Source of the DNA: Rhodobacter sp. 24-YEA-8
Lineage (GTDB): Bacteria > Pseudomonadota > Alphaproteobacteria > Rhodobacterales > Rhodobacteraceae
Assembly (NCBI RefSeq): GCF_900105075.1
Contig: NZ_FNSK01000006.1
Location: 62,001-126,000 of the forward strand
DNA: 64,000 nt
Direction of reading: 5' to 3'
The position numbers and the translations under genes were made by a program. The number at the start of each line of letters is the position of its first letter. The stretch's first letter is position 1. The notes beneath the pieces were generated by a model. That model ran no database searches and was not told the DNA's origin. It saw nothing but the letters and a program-made list of their open reading frames with translations. Positions 1 through 64,000 of the stretch are shown one piece after another.

Positions 1-924
1 AGTGCCAGAGAGACCGAAGAGCGCGCGCAGGTGCACAGGCGCGAGGCCGAAGCCCGCCATGCCCGCCTGCGCGAGGCGCGCGCCGCATCGCGTGCGGCGG
101 AGCTGGCCGCCAGGCAGGTGCTGGACGCGGTCCGAGCCGAGGCCGGTGATCCGGTGGACCTTGCTGCGCGGCTTTTGCACCTCGCCCAGGTCCAGACCGG
201 GCTGGCCGGGGCCGAAACCCAGGCCGCCGGGACCCTGGCCCGGCTGACCACCAACGCCCCCGATCTGGAGACCGCCCGGGCGGCTGTCACCCGCCTTGCC
301 TCGGTGATCGAGGGACGGAGGCGCGACCGGGCACGGCTGGAAAGCGACCTTGCCGGGGTGAGCGGCTCAATCGGGGCGCTGGCCGATGAGGGGATCGAGG
401 AGGCGCTTGGCGATCTGCGGGGCCGCGAAGCGACCGCCCTTGCCCGCGCGGCCCGTTATGAACGCGAAGTGAAGGCGCTTGCCCGGTTGCGGACGGCGCT
501 CGAAGCGGCCAGACGCGAGGCGCGCGAAGCCTATCTTGGCCCGGTCCTGCGCGAACTTGACCCGCTTCTGTCGATCCTGCATCCGGGCGCATCGCTCAGG
601 ATAGACGATACCAGCCTCCTGCCGGTGGCACTGATGCGCGACGGTCAGGATGAAGAGATCGAGATCCTGTCCGGTGGAACCAGGGAACAGCTGGCGGTGC
701 TGACGCGGCTGGCCTTTGCGCGGCTCTTTGCCCAGTCGGGCAGATCGGTGCCGGTGATCCTCGATGATGCCCTGGTCCATAGTGATGATGACCGGATCGA
801 AGCGATGTTCACCGCCCTGCACCGGGTGGCGCAGGATCAGCAGATCATCGTCCTGACCTGCCGCCAACGCGCCTTTGCCTCCCTGGGGGGAGAGCGGCTG
901 CACGCGCAGATCAGCTCGGTTTAA
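1..924 (+). CDS. YhaN-like AAA ATPase, C-terminal part (5' truncated)
   Basis: The frame is open from the first base to a TAA stop, so only the C-terminal ~307 residues are visible. The first ~160 residues are rich in Ala, Arg and Glu and look like the tail of a coiled coil. They are followed by an ABC-type signature (LSGGTREQ, about nt 667-690) and a Walker B segment (VPVILDDALVHSDDDR, about nt 748-795). This arrangement is the C-terminal half of an SMC/Rad50-like ATPase of the YhaN class. Such proteins usually pair with a metallophosphoesterase of the SbcD/YhaO type in DNA repair; that partner would lie upstream, outside the window. The Walker A half cannot be seen. It is convergent with the livM gene that follows, with about 190 bp between. 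Confidence 0.75.
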   Translation, partial: SARETEERAQVHRREAEARHARLREARAASRAAELAARQVLDAVRAEAGDPVDLAARLLHLAQVQTGLAGAETQAAGTLARLTTNAPDLETARAAVTRLASVIEGRRRDRARLESDLAGVSGSIGALADEGIEEALGDLRGREATALARAARYEREVKALARLRTALEAARREAREAYLGPVLRELDPLLSILHPGASLRIDDTSLLPVALMRDGQDEEIEILSGGTREQLAVLTRLAFARLFAQSGRSVPVILDDALVHSDDDRIEAMFTALHRVAQDQQIIVLTCRQRAFASLGGERLHAQISSV

Positions 925-1110
925 GGGCGTGGTTTTGCGCAAGGACCTCTGCGCTGCTGCCTCTGGCATATGCTTGCTGACAGGCGGTTTCGGAGGCCCT
1001 GCGCAACCTGGAGCAAACGGCCCGGGACCAGGCCTGTGGTGGTGCTGAGAAACACGGGGGACCCGGCCATCCGGCGCCTGTGAGGCGGCACAGGACGACC
1101 CTGATGATCT

Positions 1111-2082
1111 TCAGACCTTAAGGCCCAGCCTGTCGGCAATGGTCCCGAGCAGGCCTTTGCGGAAGACGAGGATGCAGGCCATGAAAACCAGCCCCTGCAT
1201 GATGGTGACCCAGGCTCCGAAAGCGGCCAGCTCATTTTGCATCCAGATCACCAGCAGCGCGCCGACCAGCGGTCCGAAGAATGTCGCCATGCCACCGATC
1301 ATCACCATAAGCACCACCTCGCCCGACATGCCCCAATAGACGTCGGTGAGGCTCGCCAGCTGAAAGGAAATCGCCTTCAGTCCGCCCGCCAGCCCGGCGA
1401 AACCGGCGGCCAGAACGAAAACTGCCCATTTGTAGCGGTCAACCCGGTAGCCCAGCGAGATCGCACGCGGTTCATTGTCGCGGATCGCCCGCAGGACCTG
1501 ACCAAAGGGCGACCAGGTGATGCGGTAGAGAGCCAGCACCGCGACGAAAAACACGACAGCGACAAGGGCATAAAGCGCCATATCGCTTTGCAGCGAGAAG
1601 AGGCCGAACAACGCCCGGCGCGGCACATTCTGAATGCCATCCTCGCCGCCGGTAAACGGAGCCTGGAGCGAGAAGAAGTAGATCATCTGGGCGAAGGCGA
1701 GCGTCACCATGGCAAAATAGATGCCCTGGCGGCGCACGCAAAGTGCGCCAAACACCGCCCCGGTCGCAACGGCCACCAGCACCGCAAAGCCAAGTGCGAA
1801 TTCGGGGGTGAAACCCCAGACTTTCGCGGCATGGGCCGCAGCATAGGATGACAGGCCGAAATAGGCGGCATGACCGAAAGAAAGCAGCCCCAGATTGCCC
1901 AGCATCAGATTGAGCGACAGGGCAAACAGTCCGAAGCAGAGGACTTTGATCACCAGCAAAGGATAGGCCAGGAAGGGCGCCACAGCGACGATCACCAGCA
2001 AAAGCAGGAAAAGGTTGCGATGGCTTGCGCTCATGCCAGGCAGGCCGGCAGCGGTGATCTCGGGTTGCGTGGTCATGTGCAA
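1111..2082 (-). CDS. livM: Branched-chain-type ABC transporter permease LivM
   Basis: 323-residue polytopic membrane protein of the LivM family, the second permease of a hydrophobic amino acid/organic acid (HAAT) importer. After a short polar N-terminus it shows serial hydrophobic helices, with the family motif around LMLGNLGLLSFGHAAYFG in the first third and the EAA-like loop RDNEPRAISLGYRVDRYK that contacts the ATPases. Start could be at 2082 or two codons later at 2076. It is the last gene of the run SBP-livG-livF-livH-livM, 42 bp after livH. Given the adjacent beta-oxidation genes and shared operators, the substrate is probably a carboxylic acid of that pathway rather than an amino acid (inference). 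Confidence 0.9.
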   Translation of the reverse strand: MHMTTQPEITAAGLPGMSASHRNLFLLLLVIVAVAPFLAYPLLVIKVLCFGLFALSLNLMLGNLGLLSFGHAAYFGLSSYAAAHAAKVWGFTPEFALGFAVLVAVATGAVFGALCVRRQGIYFAMVTLAFAQMIYFFSLQAPFTGGEDGIQNVPRRALFGLFSLQSDMALYALVAVVFFVAVLALYRITWSPFGQVLRAIRDNEPRAISLGYRVDRYKWAVFVLAAGFAGLAGGLKAISFQLASLTDVYWGMSGEVVLMVMIGGMATFFGPLVGALLVIWMQNELAAFGAWVTIMQGLVFMACILVFRKGLLGTIADRLGLKV

Positions 2083-2124
2083 TGCTCCTGCGGTCTGAAG
2101 GGCCTTGGTTTCTGACGGCCCATC

Positions 2125-3009
2125 TCAGGCCTGCTTGCCGAACAGCCCGGCAGGGCGGATCAGAAGGACGATTGCCATGATCACGAAGATCACCGTCGTC
2201 GAGGCCTGTGGCCAGAAGACCTTGGTCACCCCTTCTATCAGCCCCAGCATAAAGCCGGTCAGGATCGCGCCCGAGATCGACCCCATGCCGCCGATCACCA
2301 CCACCGCAAACACCACGATGATCAGGTCAGACCCCATCATCGGATTGACCGAATAGATCGGCGCGGCGAGGACACCGGCAAAGCCGGCAAGGGCGACACC
2401 AAAGCCGTAAGTCAGTGTGATCAGCAAAGGCACATTGATGCCAAAGGCCTCGGTAAGCGCCGGTTTTTCGGTTGCCGCCCGCAGCCAGGAGCCAAGCCTC
2501 GTCTTCTCGATCACCAGCCAGGTCACCAGACAGACCGCCACTGAGGCGAGGATCACAAAGGCGCGCGAGGCCGGCAGAAACATGAAGCCGAGATTATACC
2601 CGCCCTGCAAAGCCGCGGGCATCGAATAGGGCAGGCCGGTCGCGCCATATTGATTGCGAAACAGCCCGACAATCACCAGCCCCATGCCGAAGGTCAGGAT
2701 CATGCCATAGAGATGGTCGAGATCATAAATCCGGCGCAGGATCAGCCGTTCGATAACACAGCCCAGCAGACCGATGGTCAGCGGCACCACAAGCAGCGCC
2801 AGCCAGTAATTCATCGCAAAGTGATCCAGCATCAGCAATGCGCCAAAGGCCCCCATCATGTAAAAGGCGCCATGGGCGAAATTTACGATGTTCAGCAGGC
2901 CAAAGATGATCGCAAGCCCAAGGCTGAGGATCGCGTAAAATGCACCATTGATCAGACCCAGCAGGATCTGGGTCGACAGCAGCTGCAGTGGTATTCCGAA
3001 TATAAGCAT
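2125..3009 (-). CDS. livH: Branched-chain-type ABC transporter permease LivH
   Basis: 294-residue permease of the LivH family with about eight hydrophobic segments. It opens with MLIFGIPLQLLSTQILLGLI and has the typical GLLNIVNFAHGAFYM motif after the first helices. The cytoplasmic loop around TRLGSWLRAATEKPALTEAFG is the ATPase-contact region. It starts 9 bp after livF stops, consistent with translational coupling. It pairs with the livM product to form the transmembrane channel. Confidence 0.92.
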   Translation of the reverse strand: MLIFGIPLQLLSTQILLGLINGAFYAILSLGLAIIFGLLNIVNFAHGAFYMMGAFGALLMLDHFAMNYWLALLVVPLTIGLLGCVIERLILRRIYDLDHLYGMILTFGMGLVIVGLFRNQYGATGLPYSMPAALQGGYNLGFMFLPASRAFVILASVAVCLVTWLVIEKTRLGSWLRAATEKPALTEAFGINVPLLITLTYGFGVALAGFAGVLAAPIYSVNPMMGSDLIIVVFAVVVIGGMGSISGAILTGFMLGLIEGVTKVFWPQASTTVIFVIMAIVLLIRPAGLFGKQA

Positions 3010-3018
3010 GTTTGCGCC

Positions 3019-3738
3019 TCAGACCCCCAGATATGTGCTGAGCTTCGCCATGTTGTCGGCGATTTCCGTGCCAGGGATCATGTCGACCACCTGACCGTGA
3101 TCCATCACGTAATGGCGGTCGGCCACCGACGCCGCGAAGTGGAAATTCTGTTCGACCAGCAGCACGGTATAGCCGCGCTCTTTCAGCTGGCGGATGGTGG
3201 CGCCGATCTGCTGCACAATCACCGGAGCCAGGCCCTCGGTCGGCTCATCAAGCAGCAAAAGCCGGGCGCCGGTGCGCAGGATCCGGCCGATCGCCAGCAT
3301 CTGCTGTTCGCCGCCTGAAAGCCGGGTGCCCTGGCTCCGGCGGCGTTCGGCGAGGTTCGGGAAAAGCGTGTGGATCTCGGCCACGCTCATGCCACCGCTG
3401 GCCACCACCGGCGGCAGCATCAGGTTCTCTTCCACGGTCAGGCTGGAATAGATGCCGCGATCTTCCGGGCAAAAGGCGATCCCGGCCCGGGCGATGGCCC
3501 GGCTGGAGGCGCGGCCCAGCTCTTTTTCCCGCAGCCGGACAGAACCCTGCCGGCGTTTGATCATGCCCATGATGGATTTGAGCGTGGTGCTTTTGCCGGC
3601 GCCATTGCGGCCCAGCAGCGTCACCACCTCGCCTTCGCGGATGTCGAAACTGACCCTGTGCAGCACATGGCTTTCACCATACCAGGCCTCAAGATCCGTG
3701 ACCTGAAAATGCGGGTTCTGAGAAAGCCTGTCAGCCAT
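3019..3738 (-). CDS. livF: Branched-chain-type ABC transporter ATP-binding protein LivF
   Basis: 239-residue ATPase. Walker A is LLGRNGAGKST (residues 41-51), the signature is LSGGEQQMLAIGR, and Walker B is ARLLLLDEPTEGLAP. I chose the ATG at 3738 (MADRLSQN). The same frame remains open to 3876, but that extension lies inside livG, is rich in Arg/Ser and has no family resemblance. The chosen start overlaps the livG stop by 8 bp, as is usual for livG/livF pairs. Together with LivG it powers the LivHM permease. Confidence 0.92.
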   Translation of the reverse strand: MADRLSQNPHFQVTDLEAWYGESHVLHRVSFDIREGEVVTLLGRNGAGKSTTLKSIMGMIKRRQGSVRLREKELGRASSRAIARAGIAFCPEDRGIYSSLTVEENLMLPPVVASGGMSVAEIHTLFPNLAERRRSQGTRLSGGEQQMLAIGRILRTGARLLLLDEPTEGLAPVIVQQIGATIRQLKERGYTVLLVEQNFHFAASVADRHYVMDHGQVVDMIPGTEIADNMAKLSTYLGV

Positions 3739-4489
3739 TGGGCACCCCGATATAGGCATTGATGACCTGCGGGTCTTTGGAAACCTCGTCATAGCTGCCC
3801 TCTGCCAGGATGGCGCCGCGTGCGAGGACGGTAATGCGGTCGCAAAGCGTGGCGACCACCGAGAGATTATGCTCAACCATCAGCACGGTGCGGCCGACAG
3901 CAACCCGCGCAATCAGCGCGGTGATGCGCGCGACATCCTCCTGCGTCATGCCGGCCATCGGCTCGTCGAGCAGCAGGACTTTGGGATCCAGCGCCAGCGT
4001 GGTGGCGATTTCCAGCGCACGTTTGCGCCCATAGGAAAGATCGCTGGCCTGTTCCCGGGCGAAGCCTGTCATGCCGACCTGATCCAGCAGGTCCATTGCC
4101 TCATCTTCGAGGCGCGCCAGCACCTTCTGGCTGCGCCAGAAATCCCAGCTGTCGCCATGGCGGCGCCGCTGCAGGGCAATGCGCACATTTTCAAGCGCCG
4201 TCATCGAGCCGAACACCGCCGAAATCTGAAACGAGCGCACAAGACCCATCCGCGCGATCACCTCCGGCTTCAGGCGGGTGATATCTCGGCCATCATAGGT
4301 GATGGTGCCGGCACTTGGAGTCAGGAACTTGGTCAAGAGATTGAAACAGGTGGATTTTCCGGCGCCATTCGGGCCGATCAGGGCATGGACGGAACCGCGC
4401 TGAACATTCAGGTTCACCGCATCCACGGCACGGAACCCTTTGAAATCCTTGGTCAGACCCGTCGCTTTCAGGACAATATCATCGGACAT
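3731..4489 (-). CDS. livG: Branched-chain-type ABC transporter ATP-binding protein LivG
   Basis: 252-residue ATPase with Walker A GPNGAGKST (residues 39-47), signature LSYGRKRALEIA and Walker B VLLLDEPMAGM. The LSYG signature in place of LSGG is normal for LivG. It follows the binding-protein gene after a 72-bp gap that contains a 9-bp-stem hairpin (see 4525-4552), and overlaps livF by 8 bp. Confidence 0.93.
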   Translation of the reverse strand: MSDDIVLKATGLTKDFKGFRAVDAVNLNVQRGSVHALIGPNGAGKSTCFNLLTKFLTPSAGTITYDGRDITRLKPEVIARMGLVRSFQISAVFGSMTALENVRIALQRRRHGDSWDFWRSQKVLARLEDEAMDLLDQVGMTGFAREQASDLSYGRKRALEIATTLALDPKVLLLDEPMAGMTQEDVARITALIARVAVGRTVLMVEHNLSVVATLCDRITVLARGAILAEGSYDEVSKDPQVINAYIGVPNG

Positions 4490-4524
4490 TTGACATCTTT
4501 CGGGCTGCGCTGAAGCGGGGAAAG

Positions 4525-4552
4525 GCAGCGGCCATCCGCAGGGGGCCGCTGC
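4525..4552 (-). other. Stem-loop between the binding-protein gene and livG
   Basis: Perfect 9-bp inverted repeat, GCAGCGGCC at 4525-4533 and GGCCGCTGC at 4544-4552, with a 10-nt loop. On the transcribed (minus) strand it is followed by CTTTCC, a weak U stretch. It lies directly after the binding-protein stop. Such hairpins often trap 3' exonucleases or partly terminate, leaving more binding-protein mRNA than permease mRNA; that role is inferred here. Confidence 0.6.
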
Positions 4553-4561
4553 TCCGGGGCT

Positions 4562-5752
4562 TTATTTCACCAGCGGGCAGGCGCTGTCTGCGAGCGGGCG
4601 GAAGGCTTCGTCACCGGGGACGGTTGCGAGAATATTGTAGTAATCCCAGGCGCCGGTGGATTCCGCCGGGGTTTTGACCTGGGCGAGATACATATCATGC
4701 ACCATGCGGCCGTCCTCGCGGATCACGCCATTCTCGGTGAAGAAATCATTGACCGGCGTTGCCTTCATCTGCGCGATCACCGGACCGGCGGCATCGGTGC
4801 CGGTTTCAGCGATGGCATTCAGATAATGGGTCACGGCCGAATAGACCCCGGCCTGCGACATGGTCGGCATCGCCCCGTGCTTTTCAAAGAACCGCTGCGA
4901 CCAGGCGCGGCTTTCATCGGTGCGATCCCAGTAGAAGCCGGTGGTCAGATAGAGACCCTGAGCGGAATCGAGACCCATCGAATGCACGTCGGTCAGGAAG
5001 ATCGCAAGACCGGCCAGCTTGGCCTGCATGGTCAGACCGAACTCCTGCGCCTGCTTCAGCGAGTTGATCGTATCGGTGCCGCCATTGGCGAGGGCGATCA
5101 CATTGGCCCCGGCCGAAGGGGCCTGCAGCAGATAGGTCGAGAAATCGGCCGTGTTCAGCGGTGCGATCGCGGTGCCGACAACCGAGGCACCGGCGCCTTC
5201 AACCACCGTGGTCACATCGGCCTGCATGGTATGGCCGAACGCATAGTCGGCGGTCAGGAAGAACCATTTGTCACCCCCCTGGGCAACCATGGCCTTGCCC
5301 GTCGAAACCGCCACCGCATAGGTGTCCCAGGTCCAGTGAATGCCGTTGGGCGAGCAGTTCTCATTGGTCAGGCTGGCAGTGCCCGCACCCGAGACGATCA
5401 GCAGCTTGTCCTTTTCGCGCGCCAGTTCCTGAACCGCCAGCACCACCGAAGAATTCGGCACGTCAACGATCAGATCGACGCCTTCGACATCATACCAGCG
5501 CCGTGCAATCTGGGTGCCGATGTCAGCCTTGTTCTGGTGATCTGCACTGACCAGCTCGATCTTGCCGAGCCGGTCGCCGAAATCCGCAATCGCCATCTCA
5601 GCTGCGACCACAGAGCCGGTTCCCGCCAGGGAAGAGAACACCCCGCTCTGATCGGTCAATACGCCGATTTTGACCGAGTTATTTGAAATTTCAGCTGATG
5701 CAGCAGTGGCACCTGCGGCCAGCAATGCCAGCGCAGAAACGAAAATCCTCAT
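4562..5752 (-). CDS. Periplasmic substrate-binding protein of the Liv-type ABC importer
   Basis: 396-residue type I periplasmic binding protein (LivK/Peripla_BP_6 class). A clear signal peptide opens the chosen start, MRIFVSALALLAAGATAASA followed by EISNN, with cleavage predicted after ASA. The body begins with VKIGVLTDQSGVFSSLAGTG, the typical first strand. The frame extends upstream to 5812, but the ATG at 5752 has a strong GGAGG ribosome-binding site about 7 nt ahead and puts the signal peptide at the N-terminus. First gene of the importer operon. A perfect IclR-type palindrome lies 75 bp upstream (5827-5841). The ligand is unknown; the context suggests an aromatic, alicyclic or dicarboxylic acid. 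Confidence 0.92.
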   Translation of the reverse strand: MRIFVSALALLAAGATAASAEISNNSVKIGVLTDQSGVFSSLAGTGSVVAAEMAIADFGDRLGKIELVSADHQNKADIGTQIARRWYDVEGVDLIVDVPNSSVVLAVQELAREKDKLLIVSGAGTASLTNENCSPNGIHWTWDTYAVAVSTGKAMVAQGGDKWFFLTADYAFGHTMQADVTTVVEGAGASVVGTAIAPLNTADFSTYLLQAPSAGANVIALANGGTDTINSLKQAQEFGLTMQAKLAGLAIFLTDVHSMGLDSAQGLYLTTGFYWDRTDESRAWSQRFFEKHGAMPTMSQAGVYSAVTHYLNAIAETGTDAAGPVIAQMKATPVNDFFTENGVIREDGRMVHDMYLAQVKTPAESTGAWDYYNILATVPGDEAFRPLADSACPLVK

Positions 5753-5826
5753 GAGCTTCCTCCCTCTCATTGCGGACAATATGGCCGCTCTTTGCCCCGC
5801 CAGCATCACCACAATGCGGCAAAGCG

Positions 5827-5841
5827 TTCCGCTCTGCGGAA
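5827..5841. promoter_or_regulatory. IclR-type operator 1 (TTCCGC-TCT-GCGGAA)
   Basis: Perfect 15-bp palindrome: 6-bp arms TTCCGC and GCGGAA around TCT. It lies between the SDR stop (5846) and the binding-protein start (5752). It matches operators 2-4 at 11081, 13465 and 14363, each close upstream of a unit of the same pathway. The likely binder is the IclR regulator encoded at 11110-11853 (inference). Confidence 0.75.
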
Positions 5842-5845
5842 GACC

Positions 5846-6625
5846 TCAGAGCAGCCCGCGGGTCAGACCGCCATCCACCGCGATATTCTGGCCGGTGATA
5901 TATCCGGCATGGACCGAGCACAGGAATGCGGCGATCGGACCGAAGTCTTCCGCCGTGCCCAGGCGCTGCGCCGGCACCGATCCGGCCATGGCAGCGGCGG
6001 CCTCGGTCTCGGTGATTCCCTCGCGTTTTGCCTTCGCGCGGATGACACGATCAAGCGCGCCGGTCGCCATCAGACCGGGCAGGACATTGTTCACTGTCAC
6101 CCCCTGCGCGACGGTCTCACGCGCCAGTGTCGCCATCGCACCGGTCAGGCCGGCCCGAACCGAATTGGCCAAGGCCATATTCGGATAAGGTTCTTTCACC
6201 GCGAAAGAGGTGATGTTCACGATGCGGCCAAAGCCGTCCGCAATCATATCCGGCAACAGCATCTGGGTGGCCGATATGGCCGAAAGCATATTGGTCTCCA
6301 GCGCATGGCGCCAGGTCTCGGTATCATGATCGGTGAACCGCCCGGTGGGCGGCCCGCCGGCATTGGTCACCAGGATCGAAATCTGTCCCGCCCTGGCCTG
6401 TGCCTCCGCGATGACCCGGGCGGTGACGCCCGGCTGCGACACATCGCCCTGCACGAAAAAGGCGCCATGGCCAAGCCCGGCCGCGGCGGCGGCGCCTGCC
6501 TCGGCGTCGCGGCCATTCAGCACGACCCGCACCCCCGCCGCCGCCAGATGGCGCGCGGTTGAATAGGCAAGACCCTTGCTGCCGCCCAGCACCAGCGCCA
6601 CCCGACCCGAAATGCCCAGATCCAT
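5846..6625 (-). CDS. SDR-family protein lacking the Tyr-Lys catalytic pair
   Basis: 259-residue short-chain dehydrogenase/reductase fold. The cofactor motif is LGGSKGLA (residues 13-20), NAG is at 88-90 and the usual active-site Ser is S140 (NITSF). The YxxxK motif expected 13 residues later is replaced by A153-N-S-V-R157, inside NMALANSVRAGL. A subgroup of SDRs is known to share this kind of change, so it need not be a damaged gene, but classical NAD(P)H chemistry cannot be assumed. The C-terminus AGYITGQNIAVDGGLTRGLL is typical of the family. Last gene of the ligase-crotonase-thiolase-hydratase-SDR operon, 21 bp after the hydratase. Confidence 0.85.
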   Translation of the reverse strand: MDLGISGRVALVLGGSKGLAYSTARHLAAAGVRVVLNGRDAEAGAAAAAGLGHGAFFVQGDVSQPGVTARVIAEAQARAGQISILVTNAGGPPTGRFTDHDTETWRHALETNMLSAISATQMLLPDMIADGFGRIVNITSFAVKEPYPNMALANSVRAGLTGAMATLARETVAQGVTVNNVLPGLMATGALDRVIRAKAKREGITETEAAAAMAGSVPAQRLGTAEDFGPIAAFLCSVHAGYITGQNIAVDGGLTRGLL

Positions 6626-6646
6626 GATTTCCTCCCGCTTTGCTGT

Positions 6647-7429
6647 TCAGCGGCCCGTATAGCTGGGCCGTCTTTTTTCGGTGAAGGCGGCCATGCCTTC
6701 AAATTTATCCTGCGTCGAGAACAGAATCTGCAGCGCCTTGCGCTCCAGCGCGAGTGCCGCAGAAAGCGAGGCATCCTGACCATGCAGGATAACCTCTTTG
6801 ACCTGATTGACCGCGATAGGTGGCAGGCCGGCGATCCGCCGTGCCAGCCCCATGGCGTGGTCGAAGACCTGATCGTCTTCGACAACTTCGCTGACCAGTC
6901 CCATTGCCGAGGCCTCGTCTGCATCAATGATCTCGCCGGTCAGGCAAAGCCGCATCGCCTTGAATTTACCAACCGCGCGGGTCAGCCTCTGGGTGCCACC
7001 TGCGCCTGGCATGATACCGACCTTAACCTCTGGCTGACCGAAGCGTGCGGATTTTCCGGCGACAATGATATCGGCATGCATCGCAAGCTCCATACCGCCG
7101 CCAAGCGCAAAGCCATTGACCGCTGCGATCACCGGCACCGGGCAGCGGGCCACCGCTTCCCAGAGCCGCTCGGTATGGCGCAGATACATATCGACACTGT
7201 CGATCTGCGCCATATCGGCAATATCTGCCCCCGCCGCGAAGGATTTCTCATCGCCGGTCAGCACCACCGCGCGCAGGGTGCCTCCATCGGTAAGGCCTTC
7301 AAAGATTGTCGCAAGCTGGCGGCGCAGCGGCATGTTCAGCGCATTCAGCACTTCGGGACGATTGAGACGCAGCACGACCACCGCACCCAGATCCTCGACC
7401 AGCACCAGATCATTTTTCTCTGTCATCAT
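6647..7429 (-). CDS. Enoyl-CoA hydratase, PaaF-like
   Basis: 260-residue crotonase-fold enzyme (259 if translation begins at the second Met, 7426). Both catalytic glutamates of true hydratases are present, in ALGGGMELAM and FGQPEVKVGIMPGAGGTQRL. Overall it resembles 2,3-dehydroadipyl-CoA hydratase PaaF of phenylacetate degradation, ending in FTEKRRPSYTGR. Inferred reaction: hydration of a 2,3-enoyl-CoA to a 3-hydroxyacyl-CoA, feeding the dehydrogenase at 11890-13383 and the thiolase at 7426. Its start overlaps the thiolase stop by 4 bp, so the two are probably translationally coupled. Confidence 0.9.
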   Translation of the reverse strand: MMTEKNDLVLVEDLGAVVVLRLNRPEVLNALNMPLRRQLATIFEGLTDGGTLRAVVLTGDEKSFAAGADIADMAQIDSVDMYLRHTERLWEAVARCPVPVIAAVNGFALGGGMELAMHADIIVAGKSARFGQPEVKVGIMPGAGGTQRLTRAVGKFKAMRLCLTGEIIDADEASAMGLVSEVVEDDQVFDHAMGLARRIAGLPPIAVNQVKEVILHGQDASLSAALALERKALQILFSTQDKFEGMAAFTEKRRPSYTGR

Positions 7430-8634
7430 ACTGCCTCAAGCCCGAGGGCAATGCCCTGACCGACACCGACGCACATGGTGGCCAATGCGCGGCCGCTGCC
7501 GGCCTTGTGCAGCCCGAGCGCAGCGGTGAGGGCCAGACGCACGCCCGACATCCCCAGCGGATGGCCAAGGGCAATTGCACCACCCAGCGGATTGACATGT
7601 GCGGCATCATCGGGAAGGCCAAGCTGGCGCAGACAGGCAAGGCTTTGCGCGGCAAAAGCCTCATTCAGCTCGATCCGGCTGAAATCCGCGATGGACAGCC
7701 CCAATCGCGCCATCAGTTTCTGACTGGCCGGAACCGGCCCCATTCCCATGATCGCCGGCTCGACCCCGGCAGTTGCCAGCCCGGTGATCCGTGCCATCGG
7801 CGTCAGGCCGAAGCGTTTTACCGCTGCTGCCGAGGCGACGAGCACCGCCGCCGCCCCGTCATTGACGCCGCTGGCATTGCCTGCGGTGACCGAACCCCCC
7901 TCGCGGAACGGGGCTGGCAGTTTTGCCAGCGCCTCCAGCGTGGTCGGGCGCGGATGTTCGTCGCGACTGAACACCACCGGATCACCTTTGCGCTGTGCGA
8001 TGCTGACCGGGAGGAGTTCATCGTCAAAGCCACCCGCCGCCTGGGCGGCCGCCACCCGCTGCTGGCTGCGCAGGGCGAAAGCGTCCTGATCCTCGCGGGA
8101 AATTCCAAAGCGTCCGGCGACATTCTCGGCCGTCTCCGGCATGGAATCGACACCATATTGCCGTTTCAGCACCGGGTTAACAAAGCGCCAGCCAATTGTG
8201 GTGTCGTAGATATCGGCCTGCCGCGAGAAGGCGGTTTCAGCCTTGCCCTGCACGAAGGGCGCGCGTGTCATGCTTTCGGTGCCCGAGGCGATAATCACCT
8301 CGGCATCGCCCGCAAGAATGGAGCGCGCCGCGAGCCCAACCGCATCCAGCCCCGAGCCGCAAAGCCGGTTCAGCGTGGTCCCGGGCACGGATTGTGGCAG
8401 GCCAGCCAGCAGCACCCCCATCCGGGCCACGTCGCGATTGTCTTCGCCCGCCTGATTGGCGCAGCCGGTGAACACATCGTCAATCGCCAGCGGGTCCAGG
8501 CCCGGCGCGCGTGCCATGACCTCTGCCAGCACAAGCGCCAGCATATCATCGGGCCGGATTGTCGCCAAGGCGCCGCCAAAGCGCCCGATCGGGGTCCGAA
8601 CCCCGGCGCAGATAAAAGCTTCTCTCATGGTCAC
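7426..8634 (-). CDS. Thiolase, 3-oxoadipyl-CoA thiolase-like (PcaF/PaaJ)
   Basis: 402-residue thiolase. The nucleophilic Cys is C92 in [12 protein letters not shown]. The other catalytic residues are H358 in [14 protein letters not shown] and C388 in MCVGVGQG. The stretch [17 protein letters not shown] is characteristic of PcaF/PaaJ thiolases rather than generic acetyl-CoA acetyltransferases. Expected reaction: 3-oxoadipyl-CoA (or a close homologue) plus CoA gives succinyl-CoA and acetyl-CoA. It begins 7 bp after the preceding crotonase gene and overlaps the next hydratase by 4 bp. This gene is the main reason to think the pathway ends in a dicarboxylic CoA ester. Confidence 0.92.
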
Positions 8635-8641
8635 ATGATCC

Positions 8642-9451
8642 TCAGAGCGGGCAGTCCTGATCGAAATTCGGGCGTCTCTTTTCCTTCAGAGATGCCAGCC
8701 CTTCGCGCGCATCCGGGCCACAAAAGCCCATGAATTCCAGCGCCAGCGAAGTGTCGAAGGTGGGGCCGGCCATGCGCAGCCAGTTGTTGAGCGCATATTT
8801 TGTCCAGCGGATCGCGCTTGGCGAGCCCTTGGCCAGTTTGCGCGCAACCTCCAGCGCCTTGTCATGCAATTCGTGATCTTCGGTGACCAGCGAGATCAGC
8901 CCGATCCGCTCAGCCTCTTCGCCTGAAACCGATTCACAGAGCAGCAGATAGTATTTGGCCTTGGCAAGACCGCAGAGCAGCGGCCAGACGATAGCCGCGT
9001 GATCACCCGCAGCCACGCCAAGCCTTGTATGGCCATCAATGATGCGCGCGGTCTTTGAGGCAATCGAGACATCGGCCAGCAGACCGGCCACCAGACCGGC
9101 CCCGACCGCCGGCCCCTGCATCGCAGACACAATCGGCTTTGAGCAGTTGATGATATTGTAGACCAGATCGCGCGCTTCCTTCCACACCCGGGTGAGCGTG
9201 GTGAAATCCTCGGTCATCTCTTTGACGAGATCGAGATCGCCCCCCGAAGAGAAGGCCTCGCCCGCGCCGCGAATGATGACGCTGCGAACATCATCGGCAG
9301 CGTCAATATCGCGCCAGACCCGGCACAGCTCGCCATGCATGATCCGGTCGGCCGAGTTCAGGCGGCCCGGATTGTCCATGGTAATGCGCAGGATGCCGGC
9401 ATCCGGCCAGTCGAATTTCAGCCGCTTATAGGTGGTGATGTCGAGGCTCAT
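8642..9451 (-). CDS. Crotonase-fold protein without the hydratase Glu pair
   Basis: 269-residue enoyl-CoA hydratase/isomerase superfamily member. The oxyanion-hole segments are present (AFSSGGDLD and QGPAVGAG). The two Glu residues of hydratases are absent: the first region reads [11 protein letters not shown] and the second reads [12 protein letters not shown] (residues 139-150). An Asp at about residue 150 could act as in isomerases or hydrolases of the fold, so I do not call it a hydratase. I chose the ATG at 9451 (MSLDITTY), which overlaps the CoA ligase stop by 4 bp; the open frame to 9586 lies wholly within the ligase gene. Confidence 0.85.
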
Positions 9452-10980
9452 ATGTTCTTCTCCCGGCCCGCCCAAAAGGGCTCTCGCAGTAGGTTCTTCT
9501 GGATTTTGCCAATCGGCGTCTTGGGGAAACTTTCGACGAAAGTGACAATGCGCGGACGTTTGAACCGCGCCAGGGTCTTCTCGCAATGCGCGACAACGGT
9601 TTCGGTTTCCAGCACCGCCCCGGCCTTGAGCAGGATATAGGCAGCCGGCACCTCACCCCATTTATCATCGGGAATGCCAAAGACCGCGCATTCCGCCACG
9701 GCGTCGAGGCCGAAAATCGCGTTCTCGATCTCTTTGGGATAGATGTTCTCACCACCCGAAATGATCATGTCTTTCGAGCGGTCAACGAGGGTGACAAAGC
9801 CCGCCTCGTCCATCACCGCCAGATCGCCGGTCCAGCCCCAGCCATGCCGGAAGAACTTCGCGGTCTGTTCCGGCTCGTTGTAATATTCCAGCATGACATT
9901 CGCGCCGCGTGAAACCAGCTCGCCGATCACCCCCGGCGCCACGGCATTGCCATCGGGGTCCACGACCGCAAGATCGACATTATAGGCCTGCTGGCCGATG
10001 GAACCGAGACGCTCGGGCAGATGCCAGTGGCCAAGGGTGGTGATCACCCCCACTTCCGACTGACCATAGATCTGGGTCAGCCTGATCGCGGGCAGCTTTT
10101 CCATCAGATCGCGCTGTACCCAATCGGGCATCGGGGCGCCGGCAAAGGCAAGCTTTTCCCATTGCACATAATTCGAGGCCTGGAAATTCGGGTCCGAGAC
10201 CACCATTGCGACCTGGGTCGGCACCATGAAACAGGCGGTCATTCCGGTGCGCTGCGCCATATGCGCAAAGTCCTGCACGTCCCATTTGGTCAGGAAAGTG
10301 CAGGTCGCCCCGGCCAGCACTGCCGGCTGAAACATGATGTTCAGTGCCGCGACATGGAACAGCGGGGTGACAATCCCCACCACATCGCGTTCCTGGATAT
10401 TCTCGTGATGCATCACCGTATGCGCGGTGGTGATGCGGTTGCGATGGCTTGCCAGCACCCCCTTCGGCCGCCCCGTGGTGCCGCCGGTATAGGTCATGCA
10501 GAAGGGATCATCCTCGTGGATCTCCACTTCGGGCACATGATCGGGCTGATCCGCGATCAGGGCCTGGAAATCATGCGCACCGGGCTGCGCGGTGCCGAGG
10601 CTGATAAGGTGACGGATCTTTGGCAGTGACTGCGCCGCCTCGGCGACACGGGCGGCAAAGACATCTTCATAGACCAGAATTTCGACATCGGCCTTATCCA
10701 GCACATAGGCCAGCTCTTCCGCCGCATAGAGCACGGAGATATTGACGATCACCCCGCCGGTGCGGGCGGTGCCGAAAAACACGCTGCCATATTCGATGCG
10801 GTTGCGGCTGAGGATGCCGACCTTGCCGCCCTTGCCAAGACCAAGGCCCAGAAGGGCATGGGCAAAACGACTGGCCTCCCGGTCCAGATCGCCATAGCTG
10901 ATGGACCTGTCCTGCCACAGAATGGCGCGCTTTTCCGGAAAGCGCTCGGCTGAGCGCCGCAACATATCACCGGTGAGCAT
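9448..10980 (-). CDS. AMP-dependent acyl-CoA ligase
   Basis: 510-residue ANL-superfamily adenylating enzyme. The P-loop is [12 protein letters not shown] (residues 163-174), followed by QIYGQSE (about 305), the hinge region [22 protein letters not shown], and the C-terminal catalytic lysine motif [12 protein letters not shown]. It activates a carboxylic acid to its CoA thioester with ATP, the entry step of the encoded pathway. The acid is not identifiable from sequence. First gene of a five-gene operon, divergent from the IclR gene, with 129 bp between the two start codons. Confidence 0.9.
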
Positions 10981-11003
10981 ATCCCCTCCAGGTTACTCCG
11001 AAC

Positions 11004-11015
11004 CCGCATTTGCGG
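11004..11015. promoter_or_regulatory. Secondary palindrome in the ligase/iclR divergent region
   Basis: CCGC-ATTT-GCGG, an inverted repeat whose core half-sites match the IclR-type operator but with a 4-bp instead of a 3-bp spacer. It sits 24 bp upstream of the ligase start, opposite the better site at 11081-11095. It may be a weaker second site for the same regulator; support is limited. Confidence 0.35.
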
Positions 11016-11080
11016 ATTTCCCTTGCGCCGGAGACTGGATTTTCATCCGGCATTCTGCAATGCCATAGGCAGGGAATTCA

Positions 11081-11095
11081 TTTCGCAGAGCGGAA
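11081..11095. promoter_or_regulatory. IclR-type operator 2 (TTTCGC-AGA-GCGGAA)
   Basis: Matches the 15-bp consensus with one mismatch (TTTCGC for TTCCGC). It ends 14 bp before the iclR start at 11110, a position suited to autoregulation, and also lies 101 bp upstream of the divergent CoA ligase start. Confidence 0.7.
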
Positions 11096-11109
11096 TACTG
11101 GAGCCAGGG

Positions 11110-11853
11110 ATGTCGCAGGAAGATCGTCAGTTTGTCGAAGCATTCGCCCGGGGGCTGCAGTTGTTCGAGGCGCTGTCCAAACAGAAAAAGCCGATGTCGA
11201 ACAGTGATCTGTCAAAAAGTACCGGCCTGCCGCCTTCGACCATCAGCCGGCTGACTTATACCGCTATGCGGTTGGGATATCTGCGCCACAGCGAAACCGG
11301 CCGCAGCTATGAACTGACCCCGAAAAGCCTGAATCTCGGCTATTCGGTGCTGACCGGATTTGCCCTGATCGACCGTGCAACGCCGTTGCTGAAGGTGCTG
11401 GCCGAAAAAACCGGCCAGACCGCGGCGCTTTGTGTGCGCGATGGGATGTATCTGACCTTTGTCCAGGTGGTGTCCGGCTCGGATATTCTGGCGGTGCGCT
11501 TTGCAGTGGGCGGGCGGCTGCCGATTGCCACTTCGGCGGCCGGGCCTGCCTATCTCTCGATCCTGCCCGAGAAAGAGCGGCGCCAGCTTGCCAGCCGGAT
11601 CCGTGGCCAGCTCACCCAGCAAAATGGCAATGTCACCGCCTTTAATGCGGCATTGGAGGCGGCCTGCAAGGACGGAGTCTCTTTCAGCCGCGACACCTGG
11701 CGCCGTGGCATCAGCGCGGTATCGGTCGGTATCAGCACCGCGCATGAACAGGCCGCGATTACGGTGCCCTTTGCCACCGGGTCGATCTCGGTTGCCAATA
11801 TGCGCGGTATCATTGCCCCCATCCTGCGCGAAACCGTGCAGGAACTGCTGTAA
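11110..11853 (+). CDS. IclR-family transcriptional regulator
   Basis: 247-residue regulator with an N-terminal winged helix-turn-helix (about residues 15-75, recognition region LPPSTISRLTYTAMRLGYL) and a C-terminal IclR effector domain (YLTFVQVVSGSDILAVRFAVG, ATSAAGPAYLSIL). I prefer the ATG at 11110 (MSQEDRQF). The frame opens earlier at 11023, but that extension would overlap the operator at 11081-11095 and adds residues not seen in IclR proteins. It is divergent from the catabolic operon and surrounded by four copies of one palindrome, so it is the likely local regulator of uptake and breakdown genes. The effector is probably the substrate or a CoA intermediate (inference). Confidence 0.9.
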   Translation: MSQEDRQFVEAFARGLQLFEALSKQKKPMSNSDLSKSTGLPPSTISRLTYTAMRLGYLRHSETGRSYELTPKSLNLGYSVLTGFALIDRATPLLKVLAEKTGQTAALCVRDGMYLTFVQVVSGSDILAVRFAVGGRLPIATSAAGPAYLSILPEKERRQLASRIRGQLTQQNGNVTAFNAALEAACKDGVSFSRDTWRRGISAVSVGISTAHEQAAITVPFATGSISVANMRGIIAPILRETVQELL

Positions 11854-11857
11854 AGGC

Positions 11858-11888
11858 GGCGCCGGCTGCGGTCCCGGCGCCCTTTTTT
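11858..11888 (+). terminator. Rho-independent terminator after iclR
   Basis: GGCGCCGG (11858-11865) pairs perfectly with CCGGCGCC (11874-11881) across an 8-nt loop, followed by C and six T residues (11883-11888). It lies between convergent iclR and the 3-hydroxyacyl-CoA dehydrogenase gene, whose stop is at 11890. Confidence 0.85.
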
Positions 11889-11889
11889 A

Positions 11890-13383
11890 TTACAGGCTGC
11901 GGATATCGAGCCCCAGCGTCGCGCGCCGCCGCAGCCAGGCGCTCGGGCGGTAACGGTCATCCCCGCTGAGCGCCTGCATATTGCGCAAAATCGTCAGCAT
12001 CCGCGTCGCGCCAACCCGATCCACCCATTCCAGCGGACCGCAGGGGTAATTCATCGCAAGCCGCATGGCCTTGTCGATATCACCAGGAGCGGCAAGCCCC
12101 ATCTGCGCCATTTCACAGCCGAGATTGGCCACTGCCGCAACGATCCGTTGCGCGACAAAGCCGGTGGAATCGGCAATCGCGGTGACCCTGCGCCCGCTTG
12201 CACTCACCGCCGCAGCCACCGCATCGCGCACCGCCGGATCGGCGCCGACCGTGGTCATCAGCACCACCCGCCGCGTGCTGTCAAAGGCCAGATCAACCGC
12301 CACCAGCCTCGTGGCCGGCAGGCCGAGCCGGGCTGCATGACCCGCCAGATCTTCGCCCACCGGGAAGGCCAGCACCGGGCTGGTACCATCATCCCCTGCC
12401 GCGACCCTGCAGCCGAGAGAGGCCGCGAAATCACGCAGCTCGGCCAGATCTTCGGCCAGAACCACCTGCTGTGCCGGCGCGGCGGTGCTGATGAAATCTG
12501 CCGACGGCTGTTCGGCGCCATCGTGATAGGCGTAAAAGCCCTGCTGCGTCTTGCGGCCCAGCTGGCCGGTCTGCAGCAGATAGCGGTGATAGGTGGTCGA
12601 ACGCAGGCGCGGTTCGGCGAAATAGCTCTGATGCAGGAACTCGCAGACGGTGAAATTCACATCCATTCCGGTCAGATCCATCAGCTCGAACGGGCCCATG
12701 CGGAAATCGCAGCAGTCGCGCATGATCGCGTCGATTTCAGCCGGGCTGGCCACCCCCTCCTGCAACGCCATCAGCGCTTCGGTCGGATAGGCCCGCCCGC
12801 CATGGTTCACAAGAAAGCCGGGCGTGTCGCGCACCTCAACCGGTTCCTTGCCAAGATGGCGTGCGACCGCGAGCAGCCGCTCCATCGTTTCACGGCTGGT
12901 GCGCGGGCCGGGGATCACCTCGACCAGTTTCATCAGCGGCACCGGATTGAAAAAATGCAGCCCCGCGAAACGCTCCGGATGTTTCAGGTCGCGCGCGATC
13001 ACCCCGATCGGCAGCGAGGAAGTATTGCTGGCGATCAGCGCCCCGGGGGCCAGAAGATCCTCCAGCCGGGCAAACAGAGCCTGTTTTGCGGCGGGGTCTT
13101 CGATGATCGCTTCGACCACCAGATCGCAATCTGCCAGTGCATCCGGGCTGTCGGCGGCGATCAGCGCGCCCGCAAGGGCGTCATATTGACCCTGGGAGAG
13201 CTTGCCGCTGCTGACCCGCTTTGCAGCGCGGGCGAGAATTGCCGCAATGGCGCTGGCAGCCGCCCCCTGCCGCAGATCGGTCAGGATGACGGGAATGCCA
13301 CTTGCAGCGGCGGTTTCCGCAATCCCCGCCCCCATCGCGCCGGCGCCGGCCACACCAATTTTCAACGGGAGTTCCGCTGCCAT
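11890..13383 (-). CDS. 3-hydroxyacyl-CoA dehydrogenase, PaaH-like
   Basis: 497-residue NAD-dependent dehydrogenase. The N-terminal Rossmann domain has VAGAGAMGAGIAE (residues 11-23). It is followed by a first 3HCDH C-terminal domain (GFLVNHGGRAYPTEALMAL), a degenerate Rossmann-like linker domain, and a second 3HCDH domain (TGFVAQRIVAAVANLGCEMAQ, NYPCGPLEWVDRVG). This double-domain layout and length match PaaH/PaaC, the 3-hydroxyadipyl-CoA dehydrogenase. Expected reaction: 3-hydroxyacyl-CoA to 3-oxoacyl-CoA, supplying the thiolase. It has its own operator-like site 82 bp upstream (13465-13479). Confidence 0.9.
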   Translation of the reverse strand: MAAELPLKIGVAGAGAMGAGIAETAAASGIPVILTDLRQGAAASAIAAILARAAKRVSSGKLSQGQYDALAGALIAADSPDALADCDLVVEAIIEDPAAKQALFARLEDLLAPGALIASNTSSLPIGVIARDLKHPERFAGLHFFNPVPLMKLVEVIPGPRTSRETMERLLAVARHLGKEPVEVRDTPGFLVNHGGRAYPTEALMALQEGVASPAEIDAIMRDCCDFRMGPFELMDLTGMDVNFTVCEFLHQSYFAEPRLRSTTYHRYLLQTGQLGRKTQQGFYAYHDGAEQPSADFISTAAPAQQVVLAEDLAELRDFAASLGCRVAAGDDGTSPVLAFPVGEDLAGHAARLGLPATRLVAVDLAFDSTRRVVLMTTVGADPAVRDAVAAAVSASGRRVTAIADSTGFVAQRIVAAVANLGCEMAQMGLAAPGDIDKAMRLAMNYPCGPLEWVDRVGATRMLTILRNMQALSGDDRYRPSAWLRRRATLGLDIRSL

Positions 13384-13464
13384 TCTCGCCTCCGCAAGCC
13401 TGTTTCTCTGCTCTCCAGTGACCGCAGGGCGCCCGAAAGGTCAAAGCCAATATCCCCGGCTTCG

Positions 13465-13479
13465 TCCCGCAGAGCGGAA
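13465..13479. promoter_or_regulatory. IclR-type operator 3 (TCCCGC-AGA-GCGGAA)
   Basis: One mismatch from the 15-bp consensus. It lies in the 113-bp gap between the PaaG-like stop (13497) and the dehydrogenase start (13383), centred about 89 bp upstream of the latter. That spacing is almost the same as operators 1 and 4 relative to their genes. Confidence 0.7.
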
Positions 13480-13496
13480 GGACTGCCCCGGCGGGC

Positions 13497-14288
13497 TCAG
13501 CTGCCGCGAAACAGCGCCGGGCGTTTCTCGAGGAAGGCGGTCACCCCTTCGGCATAATCATCACTGAAGCCTGCGGATTGCTGCGCCAGCCGTTCCGCCT
13601 CCAGCTGGCTGTCGAAATCACGCCCGCCGGCCTCCTGGATAAGTGTTTTCATCAGGCCAAGCCCAAGGGTCGGGCCTGCGGCCAGTTTGCCAGCCAGCGC
13701 CCGGGCTTCATCTGCAAGCTCCATATCGGGAACTGACTTGCTGATCAGGCCCAGCTCTGCCGCGCGCGGCGCCGGGATCGTCTCTCCGGTCAGCAACAGC
13801 GCCTTGGCGCGGGCTTCGCCGAGAATTCTGGTAAGACACCAGCTGGACCCGGCATCAGGAACCAGCCCAAGCCTGGAAAAAGACAGTACAAACCTGGCAC
13901 TCTCGCCCGCGATAACAATATCACAGGCCAGGGCTAGCCCAACACCGGCGCCGGCTGCTGCCCCGTTCATTGCGCAGATCACCGGCTTTTGCAGCCGCCG
14001 GAGGGCGCGGATGGTCGGGTTATAAAACCGGCCCAGCGACTGGCCGAGATCGCTGCGCGGCCCCGGCTGGCGGGGATCGCGGTTGTTAAGATCCTGTCCC
14101 GCGCAAAATCCTTTGCCACGTCCGGTCAGGAGCACGGCCCGCACAGCGTGATCTTCAGCCGCGCGCGCAAGGATCTCGCGCAGCCGCAGATGACTTTCTT
14201 CGGTGAAAGCATTCATCCGCTCGGGGCGGTTCAGCTCGACCAGCAGCACACCCTGATCAAGGGACGACAGCACAGGCTCTTGCGACAT
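13497..14288 (-). CDS. Enoyl-CoA isomerase/hydratase, PaaG-like
   Basis: 263-residue crotonase-fold protein resembling PaaG (1,2-epoxyphenylacetyl-CoA isomerase). It has GFCAGQDLNNR (about 60-70), NGAAAGAGVGLALACDI, and LGLVPDAGSSW with D145 at the position of the PaaG catalytic Asp. PaaG enzymes also shift double bonds (3,4- to 2,3-enoyl-CoA), which is the more likely job here, since no ring epoxidase is present. Regulated separately from the neighbouring dehydrogenase, judging by its own perfect operator at 14363-14377. Confidence 0.85.
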   Translation of the reverse strand: MSQEPVLSSLDQGVLLVELNRPERMNAFTEESHLRLREILARAAEDHAVRAVLLTGRGKGFCAGQDLNNRDPRQPGPRSDLGQSLGRFYNPTIRALRRLQKPVICAMNGAAAGAGVGLALACDIVIAGESARFVLSFSRLGLVPDAGSSWCLTRILGEARAKALLLTGETIPAPRAAELGLISKSVPDMELADEARALAGKLAAGPTLGLGLMKTLIQEAGGRDFDSQLEAERLAQQSAGFSDDYAEGVTAFLEKRPALFRGS

Positions 14289-14362
14289 CTCTGGCTCGCT
14301 TTTGCGGATGGGTTCCGGCTTTCAGGGGTGGGGCAAAGCCGATCCGGCTGCAAGATGATGCC

Positions 14363-14377
14363 TTCCGCACTGCGGAA
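14363..14377. promoter_or_regulatory. IclR-type operator 4 (TTCCGC-ACT-GCGGAA)
   Basis: Perfect 15-bp palindrome in the 223-bp intergenic region between the PaaG-like gene (start 14288) and the MocR gene (stop 14512), 74 bp upstream of the former. I see nothing else in this gap. Confidence 0.75.
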
Positions 14378-14511
14378 AACAATCCCCCGGCGCGCGGCAT
14401 GACCGATGAACTGGCAGGCAAAGATCCGACGTGCAGCTCGGAGGTGCAGATGAAAACAACCTGACAATGCTCTCCCTGATAAAGCCCGTACCGGAAGAGC
14501 CACGGCTGCGA

Positions 14512-15888
14512 TCAGACCACGGCCCGCATAGCCCCCGCTGGCCGCTGCATCAGCCCGGCCAGCTGCTGCAACCCTTCTTCAAGCACGCCCCGGTCTGGTG
14601 CCACGCCAAGCGAGATCCGCACATGCGCCGAGACATGTTCGCCGGTCGCAAAGGCCGAGGCGGGTACGATCGAGACACCGGCGCGGTCGGCATGTTCGGC
14701 AAAGTCCGTCGCCCGCCAATGCGGCGGCAGGCTCAGCCAGAGGTGATGGCCCTCGGGGTCAGCGCGGAAATCGGCCCCCCGGAAGGCCTCGGCCGCCAGG
14801 GTCTGACGGGTGCGGTTCTCGGCGCGGATCGCGGCGGCGATCTCATCCACCACGCCTTCGCGCAGCCAGCGGGTCGCAAGACTGGCCAGAAGCGGCGGCG
14901 CCATCAGGACAGTCGCCCGCAGAACCGAAGCCAGCCGCAAGGCCCGCGCCGGATCGGGCGCCACGACATAGGCCACCCGCAATGCGGGCGTGACCGATTT
15001 CGACAGCGTGGCCAGATGCCAGGTCAGATCCGGCGCCAGCGCAAGGAAAGACGGCAGCTGTTGGGCGCGCAAAGGCGCATATGGGTCATCCTCGATGATG
15101 GCGACGCTGTATTTGCGCGCGATCTCTGCAATCGCGATGCGCCGCGCCTCGGGCAGGGTGGCGGTTGTGGGGTTGTCGATGCTGGGCGTGACATAGAGCG
15201 CATGCGGCGCCCGCGCCTCGCACAGACGGCGGAAGTCATCGGGGATCAGCCCGCCGGCATCCATCGCAATCGGGTCGATCATCACGCCACGCTGCGCCGC
15301 GCTGGCCTTCAGCCCGGGATAAGTCATCTCGCCGGCGGCGATATGCCCCCCTGGGGGAACCAGCAGATCGGTCAGCGCGGACAGCGCCGACTGCGCGCCG
15401 GCGGTGACCAGCACCCGGTCATGCGACAGCGCCCCATGGCGCCGCGAGAGCCACTGCGTCGCGGCGATCCGGTCTGCCATGCCGCCGCTGCTTTCCTGAT
15501 ATTGCAGGCTCAGCCCGCCACGCGGGCCATTGAGGATCGCAGCCAGCCCCTGCGGGATCAGTTTGCGGAAATCGACCCCCTCAGGCTGAGGCGGGATGTT
15601 CATGCTCAGATCCAGCACCGGCGCGGGCTCGTCGGGGAAGAATTCGGCCGGATCATCGCGCACGAAAGTCCCGCGCCCGGCCTGGGCCGCCACAAGCCTT
15701 CGGCGGCGCGCTTCGTTGAAGGCGCGGGTTACGGTGGTCAGATCAACACCCAGCTGTTCGGCAATGCTGCGCTGTGGCGGCAGCCGCTCGCCCGGCCCGA
15801 TCCTTGCGGCGCGAATATCCGCTTCAAGCGCTTCGACGATGCCGAGATATTTCAGTCTCGCGCCATCGGTGATCCAGGGGGTCCACAT
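14512..15888 (-). CDS. MocR/GntR-family regulator with aminotransferase domain (1)
   Basis: 458-residue fusion of a GntR winged helix (about residues 10-78; [23 protein letters not shown]) and a fold-type I aminotransferase-like domain. The PLP-binding Lys is K297 in [14 protein letters not shown], with IIEDDPYAP and [10 protein letters not shown] around the cofactor site. MocR proteins act as PLP- or amino-donor-sensing regulators. The frame reaches back to a TTG at 15924, but that codon lies inside a palindrome, so I prefer the ATG at 15888 (MWTPWITD). It could regulate the transporter operon at 16338, which is divergent, or itself. Confidence 0.88.
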
Positions 15889-15917
15889 GCTCCGCCTCTG
15901 CTGCCCATGATTGCACG

Positions 15918-15940
15918 CATACAATTTATGTCATTGTATG
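15918..15940. promoter_or_regulatory. Palindromic operator upstream of MocR 1
   Basis: Perfect 8-bp inverted repeat CATACAAT (15918-15925) / ATTGTATG (15933-15940) with a 7-bp spacer, AT-rich in a GC-rich context, 30 bp upstream of the chosen mocR start. Likely site for autoregulation and for control of the divergent unit. Confidence 0.65.
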
Positions 15941-16337
15941 GTGGTGCGGCAAGATGATATCCGCACACAGTTCCGCCCTCACCCGGCAAGCCGAATGATG
16001 GCCTGCCGCCTGCCCGCATGTTGCGCGCAGCGGCGAACCAGGGATGGCTGTCGTGCAGGGCGGCACATCTGTGACCCTGGTGGAATGCCATGTTTCGTCA
16101 GATGTGGAGATGCGCCAGGCTCGGTCGGGAAAAGCGGTATTCTAAACCACAGAGCGCAGCCTCGCGCGCCGCATCTGGTCCCCATCATCCTGGTCGCCAC
16201 CTCAGGTCAGCCGCAGACTGCATCAGATCTGGCGGGAATGATTGGCCTCATTTGTTGATATATGTTTATTAAATTTCGACATAATAACTCTTCAACTTCC
16301 GAATAAGTTCGGGTGACAAATTCACTCGGACAGGTAG
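15941..16337. other. Non-coding divergent region between MocR 1 and the dpp-type operon
   Basis: 397 bp with no convincing gene. The last ~90 bp (16248-16337) are unusually AT-rich and probably hold the promoter of the ABC transporter operon. A small inverted repeat, CCGAA-TAAG-TTCGG at 16299-16312, lies 26 bp before the first gene. No -35/-10 pair with good spacing could be assigned. Confidence 0.6.
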
Positions 16338-17315
16338 ATGACGGACGCACCCATACTTGAGGTGAACGGCTTTTCTGTAGGCTTTGCCACGCCAAACGGA
16401 ACTGTCGTCGCAACTGAAGATATAAGCTTTTCGGTATCTTCCGGGGAAATTCTCGCCATCATCGGCGAGTCAGGTTCAGGGAAAACCGTGACCTCGATGG
16501 GGCTGGCCCGTCTGATCAGCACACCGCCGGCGATCTATCTTGGCGGGACGGTAAATCTCAGGGGGCTTAATCTGCTGGGCCTCAGCGAAAAGCAGATGGC
16601 CGAGGTCAGGGGGCGGCGGATCGGGACGATTTTTCAGAACCCGCGCGCCTCGCTTGACCCTTCTTTCACCATTGGCGCGCAGCTGATCGAAACGCTGCGA
16701 CGTCATGAACCCGGGCTCAGCAAAGCCGCGGCCCGCGAGGCGGCCATCCTGTCGCTGAACCAGGTCGGCTTTAACGAGGCTGATCGTGTCATGGCAAGCT
16801 ATCCGCATCAGCTGTCGGGCGGGATGTGCCAGCGGATCGCGCTTGCGATGACACTGGCCTGCAAGCCCGAGATCCTGATCGCCGATGAGCCGACCACCGC
16901 GCTGGATGTGGGGGTTCAGGCGCGCATCCTTTTGCTGCTGAAACGACGCAGCCTGAGCACGGGGTTGCCGATTGTCATCATCACCCATGATATGGGCGTG
17001 GTTGCAGCCGTCGCGACACGGGTTCTGGTCATGTATGGCGGGCATATCCAGGAATCGGCGCCGATTGATGCGCTGCTGAGCGATCCGAAACACCCCTATA
17101 CCCAGGCCCTGATCGCCGCGATCCCGGACCCCGACGAGCCGACAGCCGAGTGGCGGTCAATCGAGGGTGAGCCGCCGAACCTCGCCCTGGCGCCGAAAGG
17201 ATGCCGGTTCGCGCCGCGCTGCGGCCGCGCCGAAGCGATTTGCCGCGCAGAGGTTCCGGACTGGCGCAGCCTTGCAGACGAGCGCTTCGTCAGATGCCAT
17301 TTTGCCGAGGTCTGA
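16338..17315 (+). CDS. Dipeptide/oligopeptide-type ABC transporter ATPase (DppD/OppD)
   Basis: 325-residue ATPase with Walker A GESGSGKT (residues 43-50), signature LSGGMCQRIALAM and Walker B PEILIADEPTTALD. The C-terminal oligopeptide-binding extension (GCRFAPRCGRAEAICRAE) has the Cys pattern of DppD/OppD proteins. First gene of a six-gene operon DppD-DppF-DppA-DppB-DppC-amidohydrolase. The signature SGGM, in place of SGGQ, is a small variation. Confidence 0.9.
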   Translation: MTDAPILEVNGFSVGFATPNGTVVATEDISFSVSSGEILAIIGESGSGKTVTSMGLARLISTPPAIYLGGTVNLRGLNLLGLSEKQMAEVRGRRIGTIFQNPRASLDPSFTIGAQLIETLRRHEPGLSKAAAREAAILSLNQVGFNEADRVMASYPHQLSGGMCQRIALAMTLACKPEILIADEPTTALDVGVQARILLLLKRRSLSTGLPIVIITHDMGVVAAVATRVLVMYGGHIQESAPIDALLSDPKHPYTQALIAAIPDPDEPTAEWRSIEGEPPNLALAPKGCRFAPRCGRAEAICRAEVPDWRSLADERFVRCHFAEV

Positions 17316-17316
17316 A

Positions 17317-18300
17317 GTGAAAAACCTGATTGAAATCCGCAATCTGTCGAAAACCTTCCGCGTCAGGCGGGGCTCGTTCCTGAGGCGCGAGATCTCGGAA
17401 AACCCTGCCGTCAGCGATATTTCGATCGATATCCGCAAAGGCGAGATCCTTGGCTGTGTCGGCGGGTCCGGCTCGGGCAAATCAACGCTGGGCCGGATGA
17501 TCCTGCGTCTGATCGAGGCCGACAGCGGCAGCATCACCTATGATGGTGCCGATCTGCGCAGCTTTGGCCCCGCCGAGTTGCGGCTGCACCGGCGGCGGGC
17601 GCAGATCGTGTTTCAGGACCCGCTGCAATCGCTGAACCCAAGGCGGACGGTCGCCGAGAATGTGGCCAGGCCGCTTTTGAATTTCGGGATGCGTGCGGAT
17701 GAGGTGCAGGCGCGGGTCGATGAGGTTTTGCAGCTGGTCGGGCTCGATCCCGGGCAGGCTTACCGCTATCCGCATGAGTTTTCCGGCGGGCAATGCCAGC
17801 GGATCGCCATCGCGCGGGCGCTGACGCTGGAGCCGGAATTCCTCTTCCTCGACGAGCCTGTCTCGGCGCTGGATGTCTCGATCCAGGCGCAGATCCTGAC
17901 GCTGCTCAGGGATCTCCAGGCCAAACTCGGGCTGACATTCCTCTTTGTCTCGCATGATCTGAAAATCGTCCGGCAGTTTTGCGACCGTACCATGGTGATG
18001 TATCGCGGCAAGCTGCTGGAAACCGGCGAGAGCGATCAGGTGTACCGTCAGCCCATGCACCCGTTCACTCAGGATTTTCTGGGTACCGTGTTGCACCTCA
18101 GGCGCGACAATCGCTGGGAAGCGGCGGCCGAGCGCGCGGAAGATCTGGAATCGGCGGCCCCCGCCATGTCCGGCCCCTGCTGCCCCTATGTCTCGAACTG
18201 CCAGCAACGGATGCCCGAATGCGCCCGGGCAATGCCCGCGCTCAGAACCCTGCATGATCAGCGCAGTGTGGCCTGTCTTCTGTACCCCGCCACCGCCTGA
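17317..18300 (+). CDS. Dipeptide/oligopeptide-type ABC transporter ATPase (DppF/OppF)
   Basis: 327-residue ATPase starting from GTG at 17317, one base after the preceding stop. The frame is open further upstream (17167), but that part overlaps DppD and is not family-like. Walker A is GGSGSGKST (residues 49-57), the signature is FSGGQCQRIAIARAL and Walker B is FLFLDEPVSALD. The C-terminal Cys cluster CCPYVSNCQQRMPECARA is typical of DppF. Second half of the ATPase heterodimer. Confidence 0.9.
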   Translation: MKNLIEIRNLSKTFRVRRGSFLRREISENPAVSDISIDIRKGEILGCVGGSGSGKSTLGRMILRLIEADSGSITYDGADLRSFGPAELRLHRRRAQIVFQDPLQSLNPRRTVAENVARPLLNFGMRADEVQARVDEVLQLVGLDPGQAYRYPHEFSGGQCQRIAIARALTLEPEFLFLDEPVSALDVSIQAQILTLLRDLQAKLGLTFLFVSHDLKIVRQFCDRTMVMYRGKLLETGESDQVYRQPMHPFTQDFLGTVLHLRRDNRWEAAAERAEDLESAAPAMSGPCCPYVSNCQQRMPECARAMPALRTLHDQRSVACLLYPATA

Positions 18301-18357
18301 CCCAACAAAAAAACAACAAAAAACCAACAAAACAAAAATCCCAACAGGAGCACTGGA
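18301..18357 (+). other. A/C-only leader before the binding-protein gene
   Basis: About 40 nt composed almost solely of A and C (CAACAAAAAAACAACAAAA-type repeats at 18301-18345), followed by an AGGAG ribosome-binding site and the ATG at 18358. Such a stretch cannot fold and would leave the ribosome-binding site of the binding-protein gene fully open, favouring high translation. Strikingly different from the ~65% GC surroundings. Confidence 0.5.
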
Positions 18358-19953
18358 ATGTCAATTTTTGTCAAAGGCCTGCGGCGAGGGATCGCCTCCA
18401 CCGCGCTTCTGGGTCTCATGGCCGGGTTCAGCCCGGCACTGGCTGAACGCACCATCGTCATGGGGGTCGAGGCAGATTTCAGCCGCATGGACCCGGCAGC
18501 GGCGCGAACCTGGAACACCTTTAAAGTGATCCGCCATGTCTACGAGACCTTTGTCGAGGAAGATCTGACGAAAGGCGGCGACGCCGTTCCCGAGATTGTC
18601 CCCGCCCTGGCCGAGAGCTGGGAAATCTCGGAGGACCGCAGGACCTATACGTTCCATCTGCGCAAAGGCGTAAAATTCCACGACGGCAGCGACTGGAATG
18701 CCGACGCGGCAAAGTTCAATCTCGACCGCATGACCAACCCTGATTTCGAATATTTCGTGCCGGCCTCTCCGGGGCTGATGGGCTGGGTCTGGGGCGATCT
18801 GGAAAGCTACGCGGTCGTTGGCCCCTATACGTTCACCATCACGCTCACCCAGCCGAATGCTGAGTTTCTGCGCCGTCTGACGGCGGGCGGGTCCGGGTCG
18901 CCGCGCATGGTCTCTCCGACGGCGGTGGCGACTTTCGGCAATGACGGGATCGAGCAGAACCCGATCGGGACGGGGCCTTTCAAATTCGTCGAGCGGGTGC
19001 CCGGGGAACGCGTCACCATCGCAAAGAACCCCGATTACTGGAACCCGGAGCGGATCCCGAAAACCGACCGCATCATTCTGCGCGCGATGCCGGAAGTATC
19101 GACCCGCGAACTCGCGATCATGTCCGGCGAGGTCGATATCATCGGCACACCCTCGCCGGATTCCATCGCAATGCTCGAAGCTCAGGGGCTTCAGCTGATC
19201 ACCGGGCCGTCCCCGATGATCTACGTCATGTGGTTCAATACAAAGGACGAAATCTTTAAGGATGTGCGGGTGCGCAAAGCGGCCTGTATGGCGATCAATC
19301 GCGAAGAAATGGCGCTTTATCAGCGCATGGGCTATGCGCAGCCGACCTGGGGCGTGCTGAATCCCGGCGGCCCCGGCTATGATCCGGACTTCCGCGATTG
19401 CGATTATGACCCGGAAGGCGCGAAGGCGCTGCTGGCCGAGGCCGGCTATCCCGACGGGCTGGACACCAGAATGGACTGGACCTTCGGCGGCGGCGCCGAT
19501 GTGAATACCAAAGGCGATGCGGAATGGCTGCAGCGCGACTGGGCAAAGGTCGGTATCCGCGCCAAAATCGAAATGTTCGACAACAATGCCTTCTGGGATA
19601 TGATGTCGGCGGGGATGCGTGACGGTACCGGGATCACCTCGGCCTCCTGGGGGGAAAGCACCTTCTCCTGGCTTGACCAGCTGCTCCCGACCACTGTGAT
19701 GCCGCCGAACTGCTGCAATTCCGGCTATTACGACAACCCTGAGATGGACCGGCTGCTGAGTGAAGCGCGCGCTGCCGGCTCGGAAGAGGAGATGGTCGCC
19801 AAATTGCAGGAAGCCCGTGATATCGTGGCCGAGGACATGGCTTTCTCAAGCTATTTCGCGACGAATTCCGTCTATGTCGCGGTTCCGGGCATCAAAGACT
19901 TCCGGCTTGCCCCGCAGCACTGGTTCGATCTGACCTCCATCGTCAAGGAGTAA
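18358..19953 (+). CDS. Extracellular solute-binding protein, family 5 (DppA/OppA-like)
   Basis: 531-residue periplasmic binding protein. The signal peptide (MSIFVKGLRRGIASTALLGL, cleavage near SPALA-ERT) is followed by the SBP_bac_5 core: AESWEISEDRRTYTFHLRKG, VKFHDGSDW and GTGPFKFVERVPGE. The pairs of Cys and aromatic residues near PPNCCNSGYYDNPEMD are in the ligand-facing second half. The co-transcribed amidohydrolase suggests an amide, peptide-like or N-heterocyclic ligand (inference). Confidence 0.92.
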   Translation: MSIFVKGLRRGIASTALLGLMAGFSPALAERTIVMGVEADFSRMDPAAARTWNTFKVIRHVYETFVEEDLTKGGDAVPEIVPALAESWEISEDRRTYTFHLRKGVKFHDGSDWNADAAKFNLDRMTNPDFEYFVPASPGLMGWVWGDLESYAVVGPYTFTITLTQPNAEFLRRLTAGGSGSPRMVSPTAVATFGNDGIEQNPIGTGPFKFVERVPGERVTIAKNPDYWNPERIPKTDRIILRAMPEVSTRELAIMSGEVDIIGTPSPDSIAMLEAQGLQLITGPSPMIYVMWFNTKDEIFKDVRVRKAACMAINREEMALYQRMGYAQPTWGVLNPGGPGYDPDFRDCDYDPEGAKALLAEAGYPDGLDTRMDWTFGGGADVNTKGDAEWLQRDWAKVGIRAKIEMFDNNAFWDMMSAGMRDGTGITSASWGESTFSWLDQLLPTTVMPPNCCNSGYYDNPEMDRLLSEARAAGSEEEMVAKLQEARDIVAEDMAFSSYFATNSVYVAVPGIKDFRLAPQHWFDLTSIVKE

Positions 19954-19982
19954 GCCGCGCCGAACCGGTCTTCAGATCGCGC

Positions 19983-20028
19983 CCCCGTTTCCGGACAAAG
20001 TGCTTTCGGCAATCGTCCGGAAACGGGG
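19983..20028 (+). other. Long stem-loop between dppA-like and dppB-like genes
   Basis: Perfect 14-bp inverted repeat, CCCCGTTTCCGGAC at 19983-19996 and its complement at 20015-20028, with an 18-nt loop that contains a smaller GC-TTTC-GGC fold. It lies entirely within the 100-bp gap between the binding-protein stop and the first permease. No T tract follows. Probably an mRNA-stabilising or attenuating hairpin protecting the binding-protein message. Confidence 0.7.
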
Positions 20029-20053
20029 AACAGGCAGGCAAGAGAAAGTCTTC

Positions 20054-21004
20054 ATGCAAATCCTTCAGTTCACCTTCATGCGGATGCTGTCCGCGATCCC
20101 GGTCCTGATCGGCGTCACCATTATCGTCTTTCTCGCGGTCCAGCTGGTTCCGGGGGATATTGCGCTTTCCATCCTTGGCCGGATGGCCTCGCAGGAACAG
20201 CTTCAGGCCCTGCGCGAGCAGATGGGCCTCGACCGTTCGCTTGTCGTGCAATACGGTATCTGGTTCACGGCGCTTTTGCAGGGCGATATCGGCACATCGC
20301 TGTCGCAGCAACTGCCTGTCGCCGGGATATTGGGCCCCAAGATCATCAACTCGCTCATCCTGATGGCGGGCAGCCTTTTCATCGTGCTGGTCTTCGGCTT
20401 TCTGCTGGCGGTGCTGTCGGGGGCAAAATTCCGCAGCATCACCGACCGGGTCGTGGTGGTGATCACACTGGTCCTTGCCAGTCTTCCGGCCTTCTGGCTG
20501 GGCATCATCATGCTCTATTTCTTTGGCTTCAAATGGAAGCTCTTCCCGATTTCGGGAATGTATAATGTCGCCAGTCCGGGTGGGTTCTGGGATCTGATCC
20601 ATCACCTCATCCTGCCGGCGGCCGTGACCGCGGCGGGCTCGGTGGCGGTCGTGGCCCGTGTCACCCGCTCGCGGATGATCGACGTGATGGCGCAGCCCTA
20701 TATCCTTGCCGGCAAGGCCCGCGGGCTGAAGCAAAGCCAGCTGGTTCTGCGCCACGCGGTGCGAAATACCCTGCCCACCTTCGCCAGTATCGGCGGCCTG
20801 CAGATCGGCTATCTGTTCGGCGGCGTGATTTTCACCGAAATCATCTTCAACTGGCCGGGGATCGGCCTGCAGGTCTATGACGCGATCCTGCAACGCGACA
20901 TCCCGATGATCCAGGGCTGTGTGCTCGTCGTGGCGGTGGTCTTCGTGATCGGCAACCTGCTGTCAGATATCGCGGTTTACGCGCTTGACCCCAAGAAAGG
21001 CTGA
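20054..21004 (+). CDS. Dipeptide-type ABC transporter permease (DppB)
   Basis: 316-residue permease with about six helices. It has the N-terminal DppB motif (LQFTFMRMLSAIPVLIGVTI), LREQMGLDRSLVVQYGIWF, and the EAA loop YILAGKARGLKQSQLVLRHAVRN. I chose the ATG at 20054 over the open frame to 20000, because the earlier start falls inside the upstream stem-loop. Confidence 0.9.
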   Translation: MQILQFTFMRMLSAIPVLIGVTIIVFLAVQLVPGDIALSILGRMASQEQLQALREQMGLDRSLVVQYGIWFTALLQGDIGTSLSQQLPVAGILGPKIINSLILMAGSLFIVLVFGFLLAVLSGAKFRSITDRVVVVITLVLASLPAFWLGIIMLYFFGFKWKLFPISGMYNVASPGGFWDLIHHLILPAAVTAAGSVAVVARVTRSRMIDVMAQPYILAGKARGLKQSQLVLRHAVRNTLPTFASIGGLQIGYLFGGVIFTEIIFNWPGIGLQVYDAILQRDIPMIQGCVLVVAVVFVIGNLLSDIAVYALDPKKG

Positions 21005-21007
21005 GAC

Positions 21008-21922
21008 ATGAGCGATGTGTCCCTTGAGACCGGCCGCGCAAGGCAGCCGGCAGAAAAGCGCCGCTCGAACCTTTATTTCGTCTGGCGCGGCGTCCTCGGT
21101 GATCCGGTTGCACGTATTGCGGTCGGCATCATTCTGATCTTCTTCCTCGCCGCGGTTTTCGCGCCCTGGATTGCACCCTGGCCTCCGAATGAGGCCGACC
21201 CGTCAATGCGCCTGCGCCCGCCCGGCACGCCCGGCCACTGGCTCGGCATTGACAATCAGGGCCGCGATATCCTTTCGCGCCTGATCTATGGCGCCCGCTA
21301 CACGCTGCTTTGCGGCATCACCCCCGTCGTGCTCGGCGCGGTGATCTCTGTGCCGCTGGGGATGTTCGGGGCCTGGTATCCGGTTGCGGGCTCAGTGATC
21401 ATGCGATCGATGGATGTGCTTTTCGCCTTCCCGATGGCATTGCTTGCCATTCTGCTGGCCGCGCTTATGGGGCCCGGCATCGGCAATATGATGATCGCGC
21501 TGGTGGTCACGCTGATCCCCTATAACACCCGCGTCGTCTATGCCGCCGCCTGTCTTGAACGCGATCAGGCCTATGTCGAGGCGGCAAGGGCCATGGCAAC
21601 GCCGGGCTACAAGATCATCCTGTCCGAGATGATGCCGAATGTGATCGCATCGTCGGTGGTCTATTCCTGCACCATCGTCGGCGCCGTGGTCATCACCGCC
21701 GCCGGGCTGAGCTTTCTTGGCCTTGGTGTGCAGCCGCCCACCGCCGAATGGGGCATCATGACCAGTGAAGGTCGCAACTTTATCTTCAACGCCCCCCATA
21801 TCGCCGCAGTCCCCGGCCTTGCCATCACCATCCTCGTCATGGCGTTCAATCTGCTCGGAGATTCGCTGCGCGATTCCCTCGATCCGCGCACAAGGCTCAT
21901 GCTGATCAGGCGCCGCAAGTGA
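21008..21922 (+). CDS. Dipeptide-type ABC transporter permease (DppC)
   Basis: 304-residue permease. It has a polar N-terminus, one helix, a periplasmic loop with HWLGIDNQGRDILSRLIYGAR (family hallmark), and the EAA loop YVEAARAMATPGYKIILSEMMPN. It starts 3 bp after dppB; its stop overlaps a possible GTG start of the downstream amidohydrolase frame. Confidence 0.92.
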   Translation: MSDVSLETGRARQPAEKRRSNLYFVWRGVLGDPVARIAVGIILIFFLAAVFAPWIAPWPPNEADPSMRLRPPGTPGHWLGIDNQGRDILSRLIYGARYTLLCGITPVVLGAVISVPLGMFGAWYPVAGSVIMRSMDVLFAFPMALLAILLAALMGPGIGNMMIALVVTLIPYNTRVVYAAACLERDQAYVEAARAMATPGYKIILSEMMPNVIASSVVYSCTIVGAVVITAAGLSFLGLGVQPPTAEWGIMTSEGRNFIFNAPHIAAVPGLAITILVMAFNLLGDSLRDSLDPRTRLMLIRRRK

Positions 21923-21972
21923 CCATGCCTGCCGCCCTGCCCCTTTCTGAAATCGAATTCCAAGGACCAGCC

Positions 21973-23442
21973 ATGTCGTCGACCACCACCCGTATCCGCG
22001 CCCGCTATGTCATCGCCTGGGATGGCCGCTCTCACCGGACCTTGCTGAATGGCGAAGTGGTGTTCCGGGGCGACACGATCCTCTATGTCGGCAAAGCGTT
22101 CGAGGGTCAGGTCGATACCGAGATCGACGGCGGCAATGCCGTCCTGGGGCCGGGCTTCATCGACCTGAATGCGCTTGGCGATCTTGATACGACGGTGCTG
22201 GCCTTCGACAATCAGCCCGACTGGGCCAAGGGGAGGACCTGGCCCGAGGATTATCTGAAATCCGGCCCGATCGAGATGTACAGCGAAGAAGAGCAGACCT
22301 TCAAAATGAAGTATGCTTTCGCGCAGCTGATCCGGAATGGCGTCACGACGGCGCTGCCGATCACCTCGATGTTCTACCGCAAATGGGCGGAAACCTATGC
22401 GGAATTTGCCAATTCTGCCGCCAGCGCCATCGAGCTGGGGATCCGCGCCTATCTTGGCCCCTGCTATATGACCGGCGTAGAAGTGGTCCGGCCCGATGGC
22501 AGTTTCTACACCCATTGGGATGAGGAACGCGGGCTGAATGGTCTTGCCGATGCCGAGCGGTTCATCCGCGATTTCGACGGCAAGGCAGGCGGGCTGATCC
22601 GGGGGATGCTGGCCCCCGACCGGATCGAGAATTGCACCGAGGCCCTGATCCGGCGCAGCCGGGATGTCTCGGCCGATCTCAATGTGCCGATCCGGCTGCA
22701 TTGCTGCCAGTCGCTGAGCGAATTCAATGCGGTGGTCGACCGCTATGACATGACACCGCTGGAATGGCTGAACTCGCTTGATTTCCTGAACGAGCGTGCC
22801 CTGTTGCCGCATGGTGTTTATATCACCGGCCACAGCCAGGTGGAACGCAAAGGCGATGATGTCGGCCTGCTGCGCGACAGCGGATCAACACTGATCCATT
22901 GCCCTCTGGTACTGTCACGCTATGGCGGATCGATGGAAAGCTTTGGCAGGCTGCGCCAGGCAGGGGTCCGGATCGGCCTTGGCACCGATACCTTCCCACC
23001 GGATATGGTCGAGAATATGCGCCTTGGGGTCAGCCTGTGCCGGGTGGCGGATCATTCGGTGACCGCAGCCAGCGCCGCCGATCTTTATGACGCCGCCACC
23101 ATTCATGCGGCCGAGGCTCTGGGCCGGCCGGATCTTGGGCGTCTCGCCGTTGGCGCAAAGGCAGATATGACGCTGTTCGATTTGTCTGACTTTGCGATTG
23201 GCCAGGTCATTGACCCGATCCAGACCATGATCCTGTCGGGGACCGGGCGCGATTTCCGCAGTTCGGTGATCAATGGCAGACTGGTGATGCATGACCGCCA
23301 GCTGCCCGGCGTCGATCTTGCGGAATGGGGCCGCCGCGCGCAGGCACAATTTGACGGGCTGATCGCGAAATACCCGCTGCGGACGCTGAACCATCCGCCG
23401 GTTTCCGAGATCTTCGCACCCTCCTACGCCTGGCTCGACTGA
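21973..23442 (+). CDS. Amidohydrolase-superfamily protein lacking the HxH metal motif
   Basis: 489-residue amidohydrolase-like protein of the AtzA/cytosine-deaminase branch. It keeps later metal/active-site positions: H243 (RLHCCQS), H287 (ITGHSQ), H309 (LIHCPL) and D339 (GLGTDTFPPDM). The HxH expected after strand 1 (GFIDLHxH) is replaced by N66-A67-L68 within GPGFIDLNALGDLD. The ATG at 21973 has an AAGGA ribosome-binding site; a GTG at 21919 and an ATG at 21925 in the same frame are possible but less convincing. As the last gene of the importer operon it probably acts on the imported compound. Altered metal binding makes a hydrolytic role uncertain. Confidence 0.85.
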   Translation: MSSTTTRIRARYVIAWDGRSHRTLLNGEVVFRGDTILYVGKAFEGQVDTEIDGGNAVLGPGFIDLNALGDLDTTVLAFDNQPDWAKGRTWPEDYLKSGPIEMYSEEEQTFKMKYAFAQLIRNGVTTALPITSMFYRKWAETYAEFANSAASAIELGIRAYLGPCYMTGVEVVRPDGSFYTHWDEERGLNGLADAERFIRDFDGKAGGLIRGMLAPDRIENCTEALIRRSRDVSADLNVPIRLHCCQSLSEFNAVVDRYDMTPLEWLNSLDFLNERALLPHGVYITGHSQVERKGDDVGLLRDSGSTLIHCPLVLSRYGGSMESFGRLRQAGVRIGLGTDTFPPDMVENMRLGVSLCRVADHSVTAASAADLYDAATIHAAEALGRPDLGRLAVGAKADMTLFDLSDFAIGQVIDPIQTMILSGTGRDFRSSVINGRLVMHDRQLPGVDLAEWGRRAQAQFDGLIAKYPLRTLNHPPVSEIFAPSYAWLD

Positions 23443-23455
23443 GACCCCGTAAAGC

Positions 23456-23477
23456 CCGCGCCCTCACCAGGGCGCGG
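23456..23477 (+). terminator. Hairpin after the amidohydrolase gene
   Basis: Perfect 9-bp stem CCGCGCCCT / AGGGCGCGG with a CACC tetraloop, 13 bp after the stop. No T tract, so either a weak terminator or a transcript-end hairpin between the convergent amidohydrolase and GntR genes. Confidence 0.5.
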
Positions 23478-23519
23478 CCATGGGCCCACCCGGGTGCGTG
23501 CTGAAAGCGGCGTCGCCGG

Positions 23520-24326
23520 TCAGGTGGCCCCGCCTTTACCATTGGTCAGATCTGGCCCCTGGCGCCTGCGCTCCGCCACCTGCCGCCGCGCTTCTGCGTC
23601 CCGGATCTCGCGCGTGGTGTGGCGCAGCCAGTCAAGGTGATCATGCGCCGCGGCCTGTGCTGCCGCCGGATCGCGGGCAAGGATTGCCGCGCCGATCCGG
23701 TGATGCTGCGCGCGCATTGCCTCGCGGGTGTCGGGCCGCGTGAACAGCCGGTTGCGGTTTTGCACCACGTCATTGCGCAGACTGACCGAGAGCGCGCGCA
23801 TGATGTGCAAAAGCACCAGATTATGGCTCGCCTCATAGATGGCCAGATGCAGCGCGGCATCGACTTCGGCCTCCAGCGCCGGATCGCCCGCATCATGCGC
23901 CGCGTCGATCCGGCTCAGGCACGCGCGGATATGCGCCAGATCGGTGTCACTGGCCCGCCTCGCCGCCAGTGCCGCCGCCTCGCTTTCCACGATATCGCGG
24001 AATTCAAGGCAGTCATCGGCCAGTTCGCCATGGTCAGCCAGCAGTGCCAGCAACGGATCGCCAATCGCCTGCATCCCGAGCGGAGCAATCTGCAGCCCGC
24101 GCCCCGCCGGGGTCAGCAGCCCCTTTTCTTCCAGCAGCTTCAGCCCGTCGCGCAGGGTCGGGCGCGACACGTTCAGCCGCGCCGCAAGCTCGCGCTCGGC
24201 CAGCAGCGCGTCACCCGGGCGCAGGCTGCCCTCAAGGATCATCGCCTCAATCAGGCGGGCAACCGCTGCGGCGGCGCGTTCGGGCTGGATCCCCGGCGAC
24301 CCGTCCCTGATGTCACAATCTGCCAT
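23520..24326 (-). CDS. GntR-family regulator, FadR/FCD type (glycolate operon regulator)
   Basis: 268-residue regulator: an N-terminal GntR winged helix (ELAARLNVSRPTLRDGLKLLEEKGLL, about residues 45-75) and an all-helical FCD effector domain with the His/Asp metal-binding layout (ALHLAIYEASHN, REAMRAQHHRIGAAI). It resembles PdhR/LldR/GlcC-type regulators of hydroxy-acid metabolism. It is divergent from glcDEF, with a 21-bp palindrome between them, so it very likely controls glycolate oxidase; the effector may be glycolate or another 2-hydroxy acid (inference). Confidence 0.9.
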   Translation of the reverse strand: MADCDIRDGSPGIQPERAAAAVARLIEAMILEGSLRPGDALLAERELAARLNVSRPTLRDGLKLLEEKGLLTPAGRGLQIAPLGMQAIGDPLLALLADHGELADDCLEFRDIVESEAAALAARRASDTDLAHIRACLSRIDAAHDAGDPALEAEVDAALHLAIYEASHNLVLLHIMRALSVSLRNDVVQNRNRLFTRPDTREAMRAQHHRIGAAILARDPAAAQAAAHDHLDWLRHTTREIRDAEARRQVAERRRQGPDLTNGKGGAT

Positions 24327-24402
24327 ATGGTGCTGCCTTTATCCCAGGGACGAAACGCGCGGCATCTGCCGGACCGGGCAAGAATGACGCCGGTTGACAG
24401 CA

Positions 24403-24423
24403 TTGGTAAAATTATTTTACCAA
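24403..24423. promoter_or_regulatory. 21-bp palindromic operator upstream of glcD
   Basis: Perfect 9-bp arms TTGGTAAAA (24403-24411) and TTTTACCAA (24415-24423) around TTA, in the 185-bp divergent region between the FadR-type regulator and glcD. The outer GGT...ACC matches the style of FadR-family sites. A TTGACA hexamer (24394-24399) abuts it, so a bound protein would overlap the promoter, suggesting repression. Confidence 0.75.
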
Positions 24424-24511
24424 AACCCAACCGATGCAAGTGCCTGCCGCAGAAATACCATGCGCAGGGCCAGCCAAAAGAGAGATCAGCCCTGTGTCAG
24501 GCACAATTGTG

Positions 24512-25954
24512 ATGCCCGCGCCCGATCAGCATATCCTTGCCCGTCGCGACGCCATTCATCAGGCGCTGGCGGCGGTTCTGCCCGCGGATGGGCTGATCAC
24601 CGCGCCCGACGAATTGCGGGCCTATGAATGCGATGCGCTGACCGCCTATCGCTGTGCGCCGCTGGCCGTGGTCCTGCCGCGCAGCACCGAAGAGGTCGCC
24701 GCCGCGATGCGCGTCTGCCACCAGATGGGCGTCAAGGTGGTGCCACGCGGGGCGGGCACCTCGCTCGCCGGGGGCGCCCTGCCCACGGCGGATAGTGTGG
24801 TGATCGGTACGATGCGGCTGCGCGACGTGCTGGAGCTGGATCTGGAAAGCCGTTTCATCCGGGTGCAATGCGGCGTGACCAATCTTTCGGTCTCGGCCGA
24901 ACTTGAACCACATGGGTTTTTCTACGCCCCTGACCCCTCTTCCCAGCTGGCCTGCACCATTGCCGGCAATATCGGCATGAATTCCGGCGGCGCGCATTGC
25001 CTGAAATACGGCGTGACGACCAATAACCTGATGGCCGCAAAGGTGGTGCTGGTCACCGGCGAGGTGGTGGAATTCGGCGGGCCGGAACCGGGCGCGGCGG
25101 GGCTGGATATGCTCGGTCTGTTTTGCGGCTCGGAAGGGCAGCTTGGCATTGTGACCGAAGCGATCCTGCGCATCCTGCCCCGGCCCGAAGGTGCACGCCC
25201 GGTGCTGATCGGGTTCGGTGATGCAGTGACGGCGGGGGAATGCGTGGCGCGGATCATCCGCTCGGGCGTGCTGCCGGTGGCGATCGAATATATGGACGAG
25301 CCATGCCTGCGCGCGGTCGAGGCCTTTGCCAGAGCGGGCTATCCCGAATGCCCCGCTGTGCTGATCGTCGAGGTTGAGGGCGCAGCGGAAGAGATCGACC
25401 ATCAGATCGCCGCCATCCGCGAGATCGCGGGCGCGCTGAACCCGGTCGAGTTCCGCGAAAGTCGCAGCGAGGCTGAGGCGGTTGCGATCTGGAAGGGGCG
25501 TAAATCCGCCTTTGGTGCCATGGGACGGCTGGGGGATTACCTCTGCCTTGACGGTACGGTTCCGGTCTCGAAACTGCCCGCGACACTGAAGCGGATCGGC
25601 GAACTCTCTGCGCAATACGGGCTGGAAGTGGCCAATGTCTTCCATGCCGGTGATGGCAATATGCACCCGCTGATCCTTTTCAACGCCAATAAGCCCGGCG
25701 ATCTGGAAAAGGCCGAGGCCTTCGGCGCCGATATCCTGCGCGCCTGTGTCGAGGCCGGCGGTTGCCTGACCGGAGAGCATGGCGTTGGCATCGAAAAGCG
25801 TGATCTGATGGGCGCGCAATACGGGCCGGATGATCTTGCGATCCAGATGGAGATCAAAAGCCTTTTTGACCCGGACTGGCTTCTGAACCCGGCCAAGGTC
25901 TATCCGCTGGAGGCCAGCGCCCCGTTCCGGGCCGGAAAAGGCGGTGCAGCATGA
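24512..25954 (+). CDS. glcD: Glycolate oxidase subunit GlcD (FAD-linked)
   Basis: 480-residue FAD-binding oxidase. It has the PP-loop VPRGAGTSLAGGAL (residues 77-90) and the second FAD motif AGNIGMNSGGAHCLKYG. The C-terminal oxidase domain has NVFHAGDGNMHPLILF and GCLTGEHGVGIEKRDLM with its substrate/FAD-contacting His residues. It catalyses oxidation of glycolate to glyoxylate with electrons passing to GlcF. The ATG at 24512 (MPAPDQHI) has no strong ribosome-binding site; the frame is open upstream to 24434, so the start is uncertain. Overlaps glcE by 4 bp. Confidence 0.92.
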   Translation: MPAPDQHILARRDAIHQALAAVLPADGLITAPDELRAYECDALTAYRCAPLAVVLPRSTEEVAAAMRVCHQMGVKVVPRGAGTSLAGGALPTADSVVIGTMRLRDVLELDLESRFIRVQCGVTNLSVSAELEPHGFFYAPDPSSQLACTIAGNIGMNSGGAHCLKYGVTTNNLMAAKVVLVTGEVVEFGGPEPGAAGLDMLGLFCGSEGQLGIVTEAILRILPRPEGARPVLIGFGDAVTAGECVARIIRSGVLPVAIEYMDEPCLRAVEAFARAGYPECPAVLIVEVEGAAEEIDHQIAAIREIAGALNPVEFRESRSEAEAVAIWKGRKSAFGAMGRLGDYLCLDGTVPVSKLPATLKRIGELSAQYGLEVANVFHAGDGNMHPLILFNANKPGDLEKAEAFGADILRACVEAGGCLTGEHGVGIEKRDLMGAQYGPDDLAIQMEIKSLFDPDWLLNPAKVYPLEASAPFRAGKGGAA

Positions 25955-27084
25955 TCCGGCATATACCCCGCTCTGAGGCGGAGCTTTCGGCGCTGATTGC
26001 CCGGCAGCATCAGATGGCCGCGCCGCTGGTGATCGAGGGCGGCGGCAGTTCCGGCATATCCGCCGGGATCGGCGGGGAAATCCTGTCGACCACTGGCCTG
26101 AGCGGCGTGGTGGAATATCAGCCGGGCGAGCTGACGCTGATCGCACAGGCGGGAACGCCGCTTGCCGAGATCGAGGCCCTCCTGTCGCAATCGGATCAGT
26201 GCCTTGCGTTCGAGCCGCCTGATCTGCGCCATGTGCTGGGGACCATGGCGGCAGAGCCGACCATTGGCGGTGTGGTGGCGGTGAATTCTTCGGGTCCGCG
26301 CCGTCTGCTCTCGGGGGCCTGCCGCGACCATATTCTGGGCATAAGGATGGTGGATGGCCGGGGGCGCATTTTGCGCAATGGCGGCCGGGTGATGAAGAAT
26401 GTCACCGGGCTGGATCTGTCGCGCCTTCTGGCCGGATCTCATGGCACGCTCGCGGTCCTGACCGAGGTCGCGATCCGCACCCTGCCTCGCGCGCCGGTGT
26501 CATTGACCCTTGCGGTGTCGGATCTGGCCCCGACGGCAGCGCAGGCGCTTATTGCGAAAGCCCTCGCAACACCCTGGGAGGTTTCCGCGGCGGTCTTCCA
26601 TCGCGGCAGGGTCTGTCTGCGTCTTGAAGGGCCAGGCCCCCAGGTCGCCTTGCGCCGGGCGAAACTGCTGCACCTGCTCGGATGCGAGGTCGAGGAACTT
26701 GAGGGAGACGCCAGCCGCACCCTCTGGCGCGGCTTTCGGGATCTGGAGATGTTTGCGGACCACACCCTGCCGCTGTGGCGGCTGCAGGTCCGGGCACGGG
26801 ATGGCGTGGCGATTGCGCAGCGGCTCGCGGAGCACGGCGAGGTGCTGACCGACTGGGGCGGCGGCCTGATCTGGTATCAGGGTGCGGCGGATGCTGCGCT
26901 GATCCGCAGCCTTGCGCCCTCCGCCAGGCTGATCCGGCGCGCCGGCCTTACCAGCGCGCGCTTTCCGACCGAGGCGGAGGGCCTCAGCCGTCTCTCGGCA
27001 GGGCTGCGCCAGGTCTTTGATCCGGCGGGCATTTTCAATCAGGGCCTGATGGGCGGGTCCATGGGGGCGGCAGATGCAGACTGA
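25951..27084 (+). CDS. glcE: Glycolate oxidase subunit GlcE (FAD-binding)
   Basis: 377-residue subunit with a reduced FAD-binding PCMH fold. It has GEILSTTGLSGVVEYQPGELTLIAQAGTPL, LGTMAAEPTIGGVVAVNSSGPRR and RNGGRVMKNVTGLDLSRLL. It lacks a full oxidase C-terminal domain, as expected for GlcE. Translationally coupled on both sides: ATGA overlap with glcD, 11-bp overlap with glcF. Confidence 0.92.
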   Translation: MIRHIPRSEAELSALIARQHQMAAPLVIEGGGSSGISAGIGGEILSTTGLSGVVEYQPGELTLIAQAGTPLAEIEALLSQSDQCLAFEPPDLRHVLGTMAAEPTIGGVVAVNSSGPRRLLSGACRDHILGIRMVDGRGRILRNGGRVMKNVTGLDLSRLLAGSHGTLAVLTEVAIRTLPRAPVSLTLAVSDLAPTAAQALIAKALATPWEVSAAVFHRGRVCLRLEGPGPQVALRRAKLLHLLGCEVEELEGDASRTLWRGFRDLEMFADHTLPLWRLQVRARDGVAIAQRLAEHGEVLTDWGGGLIWYQGAADAALIRSLAPSARLIRRAGLTSARFPTEAEGLSRLSAGLRQVFDPAGIFNQGLMGGSMGAADAD

Positions 27085-28381
27085 ATTTTCCGCCGCACAA
27101 TTGCAGGATCCCGGCACCGCCCGCGCCAATGAGATCCTGCGCTCCTGCGTCCATTGCGGTTTTTGCACCGCGACCTGCCCGACCTATAAGGTGCTGGGCG
27201 ATGAACTCGACAGCCCGCGTGGACGGATCTATCTGATCAAGGATATGCTGGAAAACGAGCGCAAGCCGGATGCGACGGTGGTGCGCCATATCGACCGCTG
27301 CCTGTCCTGCCTGTCCTGCATGACGACCTGCCCGTCTGGGGTGCATTACATGCATCTGGTCGATCATGCCCGCGCCTATATCGAAAAGACCTATCGCCGC
27401 CCGCTGTCGGACCGCCTCCTGCGCGGTGTTCTGGCCAGGGTGCTGCCCTATCCGGGCCGCTTTCGTCTGGCGCTGCTGGCGGCGAAGATCGCCCGCCCCT
27501 TCCGCCGTCTGATGCCGGATGCGCGGCTGCGGGCGATGCTGGAGATGGCGCCGAAGCGGATTGCCGGGCCTGCCCGCGACGATGACCCGCAAAGCCATAT
27601 GCCCGAGGGGGCGCGCCGCAAACGGGTGGCGCTGCTGACGGGCTGCGCGCAAAAGGCGCTGAACCCGGCAATCAACGCGGCGACGATCCGGCTGTTGCGC
27701 CGTCATGGCTGTGAGGTCGTGATCCCGAAAGGGATCGGCTGCTGCGGCGCGCTGCCCCATCACGTGGGCCGCGAGGCGCAAAGCCATGCCCTGGCCGCGG
27801 CCAATATCCGCGCCGTGATCCGCGAGCTGGACGGTGAAGGGCTGGATGCGGTGGTGATCAACACCTCCGGCTGTGGCACCACGGTCAGGGATTACGGCCA
27901 TATGTTCGCAGAGACCCCGCTTGCGCAGGACGCCGCGCGGGTGGCGGCGCTGGCCCGCGATATCACCGAGGTGATGACGGACCTGGGCCTTGCCTCAGCC
28001 GGCCATGCCGCGCCGCTGCGCGTGGGCTATCACGCCGCCTGTTCCCTGCAACATGGCCAACAGATCCGCAATGCGCCGAAGGATCTTCTGCGGGCGGCGG
28101 GGTTCACGGTGCTGGAGCCGAAAGACAGCCATATCTGCTGCGGCTCGGCCGGCACCTATAACCTGATGCAGCCGGAGATCTCGGGCCAGCTGCAGGCGAT
28201 GAAGGTCGACAATCTGGAGGCGATCCGGCCCGATATCATCAGCGCCGGTAATATCGGCTGCATGATGCAGATCGGGGCGGGCACCAGGGTTCCGGTCGTC
28301 CATACGGTTGAACTGCTCGACTGGGCGACCGGCGGGCCAAAGCCACCGGCACTGGCGGCGGGTGACGTGGCAAATGGGTAA
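27074..28381 (+). CDS. glcF: Glycolate oxidase iron-sulfur subunit GlcF
   Basis: 435-residue protein with two ferredoxin-type [4Fe-4S] motifs, C25-x2-C28-x2-C31-x3-C35 and C76-x2-C79-x2-C82-x3-C86. Two CCG domains follow: LTGCAQKALNPAIN...GIGCCGALPHH and AACSLQHGQQ...HICCGSAGTYN. It passes electrons from GlcD to the quinone pool. Ends 4 bp before the convergent IclR gene stop. Confidence 0.93.
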   Translation: MQTEFSAAQLQDPGTARANEILRSCVHCGFCTATCPTYKVLGDELDSPRGRIYLIKDMLENERKPDATVVRHIDRCLSCLSCMTTCPSGVHYMHLVDHARAYIEKTYRRPLSDRLLRGVLARVLPYPGRFRLALLAAKIARPFRRLMPDARLRAMLEMAPKRIAGPARDDDPQSHMPEGARRKRVALLTGCAQKALNPAINAATIRLLRRHGCEVVIPKGIGCCGALPHHVGREAQSHALAAANIRAVIRELDGEGLDAVVINTSGCGTTVRDYGHMFAETPLAQDAARVAALARDITEVMTDLGLASAGHAAPLRVGYHAACSLQHGQQIRNAPKDLLRAAGFTVLEPKDSHICCGSAGTYNLMQPEISGQLQAMKVDNLEAIRPDIISAGNIGCMMQIGAGTRVPVVHTVELLDWATGGPKPPALAAGDVANG

Positions 28382-28385
28382 AGGG

Positions 28386-29210
28386 TCAGGTTGCCGGGTC
28401 CAGATCGGCCTGTGATCCGGCCTCTGGTGACCCCGCCTCCGGCCCATAGGCCCCCGCGCCCGCGACGCCGCCAAGTGCTGCGGTCATCTCGCGCGCAACT
28501 GCGAGCACCTGAAGCCCGATCCGCACCGTTTCGCGGCTGGCCATCCGTTGCGCCAGCGCCGAGACCGAGATCGCGCCCAGAGGCTCGCCCAGAGGGGACC
28601 AGACGACGGCTGCGATACAGCGCAGCCCGGGGGTGAATTCCTCATTGTCCAGCGCGAAGCCGACACGACGGATGCGGCGGATCTCATCCATGACTTCGGT
28701 GGTGCTGCGCAGGCTGTGGCTGGTCATCGGGCGCAGACCGTGGCTGGCGATCAGGGCTTCGATCGCCGGATCCGGCCAGGTGGCGACAATGGCCTTGCCC
28801 ATGCCGGAATTCATCACCGGCGTGCGGCCCCCGGGTGGCGCGATGGCGCGGATGATCTCGCGGCTTTCGACCTGGGCCACGGTGATCACCTCGCCCTCGG
28901 CCAGGATGCCCAGATTGGCGGTCTCACGGGTCAGATCACGCAGGCGGCGCAGATAGGGGCCGGCGGCGGCGATAAAGCTTTGCCAGCGGGTGAAGGCCAG
29001 CCCGGTGGTGAACGCGCGCTGGCCGATCAGCCAGTGCTGGCCCTGAGGTTCAAGTCGCACGAAATCGCGCTCTTCCAGCGTGGTCAGCAGGCGATGTGTG
29101 GTTGAAGCGGCCAGTCCTGCCTCGCGCGCGAGATCGGAAAGGCGCAGCCCTGCGGGCGCTTTTGACAACAGTTCCAGCAGGAAAAGCGCGCGGTCAACTG
29201 CCTGAACCAT
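28386..29210 (-). CDS. IclR-family regulator (next to malate synthase G)
   Basis: 274-residue IclR protein: N-terminal winged helix (LRLSDLAREAGLAASTTHRLLTTLEERDFV, about residues 20-50) and effector domain (NLGILAEGEVITVAQVESRE, PVMNSGMGKAIVA, GLRCIAAVVWSPLGEPLGAISV). The C-terminus is an Ala/Gly/Glu-rich tail. It is divergent from malate synthase G, with a perfect palindrome TTTTCCAC-ATC-GTGGAAAA in between. It is the likely regulator of glcB, by analogy with IclR control of malate synthase in enterobacteria (inference). Confidence 0.9.
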   Translation of the reverse strand: MVQAVDRALFLLELLSKAPAGLRLSDLAREAGLAASTTHRLLTTLEERDFVRLEPQGQHWLIGQRAFTTGLAFTRWQSFIAAAGPYLRRLRDLTRETANLGILAEGEVITVAQVESREIIRAIAPPGGRTPVMNSGMGKAIVATWPDPAIEALIASHGLRPMTSHSLRSTTEVMDEIRRIRRVGFALDNEEFTPGLRCIAAVVWSPLGEPLGAISVSALAQRMASRETVRIGLQVLAVAREMTAALGGVAGAGAYGPEAGSPEAGSQADLDPAT

Positions 29211-29238
29211 CCCCGATCCTTTCCATTTTCACGTATCA

Positions 29239-29257
29239 TTTTCCACATCGTGGAAAA
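29239..29257. promoter_or_regulatory. IclR-type operator between iclR and glcB
   Basis: Perfect 8-bp arms TTTTCCAC / GTGGAAAA with a 3-bp spacer ATC. The core TTCCAC-N3-GTGGAA has exactly the geometry of the operators at 5827-14377 (TTCCGC-N3-GCGGAA) with one base changed per half-site. It lies 29 bp upstream of this iclR and 77 bp upstream of glcB. Confidence 0.75.
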
Positions 29258-29334
29258 CTTCAACCCAAAGATGGCCAGTATGTCCCCCTGGCGGCATGGT
29301 GAGCGCAACCCTTTCTTGTACCGGAGTCATCGAG

Positions 29335-31491
29335 ATGACCGCTCCCTTCACCCGCGCCGGGCTGCAGATCGCAACGCCCCTGCTTGAGTTTGTCGAGACC
29401 CGCCTTTTGCCAGGCCTGCCGCTGACGGCCGAAGCTTTCTGGCAGGGCTATGCCGGGCTTTTGCGTGATTTTATGCCCGAAAACCGCAGGCTTCTCGCGC
29501 GGAGAGAGGAACTTCAGCGTCAGATTGACGACTGGCTTCAGGCCCGGCGTGTGGCCGGGCAGACCTGGGATCAATCCGCCTGGATGGGTTTCCTGCGCGA
29601 GATCGGCTATCTCCTGCCGGAAGGCGATGATTTCACCATCGAAACCGCGCCCTGCGACCCCGAGATCAGCGAGATCGCCGCGCCGCAGCTGGTGGTTCCG
29701 GTGATGAATGCCCGCTTTGCCCTGAACGCGGCCAATGCGCGTTGGGGCAGCCTTTACGACGCGCTTTATGGCACGGATGCGCTGCCGGGCACCGCCACCG
29801 GCACGGGGTTTGACAGCGCGCGGGGGGCGCAGGCAGTGGCCTGGGCGGCGGCTTTCCTCGATCAGGCGCTGCCGCTGGCACAAGGCAGCCATGCCGATGT
29901 CAAAGGCTGGCGGGTCGTGGATGGCAGGGTGCTGGCGGAGTTGGAAACCGGCGAAACCCCGCTCGCCGATCCCGCCGCCTGGGCCGGAAAGGGCGCGGCA
30001 GGCGACTCGCTGCTCTTCCGCCATAACGGATTGCATATCGAGCTGGTTTTCGACCGCACCCACCCGGTCGGCGCGGCCAGCCCCTCGGGGTTGCGCGATG
30101 TGGTGCTGGAGGCGGCCCTGACCGCGATCCAGGATTGCGAGGATTCCGTCGCCGCGGTCGATGCAGATGATAAGGTCGCGGCCTATGCCAATTGGCTGGG
30201 GCTGATGAAGGGCGATCTGCAGGAAACATTCGTGAAAGCGGGGCGTAAGGTTAACCGGCGTCTGGCCGCAGACCGCGCCTTCACCGGGCCTGATGGCAAA
30301 GCCTTCACCCTGCCGGGGCGCGCCTTGCTGCTTTGCCGAAATGTCGGTCATCTGATGACCACCGACGCGGTTTTGCTGGATGGCGAAGAGACGCCCGAAG
30401 GGCTGATGGATGCGATGGTGACCGTGACCGCCGCGCTGCATGATCTGCAAAAGACCGACGGGCTGCGCAATTCACGCAGCGGTTCGGTCTATGTGGTCAA
30501 ACCCAAGATGCATGGCGCTGAAGAGGCCGCTTTCGCCAATCGCTGCTACGGGCGGGTGGAAGAGATTCTCGGACTTGCGCCCGGTACCGTGAAGCTGGGC
30601 CTGATGGATGAAGAGCGCCGCACTTCGGCCAATCTGCGCGAGGCGATGCGGGCGCTGAAAGACCGGCTGGTCTTTATCAATACCGGCTTCCTTGACCGCA
30701 CGGGTGACGAGATCCACACGCTGATGCAGGCCGGGCCGGTGTTGCCCAAAGCGCAGATCCGCGACGCCGCCTGGCTTTCGGCTTATGAGGACGGCAATGT
30801 CGATGCGGGGCTTGCGACCGGTCTCGACGGGCGCGGCCAGATCGGGAAAGGCATGTGGGCGAAACCCGATGACATGGCAGAGATGCTTGCAGCCAAGATC
30901 GGCCATCCGCAGGCCGGGGCCAGCACGGCCTGGGTGCCTTCGCCGGTTGCGGCGGTGCTGCATGCGACGCATTACCACCGGGTTGATGTGGCCGCGCGCC
31001 AGGCCGGGCTGGCCACTCGCCCCCGCGCCAGCCTTGAGGTGCTGATGACCCCGCCGCTGATGGAAGGATGCAATCTCACGGCGGCAGAGATCGCGCGTGA
31101 GGTCGATCTGAATTGCCAGTCGATCCTTGGCTATGTGGTTCGATGGGTTGATCAGGGGATCGGCTGTTCCAAAGTGCCCGATATCGACGATATCGGGCTG
31201 ATGGAAGATCGCGCCACATTGCGGATTTCAGCGCAGTTTCTGGCGAACTGGATGCTGCATGGTCTGGTTTCCGGGGCTGCGATCGACGAAAGCCTGCAGC
31301 GTATGGCGCTGCGCGTTGACCGCCAGAATGCGGATGATCCAGCCTACCGCCCGATGGCCCCGCATTATGACGGCACCGCTTTCCTCGCCGCCCGGGCCCT
31401 GATCCTTGAGGGGCAGTCGCAGCCATCAGGCTATACTGAACCCCTGCTCCATGCCGCGCGTCGCAGGGTGAAAGGCAGCCCGACCTCATGA
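29335..31491 (+). CDS. glcB: Malate synthase G
   Basis: 718 residues, matching the ~720 of the G isoform. Recognisable blocks are LRDVVLEAALTAIQDCEDSVAAVDADDK (acidic Mg-binding region), GSVYVVKPKMHGAEEAAFANRC, LGLMDEERRTSANLREAM and FLDRTGDEIHTLMQAGP. It condenses glyoxylate with acetyl-CoA to malate, completing the route from glycolate made by GlcDEF. I chose the ATG at 29335 (MTAPFTRA), preceded by GGAG; the open frame begins at 29296. Confidence 0.95.
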   Translation: MTAPFTRAGLQIATPLLEFVETRLLPGLPLTAEAFWQGYAGLLRDFMPENRRLLARREELQRQIDDWLQARRVAGQTWDQSAWMGFLREIGYLLPEGDDFTIETAPCDPEISEIAAPQLVVPVMNARFALNAANARWGSLYDALYGTDALPGTATGTGFDSARGAQAVAWAAAFLDQALPLAQGSHADVKGWRVVDGRVLAELETGETPLADPAAWAGKGAAGDSLLFRHNGLHIELVFDRTHPVGAASPSGLRDVVLEAALTAIQDCEDSVAAVDADDKVAAYANWLGLMKGDLQETFVKAGRKVNRRLAADRAFTGPDGKAFTLPGRALLLCRNVGHLMTTDAVLLDGEETPEGLMDAMVTVTAALHDLQKTDGLRNSRSGSVYVVKPKMHGAEEAAFANRCYGRVEEILGLAPGTVKLGLMDEERRTSANLREAMRALKDRLVFINTGFLDRTGDEIHTLMQAGPVLPKAQIRDAAWLSAYEDGNVDAGLATGLDGRGQIGKGMWAKPDDMAEMLAAKIGHPQAGASTAWVPSPVAAVLHATHYHRVDVAARQAGLATRPRASLEVLMTPPLMEGCNLTAAEIAREVDLNCQSILGYVVRWVDQGIGCSKVPDIDDIGLMEDRATLRISAQFLANWMLHGLVSGAAIDESLQRMALRVDRQNADDPAYRPMAPHYDGTAFLAARALILEGQSQPSGYTEPLLHAARRRVKGSPTS

Positions 31492-31499
31492 CCTCTCTC

Positions 31500-31532
31500 A
31501 AAGGCCCCGAATTGCCGGGGCCTTTCCTTTTT
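31500..31532 (+). terminator. Terminator after malate synthase G
   Basis: Perfect 10-bp stem AAAGGCCCCG (31500-31509) / CGGGGCCTTT (31516-31525) with a 6-nt loop, followed by CC and five T residues. Its A-rich left arm also makes it usable on the minus strand for the convergent cyd operon. Confidence 0.88.
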
Positions 31533-31537
31533 GCCCC

Positions 31538-31696
31538 TTATAGGCTCAGGCCCACGGCTTTCATCACAAAGCGAAATCCGTAAGCGACCAGGCCCAGGGC
31601 CAGGACGCTGGCGAGCCAGATCGTCACCAGCCAGCCGATCCGTTTCAGCCAGGACCCGGATGCGTTTGACTGCCGCGCGATCACCATGCGTTTCAT
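31538..31696 (-). CDS. Small membrane protein of bd-type oxidase operon (DUF2474-like)
   Basis: 52-residue ORF read directly from the bases: it begins MKRMVIARQSNASGSWLKR and has one hydrophobic helix (IGWLVTIWLASVLALGLVAY) before a basic end, FRFVMKAVGLSL. Its ATG overlaps the cydB stop by 4 bp (ATGA). The position, length and pattern W-LKRIGWLV-IW-ASV-ALG fit the DUF2474 family, found after cydB in cyanide-insensitive bd oxidase operons. It is probably a small accessory subunit comparable in role to CydX (inference). Confidence 0.8.
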   Translation of the reverse strand: MKRMVIARQSNASGSWLKRIGWLVTIWLASVLALGLVAYGFRFVMKAVGLSL

Positions 31697-32706
31697 CAGT
31701 GATACCCATCCCCCACCCGCACCTTGCCGCGAAAGACGTAATAGGCCCAGGCAGTATAGGCGAGGATCACGGGGATGATCAGCAGCGCGCCCACCAGCGC
31801 GAAGCCCATGCTCTGATCCGGGGCCGCCGCTTCGCGAAGCGTGATCGCGGGCGGGATGATATAGGGGAACATGCTGATCCCAAGGCCGGTATAGCCGAGG
31901 AACAAAAGAAACAGTGTCAGGATGAAGGGCGAAAGCCCCGGATCCCCTGTCTGCAATGACCGCAAGAGCAGGAAGGCTGTCAGCGCCACCAGCACCGGCA
32001 CCGGCGCAAAGAAGAAGAGGTTCGGCAGGCTGAACCAGCGCTCTGCGACCGCCTGATGCGCAAGCGGCGTCCAGAGGCTGACGACCACGATCACCGCCAG
32101 CAAAGCCAGCATCAAAGGCCGCGCAAGGCTGACGAGACGGTCATGCAGCGGCCCCTCGGTCTTTACGATCAGCCAGGTTGCCCCCAGAAGCGCATAGGCG
32201 ACCAGGAGCCCCAGCCCGGTGAAGATTGCAAAGGGCGAAACCCAGTCCATCGCGCTGCCGGTATAGCGCGTCCCCTCCATCTGAAAGCCGTTCAGGAAAG
32301 CGCCCAGCGACACCCCCTGGAAAAAGGTCGCCGTGACAGAGCCGAGCATGAAGGCCTTATCCCAGAACGGCTTGTGATGCTCATCTGCCTTGAAGCGGAA
32401 TTCGAACGCCACGCCCCGCCAGATCAGCCCCAGAAGCATCAGCGCCAGCGGAATATAGAGCGCGGTCAGTATGATCGCATAGGCCAGCGGGAAGGCCGCC
32501 ATCAGCCCTGCGCCGCCAAGGACCAGCCAGGTCTCATTGCCATCCCAGACGGGCGCGACGGTATTGACCATGACATCGCGGTCATCGCGCCCCCTGATGA
32601 ACGGAAACAGGATGCCGATGCCCAGATCGAACCCGTCCATGATGACATACATCATCAGGCCAAAGGCGATGATACAGGCCCAGACGATGGGAAGATCGAT
32701 GCCCAT
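31696..32706 (-). CDS. cydB: Cytochrome bd-type quinol oxidase subunit II (CydB/CioB)
   Basis: 336-residue protein with about eight to nine helices. It shows the CydB signature PVWDGNETWLVLGGAGLMAAFPLAYA and the early DGFDLGIGILFPF motif. It pairs with CydA to form the membrane quinol:O2 oxidoreductase. Starts 3 bp after cydA stops. Confidence 0.93.
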   Translation of the reverse strand: MGIDLPIVWACIIAFGLMMYVIMDGFDLGIGILFPFIRGRDDRDVMVNTVAPVWDGNETWLVLGGAGLMAAFPLAYAIILTALYIPLALMLLGLIWRGVAFEFRFKADEHHKPFWDKAFMLGSVTATFFQGVSLGAFLNGFQMEGTRYTGSAMDWVSPFAIFTGLGLLVAYALLGATWLIVKTEGPLHDRLVSLARPLMLALLAVIVVVSLWTPLAHQAVAERWFSLPNLFFFAPVPVLVALTAFLLLRSLQTGDPGLSPFILTLFLLFLGYTGLGISMFPYIIPPAITLREAAAPDQSMGFALVGALLIIPVILAYTAWAYYVFRGKVRVGDGYH

Positions 32707-32709
32707 GGG

Positions 32710-34119
32710 TCAGTGCTCCTTGCTGAGATCGGGGGCGGCAGAGAGCGGCCGCGCCGGGCTCTGGCCGGGGTCGTCATTGTCGGTTGCGGGGTCGTCTTCG
32801 CCCGCTTCCGGCCCTTTGCCGACAAGTTTCAGCATATAGCTGGTGCCAAAGCCAAAGACGAAGAAATAGGCGATGATAAAGATCACCAGCGTCACGCTCA
32901 TGGTCAGCGCCGAATGGTCCGAGACCGCGTCACTGGTACGCATCACGCCATAGATCACCCAGGGCTGGCGGCCGATTTCGGTGGTGTACCAGCCTGCCAG
33001 AATGGCGATCAGCCCGGTCGGCCCCATCAGAAGCGCGAATCGCTGGAACCAGCGCCCCTCATAAAGCGTGCCACGCCAGCGCCGCCAGGCGGCCCAGAGG
33101 CCAAGCGTGATCATCAGCATCCCAAGGCCCACCATGATGCGGAAGGTCCAGAACACCACGGCGACCGGAGGGCGGTCTTCGGGGGCGAATTCCTTCAGGC
33201 CGGGGAATTGTCCGTCAAGGCTATGGGTCAGGATCAGGCTGGAAAGATTGGGGATCGCGATCTCGAAATGGTTCTTTTCGGCCGCCTGATCAGGCCAGGC
33301 AAAAAGGATCAGCGGCACACCTTTGCCGGGTTCGTTCTCCCAATGCCCCTCCATCGCGGCGATTTTCGCGGGCTGGTGTTTCAGCGTGTTCAGCCCGTGC
33401 TGATCGCCGATCACCGCCTGCAGCGGCGCCACGATCAGCAGCATCCACATCGCCATAGACAGCATCTTGCGCACGCGCGGATTGTCATTGCCCTTAAGCA
33501 GATGCCAGGCCCCGCTTGCGCCGACAAACAGCGCGGTGGCAAGGAAAGCCGCCGTCACCATATGGGCCAGCCGGTATGGGAAGGAGGGGTTGAAGATCAC
33601 CTCGAACCAGTTGACCGGCACCACCACGCCATTCACGATCTCGAACCCCTGCGGTGTCTGCATCCAGCTGTTCGATGCCAGAATCCAGGTGGCCGAAATC
33701 AGCGTGCCGATTGCCACCATCACGGTGGCAAAGAAATGCAGCCCCGGCCCGACCCGGTGCCAGCCAAACAGCATGACGCCCAGAAACCCCGCCTCAAGGA
33801 AGAAAGCGGTCAGCACCTCATAGGCCAGCAAAGGCCCGGTGATTGACCCGGCAAAGGAGGAAAAATAGCTCCAGTTCGTGCCGAACTGATAGGCCATCAC
33901 CAGACCCGAGACGACGCCCATCGCAAAATTCACCGCGAAGATCTTTGACCAGAAATGGTAAAGATCGCGGTAAACGGCGGTCTTCTTCCACAGCCACAAC
34001 CCTTCCAGCACCGCCAGATAGCTGGCAAGGCCGATGGTTATGGCCGGAAAGATGATATGGAAGGAAATGGTGAACCCGAACTGGATACGGGCCAGCTCAA
34101 GTGCGGTCAGTCCGAACAT
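32710..34119 (-). CDS. cydA: Cytochrome bd-type quinol oxidase subunit I (CydA/CioA)
   Basis: 469-residue haem-bearing subunit. H21 (QFGFTISFH) is the high-spin haem ligand position, YRLAHMVTAAFLATA holds the second His, and TEIGRQPWVIYGVMRT is the conserved GRQPW block. The quinol loop after VIGDQHGLNTLKHQPAKIAAMEGHW is short, as in the cyanide-insensitive CIO subgroup. I chose the ATG at 34119 (MFGLTALE), with GGAGG upstream; the open frame to 34179 is not family-like. No cydDC assembly transporter is visible nearby. Confidence 0.93.
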   Translation of the reverse strand: MFGLTALELARIQFGFTISFHIIFPAITIGLASYLAVLEGLWLWKKTAVYRDLYHFWSKIFAVNFAMGVVSGLVMAYQFGTNWSYFSSFAGSITGPLLAYEVLTAFFLEAGFLGVMLFGWHRVGPGLHFFATVMVAIGTLISATWILASNSWMQTPQGFEIVNGVVVPVNWFEVIFNPSFPYRLAHMVTAAFLATALFVGASGAWHLLKGNDNPRVRKMLSMAMWMLLIVAPLQAVIGDQHGLNTLKHQPAKIAAMEGHWENEPGKGVPLILFAWPDQAAEKNHFEIAIPNLSSLILTHSLDGQFPGLKEFAPEDRPPVAVVFWTFRIMVGLGMLMITLGLWAAWRRWRGTLYEGRWFQRFALLMGPTGLIAILAGWYTTEIGRQPWVIYGVMRTSDAVSDHSALTMSVTLVIFIIAYFFVFGFGTSYMLKLVGKGPEAGEDDPATDNDDPGQSPARPLSAAPDLSKEH

Positions 34120-34633
34120 CTGGCATGCCCTCCGGGAAAGCAGCTCGCTCTGTGGTCGCGGCAGCGAAACCGCCGCCAAAGGATAACACCGATTGCAGTC
34201 TTGTCGTCACGATAACCGAAAAAAGCACTCCGGCGGCCAGAAATGCAGGGGGCATCTTGCCGCATGTGATCCGGATGCTGAAAGAGCAATGCGGCCATCG
34301 CCAACGCTTCGACAGCATCCGGCATGCAAAATGCGCCATCGGGGACTGGACCGGGTGAGGCACAGGGACCCGTTTCTCCAGGGCAATATCGCTGAACAGC
34401 GACCTGCTTGCCTCGTCTGTGGCCTACATCGTCACCCCCCCCCCGCCACGGACTTGCAAGGGGGATGCATGTTGCAGATGCCCCGGCGATACCCGACCAA
34501 GCCAGCGCTCTGTCATGATATAAGGGCCAGGAAATCTGGCCCCCGATGACACCGCATATATAAGCTGCCTGGCAGGGTCCCGGCATTGGAGACAGGGCAT
34601 CGCGGTGCCAGACGGCTGCGACAACTACGGCCG
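34120..34633. other. Intergenic region without a recognisable gene
   Basis: About 510 bp upstream of cydA. The open frames on both strands look like chance GC-rich frames. Visible features are a run of ten C residues (34435-34444) and a hairpin, GGGCCAG-GAAAT-CTGGCCC at 34524-34542. A GACGGC/GCCGTC inverted repeat (34611-34635) overlaps the stop of the downstream GntR gene. No FNR-type TTGAT-N4-ATCAA site was found by eye. Confidence 0.55.
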
Positions 34634-35332
34634 TCAGACGGCAGGCCCGTTCGCAGATGGGTCAGTCAGCCGGATGGCGTCCTGATCCGTGTGACGCCGC
34701 GCGAGTTCATGCGCGCGCGCGCTGTCGCCGGAACAAATCGCTGCCAACAGCGGTTCATGCAGGTCGACAATCGTCTGAGGTTCTTCATAAAACCCATCCG
34801 CCAGCAGTAGAAACAGCAGCGCGGGGCCTTCCAGCCGCTTATACATGTCCTGCAGCAGCTTGCTTTGCGCAATCTCGACCACAGTACGGTGAAAGCGCAG
34901 GTCCAGTTCCAGCAGGTGCCGACGCTGGCGATTGTTGGACGCGCGTCGCATTTCCTCGACAACTTCCGCCAGACGGGCCCGGCCGGCATCGGTGATCCGC
35001 TCGGTCGCGAGCTGCGCCGCAGCCGATTCAAGAATATCGCGCATCAAAGAAATATCGCGAATGTCTTCCTCGGAGACCGCGATGACAAAATTGCCGCGCC
35101 GCGGCCGGTGCTCGACCAGTCCGTCAGCCTGAAGATATTTCAGGGCCCCCCGGATCGTGCCCTGGCTGACGCCGAATTTCTGGGCAAGCTCCATTTCGAC
35201 AAGCCGGTCGCCAGGCTGCCATTCCCCGTCGAGAATGCCCTCCTGGATTGCCGATGCAATCTCGGTTTCGAGGCTGGGGCGGACATGGGCTGCGTCTCGG
35301 GAATGCCGCACGGATCTGTCCTTCGCAATCAA
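34634..35332 (-). CDS. GntR-family regulator, FCD type (TRAP/aminotransferase operon)
   Basis: 232-residue regulator: GntR winged helix (about residues 22-85; VEMELAQKFGVSQGTIRGALKYLQADGLV) and an FCD domain (RDISLMRDILESAAAQLA, HLLELDLRFHRTVVEIA, HEPLLAAICSGDSARAHELARRH). It is divergent from the aminotransferase-TRAP operon and is the likely local regulator. Palindromes at 35410-35428 and 35450-35468 are candidate sites. Confidence 0.9.
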   Translation of the reverse strand: MIAKDRSVRHSRDAAHVRPSLETEIASAIQEGILDGEWQPGDRLVEMELAQKFGVSQGTIRGALKYLQADGLVEHRPRRGNFVIAVSEEDIRDISLMRDILESAAAQLATERITDAGRARLAEVVEEMRRASNNRQRRHLLELDLRFHRTVVEIAQSKLLQDMYKRLEGPALLFLLLADGFYEEPQTIVDLHEPLLAAICSGDSARAHELARRHTDQDAIRLTDPSANGPAV

Positions 35333-35409
35333 CTCTGCCCTTCGATAGCCAGCTTGGCGACCAGTGTCATCATCTGGATACCGCCATCTCGGCGTAATTT
35401 TTGGGCAGT

Positions 35410-35428
35410 TTTCGTGGCGTGCACGAAA
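35410..35428. promoter_or_regulatory. Palindrome TTTCGTG-N5-CACGAAA in the GntR/aminotransferase divergent region
   Basis: Perfect 7-bp arms at 35410-35416 and 35422-35428 with spacer GCGTG, lying in the 174-bp region between the FCD-type regulator and the aminotransferase. Good candidate operator. An imperfect AT-rich inverted repeat follows at 35450-35468. Confidence 0.6.
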
Positions 35429-35475
35429 TTTTCCCTACCCGTTGCCATTATTATTGATAATCATTAATCGGTCAC

Positions 35476-35501
35476 ATCAGGGTGAAGCCCTGATAAGGAG
35501 A
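35476..35501 (+). promoter_or_regulatory. Hairpin abutting the aminotransferase ribosome-binding site
   Basis: Perfect 7-bp stem ATCAGGG (35476-35482) / CCCTGAT (35488-35494) with loop TGAAG ends one base before the Shine-Dalgarno AAGGAG (35496-35501), itself 5 bp before the ATG at 35507. It could influence ribosome access or mRNA stability. Confidence 0.5.
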
Positions 35502-35506
35502 GACTG

Positions 35507-36853
35507 ATGAGCGGCGTGTTTTCCAGAGATTTTGCGGTTTCCACTCCGCTGGTCGAGCGGGCAGAGGGTGTCTGGATTCACGGGGCTGATGGCCGGCGCT
35601 ATCTTGACGGCATGGGCAGCGCCGGGGTGATCGGCATCGGTCACGGCCGCACAGAGATCTATCAGGCGCTGGCGGAGGAAGGCTCGAAGGTGAGCTATGT
35701 CTATACCGCCTCTTTCACGCATCCCTGGCAGGAGGCGCTTTCGGCTTCGGTCCTTTCGGTCGCGCCCGAAGGCATGTCAGGTGTCTATTTCGTTTCGGGC
35801 GGATCCGAGGCGAATGAGACCGCGCTGAAGCTTGCCCGCCAGTATCACGTCGCGCGCGGCGAGACCGGTCGCCACAAGATGCTCGCCCGCTGGCAAAGCT
35901 ATCACGGCGTTACCATCGCCACGCTGTCCCTGTCGGGGCGGACCTCGTGGCGCGCACCTTACGACCCCTATATGTTGCCGGTCGTTCATGTCAGCCCGCC
36001 CTATAATTACCGCTGCAACATCTGCGGCGAAGGGGGCGACTGCACCGATCACTGCATCGAGGAACTGGAGCGCACGATCCTGATGGAGGGGCCGGAGACC
36101 ATCTCCTGCTTCTTTGCCGAAACTATCATCGGCACCACCGCGTCAGGGGTTACGCCGGGTCCGGATTACTACCGCCGGGTCCGCGAAATCTGTGACCGCT
36201 ACGGCATCCTTTTCATCTGTGATGAGGTGCTGATGGGGTATGGCCGCACCGGCCGTGCCTTTGCGATCCAGGACTGGGATGTGCTCCCCGATATGATCAC
36301 CTGCGGCAAAGCGATCGGCTCGGGCTATGCGCCGCTTGGGGCGGTGATCGTTTCGGAAAAGATCACGGGGTTCTTCCGCGAGGGCAAACGCCGCTTTGTC
36401 CATGGTTTCACCTATTCCGGTCATGCGATGTCATGCTTCGTTGGCCAGAAAGTGTTCGAGATCATGCAGCGTGAAGACCTTTTCAACCGCCCGGCCAGCA
36501 TCGGCGCCTATATGCATCAGCGCCTTGACGCGCTGCAGCAGCGCCATGAGGTGATCGGCGATCTGCGCGGGCGCGGGCTTTATGCCGGGCTTGAATTCGT
36601 GGCGGACCGTGCCAGCCGTGAACCTTTCCCGGAAAGCACCGGCTTTACCGGTCGTCTGGTCGGCATGATGCGCGAACGCGGCGTCATCGTCGGCGGCGGG
36701 GTTCCGGGCGCGAATTTCGGCAAGGGCGGCGACCATATCCAGATCAGCCCGCCCTTCACCATCAGCGAAGGTGAGATCGACACTCTGGTCGATACGCTGG
36801 ACGAGGTTCTGACCAGCCTTTCGCGTGATGCGCGCGGGCCGGCCGCGAAATAA
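35507..36853 (+). CDS. Class III PLP-dependent aminotransferase
   Basis: 448-residue fold-type I enzyme of the omega-aminotransferase class. The PLP-contacting D239 is in FICDEVLMGYGRTG and the Schiff-base lysine K268 is in TCGKAIGSGYAPLGA; GGSEANETALKLAR (about 98-111) forms the phosphate-binding site. It carries a four-Cys cluster, C170-x2-C173-x5-C179-x3-C183, shared by some members of the class. As first gene of an operon with a TRAP importer it probably deaminates the imported amino compound (inference). Confidence 0.9.
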   Translation: MSGVFSRDFAVSTPLVERAEGVWIHGADGRRYLDGMGSAGVIGIGHGRTEIYQALAEEGSKVSYVYTASFTHPWQEALSASVLSVAPEGMSGVYFVSGGSEANETALKLARQYHVARGETGRHKMLARWQSYHGVTIATLSLSGRTSWRAPYDPYMLPVVHVSPPYNYRCNICGEGGDCTDHCIEELERTILMEGPETISCFFAETIIGTTASGVTPGPDYYRRVREICDRYGILFICDEVLMGYGRTGRAFAIQDWDVLPDMITCGKAIGSGYAPLGAVIVSEKITGFFREGKRRFVHGFTYSGHAMSCFVGQKVFEIMQREDLFNRPASIGAYMHQRLDALQQRHEVIGDLRGRGLYAGLEFVADRASREPFPESTGFTGRLVGMMRERGVIVGGGVPGANFGKGGDHIQISPPFTISEGEIDTLVDTLDEVLTSLSRDARGPAAK

Positions 36854-36893
36854 GACTGCGACAAAACAAACAACTTCTGACAGGAGGACTGCG

Positions 36894-37847
36894 ATGAAGA
36901 AACTGATCACCGTCTCGCTTTTTGCACTGATGGCCGGCACGGCGGCCCAGGCCGAAGTGACCCTGCGCATCGGCGGCGCGGGCTCTGACACCAGCCCGGA
37001 CACCAAGGCGATGGAGGTCTTTGCCGAAAAGCTGAACGAGCGCCTCGGTGATGGCGTCGCGGTCGAGCTGTTTCCGAATTCGCATCTGGGTACCGTCGAT
37101 GAGATGGTCGAACAGGTGAAGGGCGGCGTGCTGGAATGCATGTATGAAAGCGTGGGCGTGCTGGGCTCGTTTCATCCGGCCGCCAATATCGAGGGCGTGG
37201 CCTATGTCTATCATGATGTAGATCACTTCTTCCGCATCTGGCGCGGTCCGGTCGGCCAGGAGATCCTCGATTCCATCGCCGATGAGGCAGGCTTCCGGGT
37301 GGTCGGTCCGGCCTTCCACGGTTTCCGCCAGATCCTGACCAATGTGCCGATCGAAAAGGCCGAGGATCTCGACGGGTTGAAAATCCGCGCGCCCGGCATT
37401 CCGGCCTATATTGAATCGATCCGCGCCATGGGGGCGAACCCCGCCACGGTCGCTTTTGAGGAAGTCTATGCCGCATTGCAAAGCCATGTGGTGGACGGGG
37501 TGGAACAGCCGCTGACCGCCATCAAGGACAAGCGTTTCCATGAGGTGGTGAAGAACCTCGCGCTGACCAATCACATGGCCGAAACCATGGGCTTCATGTG
37601 CAACAGCGACTGGTATGCCGGCCTTGACGACGCGACCCGCAATGCCATCGAGGCCTCGGCTGTCGACAGCGCCGACTGGTATCGGACCTATACCGAAGAA
37701 TCGCAGGCAGCCCTTCTGGCCGACCTTGAGGCCGAAGGCGCGATTGTGACCCGCCCCGATATCGCGCCCTTCATCGCGCGGGCGGCCACGGCACAATATG
37801 ACGCCACGCTGCAGCCGATCATCGAAAAAGTGCGCGCGGTCGAATAA
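36894..37847 (+). CDS. TRAP transporter substrate-binding protein DctP
   Basis: 317-residue periplasmic protein with a signal peptide (MKKLITVSLFALMAGTAAQA, cleavage before EVTLRIG). DctP-family blocks are VELFPNSHLGTVDEMVEQVKGG, LKIRAPGIPAYIESIRAMGA and VAFEEVYAALQSHVVDGVEQP. The invariant Arg that binds the ligand carboxylate is in LKIRAPG. The ATG at 36894 has a GGAGG site. The ligand is unknown, but presumably carries a carboxylate and an amino group, given the aminotransferase upstream. Confidence 0.92.
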   Translation: MKKLITVSLFALMAGTAAQAEVTLRIGGAGSDTSPDTKAMEVFAEKLNERLGDGVAVELFPNSHLGTVDEMVEQVKGGVLECMYESVGVLGSFHPAANIEGVAYVYHDVDHFFRIWRGPVGQEILDSIADEAGFRVVGPAFHGFRQILTNVPIEKAEDLDGLKIRAPGIPAYIESIRAMGANPATVAFEEVYAALQSHVVDGVEQPLTAIKDKRFHEVVKNLALTNHMAETMGFMCNSDWYAGLDDATRNAIEASAVDSADWYRTYTEESQAALLADLEAEGAIVTRPDIAPFIARAATAQYDATLQPIIEKVRAVE

Positions 37848-37861
37848 GACCTGTCGCCATG

Positions 37862-37892
37862 GCTGCCTCCCGATTTCGGGGGGCGGCTTTTT
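37862..37892 (+). terminator. Intra-operon terminator-like hairpin after dctP
   Basis: 11-bp stem GCTGCCTCCCG (37862-37872) / CGGGGGGCGGC (37877-37887) with two G-T pairs, a 4-nt ATTT loop and a TTTTT tail (37888-37892). It lies between dctP and dctQ of one operon, so it likely acts as a partial terminator, raising binding protein over permease. Confidence 0.75.
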
Positions 37893-37941
37893 CTCAGCGG
37901 CCCTTCCGCCGCCTCCCGACACCCTGATGCCCGGACCCCCG

Positions 37942-38448
37942 ATGAGCAAAATCCTCTTCCGGATCGGCGATCTGCTACGCGCCGTCCTTGCCACCCTTGT
38001 CGCGATCGCCCTGTTGCTGATCGTGGTGCTGGTCTTCTACCAGGTGATCACCCGCTATTTCACCGGCACAGCTACGCCGCAACTGGCAGAGTTCGCGCGC
38101 TTTCTGTTCATCTGGCTGGTCTTTGCCGGTTCGGCCTGGCTGGTCTCACGCGGGGATCTGATCGCGATTGACTTCTTCTCGGTGCAGATGGGGCCGCAGG
38201 CAAAACGCGTGCAGATGATCTTTGTCGAGATCTGCACCGCCGCGCTCATGGTGGCCCTGCTGATCTATTCGCAAAAGCTGCTGGATGTGGTGGCGATCAA
38301 GCGCGCGCCGGCAACCGGCATCCCCTATGGCTGGGTCTATCTGGCGCTGCCGACCTTCTGCGTGGCGGGGCTTTATTTCATTCTTGAGCGCGCGGTGAAG
38401 ACGCGTCTCTTCGCGGCGATCACCGCCGACAGCGGCAAGAGGGCCTGA
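37942..38448 (+). CDS. TRAP transporter small permease DctQ
   Basis: 168-residue four-helix membrane protein with the DctQ pattern (ITRYFTGTATPQLAEFARFLFIWLVFAGSAW, then GWVYLALPTFCVAGLYFILERA). The start is uncertain: ATGs at 37942 (MSKILFRI) and 37927 (MPGPP) both lack a clear ribosome-binding site. I chose the one next to the hydrophobic core. Ends 3 bp before dctM. Confidence 0.88.
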   Translation: MSKILFRIGDLLRAVLATLVAIALLLIVVLVFYQVITRYFTGTATPQLAEFARFLFIWLVFAGSAWLVSRGDLIAIDFFSVQMGPQAKRVQMIFVEICTAALMVALLIYSQKLLDVVAIKRAPATGIPYGWVYLALPTFCVAGLYFILERAVKTRLFAAITADSGKRA

Positions 38449-38451
38449 TCC

Positions 38452-39732
38452 ATGCTGATGCTTCTGACCCTTGCGCTGGTTCTGTTCGCGCTGATGTTTC
38501 TTGCGGTGCCGATTGCGATTTCGCTGGGCATCGCCTCGCTTGTCATCATCCTGATCTGGGACACGCCCGGCTTTGTCCTGGCGCAAAAGATGCTTAACGG
38601 GATCGACAGTTTCCCGCTGCTCGCGGTGCCCTTCTTCATTCTCGCCGCCTCCATCATGAATGCGGGCGGCATCACCACCCGCATCGTGGATCTGCTGGGC
38701 TCGGCCATGGGGCGCCTGCGCGGCAGTTCGGGCCAGGTGAATATCGGGACGAACCTGTTTCTCGCCGGGATTTCCGGCTCATCGGTGGCAGATGCCTCGG
38801 CCACCGGCGCGCTTTTGATCCCCGAGATGAAGAAAGAGGGCTATTCGGGCGCTTTCGCGGCCGCGCTGACGGCTACCGCGGCACTGCTCGGCCCGATCCT
38901 GCCGCCTTCGATCCCGCTGGTGATCTATGGCGTGATCGCCGAGGTCTCGATCGTCAAGCTCTTCATCGGCGGTTACATCCCGGCGCTGATGATCGTCGTG
39001 GCGCTGGTGATCTTCGTCAACCACCACGCGAAAAAGCATGATCTGCCGCGCCGGGGTCGCCAGGGGGGCGCGGTGATCTGGCAGAAATTCCGCGTCTCGG
39101 TCTGGGCCATGTCGATGCCGATCCTGTTGATCATCGGCGCGCGGGGCGGCTATTTCACCATCACTGAGATTGGCGCCGTTCTGGTCGTCTATGCGATCTT
39201 TGTCGGCTGGGTGATCCACGGCGAGTTCCGCTGGGGCAAGCTGCCCGCGATCCTGACCGATGCCGGGATGCAGACCGCAAATATCATGCTGGTGGTCGCG
39301 ACCTCTTCCTTCGTGGCCTATCTGATGGTGGTGCATGGTGTGCCCAAGGATCTGTCGCGCTGGATCCAGGAGGCACAGCTTTCGCCGGTGGTGTTCCTGC
39401 TTCTGATCAACCTGATCCTGCTGATCGCCGGGGCCTTCCTGGATTCCACCCCGGCCACCATCATCATCGTGCCGATCGTGCTGCCCTCGGCCATCGCGCT
39501 CGGGATCGATCCGGTGCATTTCGGGCTGGTCGTGGTGGTCAATCTGATGATCGGCCTCATCCATCCGCCGATGGGGCTCAACCTCCTGATCACGCAATCC
39601 ATCGCAAAAGAGCCGATGGGGGCGATCCTGAAAGAAAGCCTCCCGCTTCTGGGGATTATGCTGGTGATCCTGATGCTGGTGACCTTCGTTCCGGCAACTG
39701 TGCTCTGGCTGCCAAAGGTGATGGGCCTCTGA
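38452..39732 (+). CDS. TRAP transporter large permease DctM
   Basis: 426-residue polytopic protein with serial helices and the DctM blocks GSSVADASATGALLIPEMKKEGY, ILPPSIPLVIYGVIAE and LIHPPMGLNLLITQSIAKEP. It forms the sodium-coupled transport subunit with DctQ. Last gene of the operon, followed by a strong terminator. Confidence 0.92.
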   Translation: MLMLLTLALVLFALMFLAVPIAISLGIASLVIILIWDTPGFVLAQKMLNGIDSFPLLAVPFFILAASIMNAGGITTRIVDLLGSAMGRLRGSSGQVNIGTNLFLAGISGSSVADASATGALLIPEMKKEGYSGAFAAALTATAALLGPILPPSIPLVIYGVIAEVSIVKLFIGGYIPALMIVVALVIFVNHHAKKHDLPRRGRQGGAVIWQKFRVSVWAMSMPILLIIGARGGYFTITEIGAVLVVYAIFVGWVIHGEFRWGKLPAILTDAGMQTANIMLVVATSSFVAYLMVVHGVPKDLSRWIQEAQLSPVVFLLLINLILLIAGAFLDSTPATIIIVPIVLPSAIALGIDPVHFGLVVVVNLMIGLIHPPMGLNLLITQSIAKEPMGAILKESLPLLGIMLVILMLVTFVPATVLWLPKVMGL

Positions 39733-39739
39733 CAAATCA

Positions 39740-39779
39740 GCCTCGCGTCGCCGGTCATGGCGACGCGAGGCCTGTTTTT
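39740..39779 (+). terminator. Strong Rho-independent terminator after the TRAP operon
   Basis: Perfect 13-bp stem GCCTCGCGTCGCC (39740-39752) / GGCGACGCGAGGC (39759-39771) with loop GGTCAT, then CTG and five T residues. Confidence 0.93.
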
Positions 39780-40167
39780 GGCCCGGGTGAACTCGGTTTC
39801 TGGGGCGGGAAGTGCTCCAATACGACCCACGCCCCGACAACGGATCCGGATGCGAAAGATATGTCCATCGCCAGGCAACCGTAGCGGTTGTGGGATATGG
39901 TGCGGGGCATCGGTTCAACTCTATGAGCCGCAAGATGCGCGGTCACAGTATTTGCGCGACAAACCTCTGCGCCTGGGCGATCTCGCGGATCGACAGCATC
40001 TGCTGTAAGTGCATCTGGCGAATGATGTTCAGAACTCCCATGTCCATAACTGCATTGCCACCACCGCTCGCCGCTTCGGGGGAACGTTCACGTGGCTCAA
40101 TTCGGAGTGGAAGTTTCGTGCCTGTCCGGCTCAGTGGCGGATGGGCATTAACAACCAGGTGGTTCCT
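39780..40167. other. Region between the TRAP terminator and MocR 2
   Basis: About 390 bp with no intact gene. The left part carries short open frames without family resemblance. 39904-40041 holds a degenerate IstA-like fragment on the minus strand. The last ~60 bp lead into MocR 2. Confidence 0.5.
39904..40041 (-). pseudogene. Frameshifted, truncated IS21-type IstA fragment
   Basis: Translating the minus strand from the ATG at 40041 gives MGVLNIIRQMHLQQMLSIRE, continuing IAQAQRFVA, like the start of IS21-family IstA transposases (short helix-turn-helix with SIREIA). After a one-base shift the next frame reads NTVTAHLAAHRVEPMP, resembling the usual continuation SRNTV...YL.AG.VEP. A TGA stops the first frame at this point. 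Beyond about 39904 the similarity ends. I interpret it as a ~140-bp relic of an insertion sequence; no istB and no terminal repeats were recognised. Confidence 0.42.
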
Positions 40168-41661
40168 ATGGCCAGACCCTCTGCGGTCCCCCGCAACTTT
40201 GCGACGCTACAAAGTCTGCAGGTCGCCCGCGGCACTACCAGACGCGATAGCCTCTATGCCGCTCTTGTAGCGCTGATCAATGACGGCGTGTTTTCTTCCG
40301 GCGACGCGCTGCCTTCGACGCGCCAGCTGGCCGAACAGCTTTCGCTTTCACGCAATACGGTTATTTCCGCCTATCGACGGCTTGTGCTCGACGGGCTGGC
40401 CAGCAGCGAAGAGCGGTCAGTCTTTCGGGTCAGCGAGATGGTGCGCCCCCGGCACCTGCCGAAGGCGGGTCTTCCCGGGACCCTGCCGCCTGACCCGGAT
40501 AAGGGAAAGACGAGCCTCCCGGGATCGGTCAGCTCTCTGCCGCGCATCCATAAGGATAAGAACTGGCGTATTGCGGAATATCCATTCATCTATGGTCAGT
40601 GCGACCCCGCGACATTCCCGACCGCAAACTGGCGCTCTGTTCTGCGCGACCTGAATTCGCTGAACGGCATTTCTGTCTGGACCCGCGAAGTCTATGACGA
40701 AGATGACCCCGAGCTGATTGACGCGCTGCGACGGGTTATCCTCCCGCAACAGGGGCTTTGGGCGCAGGAAGATGAGATCCTGATCACCGGCGGCGCGCAG
40801 AATGCGCTCTTTATGATCACCCGTCTGCTGGCCTCTGGCGGGCAAAAGGCGGTGGTCGAGGATCCGGGCTATACCGACATGACCTCGATCCTGCGGATGA
40901 ACGGTGCCGAAGTTACCTTTGTGCCGGTCGATCAGGAAGGCCTGATCACCGACGCCATCCCGGCCGGCAGCGATCTGATCTACTGCACCCCCGAGCGGCA
41001 GTTTCCCACGTCTGTCCGCATGTCTTTGCGCCGCCGCGAAGCGCTGATTGAACGGGCCACGCGCGAAGGCTTTTACGTGATCGAGGACGGCTACGATTCT
41101 GAACTGCCGTTCCAGGGCAATATACTGCCCTGCCTGCGGGCCATGGCTCCGGGCGAGCGGATGATTCACGTCGGCAGTTTCTCCAAGACGCTGGCCCCGG
41201 GGCTGCGGGCGGGCTATGTGGTTGCCTCGCGTGAGATCATTGCCGAATTGCGGCTTTTGCGCCGGCTGATCATGCGCAATCCCTCGACCTATATTCAGGC
41301 GGCGATCGGAAGGTTTATCCGCAGCGGCTATTACAATGCCCATCTGCAGAAACTGCGCAGCACCTATCACGGTCGCTACAAGGCGCTGACCACAACCCTG
41401 CGCCATCTGCTGCCGGATGCCGGGTTCATGCCGGTGCGGGGCGGCACCTCTGTCTGGCTGACGCTGCCCGAGGGAATCCGCGCAGCACCGCTTTATGAAA
41501 ACCTGCTGGCCCGGGGTGTCTTTGTCGAGAACGGTGATGCCTTCTTCGTGGCGCCGCCTGAACGTTCCTGTCTGCGGCTCGGCTATTCCTCGATCAGGGC
41601 GCAGCTGATCCCGCGTGGAATCGAAATCATCGCCGAAGAGGTCAGCGCCCTGCGCAAATAA
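40168..41661 (+). CDS. MocR/GntR-family regulator with aminotransferase domain (2)
   Basis: 497-residue fusion of a GntR winged helix (about residues 25-85; LPSTRQLAEQLSLSRNTVISAYRRLVLDGLA) with a fold-type I domain. The PLP Lys is K340 in GSFSKTLAPGLRAGYV, with IEDGYDSELPFQG and ITGGAQNALFMITRLL around the cofactor. The frame is open back to 40009, but the upstream part overlaps the IS relic, so I chose the ATG at 40168 (MARPSAVPRN), which has AGGTGG before it. It reads towards the hyu operon and probably controls it through repeats at 41705-41811. Confidence 0.88.
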   Translation: MARPSAVPRNFATLQSLQVARGTTRRDSLYAALVALINDGVFSSGDALPSTRQLAEQLSLSRNTVISAYRRLVLDGLASSEERSVFRVSEMVRPRHLPKAGLPGTLPPDPDKGKTSLPGSVSSLPRIHKDKNWRIAEYPFIYGQCDPATFPTANWRSVLRDLNSLNGISVWTREVYDEDDPELIDALRRVILPQQGLWAQEDEILITGGAQNALFMITRLLASGGQKAVVEDPGYTDMTSILRMNGAEVTFVPVDQEGLITDAIPAGSDLIYCTPERQFPTSVRMSLRRREALIERATREGFYVIEDGYDSELPFQGNILPCLRAMAPGERMIHVGSFSKTLAPGLRAGYVVASREIIAELRLLRRLIMRNPSTYIQAAIGRFIRSGYYNAHLQKLRSTYHGRYKALTTTLRHLLPDAGFMPVRGGTSVWLTLPEGIRAAPLYENLLARGVFVENGDAFFVAPPERSCLRLGYSSIRAQLIPRGIEIIAEEVSALRK

Positions 41662-41979
41662 TCTCATCCGCCTGGGACAGGGCGATGAATTGCAGCGAAG
41701 AGAAGGATCCAGTTATTCCGAATGGAGGGATCCAGAATGGACCAGTAGTCGCGCTGGTCCGGTCGAAATTTCTTCAGATGCGCGGCATATCTATCTAAGA
41801 ATTATAGATATTTTATTCTTCATTCTCTTTGGGACCAATGGCGGAAAACAAACCCTCTGTTTGCCGTCCGGTGAGAGAATTGACTGAAAGCGGCCCATTT
41901 CTAAGGTGCGCGGAACGTCAGGAACACGGCCGGATCTTCCCGGGGGGCAGCCTTCCCTCCTCTGGTCGGAAGGAGAACT
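41662..41979. other. Intergenic region upstream of the hyu operon
   Basis: 318 bp without a gene. It holds direct repeats of GGATCCAG (41705-41712, 41728-41735; period 23), an inverted repeat GGACCAG-N8-CTGGTCC (41739-41760), an AT-rich palindrome (41787-41811), an AT-rich promoter-like stretch to about 41835, and a GGAAGGAG ribosome-binding site before 41980. Confidence 0.6.
41787..41811. promoter_or_regulatory. AT-rich palindrome between MocR 2 and hyuB
   Basis: Perfect 8-bp arms ATATCTAT (41787-41794) and ATAGATAT (41804-41811) separated by 9 bp. Together with the upstream direct repeats it resembles the mixed direct/inverted layouts seen at MocR targets. Probable operator of the hyu/liv operon. 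Confidence 0.6.
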
Positions 41980-43776
41980 ATGTCTGCCCCAACCGCCCCG
42001 GATTTCGATCCCGTGCTGCTGTCCGTTCTGTCAGCACGGATCGAAACCATCATCCGCGAAATGATCAATACCGTGTCAAAGGCCAGCCGCTCGGCTGTGA
42101 TCAAGAATGCGCGCGATCTGTCCTGTGGCGTATTGACTGCCGATCATCGCCAGCTTTGCGTCGAAGAGGGGATCCCTATCCATATCTCGGCGCTGGATCT
42201 GACCACCCGCGCGATCACCGATCTTTTCGATGATGTGAAAGAGGGCGACGCTTTTCTGAACAACTGTTCCTATACCGGCGGAACCCATCACGCCGATCTG
42301 ACAGTGGTGATCCCGGTTTTCTATGAGGGAGAGCTCTTGTTCTGGGCGCTGGCGCGCTCGCATCACGCCGATATGGGGGCACCGCTGCCGACCACCTATC
42401 TGCCCGAAGCGGCCACGATCTATGAGGAAGGGCTGAACTTCCCCTGCATCCGCATCCAGGAGGATTTCACCGATAAGAAAGACTGGATCCGCTACGCGAT
42501 GTATAACATCCGCGTCAGCAATATCTGGTATGGCGATTACCGGGCGCAGGTGGGGGCCTGCCGTGTCGGCGAACGCCGCCTGAAGGATCTGGTCGCGAAA
42601 TACGGCATTGAGACGATCCGTCGCTTTTTCGACGAATGGACCGCCTATGGCGAGCGCCGCATGATCCAGGAACTGAAACGCCTTCCCGCCGGAGAGTGGA
42701 GCTATGAGACCCGCCACGATCCGATCCCGGGCGTTGCCGATCAGGGCGTGCCGGTGCGGGTGACCGTGATCACCGATCCGGAAAACGGCCTGATCACCAT
42801 CGATGCGCGCGACAATGAAGACAATATTCCCGGCGGCTTTAACCTTTCCGAAGCCTGTGCGCTCGGCTCCTGCCGGATCGGGGTCTATTTCAATCTTGAC
42901 CCGACCCTGCCGCATAATGCGGGCAGCGACAGCCGGATCCGGGTGCTGCTGCGCGATGGCGCGGTGGTGGGGCGGCCAAAATTTCCCGCTGGCACTTCGA
43001 TTGCCACAACCAATGTCAACGAACGGCTGATCAATGCGGTTCAGGCCTGTTTCGCGCAGATGGGTCGCCCCTTCGGCCTTGGTGAAGGCGCGGTGCAGCA
43101 GCAGGCGGGCGAGTCGGTGATTTCGGGGATTGATACCGATAACGGCAACCAGCCCTATGTGAACCAGCTTTTCGTCACTTATGGCGGCGGCCCGGCCAAA
43201 CATGGCACCGATGGCTGGCTGACCTATCTCGGGTCGGTCAATGCCGGGGTGATCGTTCTCGACAGTGTCGAGATCGATGAGGGCATGTATCCGATCCTGA
43301 TCGAAGAGCGCAAAGTCGCCACGGGCACCATGGGTCCGGGCGAATGGAATGGCGCGCCGGGGATGACGGGCACCATGATCCCGCTGGGAGATGAGCTGAC
43401 CGCGATCTATTGCAGTGACGGCTGCGTCAACCCGCCGAAAGGCGTGCTTGGCGGTGGTGCCGGGGCGGCCGCGCGCAACATGAAACGGCTCGCCAGCGGT
43501 GAGGTCATCGACCTGCCGGGCTTTCACAGCGAGACTTTGCGCCGGGGTGAGGCGCTGGTCTGGATCAATAACGGCGGCGGCGGCTATGGCGATCCGCGGC
43601 AGCGTGACCCCGAGCGTGTGACGCAGGATATCAATCGCGGCTGGCTGAGCCCCGAGGCCGCCGAAACGGTATATGGTGTCGCAGTGCGCCCCGGCGACCT
43701 GCCAGGCCTTGTCGTCACCGATCAGGCCCGCACTGGGCAGCTGCGCGCCACGCCCCTCGCAGCGGGAGGCAAGTGA
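41980..43776 (+). CDS. Hydantoinase B/oxoprolinase family protein (HyuB)
   Basis: 598-residue protein of the N-methylhydantoinase B family. It opens with PVLLSVLSARIETIIREMINTVSKASRS and has SCGVLTADHRQLC, NNCSYTGGTHHADLTVV (His-rich catalytic-type region) and AGVIVLDSVEIDEGMYPILIEERKV. With HyuA it forms ATP-dependent enzymes that open 5-membered cyclic amides such as N-methylhydantoin or 5-oxoproline; acetone-type carboxylases share the fold. Substrate not known. First gene of an eight-gene operon; hyuA starts 1 bp after its stop. Confidence 0.9.
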   Translation: MSAPTAPDFDPVLLSVLSARIETIIREMINTVSKASRSAVIKNARDLSCGVLTADHRQLCVEEGIPIHISALDLTTRAITDLFDDVKEGDAFLNNCSYTGGTHHADLTVVIPVFYEGELLFWALARSHHADMGAPLPTTYLPEAATIYEEGLNFPCIRIQEDFTDKKDWIRYAMYNIRVSNIWYGDYRAQVGACRVGERRLKDLVAKYGIETIRRFFDEWTAYGERRMIQELKRLPAGEWSYETRHDPIPGVADQGVPVRVTVITDPENGLITIDARDNEDNIPGGFNLSEACALGSCRIGVYFNLDPTLPHNAGSDSRIRVLLRDGAVVGRPKFPAGTSIATTNVNERLINAVQACFAQMGRPFGLGEGAVQQQAGESVISGIDTDNGNQPYVNQLFVTYGGGPAKHGTDGWLTYLGSVNAGVIVLDSVEIDEGMYPILIEERKVATGTMGPGEWNGAPGMTGTMIPLGDELTAIYCSDGCVNPPKGVLGGGAGAAARNMKRLASGEVIDLPGFHSETLRRGEALVWINNGGGGYGDPRQRDPERVTQDINRGWLSPEAAETVYGVAVRPGDLPGLVVTDQARTGQLRATPLAAGGK

Positions 43777-43777
43777 T

Positions 43778-45850
43778 ATGAGCTTCCGCATCTGTATTGA
43801 TATCGGTGGCACCTTCACCGATGCCGTTGTCCTGCAGCAGGGCGGCCTTCCGCGCATCTTCAAGGCCTCTTCGACGCCGCCGGCATTTGAGAATGGCTTC
43901 ATGGCGGCGCTGGAGCTGGCGGCGCAATCCTATGGCTTGTCGCTGGCGGATTTCCTGTCCAGGACCGAAAGCATCGTGCATGGCACCACCGTCTCGACCA
44001 ATGCCCTGGTCGAGAACAAGGTCGGCCGCGCGGGGCTTTTGGTGACTGCCGGCCATCCCGATATTCTTCTGCTGCGCGAGGGGCCGCGCAAGCGGACCTT
44101 TGACTGGTCCGTGCCCTATCCCGATGCTTTCATCCCGCCGCATCTGACGCACGAGATCGGCGGCCGGATCGATGCCAGGGGCCGCGAGCATCAGCCGCTG
44201 GCCGAAGAAGATGTGCATCAGGCCATTGCCCGTTTCCGCGCGCTTGGAGTCGAGGCGGTGGCCGTCAGCCTGCTCTGGTCGGTGGTGAATGGCAGCCATG
44301 AACGCCGGATTCGTGAGATCTTTGCGGCGGAATGGCCGGAAGTGCCGGTTACCCTCGGCCATGAGCTGAACCCGATCCAGCGCGAGTATCGCCGCACCAT
44401 TGCCACGGCCTTCAATGCCGCGCTGCTGCCGGTGGTCCGCTCATACGTCGAAGGACTGGAGACGGCCCTGCGCGCTGCAGGCTACCGCCGCGAATTGCTG
44501 ATCGCCAATTGCGTGGGGGGCATGATGCCGGCGCGGGTGATTGCCGAAAAGCCGATCTTCAGCACCATGTCCGGCCCGACGCTGGCGCCGATTGCCGGGC
44601 GCCGCCTGCTGCCGGGGTCCGATCTGATCATCGCCGATATGGGCGGCACCACGCTGGATGTCTCGGTGGTGCGCGATGGCCAGCTGATCATCACCCCCGA
44701 AGCGCTGATCGGCTTTGACATGCTGGGCGTGCCGAAAATCGACGTGCGCTCAATCGGCGCCGGGGGCGGCAGCATCGCCTGGGTAGATCCCGGTGGCCTC
44801 CTGCGGGTCGGGCCGCAAAGCGCGGGGGCGGCACCCGGACCGGCCTGCTATGGCCGGGGCGGCATTTTGCCGACCGTGACCGATGCCAATGTGGTACTGG
44901 GGGTGATTGACCCTGAGAATTTCCTCGGCGGCCGGATGAAGCTCGACCGAAAGGCCGCCGAAGCCGCCATCCAACCCATTGCCGAAGCCCTCGGTATCGG
45001 ACTGCAGGAAGCGGCCTGGGCGATCTGCACCACCTGCAATCATAATATGGTGGGCGCGATTCAGAATATCACCATCAATGAGGGGATCGACCCGCGCGAG
45101 AGCGTGCTGGTCTCGGGCGGTGGCGCAACCGCCTGCCATATCGCCGAAATGGCCGAGGTTCTGGGCATCCACAGCGTTCTGGTGCCAAAGCTGACCGCCG
45201 GGCTCAGCGCCTTTGGCGGGCTGGTCTCGGATCTGCGGTTCAATGAGACCGGCACCGGCCAGACCTCTTCGGCGGGCTTCGATCTTGCAAAGGTGAATGA
45301 TCTGCTCTCGGCCCTGCGGCAACAGGCGCTGGCCGGGCTGAAAGAGGCCGAAACCAGCGTCGGGCGGATCGATCTCGAATATGCGTTTCTCGGGCGCTAC
45401 GAATACCAGTCCTGGGAAATCGAGGTGCATTTCTCCCCTGAAAACGGGGTGCTCACCGAGGCGGATGTTCCCGCGCTCATCCACAGTTTCCACGAAACGC
45501 ATGAGCGGATCTACGGGGTGCGCGAAGAGGCGGATATCGTTGAATTCACCACCTGGAAGGTCGCGGCCCTCGGGCGCAACCCTCTGAACGAGGTCGATCT
45601 GAACCAGACCGGCACGCCAGGCGAGGCGGGTGGCAACACCGGACCCACCGGCTGGCGCGAGGTCTGGTCGCCCGCCCATCGCAGTCTGCGCCGCGTGCCG
45701 GTCTATGATGGCAACCGGCTTTTCCCCGGCGACCGGATCCCCGGCCCGGGCATCATCGAGGAAAGCACCACCACGCTTCTCCTGCTGCCGCAAACGGTGG
45801 CCGAGGTCAGGCCTGGCGGTGACTACCTCGTCACAACCGAGACAGCCTGA
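43778..45850 (+). CDS. Hydantoinase A/oxoprolinase family protein (HyuA)
   Basis: 690-residue ATP-binding partner of HyuB. ASKHA-fold phosphate loops are seen at CIDIGGTFTDAVVL (residues 6-19) and ADMGGTTLDVSVV. HGTTVSTNALVENKVGRAGLLVTAG and CVGGMMPARVIAEKPIFSTMSGP are characteristic. The ATG at 43778 (MSFRICID) was chosen over the open frame from 43673, which overlaps HyuB. The order B-then-A is reversed relative to some hyu operons. Confidence 0.9.
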   Translation: MSFRICIDIGGTFTDAVVLQQGGLPRIFKASSTPPAFENGFMAALELAAQSYGLSLADFLSRTESIVHGTTVSTNALVENKVGRAGLLVTAGHPDILLLREGPRKRTFDWSVPYPDAFIPPHLTHEIGGRIDARGREHQPLAEEDVHQAIARFRALGVEAVAVSLLWSVVNGSHERRIREIFAAEWPEVPVTLGHELNPIQREYRRTIATAFNAALLPVVRSYVEGLETALRAAGYRRELLIANCVGGMMPARVIAEKPIFSTMSGPTLAPIAGRRLLPGSDLIIADMGGTTLDVSVVRDGQLIITPEALIGFDMLGVPKIDVRSIGAGGGSIAWVDPGGLLRVGPQSAGAAPGPACYGRGGILPTVTDANVVLGVIDPENFLGGRMKLDRKAAEAAIQPIAEALGIGLQEAAWAICTTCNHNMVGAIQNITINEGIDPRESVLVSGGGATACHIAEMAEVLGIHSVLVPKLTAGLSAFGGLVSDLRFNETGTGQTSSAGFDLAKVNDLLSALRQQALAGLKEAETSVGRIDLEYAFLGRYEYQSWEIEVHFSPENGVLTEADVPALIHSFHETHERIYGVREEADIVEFTTWKVAALGRNPLNEVDLNQTGTPGEAGGNTGPTGWREVWSPAHRSLRRVPVYDGNRLFPGDRIPGPGIIEESTTTLLLLPQTVAEVRPGGDYLVTTETA

Positions 45851-45873
45851 AACAGGCGATAACCCTCAAGGAG

Positions 45874-47082
45874 ATGAAATTGTCTGCATATATCAAAAGG
45901 TTGCTTGCCTCGTCGGCGGCAGCCACGTTCTCGCTCATGCCTTTGGCGGCCCTGGCTGACGACAATAGCATCGTGATCGGGGCAGCCATTGCCGAAAGCG
46001 GCTGGATGGCCCCCTATGACGAGGGCCCCTATAACGCGGTTAAACTCGCCGTTGAAAAGATCAATGCGAATGGCGGCCTGCTTGGCAAGACGCTGGTGCT
46101 GGAAAAGGCCGATACCAAGACCGAAGTCGCCGGAGCCGCCCAGGCCGGGGCGCAGCTTCTGGATGCCGGTGCTCAGGTTCTGATCATTTCCTGCGATTTC
46201 GATATGGGGGCGCCGACAGCGCTGGTTGCCAACCAGAAAGGCGTGATCTCCTTCTCGACCTGCGGCGCGGATGCCAAGCTCGGCAATCATGCAATCGGCC
46301 GCTATGTCTTTTCCCTCGCAAGCGAGGCCGAAGCCAATGGCAGCCTGCTCGCCAGCTGGTCGGTGCATAAACAGGGCTGGAAAACCGCCTATCTGCTGAC
46401 CGACAGCAGCTTTGAATATACCAAAAGCCTCGGGCGCGGATTTGAGGCAGGCTGGGCAGCCGAGGCGGGCGAAGGCACGCTGATCGGCAGCGATACCTTC
46501 CGCAATGACGATGCCTCTTTCTCGGCGCAGATCACCCGCATCAAGGCGTTGCCCGAACAGCCCGATGTCATCGCCCTTGCAGGCGTCACGCCCGGCTTCC
46601 CGGCCATCGTGCGCCAGTTCCGCGCGGCGGGCATCACCGCGCCCTTCGTCACCGGCACCAATGCGGATGGCGATGGCTGGCGCGATTCCGTTCCGGCAGA
46701 AAATCTGAGTGACTTCTATTACTTCTCCTATTCCTCGGCCCGCGGCGATGACCCACGCCCGGAAATCGGTGTCTTCAACGCTGATTTTCTGGCCGCGACA
46801 GGTGAGCGCCCGCAGACCGGCCAGGCCGTGACCGGCGATTCGGCCGTCACCGCCTGGGCACGTGCTGTCGAACGGGCCGGCACTTTCGACTCTGACGCCG
46901 TTCTGGCGGAGCTGGAGAAGTTCCGGGATGAGCCGCTGCTGGCCGGTCTGACCACCTTCACCGCCGATCTGCATATCACTGCGGGCCGTCCGATGCTGGC
47001 CGTCGGCTATACCAATGGTGAACCCGCAGCCATCGGCTATTACAGCCCCGCCAAACGCGACTACATCCAATGGTGGGATTAA
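45874..47082 (+). CDS. Periplasmic substrate-binding protein, Liv type (hyu operon)
   Basis: 402-residue type I binding protein. A signal peptide (MKLSAYIKRLLASSAAATFS, cleavage near ALADD) precedes SIVIGAAIAESGWMAPYDEGP and the usual ISCDFDMGAPTALVANQKGVISFS second-domain start. The AAGGAG site sits just ahead of the ATG. It gives the importer its specificity and presumably binds the compound processed by HyuAB and the monooxygenase. Confidence 0.9.
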   Translation: MKLSAYIKRLLASSAAATFSLMPLAALADDNSIVIGAAIAESGWMAPYDEGPYNAVKLAVEKINANGGLLGKTLVLEKADTKTEVAGAAQAGAQLLDAGAQVLIISCDFDMGAPTALVANQKGVISFSTCGADAKLGNHAIGRYVFSLASEAEANGSLLASWSVHKQGWKTAYLLTDSSFEYTKSLGRGFEAGWAAEAGEGTLIGSDTFRNDDASFSAQITRIKALPEQPDVIALAGVTPGFPAIVRQFRAAGITAPFVTGTNADGDGWRDSVPAENLSDFYYFSYSSARGDDPRPEIGVFNADFLAATGERPQTGQAVTGDSAVTAWARAVERAGTFDSDAVLAELEKFRDEPLLAGLTTFTADLHITAGRPMLAVGYTNGEPAAIGYYSPAKRDYIQWWD

Positions 47083-47846
47083 GCCCCGAAACGGCGCCGT
47101 CCCCGGTGGCAAAGCTTGTCGGAACCGGCCTATCGGTCGGTTTCGGTGGCATCAAAGCGCTGAGTTCCGTCGATATCAGCCTGGATCAGGGCGGTATTCT
47201 GGGGGTGATCGGCCCGAATGGTGCGGGTAAGACCACGCTTGTGAACGTTCTGACCGGCTTTCAGCGGCCCGATCAGGGGGATGTGCTGGTCAATGGCCAG
47301 CACATCACCAGGGGCGGTCCGCGCGGCGCGGTCCGGGCCGGGGTGGTGCGCAGCTTTCAGGCCGCGCGGCTTTTCCATGACCTGACGGTCGCTGAAAACG
47401 TCGAGGTCGCGCTCTGCGCGGCCGGGCGCAGCCGCAGGGCAGCCGGGCCTGCAGCGCGGGAGCTGCTGGACTGGATGGACCTTGGTCACCGGGCAAATCT
47501 GCGCGCCGGAGACCTTTCTTTCGGCGAGGAGCGTCTTGTTGGCATTGCGCGGACGCTTGGCTCGCAGCCGCGTTTCCTGCTGCTGGATGAACCCGCTGCC
47601 GGATTGAATGAGGTGGAATGCGCGGCGCTTTCCGGGCGGATCCGCGCGATCCCTGCCCGCTTTGGCTGCGGGCTGCTGCTGATCGAACATAATATGGATG
47701 TGGTCCTTGCGACCTGTCCGCAGCTGGTGGTGCTCGACCGGGGCCACAAAATCGCTGACGGCCCCGCGGATCTCGTCCGCCGGGATGACACCGTGATCGC
47801 CGCCTATCTGGGTGTTGGTCATGAGGAGGACGGGGAAGATGCTTGA
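47070..47846 (+). CDS. Liv-type ABC transporter ATPase LivG (hyu operon)
   Basis: 258-residue ATPase with Walker A GPNGAGKTT, signature LSFGEERLVGIAR and Walker B FLLLDEPAAGLN. The start at 47070 overlaps the binding-protein stop by 13 bp and lacks a clear ribosome-binding site; a GTG around 47106 is an alternative. The signature LSFGE deviates from LSGGQ, as is common in LivG. Confidence 0.88.
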   Translation: MVGLSPETAPSPVAKLVGTGLSVGFGGIKALSSVDISLDQGGILGVIGPNGAGKTTLVNVLTGFQRPDQGDVLVNGQHITRGGPRGAVRAGVVRSFQAARLFHDLTVAENVEVALCAAGRSRRAAGPAARELLDWMDLGHRANLRAGDLSFGEERLVGIARTLGSQPRFLLLDEPAAGLNEVECAALSGRIRAIPARFGCGLLLIEHNMDVVLATCPQLVVLDRGHKIADGPADLVRRDDTVIAAYLGVGHEEDGEDA

Positions 47847-48543
47847 ACTCAGGGATCTGCGGGTCAGCTACGGCCGGATCGAGGCCCTGCGCGGTATCAG
47901 CCTGACGGCGGCCGCCGGACAGGTGACCTGCCTTGTCGGCCCGAACGGGGCCGGAAAATCCTCGGCCATGCTGGCGGTCGCCGGCGCGTTGCGCCAGGTG
48001 AGCGGCTCCATCCGGTTTGAAGGCGAGGAGATCCTCGGCCTGCGCGCCGATATCGTCGCACGGCGCGGCCTTTCGCTGGTCCCCGAGGGGCGCGGCGTCT
48101 TTTCCACGCTCAGCGTGACGGAAAACCTCGGGCTTGGGCTGCGCCCGGGCCAGAAGCTCGACGATACCATCGCCGAGACGGTCGCGCAGTTTCCCGCGCT
48201 GGAGACCCGCCTTGCCACACCGGCAGGCAGGCTTTCGGGGGGCGAGCAACAACAGCTGGTGATCGCACGCGCCCTGCTGACCCGGCCCAGACTTTTGCTG
48301 GTGGATGAACCCTCGCTGGGTCTTTCCCCCAAAATGACGGCGCTGGTGCTTGGCGCGATCCGGGGACTGAAGGCGCGCGGTGTCGCGGCGCTGGTGGTCG
48401 AGCAAAGCGCCGAACGCGCGCTCAGCATCGCAGATCATATCTGCGTCCTGCGAAACGGGCGCATCACCTTTTCCGCCCCGCGTGCGGAGATCCTCTCAGC
48501 CGAAAGCCTGCACCAGGCCTATTTCGGGGAAGCCGCATTATGA
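47839..48543 (+). CDS. Liv-type ABC transporter ATPase LivF (hyu operon)
   Basis: 234-residue ATPase with Walker A GPNGAGKSS, signature LSGGEQQQLVIARAL and Walker B LLLVDEPSLGLSP. The ATG at 47839 (MLELRDLR) has GAGGAGG-type bases upstream and overlaps the livG stop by 8 bp, the same arrangement as in the first liv cluster at 3.7 kb. Confidence 0.9.
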   Translation: MLELRDLRVSYGRIEALRGISLTAAAGQVTCLVGPNGAGKSSAMLAVAGALRQVSGSIRFEGEEILGLRADIVARRGLSLVPEGRGVFSTLSVTENLGLGLRPGQKLDDTIAETVAQFPALETRLATPAGRLSGGEQQQLVIARALLTRPRLLLVDEPSLGLSPKMTALVLGAIRGLKARGVAALVVEQSAERALSIADHICVLRNGRITFSAPRAEILSAESLHQAYFGEAAL

Positions 48544-49451
48544 GCCTCATGCAATATGTGATTGATGCCCTTTCGCTTGGCGGGCTTTATGCGCTGGTGG
48601 CGCTTGGTGTCGCGCTGATCTTTGGCGTGATGCGGCTGATCAATTTCGCCAGTGGCGATTACATCACCTGGGCCGCCTATGCGCTGGTGGTGCCCTCGGC
48701 GGCCCAGGTGGCGACGCCGTTCATCGGCACCTGGCCTGCACCGCTTCTGATCCTTGCGGTGATCGCGCTGATCGTACTGCTGGCGCTGGCGACGGAATGG
48801 CTGGCTTTCCGCCCGCTGCGCCATGCCGAGCCCGCGACGCTGCTGATCTCTTCATTCGCGGTGAGCTATGCTTTGCAGAACCTGATCCTCCTGGTGCATG
48901 GCGGGCGGCCGAAATCGATCAATCTCTGGCCGGAACTGATGGCCCCGGTGCGTTTTGCCGGGGGGCAGGCTCCAATCATCGATCTGGTGACCATCGCCAC
49001 CTGTTTTTCCGCGCTTGCAGCGGTGGCGCTATTTCTGAAGCGCACCCGTTTCGGCGCCGAGATGCGGGCCGCCTCCGAGAATTTCCGCATGGCGCAATTG
49101 CTGGGCATCCGGGCGGACCGGGTGATCGGCACGGCCTTTGCCATTGGCGGCGCGCTGGCGGCGCTGACCGCCCTGCTGATTGTCGTGAAGACGGGCACTC
49201 TCGATTACCGGATGGGCGTTCCGATCACGCTGATGGGCTTTATGGCCACGGTGATCGGCGGCATGGGGGGCCTGCTGGGCCCGGTTCTGGCCGGTTTCCT
49301 GATCGGGATCGCCACCACCGCCCTCCAGGCCTTTCTGCCCGATCACCTGCGCGAGGCGCGCGACGCCTTCGTCTTCGGCTTTGCCCTCATCCTGCTGGTG
49401 ATTGCGCCAGGCGGGCTGATCCGCGCCAAATCCCATATCGAGAGGGTCTGA
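48540..49451 (+). CDS. Liv-type ABC transporter permease LivH (hyu operon)
   Basis: 303-residue permease with the LivH motif GVMRLINFASGDYITWAAYA after the first helix and the ATPase-contact loop KRTRFGAEMRAASENFRMAQLLG. Starts with a 4-bp overlap (ATGA) to livF. Partner of the following LivM. Confidence 0.9.
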   Translation: MSLMQYVIDALSLGGLYALVALGVALIFGVMRLINFASGDYITWAAYALVVPSAAQVATPFIGTWPAPLLILAVIALIVLLALATEWLAFRPLRHAEPATLLISSFAVSYALQNLILLVHGGRPKSINLWPELMAPVRFAGGQAPIIDLVTIATCFSALAAVALFLKRTRFGAEMRAASENFRMAQLLGIRADRVIGTAFAIGGALAALTALLIVVKTGTLDYRMGVPITLMGFMATVIGGMGGLLGPVLAGFLIGIATTALQAFLPDHLREARDAFVFGFALILLVIAPGGLIRAKSHIERV

Positions 49452-49454
49452 CCC

Positions 49455-50474
49455 ATGGCCGCACGTCCCGCTTTCCGCTTTGCCACTGCGGTCAACCTGT
49501 CGCTGGCCATCGGGCTGATCTGGATCCTGGGCCAGAGCTTTGGCCCGCCCGCGCTGAACCGCTTCCTGACCGAGATGTTCATCTATGTCGTCGCGGTGGT
49601 CGGCCTGCAGATCTTCATCGGCAATTCAGGGATCGTTTCATTCGGGCATTCCGCATTTATGCTGATCGCGGCCTATGCCTCGGCCTGGCAGACCTGCTGC
49701 CCGGGGCTGAAGCCGCTCACCCTGCCCGGCCTGCCCGACTTCCTTTTGCAAAACACGGTGCCTTTGCTGCCCGCGACCCTGATCGCAGCCAGCCTCGCGG
49801 CCCTTGTCGCGGCGCTGATCGGGCTGATCCTGATGCGGCTGAGCGGTATCGGGGCCTCTATCGCGCTCTTTGCTTTCCTTGCGATGATGCGCGCGATCTA
49901 TGAGAGCTGGACCAGCTGGACGGCCGGGGCCAGTACGCTGATCGGCCTGCCACTAGACGTTTCTACGGGCACTGCCGCCGCCTGGGCTGTGGTGACAGTG
50001 GCCGCAGCGGTGCTGTTTCGCGAAAGCCGCTATGGCCTGATGCTGCGCGCCTCACAGGATGATCTGATCGCGGCCCGGGCCTCGGGCGTACCGGTTCTGC
50101 TGCTGCGCATCCTCTCGCTTTCACTGAGCGCGTTCTTTGTCGGGGTCGGCGGGGTGCTGCTTGGCCATTTCCTTGGCGCGCTTTCGGTGCGGACCTTCTG
50201 GCTGGATCTCACATTCCTGATGCTGGCCATGCTGATCTTTGGTGGCCGTGCCAGCGTGACCGGCGCTGTTCTGGGGGCGGTTCTGATCCGCAGCGTCATC
50301 TCGGGCTTTCGGGTCCTGGAATCCGGCGTCACGCTTGGAGAAAGCCGGTTCAGCCTCCCCTCCGGCAGCCAGGAACTGCTTCTTGCCATAATCATTCTTG
50401 TTGTTCTGACCCGGCGTCCAGGTGGCCTGACCCGAAGCAGAGAACTGGCCTGGCCACTCAGAACGACACGCTGA
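49455..50474 (+). CDS. Liv-type ABC transporter permease LivM (hyu operon)
   Basis: 339-residue permease with the LivM motif LQIFIGNSGIVSFGHSAFMLIAAYA and loop ESRYGLMLRASQDDLIAARASG. It differs clearly from the LivM at 1.1-2.1 kb, so the two importers are not recent copies. 12 bp before the monooxygenase gene. Confidence 0.9.
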   Translation: MAARPAFRFATAVNLSLAIGLIWILGQSFGPPALNRFLTEMFIYVVAVVGLQIFIGNSGIVSFGHSAFMLIAAYASAWQTCCPGLKPLTLPGLPDFLLQNTVPLLPATLIAASLAALVAALIGLILMRLSGIGASIALFAFLAMMRAIYESWTSWTAGASTLIGLPLDVSTGTAAAWAVVTVAAAVLFRESRYGLMLRASQDDLIAARASGVPVLLLRILSLSLSAFFVGVGGVLLGHFLGALSVRTFWLDLTFLMLAMLIFGGRASVTGAVLGAVLIRSVISGFRVLESGVTLGESRFSLPSGSQELLLAIIILVVLTRRPGGLTRSRELAWPLRTTR

Positions 50475-50486
50475 CAGGAGAATACC

Positions 50487-51818
50487 ATGGGCAAACCCCA
50501 GATCCATCTCGCCGCTTTTCTGATTGCCGGTCCCGTGGCCCACAGCCACGCGGTCTGGCGTCATCCCGAAACAAAGGGCAGTTTTCTGGATCCCGCACTT
50601 TACACCGCAACGGCCCATGCGCTGGAAGAAGGTCTTTTTGACTTCCTGTTCTTCGCGGATCGCCTGGCTGTCTCGGAACAGCTGGCTGAGGGGCGCGAGA
50701 CCGGTTTTCGCTATGGTGCCCAGGATGCTGCGCGTCTGGATCCGGTGCCGATGCTGTCCTACCTGGCGGCACAGACCAGCAGGATCGGCCTTGGTGGCAC
50801 ACGTTCGACCACTTATTTCGAGCCGAACCATGTCGCCCGTTCCTTCGCGACACTCGACCATATCTCAAAGGGACGGGCCGCCTGGAATATCGTCACCTCG
50901 ATGAATGACAGCGAGGGCCGGATTTTTGGGGCGGATCAGCATCTGGCCCATGACCTGCGCTATGACCGTGCCGATGAATTTGTCGAGGCCACGCTGGCGC
51001 TGTGGAACAGCTGGACGCCGGATGCGCTGATCCATGACAAAGAGGCCGGGATTTTCGCCGATCCGTCCCGTATCCGCCCGGTCTCCTATGAGGGAAAATG
51101 GATCAGGGTAAATGGCACGCTGAACATTCCGCCAGGGCCGCAGGGTCACCCGGTGATCATTCAGGCCGGCTCCTCCGGCCGAGGGCGGCGTTTTGGTGCC
51201 CGCTGGGCCGAGGTGATTTTCACGATCCACCGGCAGCCGGAAGAAATGCGCCGTTTCCGCAAATCCGTGCATGAAGAAATGCGACTGGCCGGGCGGCAGC
51301 CGGAGGACTGCAAGATCCTCACGGCGGTGATGCCCTTTATCGGCGCGACCCGGGCCGAGGCAGAGGACAAGCTGCGCTTTCACAACAGCCTCGCGAGGCC
51401 CGAACTGGGTCTTGTCACGCTTTCGGGGCAGCTGAATTTTGACCTTGGGCCCTATCCGCTGGACCTGACCGTTGATGCCCTGCTCGAGCGCCCGGAGGTG
51501 CCAGCCTATGTCCGTGAGAAGCTACCCTTGATCCATGCCCCGCATGAGACCCTGGGTGAAATCGGTCGGATCTGGGCCGCGAGCATCCGGGTCCCACAGA
51601 TTGCCGATACCGGCGTGGAAATCGCTGCCAGGCTGGCTGATCTGTTCGAAAGCGGCTGCTGCGACGGGTTTGTGGTAACCCCGGCTTTTCTGCCCGGAAG
51701 CTTTTCGGACTTCGCGAGGGAAGTCGTGCCGCATCTCCAGGCGCGGGGGATCTATCGCGAGGCATATACCGGGACGACCCTTCGGGAGCATCTTAATCAG
51801 ACCGGACCGGCCATTTGA
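50487..51818 (+). CDS. FMN-dependent monooxygenase of the NtaA/SnaA/DszA family
   Basis: 443-residue luciferase-like TIM-barrel protein. Family motifs are AWNIVTSMND (about residues 131-140), VIIQAGSSGRGRRFGARWAEVIFT (about 227-250) and AHDLRYDRADEFVEATLALWNSW. Relatives use reduced FMN from a separate reductase to oxidise N- or S-containing compounds such as nitrilotriacetate, pristinamycin precursors or dibenzothiophene sulfone. No flavin reductase gene is nearby. Its place as last gene of the hyu-liv operon suggests that it oxidatively cleaves a C-N bond in the imported molecule (inference). Confidence 0.88.
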   Translation: MGKPQIHLAAFLIAGPVAHSHAVWRHPETKGSFLDPALYTATAHALEEGLFDFLFFADRLAVSEQLAEGRETGFRYGAQDAARLDPVPMLSYLAAQTSRIGLGGTRSTTYFEPNHVARSFATLDHISKGRAAWNIVTSMNDSEGRIFGADQHLAHDLRYDRADEFVEATLALWNSWTPDALIHDKEAGIFADPSRIRPVSYEGKWIRVNGTLNIPPGPQGHPVIIQAGSSGRGRRFGARWAEVIFTIHRQPEEMRRFRKSVHEEMRLAGRQPEDCKILTAVMPFIGATRAEAEDKLRFHNSLARPELGLVTLSGQLNFDLGPYPLDLTVDALLERPEVPAYVREKLPLIHAPHETLGEIGRIWAASIRVPQIADTGVEIAARLADLFESGCCDGFVVTPAFLPGSFSDFAREVVPHLQARGIYREAYTGTTLREHLNQTGPAI

Positions 51819-51843
51819 TCGTCAGCATCAGCGGGTGCAGGGT

Positions 51844-52047
51844 TCAGGCGATCCATTCAATGGCGGCCTGGATCCACGCGGCTCTGCCCGGGGTGTGACC
51901 AGGGATCCGGCCAAAATCGTCCGGCCGGAAGGGGCTCGGGCTGCGCATATCATCCATCAGCAGCGAGCCCGCACAGAACAACCGCGCAAGGTCGGGATGC
52001 TGGGTGAAAGCCGCAATACAGGATTGCAGGAAGTCCTCCTGACGCAT
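51844..52047 (-). CDS. Unrecognised small ORF (67 residues, possible gene fragment)
   Basis: The minus-strand frame reads MRQEDFLQSCIAAFTQHPDL and ends PGRAAWIQAAIEWIA. It has plausible amino-acid composition but no family I recognise. The frame is open about 30 codons further upstream without an ATG, through a hairpin at 52094-52127 that probably ends the VanZ-like transcript. It could be a real small gene, the 3' remnant of a lost gene, or a chance frame. Otherwise 51819-52133 holds nothing I can identify. Confidence 0.3.
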   Translation of the reverse strand: MRQEDFLQSCIAAFTQHPDLARLFCAGSLLMDDMRSPSPFRPDDFGRIPGHTPGRAAWIQAAIEWIA

Positions 52048-52093
52048 CAGAAACAGGTGAAAGCCTGGCGTCTGAAGATCTGACTGCGCGGCA

Positions 52094-52127
52094 GGGCTTC
52101 CGGGATTTCCGTGATACCGGAAAGCCC
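52094..52127 (-). terminator. Hairpin after the VanZ-like gene
   Basis: Inverted repeat GGGCTTCCGG (52094-52103) against CCGGAAAGCCC (52117-52127), one bulged base, 13-nt loop, immediately downstream of the VanZ-like stop (52134) on the minus strand. No strong T tract. Confidence 0.5.
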
Positions 52128-52133
52128 CCTGGA

Positions 52134-52562
52134 TCAGCGGTTATCGGCGGTCTGGTTTACGACGGTGTCGCTGGTGCCGCGCTGGAGGCGCTGAATAGCC
52201 TGGTGGAGAATCAGCCCCGTGAGGCTGCCTGCCGCCACACCGAGACTGTCGGCCACGAAATCGGCAAGCTCGCGCGAGCGCCCGACCAGCGGCTGGATCA
52301 GCTCGATCAGCCCGCCATAGGCCACGAGGACCAGCGCGACCGGCAGGACCCAGCCCGGCCGCAACAGCGTGACGACCAGGGCAACCAGGGCAAATGCCCC
52401 AAAATGCTGCATTTTGTCTGAGCCAGGCATCTGGGGCAGTGTGCCGCCAGGCATCAGGGTGCCGATACCGATGGCAATAAGCAGCAAAGCCGCGATGATC
52501 AGGGTCAGGAGGGATCTGGAAGACATCCGCCGTTTATCCGGGGCCGGGGGTGAGAAGTCCAT
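52134..52562 (-). CDS. VanZ-family membrane protein
   Basis: 142 residues (130 if starting at the Met at 52526) with four hydrophobic segments. The VanZ hallmark is PGSDKMQHFGAFALVALVVTLL and a later GLIELIQPLVGRSRELADFVADSLGVAAG, a conserved helix pair with acidic residues. Function of most bacterial VanZ-like proteins is unclear; the name comes from teicoplanin-resistance operons, and no such operon is present here. Neither start has a convincing ribosome-binding site. Confidence 0.75.
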   Translation of the reverse strand: MDFSPPAPDKRRMSSRSLLTLIIAALLLIAIGIGTLMPGGTLPQMPGSDKMQHFGAFALVALVVTLLRPGWVLPVALVLVAYGGLIELIQPLVGRSRELADFVADSLGVAAGSLTGLILHQAIQRLQRGTSDTVVNQTADNR

Positions 52563-52803
52563 CGCAAGAGATATGGTTCACGGCGGATTTACCAGTCAGG
52601 GGCGAAGTTCCGCTGGCGAGGGTGGAAAAGTCACGAAACAGTACCATAAGTTCGGGCAGATCAGCGCCATGGGCCTTTATCAGAGCCTTGTCGCGGCATA
52701 AACGCCGGAAAATTCTGCGGCTGACGTGTCAGTCCATGGGTCCTGCTGCGGATCCGTACCATAACAACAGCCGAACAGGCAGCTACAGGCCGGAGACTTC
52801 CCG

Positions 52804-54033
52804 ATGCGAACCCAATTGCGATCCACCGGAACCCGGCCACAGCGTTTTTCTCCCGCGCTCCATATTCTGGCGGCCATGCTGGTTCTCCTGCCCGCCGGCC
52901 TGTTGACGCCGCTGCCGCTTTTGCGCCCCGCGATGGCGCAGGAGGCCCCGTCTTCGCCCCCGAAGGCCGGCTATGTTGTGCTGGAACGGGCCTCGGTGCC
53001 GGTGCAGCAGCTGCTGACCGGACGAGCTGTGGCGCGCAGCGCGACACAGCTCCGGCCAAGGGTCGGGGGCGAGATCACCGCGATCCTTTATACGCCTGGG
53101 GCGCAGGTCGAGGCCGGTACACCACTTTTCACCATTGACCCGCTGACCTATCGCGCCGCGCTGGCCTCGGCAGAGGCGAGCCTCGCGCGGGCCTCGGCGG
53201 ATCTGAAGGCGGCCGAAACCAGCTATGGCCGGGTCTCGGCCCTGCGCGGCTCATCGGCCAGCCAGGCGGCGCTGGATATTGCCGAAACCGACCTGCTGAA
53301 GGCTCAGGCCGGGCTGGCTGAAGCGGAATCCGGCGTGGATCTGGCCCGCGCCCAGCTGGACTGGACGACGATCCGGGCGCCGATCACCGGGATTGTCGGG
53401 GTGGCCCAGGTCTCGGTCGGGGATCTGGTAACCCAGGGCCAGGCCCAGGCGCTGGCCGAAATCGTCCAGGTCGATCCCGTGCTGGTCGATCTGTCGGAAC
53501 CCTATCAGACGCGGCTTGCCATCGAGGCCCGGGCCGAAAGAGGCGAGATCGAGCTGATCACACCAGAGCTGGTTCTGGTGCTGGATGGTGGCCGGCGCAT
53601 CGCAGGTCAGGCGGCGCTGGTTTCTTCGGCGGCGACAGTGTCCTCGTCCACCGGCACCCGCACGCTCAGGTTCGAGGTTCTCAATCCGGGCGGCATGATT
53701 GCGCCGGGCATGTTCGTCCAGGCCGAGCTGACGCTGGCGCGGCAGCAGGCGATCCTTGTGCCGCAGCGTGCCACACAGCGCGAACGCGACGGGCGGCTAT
53801 CGGCCTGGATCGCCGTGGATGGAAAAGTCACCAAACGCTACCTGACCGAAACCGGCACCTGGGAGGCGGCCTGGATCGTGCAGGCCGGGCTGGAGCCGGG
53901 CGACTGGCTGCTGCTTGACGGGATCAACACCATGCGCGAGGGGCGCGAGATCACCCCCGTCCCGGTGACCATAGATGCGCAAGGAGTGGTGCGCGACCTT
54001 GCCCCCGCCACGGCAGGCGGCGCGGGGAACTGA
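52804..54033 (+). CDS. RND efflux periplasmic adaptor (HlyD/AcrA family)
   Basis: 409-residue membrane-fusion protein. N-terminal membrane anchor or signal (HILAAMLVLLPAGLLTPLPL), a barrel-sandwich lipoyl half (LRPRVGGEITAILYTPGAQVEAG), an alpha-hairpin (about residues 115-180, Ala/Glu-rich), the second lipoyl half (TTIRAPITGIVGVAQVSVGDLV) and beta-barrel (VLVPQRATQRERDG). It links the RND pump to an outer-membrane channel, not encoded here. No regulator gene is adjacent, and the 240 bp upstream show nothing identifiable. Confidence 0.92.
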   Translation: MRTQLRSTGTRPQRFSPALHILAAMLVLLPAGLLTPLPLLRPAMAQEAPSSPPKAGYVVLERASVPVQQLLTGRAVARSATQLRPRVGGEITAILYTPGAQVEAGTPLFTIDPLTYRAALASAEASLARASADLKAAETSYGRVSALRGSSASQAALDIAETDLLKAQAGLAEAESGVDLARAQLDWTTIRAPITGIVGVAQVSVGDLVTQGQAQALAEIVQVDPVLVDLSEPYQTRLAIEARAERGEIELITPELVLVLDGGRRIAGQAALVSSAATVSSSTGTRTLRFEVLNPGGMIAPGMFVQAELTLARQQAILVPQRATQRERDGRLSAWIAVDGKVTKRYLTETGTWEAAWIVQAGLEPGDWLLLDGINTMREGREITPVPVTIDAQGVVRDLAPATAGGAGN

Positions 54034-54037
54034 TCTG

Positions 54038-57000
54038 ATGGCACAGTTTTTTATCACCCGCCCGGTCTTCGCCTGGGTTCTGGCGATCATCACCATGCTG
54101 TTCGGCAGCTGGTCGCTCTGGAACCTGCCCATCGAGCAATATCCCGATATCGCGCCGATCCGTATCAGTGTGACCGCGACCTATCCCGGTGCCTCGGCCG
54201 AGGCGACTGAGAATTCGGTCACCTCGGTTATCGAAGATGCGATGACCGGGCTCGACGGGCTTTTGTTCATGACGTCAAGCTCTTCGGCCAGTGGCCGCAG
54301 CCGGGTCGAGCTGGTCTTCAATGACACGGTGACGGCCGATCAGGCGCAAAACCAGGTTCAGAACAAGGTCGCGCTGGCGGAATCCGGTCTGCCTCTGGTG
54401 GTGCGCGAACGCGGCACCCAGGTTCAGCGCGCCGGGGAAAGCTCACTGATGGTGGGCGCATTGGTTTCGCGCGACAACCGCTATTCGACGCTGCAGCTGG
54501 GCGATCTGACGACGCAGATGGTCGAGGATGCGGTGCTCCGGGTCGACGGGGTCGGCTCGATCGACAGTTTCTCATCGGGCTTTGCGATGCGGGTCTGGCT
54601 GAACCCGATGAAGATGGCCGAATTCCAGATCACGCCCGGCGATGTCACCGCTGCAATTGCCGATCAGAATTCCACCGTCTCGGTGGGCGCGCTTGGCGCA
54701 GACCCGGCGGTGCCGGGACAGCAGCTGACCGTCGCGCTCTCGTCACAGACGCAGCTTACCGGGGTTGACCAGTTCGCACAGATCCGGCTCAGGGTCGAGG
54801 AAGGTGGCGGCGAAGTTCTGCTGGGCGATGTTGCCACCATCGAGATCGGCCAGACAAGCTATGGGCGCTCGGCCCTTTTCAACGGGGCGAATGCGGCCGG
54901 GTTCTCGGTGACGCTGGCGACGGGCGCGAATGCCGTCGAAACCGCGAAACGGGTACGTGAGACGCTTGCGGGCCTGCAAAGCGCGCTGCCCGAAGGGGTC
55001 GAGGTTGCCTATCCCTTCGACACCTCGCCCTTTATCGAGGATTCGATCCAGACCGTCTGGAAAACGCTGGCCGAAGCAGTGGCGCTTGTGTTCATCGTTA
55101 TCCTGATCTTCCTGCAAAGCTGGCGCGCGACCATCATCCCGGTAATTGCCATTCCGGTGGTGCTTCTGGGCACCTTCGGCGTGCTTTCGGGGCTTGGCTA
55201 TTCGATCAACACGCTGACCATGTTTGCCATGGTGCTGGCGATCGGCCTTCTGGTCGACGACGCCATTGTGGTGGTCGAGAATGTGGAAAGCCAGCTGGAG
55301 CATGAGCCGGGACTGGATGCGGTAAGCGCCACACGCCGGTCGATGGGGCAGATTTCCTCGGCGCTGGTCGGGATCGTGCTGGTCCTGTCTTCGGTCTTTC
55401 TGCCGATGGCTTTCATGTCGGGCTCGACCGGGGTGATCTACCGGCAGTTTTCGATCACGATCATTTCGGCGATGGTGCTGTCGCTGGCCGTAGCGTTGAT
55501 CCTGTCGCCCGCGATGTGTGCGGCGCTTCTGAAACCGCGCGCACATGATGGCGGCAACTGGTTTGCCCGCCAGTTCAACCGCGGCATGGCCAAAGTGACG
55601 CGCGGCTATGGGCATACGGCCGGGCTGGCAATGCGCTGGCCTTTCCTTGTCCTGCTTTTGCTCTGCGCGATCAGCTGGGGCTCGTTCCAGTTGTTTCGTC
55701 AGCTGCCGTCGTCGTTCGTCCCGCAAGAGGATCAGGGCGTGATGATGGTGCAGCTGCGCCTTGTCGAAGGATCAACCACCTCGCAGACCCGTGCCGTGAC
55801 CGAAGAAGTCGTTGACTGGCTGATGGAGGAAGAAGGCGCGACCGTCGACACTGTGATGACCGCGCTTGGCTTTACCTGGGGCGGGGGCGGGCCGAATACC
55901 GCCATGCTTTACATCAGGCTGAAACCTTTTGCCGAACGCCCCGGCCTGTCTGCTTCCCGGCTGGAACGGGTCGCGAATGCCCATTTCAACGGCCATCGCG
56001 CCGGCAATATCACCTTTTCCCAGCCACCGGCGATCCAGGGGGTCGGCAGTTCCGCCGGCATTTCCTTCTATCTGATCGACCAGGCAGGTCAGGGTCAGGC
56101 TGCAATGGAAGAGGCCGCAATGCTTCTCGCGACACGCGCCCAGGAGGCCGGTATCGCCTCGGGCTTTCGCGGCCATGAGCCAAGCCGGCGCCCCGCTTTG
56201 CGCCTTGATGTCGATCAGAGCCGCGCCCGGGCAATGGGGCTCACGGTCTCCGAGGTGAATGCCATGCTTTCGGTGATCTTCTCGGGCCGCGAGGTGAACG
56301 ATTTCGAACTCGGGGCCGAATTGCGGCCGGTGATCGTCCAGGGCGCCGCCGAATGGCGGATGCAGCCCGAAGATGTGGCCGTGTGGCATGCGAGGAATCG
56401 CGCCGGCGAGATGGTGCCCTTTGCCAGTTTCATGACCCAGACCTGGTCTGAGAATTCCCCCACGCTGAACCGCTATGGCGGCACACGGGCGATCTCGATC
56501 TCGGCAAACCCGGGAGAGGGGATTTCGACAGGCGCGGCGATGGAGGGGCTCGAGGCATTGCTGGAAGATATGCCCGGCTACAGCATCGCCTGGACCGGCC
56601 TTTCCTATCAGGAGCGGCTTTCAGGGAACCAGGCGCCGATCCTCTTCGCCATGTCGGCGCTCGTGGTATTCCTTGCGCTGGCGGCCCTTTATGAAAGCTG
56701 GTCGGTCCCGTTCTCGGTGATGCTGGCAGTGCCGGTGGGCATCCTTGGCGCACTTGTTGCGGCCTGGGGATTCGGGCAGTCGAACGATGTCTATTTCAAA
56801 GTCGGTCTCTTAACGACCATCGGCCTTGCCGCGCGCAACGCGATCCTGATCGTCGAATTCGCCGAGGCAGGACGAAAACAGGGGATGGAGCTGCTGGCCG
56901 CCACCCGCTCTGCCGCCGAAGCGCGGCTGCGGCCGATCCTGATGACCTCTTTCGCCTTTGCCCTTGGGGTGCTGCCGCTGGCGCTCGCCACCGGCGCGGG

Positions 57001-57124
57001 TGCGGCTGCGCAGCATGCGATCGGGATCGGGGTATTGGGCGGTATGGTTGCCTCGACGGTGATCGCCCTCTTCATGGTCCCCGCGCTTTACGTGCTGGTG
57101 CTGCGGCTGAGTGGTCGCAGGTAA
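54038..57124 (+). CDS. RND multidrug efflux permease (AcrB/MexB type)
   Basis: 1028-residue inner-membrane pump of the HAE1 family, the same length class as AcrB. The proton-relay aspartates are at D407-D408 (GLLVDDAIVVVENVE), identical in number to AcrB. ARNAILIVEFAEAGRKQGMEL is the fourth-from-last helix motif, and the N-terminus FFITRPVFAWVLAIITMLFG is typical. The ATG at 54038 was chosen; the frame is open to 53975 inside the adaptor gene. Substrates cannot be predicted. Confidence 0.94.
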   Translation: MAQFFITRPVFAWVLAIITMLFGSWSLWNLPIEQYPDIAPIRISVTATYPGASAEATENSVTSVIEDAMTGLDGLLFMTSSSSASGRSRVELVFNDTVTADQAQNQVQNKVALAESGLPLVVRERGTQVQRAGESSLMVGALVSRDNRYSTLQLGDLTTQMVEDAVLRVDGVGSIDSFSSGFAMRVWLNPMKMAEFQITPGDVTAAIADQNSTVSVGALGADPAVPGQQLTVALSSQTQLTGVDQFAQIRLRVEEGGGEVLLGDVATIEIGQTSYGRSALFNGANAAGFSVTLATGANAVETAKRVRETLAGLQSALPEGVEVAYPFDTSPFIEDSIQTVWKTLAEAVALVFIVILIFLQSWRATIIPVIAIPVVLLGTFGVLSGLGYSINTLTMFAMVLAIGLLVDDAIVVVENVESQLEHEPGLDAVSATRRSMGQISSALVGIVLVLSSVFLPMAFMSGSTGVIYRQFSITIISAMVLSLAVALILSPAMCAALLKPRAHDGGNWFARQFNRGMAKVTRGYGHTAGLAMRWPFLVLLLLCAISWGSFQLFRQLPSSFVPQEDQGVMMVQLRLVEGSTTSQTRAVTEEVVDWLMEEEGATVDTVMTALGFTWGGGGPNTAMLYIRLKPFAERPGLSASRLERVANAHFNGHRAGNITFSQPPAIQGVGSSAGISFYLIDQAGQGQAAMEEAAMLLATRAQEAGIASGFRGHEPSRRPALRLDVDQSRARAMGLTVSEVNAMLSVIFSGREVNDFELGAELRPVIVQGAAEWRMQPEDVAVWHARNRAGEMVPFASFMTQTWSENSPTLNRYGGTRAISISANPGEGISTGAAMEGLEALLEDMPGYSIAWTGLSYQERLSGNQAPILFAMSALVVFLALAALYESWSVPFSVMLAVPVGILGALVAAWGFGQSNDVYFKVGLLTTIGLAARNAILIVEFAEAGRKQGMELLAATRSAAEARLRPILMTSFAFALGVLPLALATGAGAAAQHAIGIGVLGGMVASTVIALFMVPALYVLVLRLSGRR

Positions 57125-57567
57125 TGGCCCCTGGATGTGCCGGGGCCTTACCCGGGTTTTCCACACAAGGGGGACAGGATTTTCCGCCATCAGCCCCATG
57201 GTACAGTCTGGCGTGATTGCACAGTGGAGGGGTTCTGGCTCATCCTGACCCCGGATGAAATTGAAAATGCTGAAGGAACCCGTCAAGATGAAAGCGCCTG
57301 CCGAGCGGGTTCTGACGGACATCAGGCGCGCCACGCACAGTCATCACAATGCTTCGCGGGCTCAGGAGGCATGGCACGGCGCAGGAAGGATGCCTCACTC
57401 TGGAGCCATGGAGGCAGCTTCCTGACCTCATTGACGATGTCCGGGCCTTCCGCCTGTGATTTAGGATCTCATCTCGTCTTAAGGACGGTGAGGGCGGCAA
57501 CCTGGCCGATCCTGTACATGCTATGGCAGAAACCCACCCCGAAAACGGGGGGGCAGGACGATAGGGC
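57125..57567. other. Intergenic region between the RND operon and pdxA2
   Basis: 443 bp between convergent genes, with no convincing gene on either strand. A GGCCCC/GGGGCC hairpin (57126-57147) directly follows the pump stop. Near the other end, minus-strand CCCCCCCG-TTTT-CGGGG-T-GGG followed by TTT (about 57533-57553) resembles a terminator for the pdxA-like gene. The middle shows no repeats. Confidence 0.55.
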
Positions 57568-58581
57568 TCATATCATCGTGAGGGCGTAGTCCACCGCCTC
57601 AATCAGGCTCGATGCCTCGGCGATGCCTTTGCCGGCAATGTCAAAGGCGGTGCCGTGATCGACCGAGGTGCGGATCACCGGCAGGCCGAGCGTTACATTC
57701 ACCCCGTTCAGCGCCGTCCAGCGCCCGGTGGCCGGGTCAACCGAGAAGCCGAGCAGCTTCACCGGGATATGGCCCTGGTCGTGATACATCGCCACGACTG
57801 CATCAAAATCCCCGCCGCGCAGCCGCACAAAGACCGTATCGCCGGGAACAGGCCCGAAGACCTTCTCGCCTTTCGCCTGGTACTCCGCGACCAGCGGCGC
57901 CGTCACATCGATATCATGACGCCCGAAGATCCCCCCCTCGCCCGCATGCGGGTTCAGTGCGGCAATGGCCACGCGCGGCGCCGGCATCCCCATCCGCCTC
58001 AGCGTCGCCAGCGTCAGATCGGTGACATGGGAGATGCGGGCCGCCGTGGCGCGTCCCGGCACCTCCTCCAGCGCGCAATGGGTCGAGACATGGCTGACCC
58101 GCATGCCGCCATGCGCCAGCATCATCACGCTGCCCTTCACCCCGGTCAGATCGGCGAGCATCTCGGTATGGCCGGCATAGTGGCGCCCGGCGAGATTCAG
58201 CGCCTCTTTGTTCAGGGGTGCCGTGACGATGCCGTCAATCCGCCCCGCCATGGCAAGGCGCACCGCGATGGCTATGGCCTGATAGGCCTGCTCCCCTGCC
58301 GCCGCCGTGACCTCACCCCAGCGGATCTCAGCGTCAGGCGCCGGGGTCGGCAGGATCGCGGCCCCTTGCAGCCCGGCAAGCTGCGCCTCGCTGATCACAG
58401 GTGGCGGCTGCAATCCGGTGACCTCCGCCGCCAGCGCGAGCGCGCCGGGATCGCCGATCACCACCAGCGCGAATGCGTCCTGAGCCAGCCTGTCCTGCAG
58501 ATGCGCCAGTGTGCGCAGCGTGATTTCCGGGCCAATTCCGGCGGGATCGCCAAGCGTGATGGCAAGAAGCGGGCGCGACAT
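57568..58581 (-). CDS. PdxA2-like 4-phospho-sugar-acid dehydrogenase
   Basis: 337-residue member of the PdxA family (4-hydroxythreonine-4-phosphate dehydrogenase). It has LGDPAGIGPEITLR near the N-terminus, metal-ligand His residues in RHYAGHTEMLADLTG, NPHAGEGGIFGRHD and MYHDQGHIPVKLLGF, and the NAD loop VDHGTAFDIAGKG. Its neighbours, a DUF1537 kinase and a DeoR regulator, point to the PdxA2 role: oxidative decarboxylation of a 4-phosphotetronate to dihydroxyacetone phosphate rather than vitamin B6 synthesis. The start at 58581 (MSRPLLAI) has GAGG upstream; the open frame begins at 58620. Confidence 0.88.
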   Translation of the reverse strand: MSRPLLAITLGDPAGIGPEITLRTLAHLQDRLAQDAFALVVIGDPGALALAAEVTGLQPPPVISEAQLAGLQGAAILPTPAPDAEIRWGEVTAAAGEQAYQAIAIAVRLAMAGRIDGIVTAPLNKEALNLAGRHYAGHTEMLADLTGVKGSVMMLAHGGMRVSHVSTHCALEEVPGRATAARISHVTDLTLATLRRMGMPAPRVAIAALNPHAGEGGIFGRHDIDVTAPLVAEYQAKGEKVFGPVPGDTVFVRLRGGDFDAVVAMYHDQGHIPVKLLGFSVDPATGRWTALNGVNVTLGLPVIRTSVDHGTAFDIAGKGIAEASSLIEAVDYALTMI

Positions 58582-58729
58582 TGGAACCTCGGGCTGTATC
58601 AGACTGAAATCTTTTGACACTATATGAAGGATATTGGAAGTATATTCCGGCGTAATATGGAATGTATTGAAATATTCGCCGCGACATTACAGAATATCCT
58701 GCACCCCAACCGCACCGGAAAGACGCCCC
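58582..58729. promoter_or_regulatory. Divergent promoter region pdxA2/deoR with GGAA...TTCC palindrome
   Basis: 148-bp AT-rich region. GGAA-GTATA-TTCC at 58636-58648 is a small palindrome, with related GGAA/ATATT motifs at 58659-58669 and around 58691. A TTGACA hexamer lies at 58614-58619. These are candidate DeoR-type binding sites. Confidence 0.45.
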
Positions 58730-59506
58730 ATGCTGCCAGCTCTGCGCCAGGCCCGGATCATTGAATTCCTGCGCCGTGACGGGGCTGCGGGGCTGAAAGA
58801 AATGTCAGCCGCGCTCGGGGTCTCTGTCTCGACGCTGCGCCGCGATGTCGACATGCTTTTTGAAGCCGGGCATCTGGAACGCACACGCGGTGGCGCGCTG
58901 CTGACCGGCAGCCTGCGCGCCGGGCCCGAGCTCGGTCGCGCCATCGCTTCCGAGCTGGAAAGCGGGGCAAAGGCAGCAATCGGGCGCGAGGCCGCGCAGC
59001 TGATCCGCCCCGGCATGACCGCAATCTTTGACAGCGGCTCCACCACAGCGGCGGCGGCGCGGGCGGCGCGCGACAGCGGCACGGCCTTTACCGCCGTCAC
59101 CAATGATCTCGCAATCGCCGCGACGCTGGCGGAGGCGCCGCAGATCCGACTGATCGTCGCCGGGGGAGAGCTTCGCCCCGGTTCCGGCACGCTGATGGGG
59201 GCGGATACGCTCGATCTGATGCGGCGACTGCGCGCCGATCTGGCTTTCGTCGGCGCCCATGCGGTCAGCGAGACCGAGATGTCGGATACTTCGGTCGAGC
59301 TGGCTCAGCTCAAACGCGTGATCCTTGCCGCCGCCGACCGGCCGGTGCTGCTGGCGGACAGCTCGAAGATCTTCTCACGCGCCTTTTGCAGCTTTGGTCT
59401 GCTGCGACAGCTGGACCGGCTGGTGACGGATGACCGGCTGGGGCTTGATCAGCTGGCGGTGCTGCAACATGCTGTTCCCCAGGTCGATCTGGCGGCACTG
59501 CCGTGA
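58730..59506 (+). CDS. DeoR-family transcriptional regulator
   Basis: 258-residue sugar-operon repressor. N-terminal DeoR helix-turn-helix (RIIEFLRRDGAAGLKEMSAA, then LGVSVSTLRRDVDML, about residues 8-42) and a C-terminal sugar-phosphate-sensing domain (MTAIFDSGSTTAAAARAA, LAFVGAHAVSETEMSDTS, VLLADSSKIF). The ATG at 58730 has GGAAAG upstream. Its stop overlaps the otnK-like GTG start by 4 bp, so the two are one transcript; it is divergent from the pdxA2-like gene. The effector is probably a phosphorylated sugar acid. Confidence 0.9.
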   Translation: MLPALRQARIIEFLRRDGAAGLKEMSAALGVSVSTLRRDVDMLFEAGHLERTRGGALLTGSLRAGPELGRAIASELESGAKAAIGREAAQLIRPGMTAIFDSGSTTAAAARAARDSGTAFTAVTNDLAIAATLAEAPQIRLIVAGGELRPGSGTLMGADTLDLMRRLRADLAFVGAHAVSETEMSDTSVELAQLKRVILAAADRPVLLADSSKIFSRAFCSFGLLRQLDRLVTDDRLGLDQLAVLQHAVPQVDLAALP

Positions 59507-60498
59507 GGCTGCGGCTGATCGCAGATGATCTGACCGGCGCGCTGGATGCAGCGGCGCCCTTTGCAAGCGATTCCGCGCCGGTGCGGTTGACGCTGTCAGC
59601 CGGCGGCGATGCGCCCGCGCTGAGCCACAGCACCGAAAGCCGCGATCTGGCAGAGCCGCTCGCCTACGGGCTGGTGCGTGATGCTACACGTCGGATGGCG
59701 GACCCGTCGGCGCTCTGGTTCAAGAAGGTCGACAGCGTGCTGCGCGGCCACCCGCTGGCCGAGACGCTGGCGATGATGGCAGCCGGCGGTTTCACGCGTT
59801 GCATCTTTGCGCCGGCCTTCCCCGAAATGGGCCGGATCACCAGGGAAGGGCGCCAGCTGGTGCAGGACGGCGGGACCTGGCGCGAGACCGCACAGGGCGA
59901 TCTGCGTGAGGCTTTCGCCCGGCTGGCGCCGGAGCGGGAAATCCATGTGCCGGATGCGAAAAACGCGGCGGAATTGCGCGCAGCCATCCGCCCCTGGACC
60001 GGGATGCAAGGCACGCTCTGGGCGGGAAGCCGGGGGCTGGCCGAGGCGCTGGCCACCCCCTCATCGCCGCTGCCGCGCCCGGAGGTAGGGCTTTTCATCC
60101 TTGGGACAGCGCATCCCGCCACCCGCGCGCAGGCGGCAGCACTTGCCCCCCTGACCCGTCCGGCTTCAGGGGCCGGGCTCGATGCCGACAGCGCGAAACC
60201 TGTCCTGCTGGACCCGGTGCCGCTCAGCGCCAATGCGCGCGAGACCCATGCGCGGCTGCGCGACAGCCTCGCGCGTCTGGACCCCTGCGGCGCGGGCGCG
60301 GTTTTCGTGACCGGCGGCGATTGTCTGAGCCTTGTTCTGGCTCAGACCGGCACCGAAGCCCTCGACTGTATCGGCGAGGCCGGTCCGGGCATCCCTGTTT
60401 CGCGCTTCATCGGCGGCCGGTTCGACGGGCGTTTGCTGGTCTCGAAATCCGGCGGATTCGGCGGCGCCGATCTGCTGACAGGCTTCCTCAGGCGCTGA
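59503..60498 (+). CDS. DUF1537 four-carbon acid sugar kinase (OtnK/DtnK-like), short form
   Basis: 331 residues from a GTG start that overlaps the DeoR stop. The N-terminal domain has LIADDLTGALDAAAPFA and KKVDSVLRGHPLAET. The C-terminal nucleotide domain has VFVTGGDCLSLVL and VSKSGGFGGADLLTGF. OtnK/DtnK proteins are usually ~400-430 residues, so this copy is about 20% shorter, with reduced linker regions but both motif sets intact. Expected reaction: ATP-dependent 4-phosphorylation of a tetronate or 2-oxo-tetronate. Its end overlaps the convergent isomerase-like gene by 11 bp. Confidence 0.85.
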   Translation: MRLRLIADDLTGALDAAAPFASDSAPVRLTLSAGGDAPALSHSTESRDLAEPLAYGLVRDATRRMADPSALWFKKVDSVLRGHPLAETLAMMAAGGFTRCIFAPAFPEMGRITREGRQLVQDGGTWRETAQGDLREAFARLAPEREIHVPDAKNAAELRAAIRPWTGMQGTLWAGSRGLAEALATPSSPLPRPEVGLFILGTAHPATRAQAAALAPLTRPASGAGLDADSAKPVLLDPVPLSANARETHARLRDSLARLDPCGAGAVFVTGGDCLSLVLAQTGTEALDCIGEAGPGIPVSRFIGGRFDGRLLVSKSGGFGGADLLTGFLRR

Positions 60499-61255
60499 CG
60501 GGGATCTCGCGGGAGGCGGGCAGCCAATCCAGCGTTTCGGCGGTCATCCTGCCGGGCCGGTATTCCGCCCCGATGGGCGCCGTCCAGCCAAGCGCGCCGA
60601 TCCGGGCCAGCACGGCAGAGTAGTCCAGCTCGCCATGATCCGGCGCGCCCCGGTCCGGCACCGAAGCAATCTGGACATGGCCAATAAGCGGCAGCAGGCG
60701 CTCGAACCGCCGGCAGATATCACCGCCGCAGATTTGCAGGTGATAACAGTCGAACATCAGCTTCAGCGCCGGATGGCCGAGGTCTGCGATGATCGACGCG
60801 GCCTGTTCAGCGCTGTTGAGGAAATAGCCCGGCGCATCATATGGGTTCAGCGGCTCGATCAGAATGGTACGACCGCCTGCCTGCGTGCAGGCAAAGGCAA
60901 GATTGGCGCGGAACGCAGCATCGGCCTCCGGCCCCGCGGCGATCCCGGCCATCACATGCACCGCCCCGGCGCCAATCGCTTCGGCATAAGCGAGCGCCTC
61001 CAGGATCGCATCCCGCGCCTCTGCCTCGCGCCCGGGAAGCGCCGCCAGCCCGTTCTCACCAGTCGCCCCGCGCCGCGTGTTGAGGCCGAGCATCCGCAGC
61101 CCGCTCTCCTCCAGCGCCGCCTTCACCTGGGCCGCCGGCGTCTCATAAGGCCAGTGGCATTCGACCGCGTCGAAGCCGGCCTTCGCGGCGGCGCGGATCG
61201 CATCGGGAAGCGGCAGATCGGCCCAGAGAAACCCGAGATTTGCGGAAAAGCGCAT
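60488..61255 (-). CDS. Hydroxypyruvate isomerase-like TIM-barrel protein (OtnI/Hyi type)
   Basis: 255-residue xylose-isomerase-like TIM barrel. FSANLGFLWADLPLPDAIRAAAKAGFDAVECHWPYETP is the Hyi/OtnI N-terminal signature. Metal-site residues are in ILIEPLNPYDAPGYF (Glu), KLMFDCYHLQICGGD (Asp, His) and GHVQIASVPDRGAPDHGELD. It likely interconverts 2-oxo- and 3-oxo-tetronates or hydroxypyruvate and tartronate semialdehyde. Last gene of the minus-strand operon, 5 bp after the LtnD-like gene. Confidence 0.87.
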   Translation of the reverse strand: MRFSANLGFLWADLPLPDAIRAAAKAGFDAVECHWPYETPAAQVKAALEESGLRMLGLNTRRGATGENGLAALPGREAEARDAILEALAYAEAIGAGAVHVMAGIAAGPEADAAFRANLAFACTQAGGRTILIEPLNPYDAPGYFLNSAEQAASIIADLGHPALKLMFDCYHLQICGGDICRRFERLLPLIGHVQIASVPDRGAPDHGELDYSAVLARIGALGWTAPIGAEYRPGRMTAETLDWLPASREIPVSA

Positions 61256-61260
61256 CCCGA

Positions 61261-62172
61261 TCAGCCCCCGCTGCCGGGCAGCGTGACCCCGGCCCGCGCG
61301 GCGAGCACCTTCGCCACCGCCGCATCATCCTCGCGCCCGAGCCCGGCGCCTGCGGCCTCGCGGAACAAGGCGAGCGCGCTGTCGGAAAGCGGCACGCTGG
61401 CACCAAGCCCCAAAGCCGCGCCGGTTACGATACCGAGATCCTTGACGAAAATATCCACCGCCGAATGCGGCGTGTAATCGCCATTGGCGATATGCGGCGC
61501 GCGGTTGCCAAACATCCAGCTCATCCCGGCGCAATCGCCGATCACCCCGATCACCTCATGCAGATCAAGGCCGGCGGCGCGGGCCAGCACCATCGCCTCG
61601 GCCGCAGCCGCAATATGCACCCCGGCCAGCAACTGGTTGATCATCTTCATCTTTGATGCAGCCCCGGGCGCCGCGCCCAGCCGGAAAACCCGCCCCGCAA
61701 TCGCGTCAAGCGCCGGGCCGGCCTTGAGGAACGCCGCTTCGGGGCCAGAAGCCATCACGCTCATCTCGCCTGCCAGCGCCTTCGCGGAACCACCTGAAAC
61801 CGGGGCGTCCAGCGGCAGCATCCCGGCCTCGCGCAACCGGCGCGCCTGATCTTCGGCCCGCGCCGGATCCTGCGTCACCGAGACCGCGAAGACGGTACCA
61901 GACTGTGCCACCGCGACCGCCTGGCCGGTGCCGAACAGCACGTCTTCGGCCTGATCGGCATTGACGACGAAAAGGAAGACCACCTCCGCCGCCGCGACTG
62001 CCGCAGCAGCGGTCTCATGCGCGAGACCGCCCTGTGCGGCGAAATCCGCCCGCGCCTCGGGGCGGATATCAAAGGCATGGGTTTCCAGCCCGGCGCGCAA
62101 GAGCGACAAAGCCGCGCCACGCCCCATCGAGCCAAGACCGATCACGGCCACAGCACCCGTCCGGGTCATCAT
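61261..62172 (-). CDS. 3-hydroxyacid dehydrogenase family, L-threonate dehydrogenase (LtnD)-like
   Basis: 303-residue beta-hydroxyacid dehydrogenase. The NAD motif is VIGLGSMGRGAALSLLRAGL (residues 8-27), the substrate loop PVSGGSAKALAGEMSVMASG, and the catalytic Lys is in AASKMKMINQLLAGVHIAAAAEAM. Fits LtnD, which oxidises L-threonate to 2-oxo-tetronate. The start is placed at 62172 behind GGAGAAG; the open frame continues to 62472 inside the SDR gene and is not coding there. A related tartronate semialdehyde reductase role cannot be excluded. Confidence 0.85.
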   Translation of the reverse strand: MMTRTGAVAVIGLGSMGRGAALSLLRAGLETHAFDIRPEARADFAAQGGLAHETAAAAVAAAEVVFLFVVNADQAEDVLFGTGQAVAVAQSGTVFAVSVTQDPARAEDQARRLREAGMLPLDAPVSGGSAKALAGEMSVMASGPEAAFLKAGPALDAIAGRVFRLGAAPGAASKMKMINQLLAGVHIAAAAEAMVLARAAGLDLHEVIGVIGDCAGMSWMFGNRAPHIANGDYTPHSAVDIFVKDLGIVTGAALGLGASVPLSDSALALFREAAGAGLGREDDAAVAKVLAARAGVTLPGSGG

Positions 62173-62195
62173 CTTCTCCATTAAAAGGCCCGGCC

Positions 62196-62960
62196 TCAGC
62201 CGAGCGGTCTGCCGCCATCCACGGCGATCACCGTGCCGGTCGAATAGGTCAGAAGCCCCGCCGCCGCGACCACGGCATCGGCGATATGCTCCGGCTGCGC
62301 CAGATCGCCCAGCGGCGTGCGCGCGGCCTGTTCGTCGCGCCAGTCCTGGCTCAGTGATTTGACGAAATCGGTATCGACCAGCCCCGGCGCCACCGAAAGC
62401 ACCCGGATCTTGGGCGCCAGCGCCCGCGCGAGCGACAGCGTCATATTGTCGACCGCTGCCTTTGACGCGCAATAGACGATATTCGACCCCATCCCCGTCC
62501 GGGCCGCGATGGAGGAGATGTTGACGATCACTGCCTTGCCGCCCGCGCCCCGGTCGGACGCATCCAGCATCGGCCGCATGGCGCGGGTCGTGGCGATCAG
62601 ACCGCGCACATTCACCGCGAGGATATCGTCGATGATCTGATCCTCCAGCGCGTCAAGATCGCCATGCGGCACGAAACGCGTGATGCCGGCGCAGTTCACC
62701 AGAATATCCAGCCCGCCAAACGCCGCCCGGATCTCTGCCGCCGCCTCTGCCAGCGCGGCGCTGTCGGTGACCGGCGCGCGCAAAGGCAGATGCCCCTCGC
62801 CCGGCATCGAAGCCGCCAGCGCCTCGGCCCCTGCGGCGGCGCTGTTATAGCCCAGTGCCACCCGCGCGCCCGAGGCCGCGAGACCGATGGCGATGGCGCG
62901 CCCGAGGCCGCCGGTCGCGCCAGTAACAAAGGCGCGTTTGCCTGTAAGGTCGATCTTCAT
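62196..62960 (-). CDS. Short-chain dehydrogenase/reductase
   Basis: 254-residue classical SDR: cofactor motif VTGATGGLGRAIA, NCAG, active-site Ser in NISSIAARTG, Y-x-x-x-K in YCASKAAVDN, and C-terminal GTVIAVDGGRPLG. All catalytic residues are present, unlike the SDR at 5846-6625. Probably oxidises or reduces a hydroxy group of a sugar acid; the exact substrate is not indicated. Overlaps the preceding gene stop by 4 bp. Confidence 0.88.
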   Translation of the reverse strand: MKIDLTGKRAFVTGATGGLGRAIAIGLAASGARVALGYNSAAAGAEALAASMPGEGHLPLRAPVTDSAALAEAAAEIRAAFGGLDILVNCAGITRFVPHGDLDALEDQIIDDILAVNVRGLIATTRAMRPMLDASDRGAGGKAVIVNISSIAARTGMGSNIVYCASKAAVDNMTLSLARALAPKIRVLSVAPGLVDTDFVKSLSQDWRDEQAARTPLGDLAQPEHIADAVVAAAGLLTYSTGTVIAVDGGRPLG

Positions 62961-63898
62961 TTCGCACCTTCCCGCGCCCTGAAAGCGGCGAGCCGCGTCA
63001 GGCGCCCGTCACGCCAGGCCCTGCGAGCCGCAAGCTCACCCTCCGGCAGCGCCGCACGGCGCTCGGCGGAAATGCGGGCGATAAGGTCGGCAGACCAGGG
63101 CTGCGGGTCGCGGCGCGATTCCGCTATGGAATGATAAAGCGGGCCAAGCCGCGCCGCATAATCCGCCACGCCCCCGGGCGCGTTGAGGTCGATGGTCTCG
63201 AACGGCCCCATGAAGGACCAGCGCAGGCCGAGCCCATGTGCCACGGTCGCATCAATATCCGCCGCCGTCGCATAGCCCGCGTCATAAAGCGCCCAGGCCT
63301 CGTTCAGCAGCGCACCTTGCAGACGGTTCAGCACAAAGCCCTCGATCTCGCGCGTCAGCGAGACGGGGACCTGGCCCACCGCCTCCATCAGCGCGCGGGT
63401 CGAGGTGACGGCATCCGCGTCGGTCCAGGGCGCCGGCACCAGTTCCACCACCGGCACCAGATGTGGCGGGTTAACCGGATGCGAGATCAGGAAGCGATTG
63501 CGGTTCGCACAGTCTTCGGTGAAAGCCGAGGCCGGAATTCCGGAAGACGACGATCCGACCACCGCACCCGGTTTCAGCAGCGGGCCGATCTGACGGCAGA
63601 CCCCTGTCTTCACATCCACCCGCTCAAAGACCGATTCCTGGATATAATCGGCGGGGCTGACGGCTTGCGACAGACTTTCCACCACGCTGATCTTCGCCAG
63701 CGCGGCGCCTGCATCATCGGCCAGCCCAACCTCAGCCAGCTCGCTCAGCGCGGTCTGCGCCCAGGGGATCACCTTCGCACGCACTTCGGGCGACGGATCA
63801 AACACCAGCACCTGATGCCCGGCGCGGGCGAAGACCACCGCCCAGCCGGAGCCGACCAGCCCGGCCCCGACAATCCCAATTACAGCTTTTCCTGACAT
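62957..63898 (-). CDS. L-gulonate 3-dehydrogenase/carnitine dehydrogenase-like protein
   Basis: 313-residue 3-hydroxyacyl-CoA dehydrogenase-fold enzyme of the lambda-crystallin/carnitine dehydrogenase group. NAD motif GIVGAGLVGSGWAVVFARAGH; catalytic His in ISHPVNPPHLVPVVELVP; C-terminal domain GFVLNRLQGALLNEAWALYDAGY and GLGLRWSFMGPFETIDLNAPGG. It acts on free hydroxy acids rather than CoA esters, in keeping with the sugar-acid context. Start overlaps the preceding stop (TAATG). Confidence 0.87.
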   Translation of the reverse strand: MSGKAVIGIVGAGLVGSGWAVVFARAGHQVLVFDPSPEVRAKVIPWAQTALSELAEVGLADDAGAALAKISVVESLSQAVSPADYIQESVFERVDVKTGVCRQIGPLLKPGAVVGSSSSGIPASAFTEDCANRNRFLISHPVNPPHLVPVVELVPAPWTDADAVTSTRALMEAVGQVPVSLTREIEGFVLNRLQGALLNEAWALYDAGYATAADIDATVAHGLGLRWSFMGPFETIDLNAPGGVADYAARLGPLYHSIAESRRDPQPWSADLIARISAERRAALPEGELAARRAWRDGRLTRLAAFRAREGAK

Positions 63899-64000
63899 TA
63901 TGCGACTTTCGAGGCCTCACCATCGGCGAGGCAGATTTCCGAGATGCGCAGCCCGTCTTTGGTGATGCGCGAGGGGAAAGTATCGCGCAGCCGCTCCTCA
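63898..64000 (-). CDS. Partial CDS, C-terminal 33 residues, unrecognised
   Basis: The minus-strand frame enters the window and ends at TAA (63898-63900), reading EERLRDTFPSRITKDGLRIS, then EICLADGEASKVA. Its stop overlaps the next gene start, so it is an upstream member of the sugar-acid operon. Too little is visible to name it. Confidence 0.6.
   Translation of the reverse strand, partial: EERLRDTFPSRITKDGLRISEICLADGEASKVA

Follow-up and report, generated by a model that had tools for sequence, protein, structure and literature searches.

Four copies of one 15-bp palindrome surround an iclR-family gene within a cluster for a transporter and CoA-linked enzymes of Rhodobacter sp. 24-YEA-8. Does the IclR protein encoded there read these sites, and which genes would it control? 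The window analysed comprises 64,000 nucleotides, positions 62,001 to 126,000 of contig NZ_FNSK01000006.1 (Table 1). A sequence-only reading had placed perfect palindromes at 5827 and 14363 and copies with one mismatch at 11081 and 13465, all intergenic, and all four indeed fall there between called genes. Its distances were reproduced as well: the centres lie 82, 89 and 82 bp upstream of the start codons of the binding-protein gene (ATG at 5752), the PaaH-like gene (ATG at 13383) and the PaaG-like gene (ATG at 14288), and the fourth palindrome precedes iclR, with its centre 22 bp upstream of the ATG at 11110, in a gap divergent with the ligase gene. That the spacer is constrained too was missed by that reading: on one strand, the four sites are TTCCGCAGAGCGGAA, TTTCGCAGAGCGGAA, TCCCGCAGAGCGGAA and TTCCGCAGTGCGGAA. 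The binding-protein, paaH and paaG sites sit in same-strand gaps, so some palindromes may mark internal promoters, and the count of five transcription units could not be upheld.

Table 1. Features of the cluster and its candidate operators, in window coordinates.
Feature	Position	Strand	Basis or remark
Liv/Urt-type ABC transporter: permeases 1111-2082, 2125-3009; ATPases 3019-3876, 3731-4489	1111-4489	-	NCBIfam UrtB/C/D/E and Liv families, all under curated cut-offs
Periplasmic binding protein of ABC transporter, ATG at 5752	4562-5752	-	Pfam Peripla_BP_6, E 4.6e-101; start from sequence
Imperfect third box TGCCGCA, 6/7 positions	5815-5821	-	5 bp from 5827 palindrome, gene side
Palindrome TTCCGCTCTGCGGAA	5827-5841	.	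Before binding-protein gene; same gap in L022
Short-chain dehydrogenase (SDR)	5846-6625	-	Pfam adh_short_C2
Enoyl-CoA hydratase, PRK08138 subfamily	6647-7429	-	398.6 bits, cut-off 355
3-Oxoadipyl-CoA thiolase (PcaF type)	7426-8634	-	TIGR02430 646 bits, cut-off 597
Enoyl-CoA hydratase/isomerase, PRK07327 subfamily	8642-9451	-	462 bits, cut-off 292 (scored on ORF 8642-9586)
Acyl-CoA ligase	9448-10980	-	Pfam AMP-binding and AMP-binding_C
Palindrome TTTCGCAGAGCGGAA	11081-11095	.	Divergent iclR/ligase gap; same gap in L022, L023, L024
IclR-family regulator, 247 aa, proposed reader of sites	11110-11853	+	Pfam HTH_IclR and IclR_C (ORF 11023-11853); TIGR02431 125.7 bits
3-Hydroxyacyl-CoA dehydrogenase (PaaH-like)	11890-13383	-	PRK08268 573 bits, cut-off 508; PaaH equivalog TIGR02279 427 bits, under cut-off 669
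Palindrome TCCCGCAGAGCGGAA	13465-13479	.	Before paaH-like gene; same gap in L022; before paaH in L023, L024
Enoyl-CoA hydratase/isomerase (PaaG-like)	13497-14288	-	TIGR02280 318 bits, under cut-off 345
Palindrome TTCCGCACTGCGGAA	14363-14377	.	Before paaG-like gene; same gap in L022 with one mismatch

With good confidence, we regard the locus as a local IclR regulon with the palindromes as candidate operators. An IclR dimer or tetramer would read TTCCGCA-N-WGCGGAA upstream of iclR itself, the CoA-ligase operon, the ABC transporter and the paaH- and paaG-like genes. Such a regulon would respond to a ligand and would govern uptake of an organic acid together with its CoA-linked beta-oxidation to 3-oxoadipyl-CoA. 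The cluster resembles the lower phenylacetate pathway (paaF, paaG, paaH, paaJ) in uniting PaaF-, PaaG-, PaaH- and PcaF/PaaJ-like enzymes, but it differs from it by the additional CoA ligase, PRK07327 protein and SDR, and by PaaG and PaaH scores under the equivalog cut-offs. A search for PaaA/PaaC (PF05138) gave no match in the genome, which is 100% complete, and the control search was positive in 4 of 14 named genomes. Because PaaA/PaaC are absent, phenylacetate is an unlikely substrate, and phenylacetate catabolism was rejected. Among the cluster's scanned proteins no ring-cleavage enzyme was seen, and searches of solved structures named no substrate.

The regulator belongs to the IclR family, with an N-terminal HTH_IclR and a C-terminal IclR_C domain both above cut-off and a length close to the expected ~250 residues. 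Among eight families its best match is the PcaR/PcaU/PobR subfamily, at 125.7 bits, far short of the cut-off of 284.75. Group-1 operators of IclR proteins have arms of consensus TTYCRY-N3-RYGRAA (PMC8222616); three of the four window sites fit it, and the 13465 site is one base off. The WTT-11-AAW subgroup, defined by A/T at the two outer and three central positions, fits poorly and argues against this IclR as reader: the outer and central bases are mostly off the W positions, with centres TCT, AGA, AGA and ACT and outer bases G/G, A/T, G/G and C/A, so that only the 11081 site has A/T on both sides. The placement of the iclR palindrome is, by position, compatible with autoregulation, a centre at -22 being the most frequent operator position in a survey of the family (PMC8222616).

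PcaU and PobR of Acinetobacter baylyi and HmgR are likewise IclR-family proteins that use a palindrome and an outer half-site (PMC8222616), and the window system, whose regulator matches the PcaR/PcaU/PobR model best, has neighbouring genes that end in a 3-oxoadipyl-CoA thiolase. It differs from these systems in its half-site (TTCCGC, against GTTCGA/GTCCGA), in its low subfamily score, in its scanned proteins without ring-cleavage enzymes and in the absence of a third box at most window sites. Odd-length group-1 palindromes are also listed for CatR of Rhodococcus erythropolis, whose core GTACGCAGAGCGTAC has CGCAGAGCG in common with the window sites, for GenR of Corynebacterium glutamicum (ATTCC-N7(5)-GGAAT) and for TphR of Comamonas (core TTGCGCATAGCGCAA) (Table 1 of PMC8222616); these were compared by motif alone, and their outer bases, pathways and organisms differ. 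A literature search with the exact half-sites and IclR gave no paper on this operator, judged by title. PhaR recognises TGC-rich sequences close to pha genes.

The 15-mer by itself is unspecific. With up to two mismatches, the window holds 11 matches against a shuffle mean of 7.19, an unremarkable number that 12 of 100 shuffles equal or exceed. Across the 5.01-Mb genome, 48 sites match with up to one mismatch and the reversed control pattern gives 36, which leaves little genome-wide excess. Clustering is pronounced, with four sites in 8,551 bp where 0.075 were expected from the 44 sites outside (P 1.2e-6, for a motif picked after the fact), and all four cluster sites are intergenic, compared with 4 of the 44 others (40 coding; Fisher P 3.6e-4). 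The sequence-only reading had proposed a whole-genome scan and had named many equal-quality matches scattered in unrelated coding DNA as evidence against itself. The scan confirmed enrichment in the cluster beyond chance, but such matches do exist: besides the coding near-matches, 4 of 6 perfect 15-mers fall within coding genes on contig C1. Since most near-matches are coding, the bare 15-mer is no guide to regulon boundaries across the genome.

Near-matches outside called genes elsewhere were not taken as members. A site at C6:34628-34642 (TTCCGCACTGCGGCA), between MFS and luciferase-like genes, was considered as a fifth member; it is missing from the lists for G572 and G574, two near-identical carriers, and no third box is visible by eye in its flanks. 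Another lies at the start of the ribosomal protein S12 gene, and its 15-mer also occurs in G564 and G566, both of which lack this IclR. Of the remaining two, one separates a pseudouridine synthase gene from its neighbour and the other lies in the gap from maf to rho.

The sites are conserved in relatives that carry this IclR. In L022 (IclR 78% identical) four palindromes occupy the same four gaps, and 45 of 48 arm positions are identical to those of the window, the 15-bp flanks agreeing at 45 of 120. In L023 (52%) and L024 (49%), the iclR/ligase gap and the region ahead of paaH each hold a palindrome, and a further one precedes dctP, a gene of the TRAP transporter that stands beside the cluster in place of the ABC transporter. 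L023 also has a further enoyl-CoA hydratase/isomerase gene. This IclR group is apparently rare. A sample of 248 genomes of the family yielded two carriers beyond the genus, and searches of order, class and a second set of family genomes gave no additional ones; within their own genera the two distant carriers were the sole positives, at 1 of 6 and 1 of 1 genomes. A tblastn search of plasmids returned 1094 records, all below 60% identity, and the 25 listed are 30-36% identical. G572 is apparently the L021 assembly and G565 apparently L022, so the independent lineages number four. The gene caller, trained on 16 window genes, missed an iclR gene in L060, and the L060 palindrome was counted as coding by translation.

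In L023 and L024 the operator has the form TTYYGCA-N-NGCRRAA-N5-TTYYGCA, with a third box exactly 5 bp away and matching at 7 of 7 positions at five of the six palindromes. This box lies on the gene side before the ligase gene in both genomes and before paaH in one, and on the far side before dctP in both. A third half-site would belong to the operator of these distant relatives; its putative counterpart in the window is imperfect and stands before the ABC transporter only, none being detected at the palindromes at 11081, 13465 and 14363. The 5-bp spacing, first seen in L023 and L024, was then tested across the family: of 394 genomes, 14 have the three-box pattern, with 17 sites in all, and the reversed control gives none. 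Sixteen of these sites were scored as lying outside genes, but one of them (L080) runs into the end of a called gene when the longer stretch L092 is considered. Outside the G183 cluster, 8 of 14 three-box sites have an IclR gene in the retrieved stretch, against 1.09 expected (P 1.8e-5), and the motif seems common to other IclR proteins. It is possible, though doubtful, that in this bacterial family one branch of IclR proteins uses three-box operators of modular build, in which the third box can stand on either flank of the palindrome, one protein adopting two dimer arrangements within a regulon, and that the window lineage reduced most sites to two boxes.

The IclR protein encoded at 11110-11853 very probably reads the palindromes, as had been proposed from its position; conservation in three diverged lineages and the published family consensus speak for it. 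Another regulator might read them instead, either a paralogous IclR or a member of a different family, with the neighbouring IclR a bystander, which we consider improbable. The 6 of 14 three-box sites without an IclR gene in the retrieved stretch indicate that other regulators may use similar sites, and G571, which lacks this IclR, has a 34%-identical IclR beside a perfect palindrome and a perfect third box. In the genome itself, 10 of 19 other HTH_IclR matches were examined. Seven of those examined are IclR proteins, only 13-24% identical to this one, and none has its recognition helix or an exact relaxed palindrome in its stretch; one has a match with one mismatch. Perfect copies of TTCCGCANWGCGGAA in the genus also count against another reader, with 10 in four carriers (9 within the cluster) and 4 in nine non-carriers. 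It is very improbable that the palindromes are not operators and instead arose as repeats by chance or form RNA hairpins, for example terminators. Two of them do have an end close to the 3' end of a gene, 4 bp away for the SDR and 17 bp for the paaG-like gene, and near-matches elsewhere are mostly coding. Terminators were nevertheless rejected, as by eye no stem is followed by a T run and one site lies in a divergent gap; chance grouping was rejected on the degree of clustering, and arm conservation and the element before the TRAP gene also oppose this reading.

How the IclR protein would act on its sites is a separate matter. Seven of 14 regions have a -35-like TTG 21 bp past the palindrome (0 of 2000 shuffles); some of these regions are orthologs, and the set is not independent. 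Against activation, none of 15 further three-box loci has TTG at +21, although eight have TTGAC or TTGAT starting at +15 to +19; both distances, +21 and the +15 to +19 range, were picked once the sequences had been viewed. On the strength of the TTG, activation is most likely: we tentatively favour a model in which ligand-bound IclR would activate the catabolic and transport units and would repress its own gene via the palindrome just before the start codon. The same protein could instead be a plain repressor of all units, blocking transcription until a pathway metabolite releases it, which is less probable but a real possibility. The family spans repressors, activators and dual regulators (PMC8222616), and the position of the iclR palindrome suits repression. 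In the 14 regions, -10 elements match poorly at the expected spacing, so that the promoter map, and hence the geometry, is uncertain. Where the -35-like TTG is seen, however, it stands 20 bp downstream from the end of the palindrome, which would place the palindrome upstream of the polymerase site and speaks against simple blocking.

A local IclR regulon with a candidate operator is well-supported but ordinary bacterial gene control, and general knowledge of IclR regulation is unchanged by this case. What this IclR group gains is a concrete candidate operator, a predicted regulon and a testable architecture. The same operator precedes ABC transporter genes in one lineage and TRAP transporter genes in another, regulation being kept while the transporter differs. 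Two-box and three-box sites within one ortholog group provide a test of the alternative-dimerization idea (PMC8222616), and if the modular operator is true, such a series found in nature would make a direct test of that proposal for IclR regulators possible.

A palindrome, TTCCGC-N3-GCGGAA, had been placed by the sequence-only reading at four intergenic loci, and a sequence scan confirms two perfect and two one-mismatch copies, all between called genes. In the 5.01-Mb host genome (the window is C6:62001-126000), the 15-mer matches at up to one mismatch at 48 sites, six of them perfect, and a reversed control pattern at 36. The 8,551-bp cluster span is expected to hold 0.075 sites (P 1.2e-6 for at least four). 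The 44 sites outside the cluster, classed from 3-kb stretches (42), one longer stretch and the window (one), comprise 40 coding and 4 non-coding sites, versus four of four intergenic in the cluster (P 3.6e-4). Chance does not account for the four window sites. The bare 15-mer alone is not specific, because four of the six perfect copies lie inside coding genes elsewhere in the genome. To that extent the scatter of equal-quality matches in coding DNA that would count against the regulon is present. The palindrome at C6:34628-34642 is not among the sites listed for the near-identical carriers G572 and G574.

Features of the cluster and of related loci (window numbering unless a contig or fetched locus is named)
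Feature	Position	Strand	Remark
Palindrome	5827-5841		
Palindrome	11081-11095		
Palindrome	13465-13479		
Palindrome	14363-14377		
IclR gene (247 aa)	11110-11853	+	divergent from ligase
Acyl-CoA ligase		-	
PRK07327-type hydratase/isomerase		-	
3-oxoadipyl-CoA thiolase		-	above its equivalog cut-off
PRK08138-type hydratase		-	
SDR		-	then Liv/Urt-type ABC transporter
PaaH-like and PaaG-like genes		-	beyond iclR; both below PaaH/PaaG equivalog cut-offs
MocR-type regulator (GntR and aminotransferase domains)	14512-15924	-	upstream of paaG-like gene, same strand
Second IclR-family gene (L097)	28386-29210	-	22% identical to the first
One-mismatch palindrome	L016:9929-9943 (C6:34628-34642)		between MFS and luciferase-like monooxygenase genes
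Divergent ALDH/IclR pair (G571)	L059:6478-8899		IclR 34% identical to window IclR
Three-box match (G197)	L082:9006-9032		gap between PhaC-domain and PHB depolymerase-domain genes; no IclR in 18-kb stretch
RuBisCO large-chain catalytic domain protein (Pseudogemmobacter faecipullorum)	L022:17491-18753	-	few kb from orthologous cluster

The encoded pathway would convert a CoA-activated acid to 3-oxoadipyl-CoA. No acyl-CoA dehydrogenase was found among the 20 proteins scanned. PF05138 has no match in the genome, which therefore has no phenylacetate epoxidase.

This IclR is rare within the samples searched. With its own genome counted, it occurs in 4 of 13 genomes of the genus, 3 of 248 of the family sample, 2 of 390 of the order sample and 1 of 385 of the class sample; a related query found 3 of 394 family genomes. 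Three loci (L021, L063, L064) add little, their aligned DNA being 95-96% identical to the window. The P. faecipullorum locus (L022; IclR 78% identical) has a palindrome in each of the four corresponding gaps, with arms agreeing with the window at 45 of 48 positions versus 45 of 120 for the ungapped 15-bp flanks. The palindromes between iclR and the ligase gene and upstream of paaH are also retained in the G183 (L023; IclR 52%) and G214 (L024; 49%) loci.

Five of the six palindromes in L023 and L024 have a further half-site, TTYYGCA, exactly 5 bp away, the exception being the L024 paaH palindrome. In both loci, the third box of the iclR/ligase palindrome faces the ligase; that of the L023 paaH palindrome is also on the gene side, and those of the two dctP palindromes are on the far side. 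For the eight palindromes of L022 and the window, the match to this box is 6 of 7 positions before the binding-protein gene in each locus and at most 4 positions at the remaining six. PMC8222616 reports three-box sites for PcaU, PobR and HmgR. We searched 394 family genomes for TTYYGCA-N-NGCRRAA-N5-TTYYGCA, which revealed 17 sites in 14 genomes, 16 of them outside called genes (3-kb stretches); the reversed control gave none in any row. Three sites are the G183 cluster itself. At 8 of the other 14 an IclR gene lies in the fetched stretch (at most 18 kb), against an expectation of 1.09 given the 10 to 35 HTH_IclR matches of each genome (P 1.8e-5, or 1.4e-4 counting seven, as the L084 IclR is distant at 17% identity). 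The other seven are 27-30% identical overall to the window protein and carry, like it, T(I/V)SR(L/I)T-x-T within the recognition helix. No IclR was found in the stretches (up to 18 kb) at the remaining six sites, where other regulators may act; neighbours include the phaC/phaZ gap, which PhaR may read in G197. A different regulator whose half-sites are alike may account for the matches at the centres of L083, L085 and L089, which precede FadJ-like, ETF and thiolase genes in stretches that lack an IclR gene.

The host genome has 20 PF09339 matches, 19 besides the window IclR. Ten of these, among the matches listed, were fetched; seven are IclR proteins by score, with 13-24% identity to the window IclR and without its recognition helix. 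None of the ten stretches holds an exact relaxed palindrome; one (L101) holds it with one mismatch. The 2.5-kb stretch of the second window IclR-family gene has no matching palindrome. Among the genomes of the genus, the four carriers have 10 perfect TTCCGCANWGCGGAA sites (nine in the cluster) and the nine non-carriers four. Three of the latter are coding (one by translation); the fourth, TTCCGCTATGCGGAA in G571, separates an ALDH gene from the gene of an IclR 34% identical to the window IclR and has a perfect third box 5 bp off, then TTGACG. Given the paralogue and genus results, a branch of IclR proteins appears to have a common DNA code, and the window IclR is the best candidate reader of the palindromes in its own genome.

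Counting from the palindrome end, 7 of the 14 regions scored have a TTG starting at +21: those of paaH in L022 and the window, of dctP in L023, and of the ligase in each of the four loci. No offset was shared by more than 5 regions in any of 2000 shuffles, a strength overstated because the regions are partly orthologous. Matches to a -10 element at the usual spacing are poor, and +21 TTG is absent from both sides of 15 other three-box loci. On the third-box flank, 8 of these 15 have a TTGAC or TTGAT beginning between +15 and +19, a count matched in none of 5000 shuffles. We read the operators as sitting just upstream of a -35 element, which favours activation over the main rival, repression throughout. 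The IclR would thus activate its target units and repress its own gene through the palindrome centred 22 bp upstream of the iclR start codon, the arrangement we consider somewhat the more probable.

The window arms fit IclR group 1 as set out in PMC8222616; the nearest subgroup there is WTT-11-AAW, although its A/T positions are mostly unmet. As a member of an already known kind of IclR regulation, the proposed regulon is well supported. The 20-kb stretches of L023 and L024 contain a TRAP transporter (dctP, dctQ, dctM), dctP being preceded by a perfect palindrome in both, and no ABC transporter was identified in them. The transporter thus differs, ABC versus TRAP, while the operator is retained.
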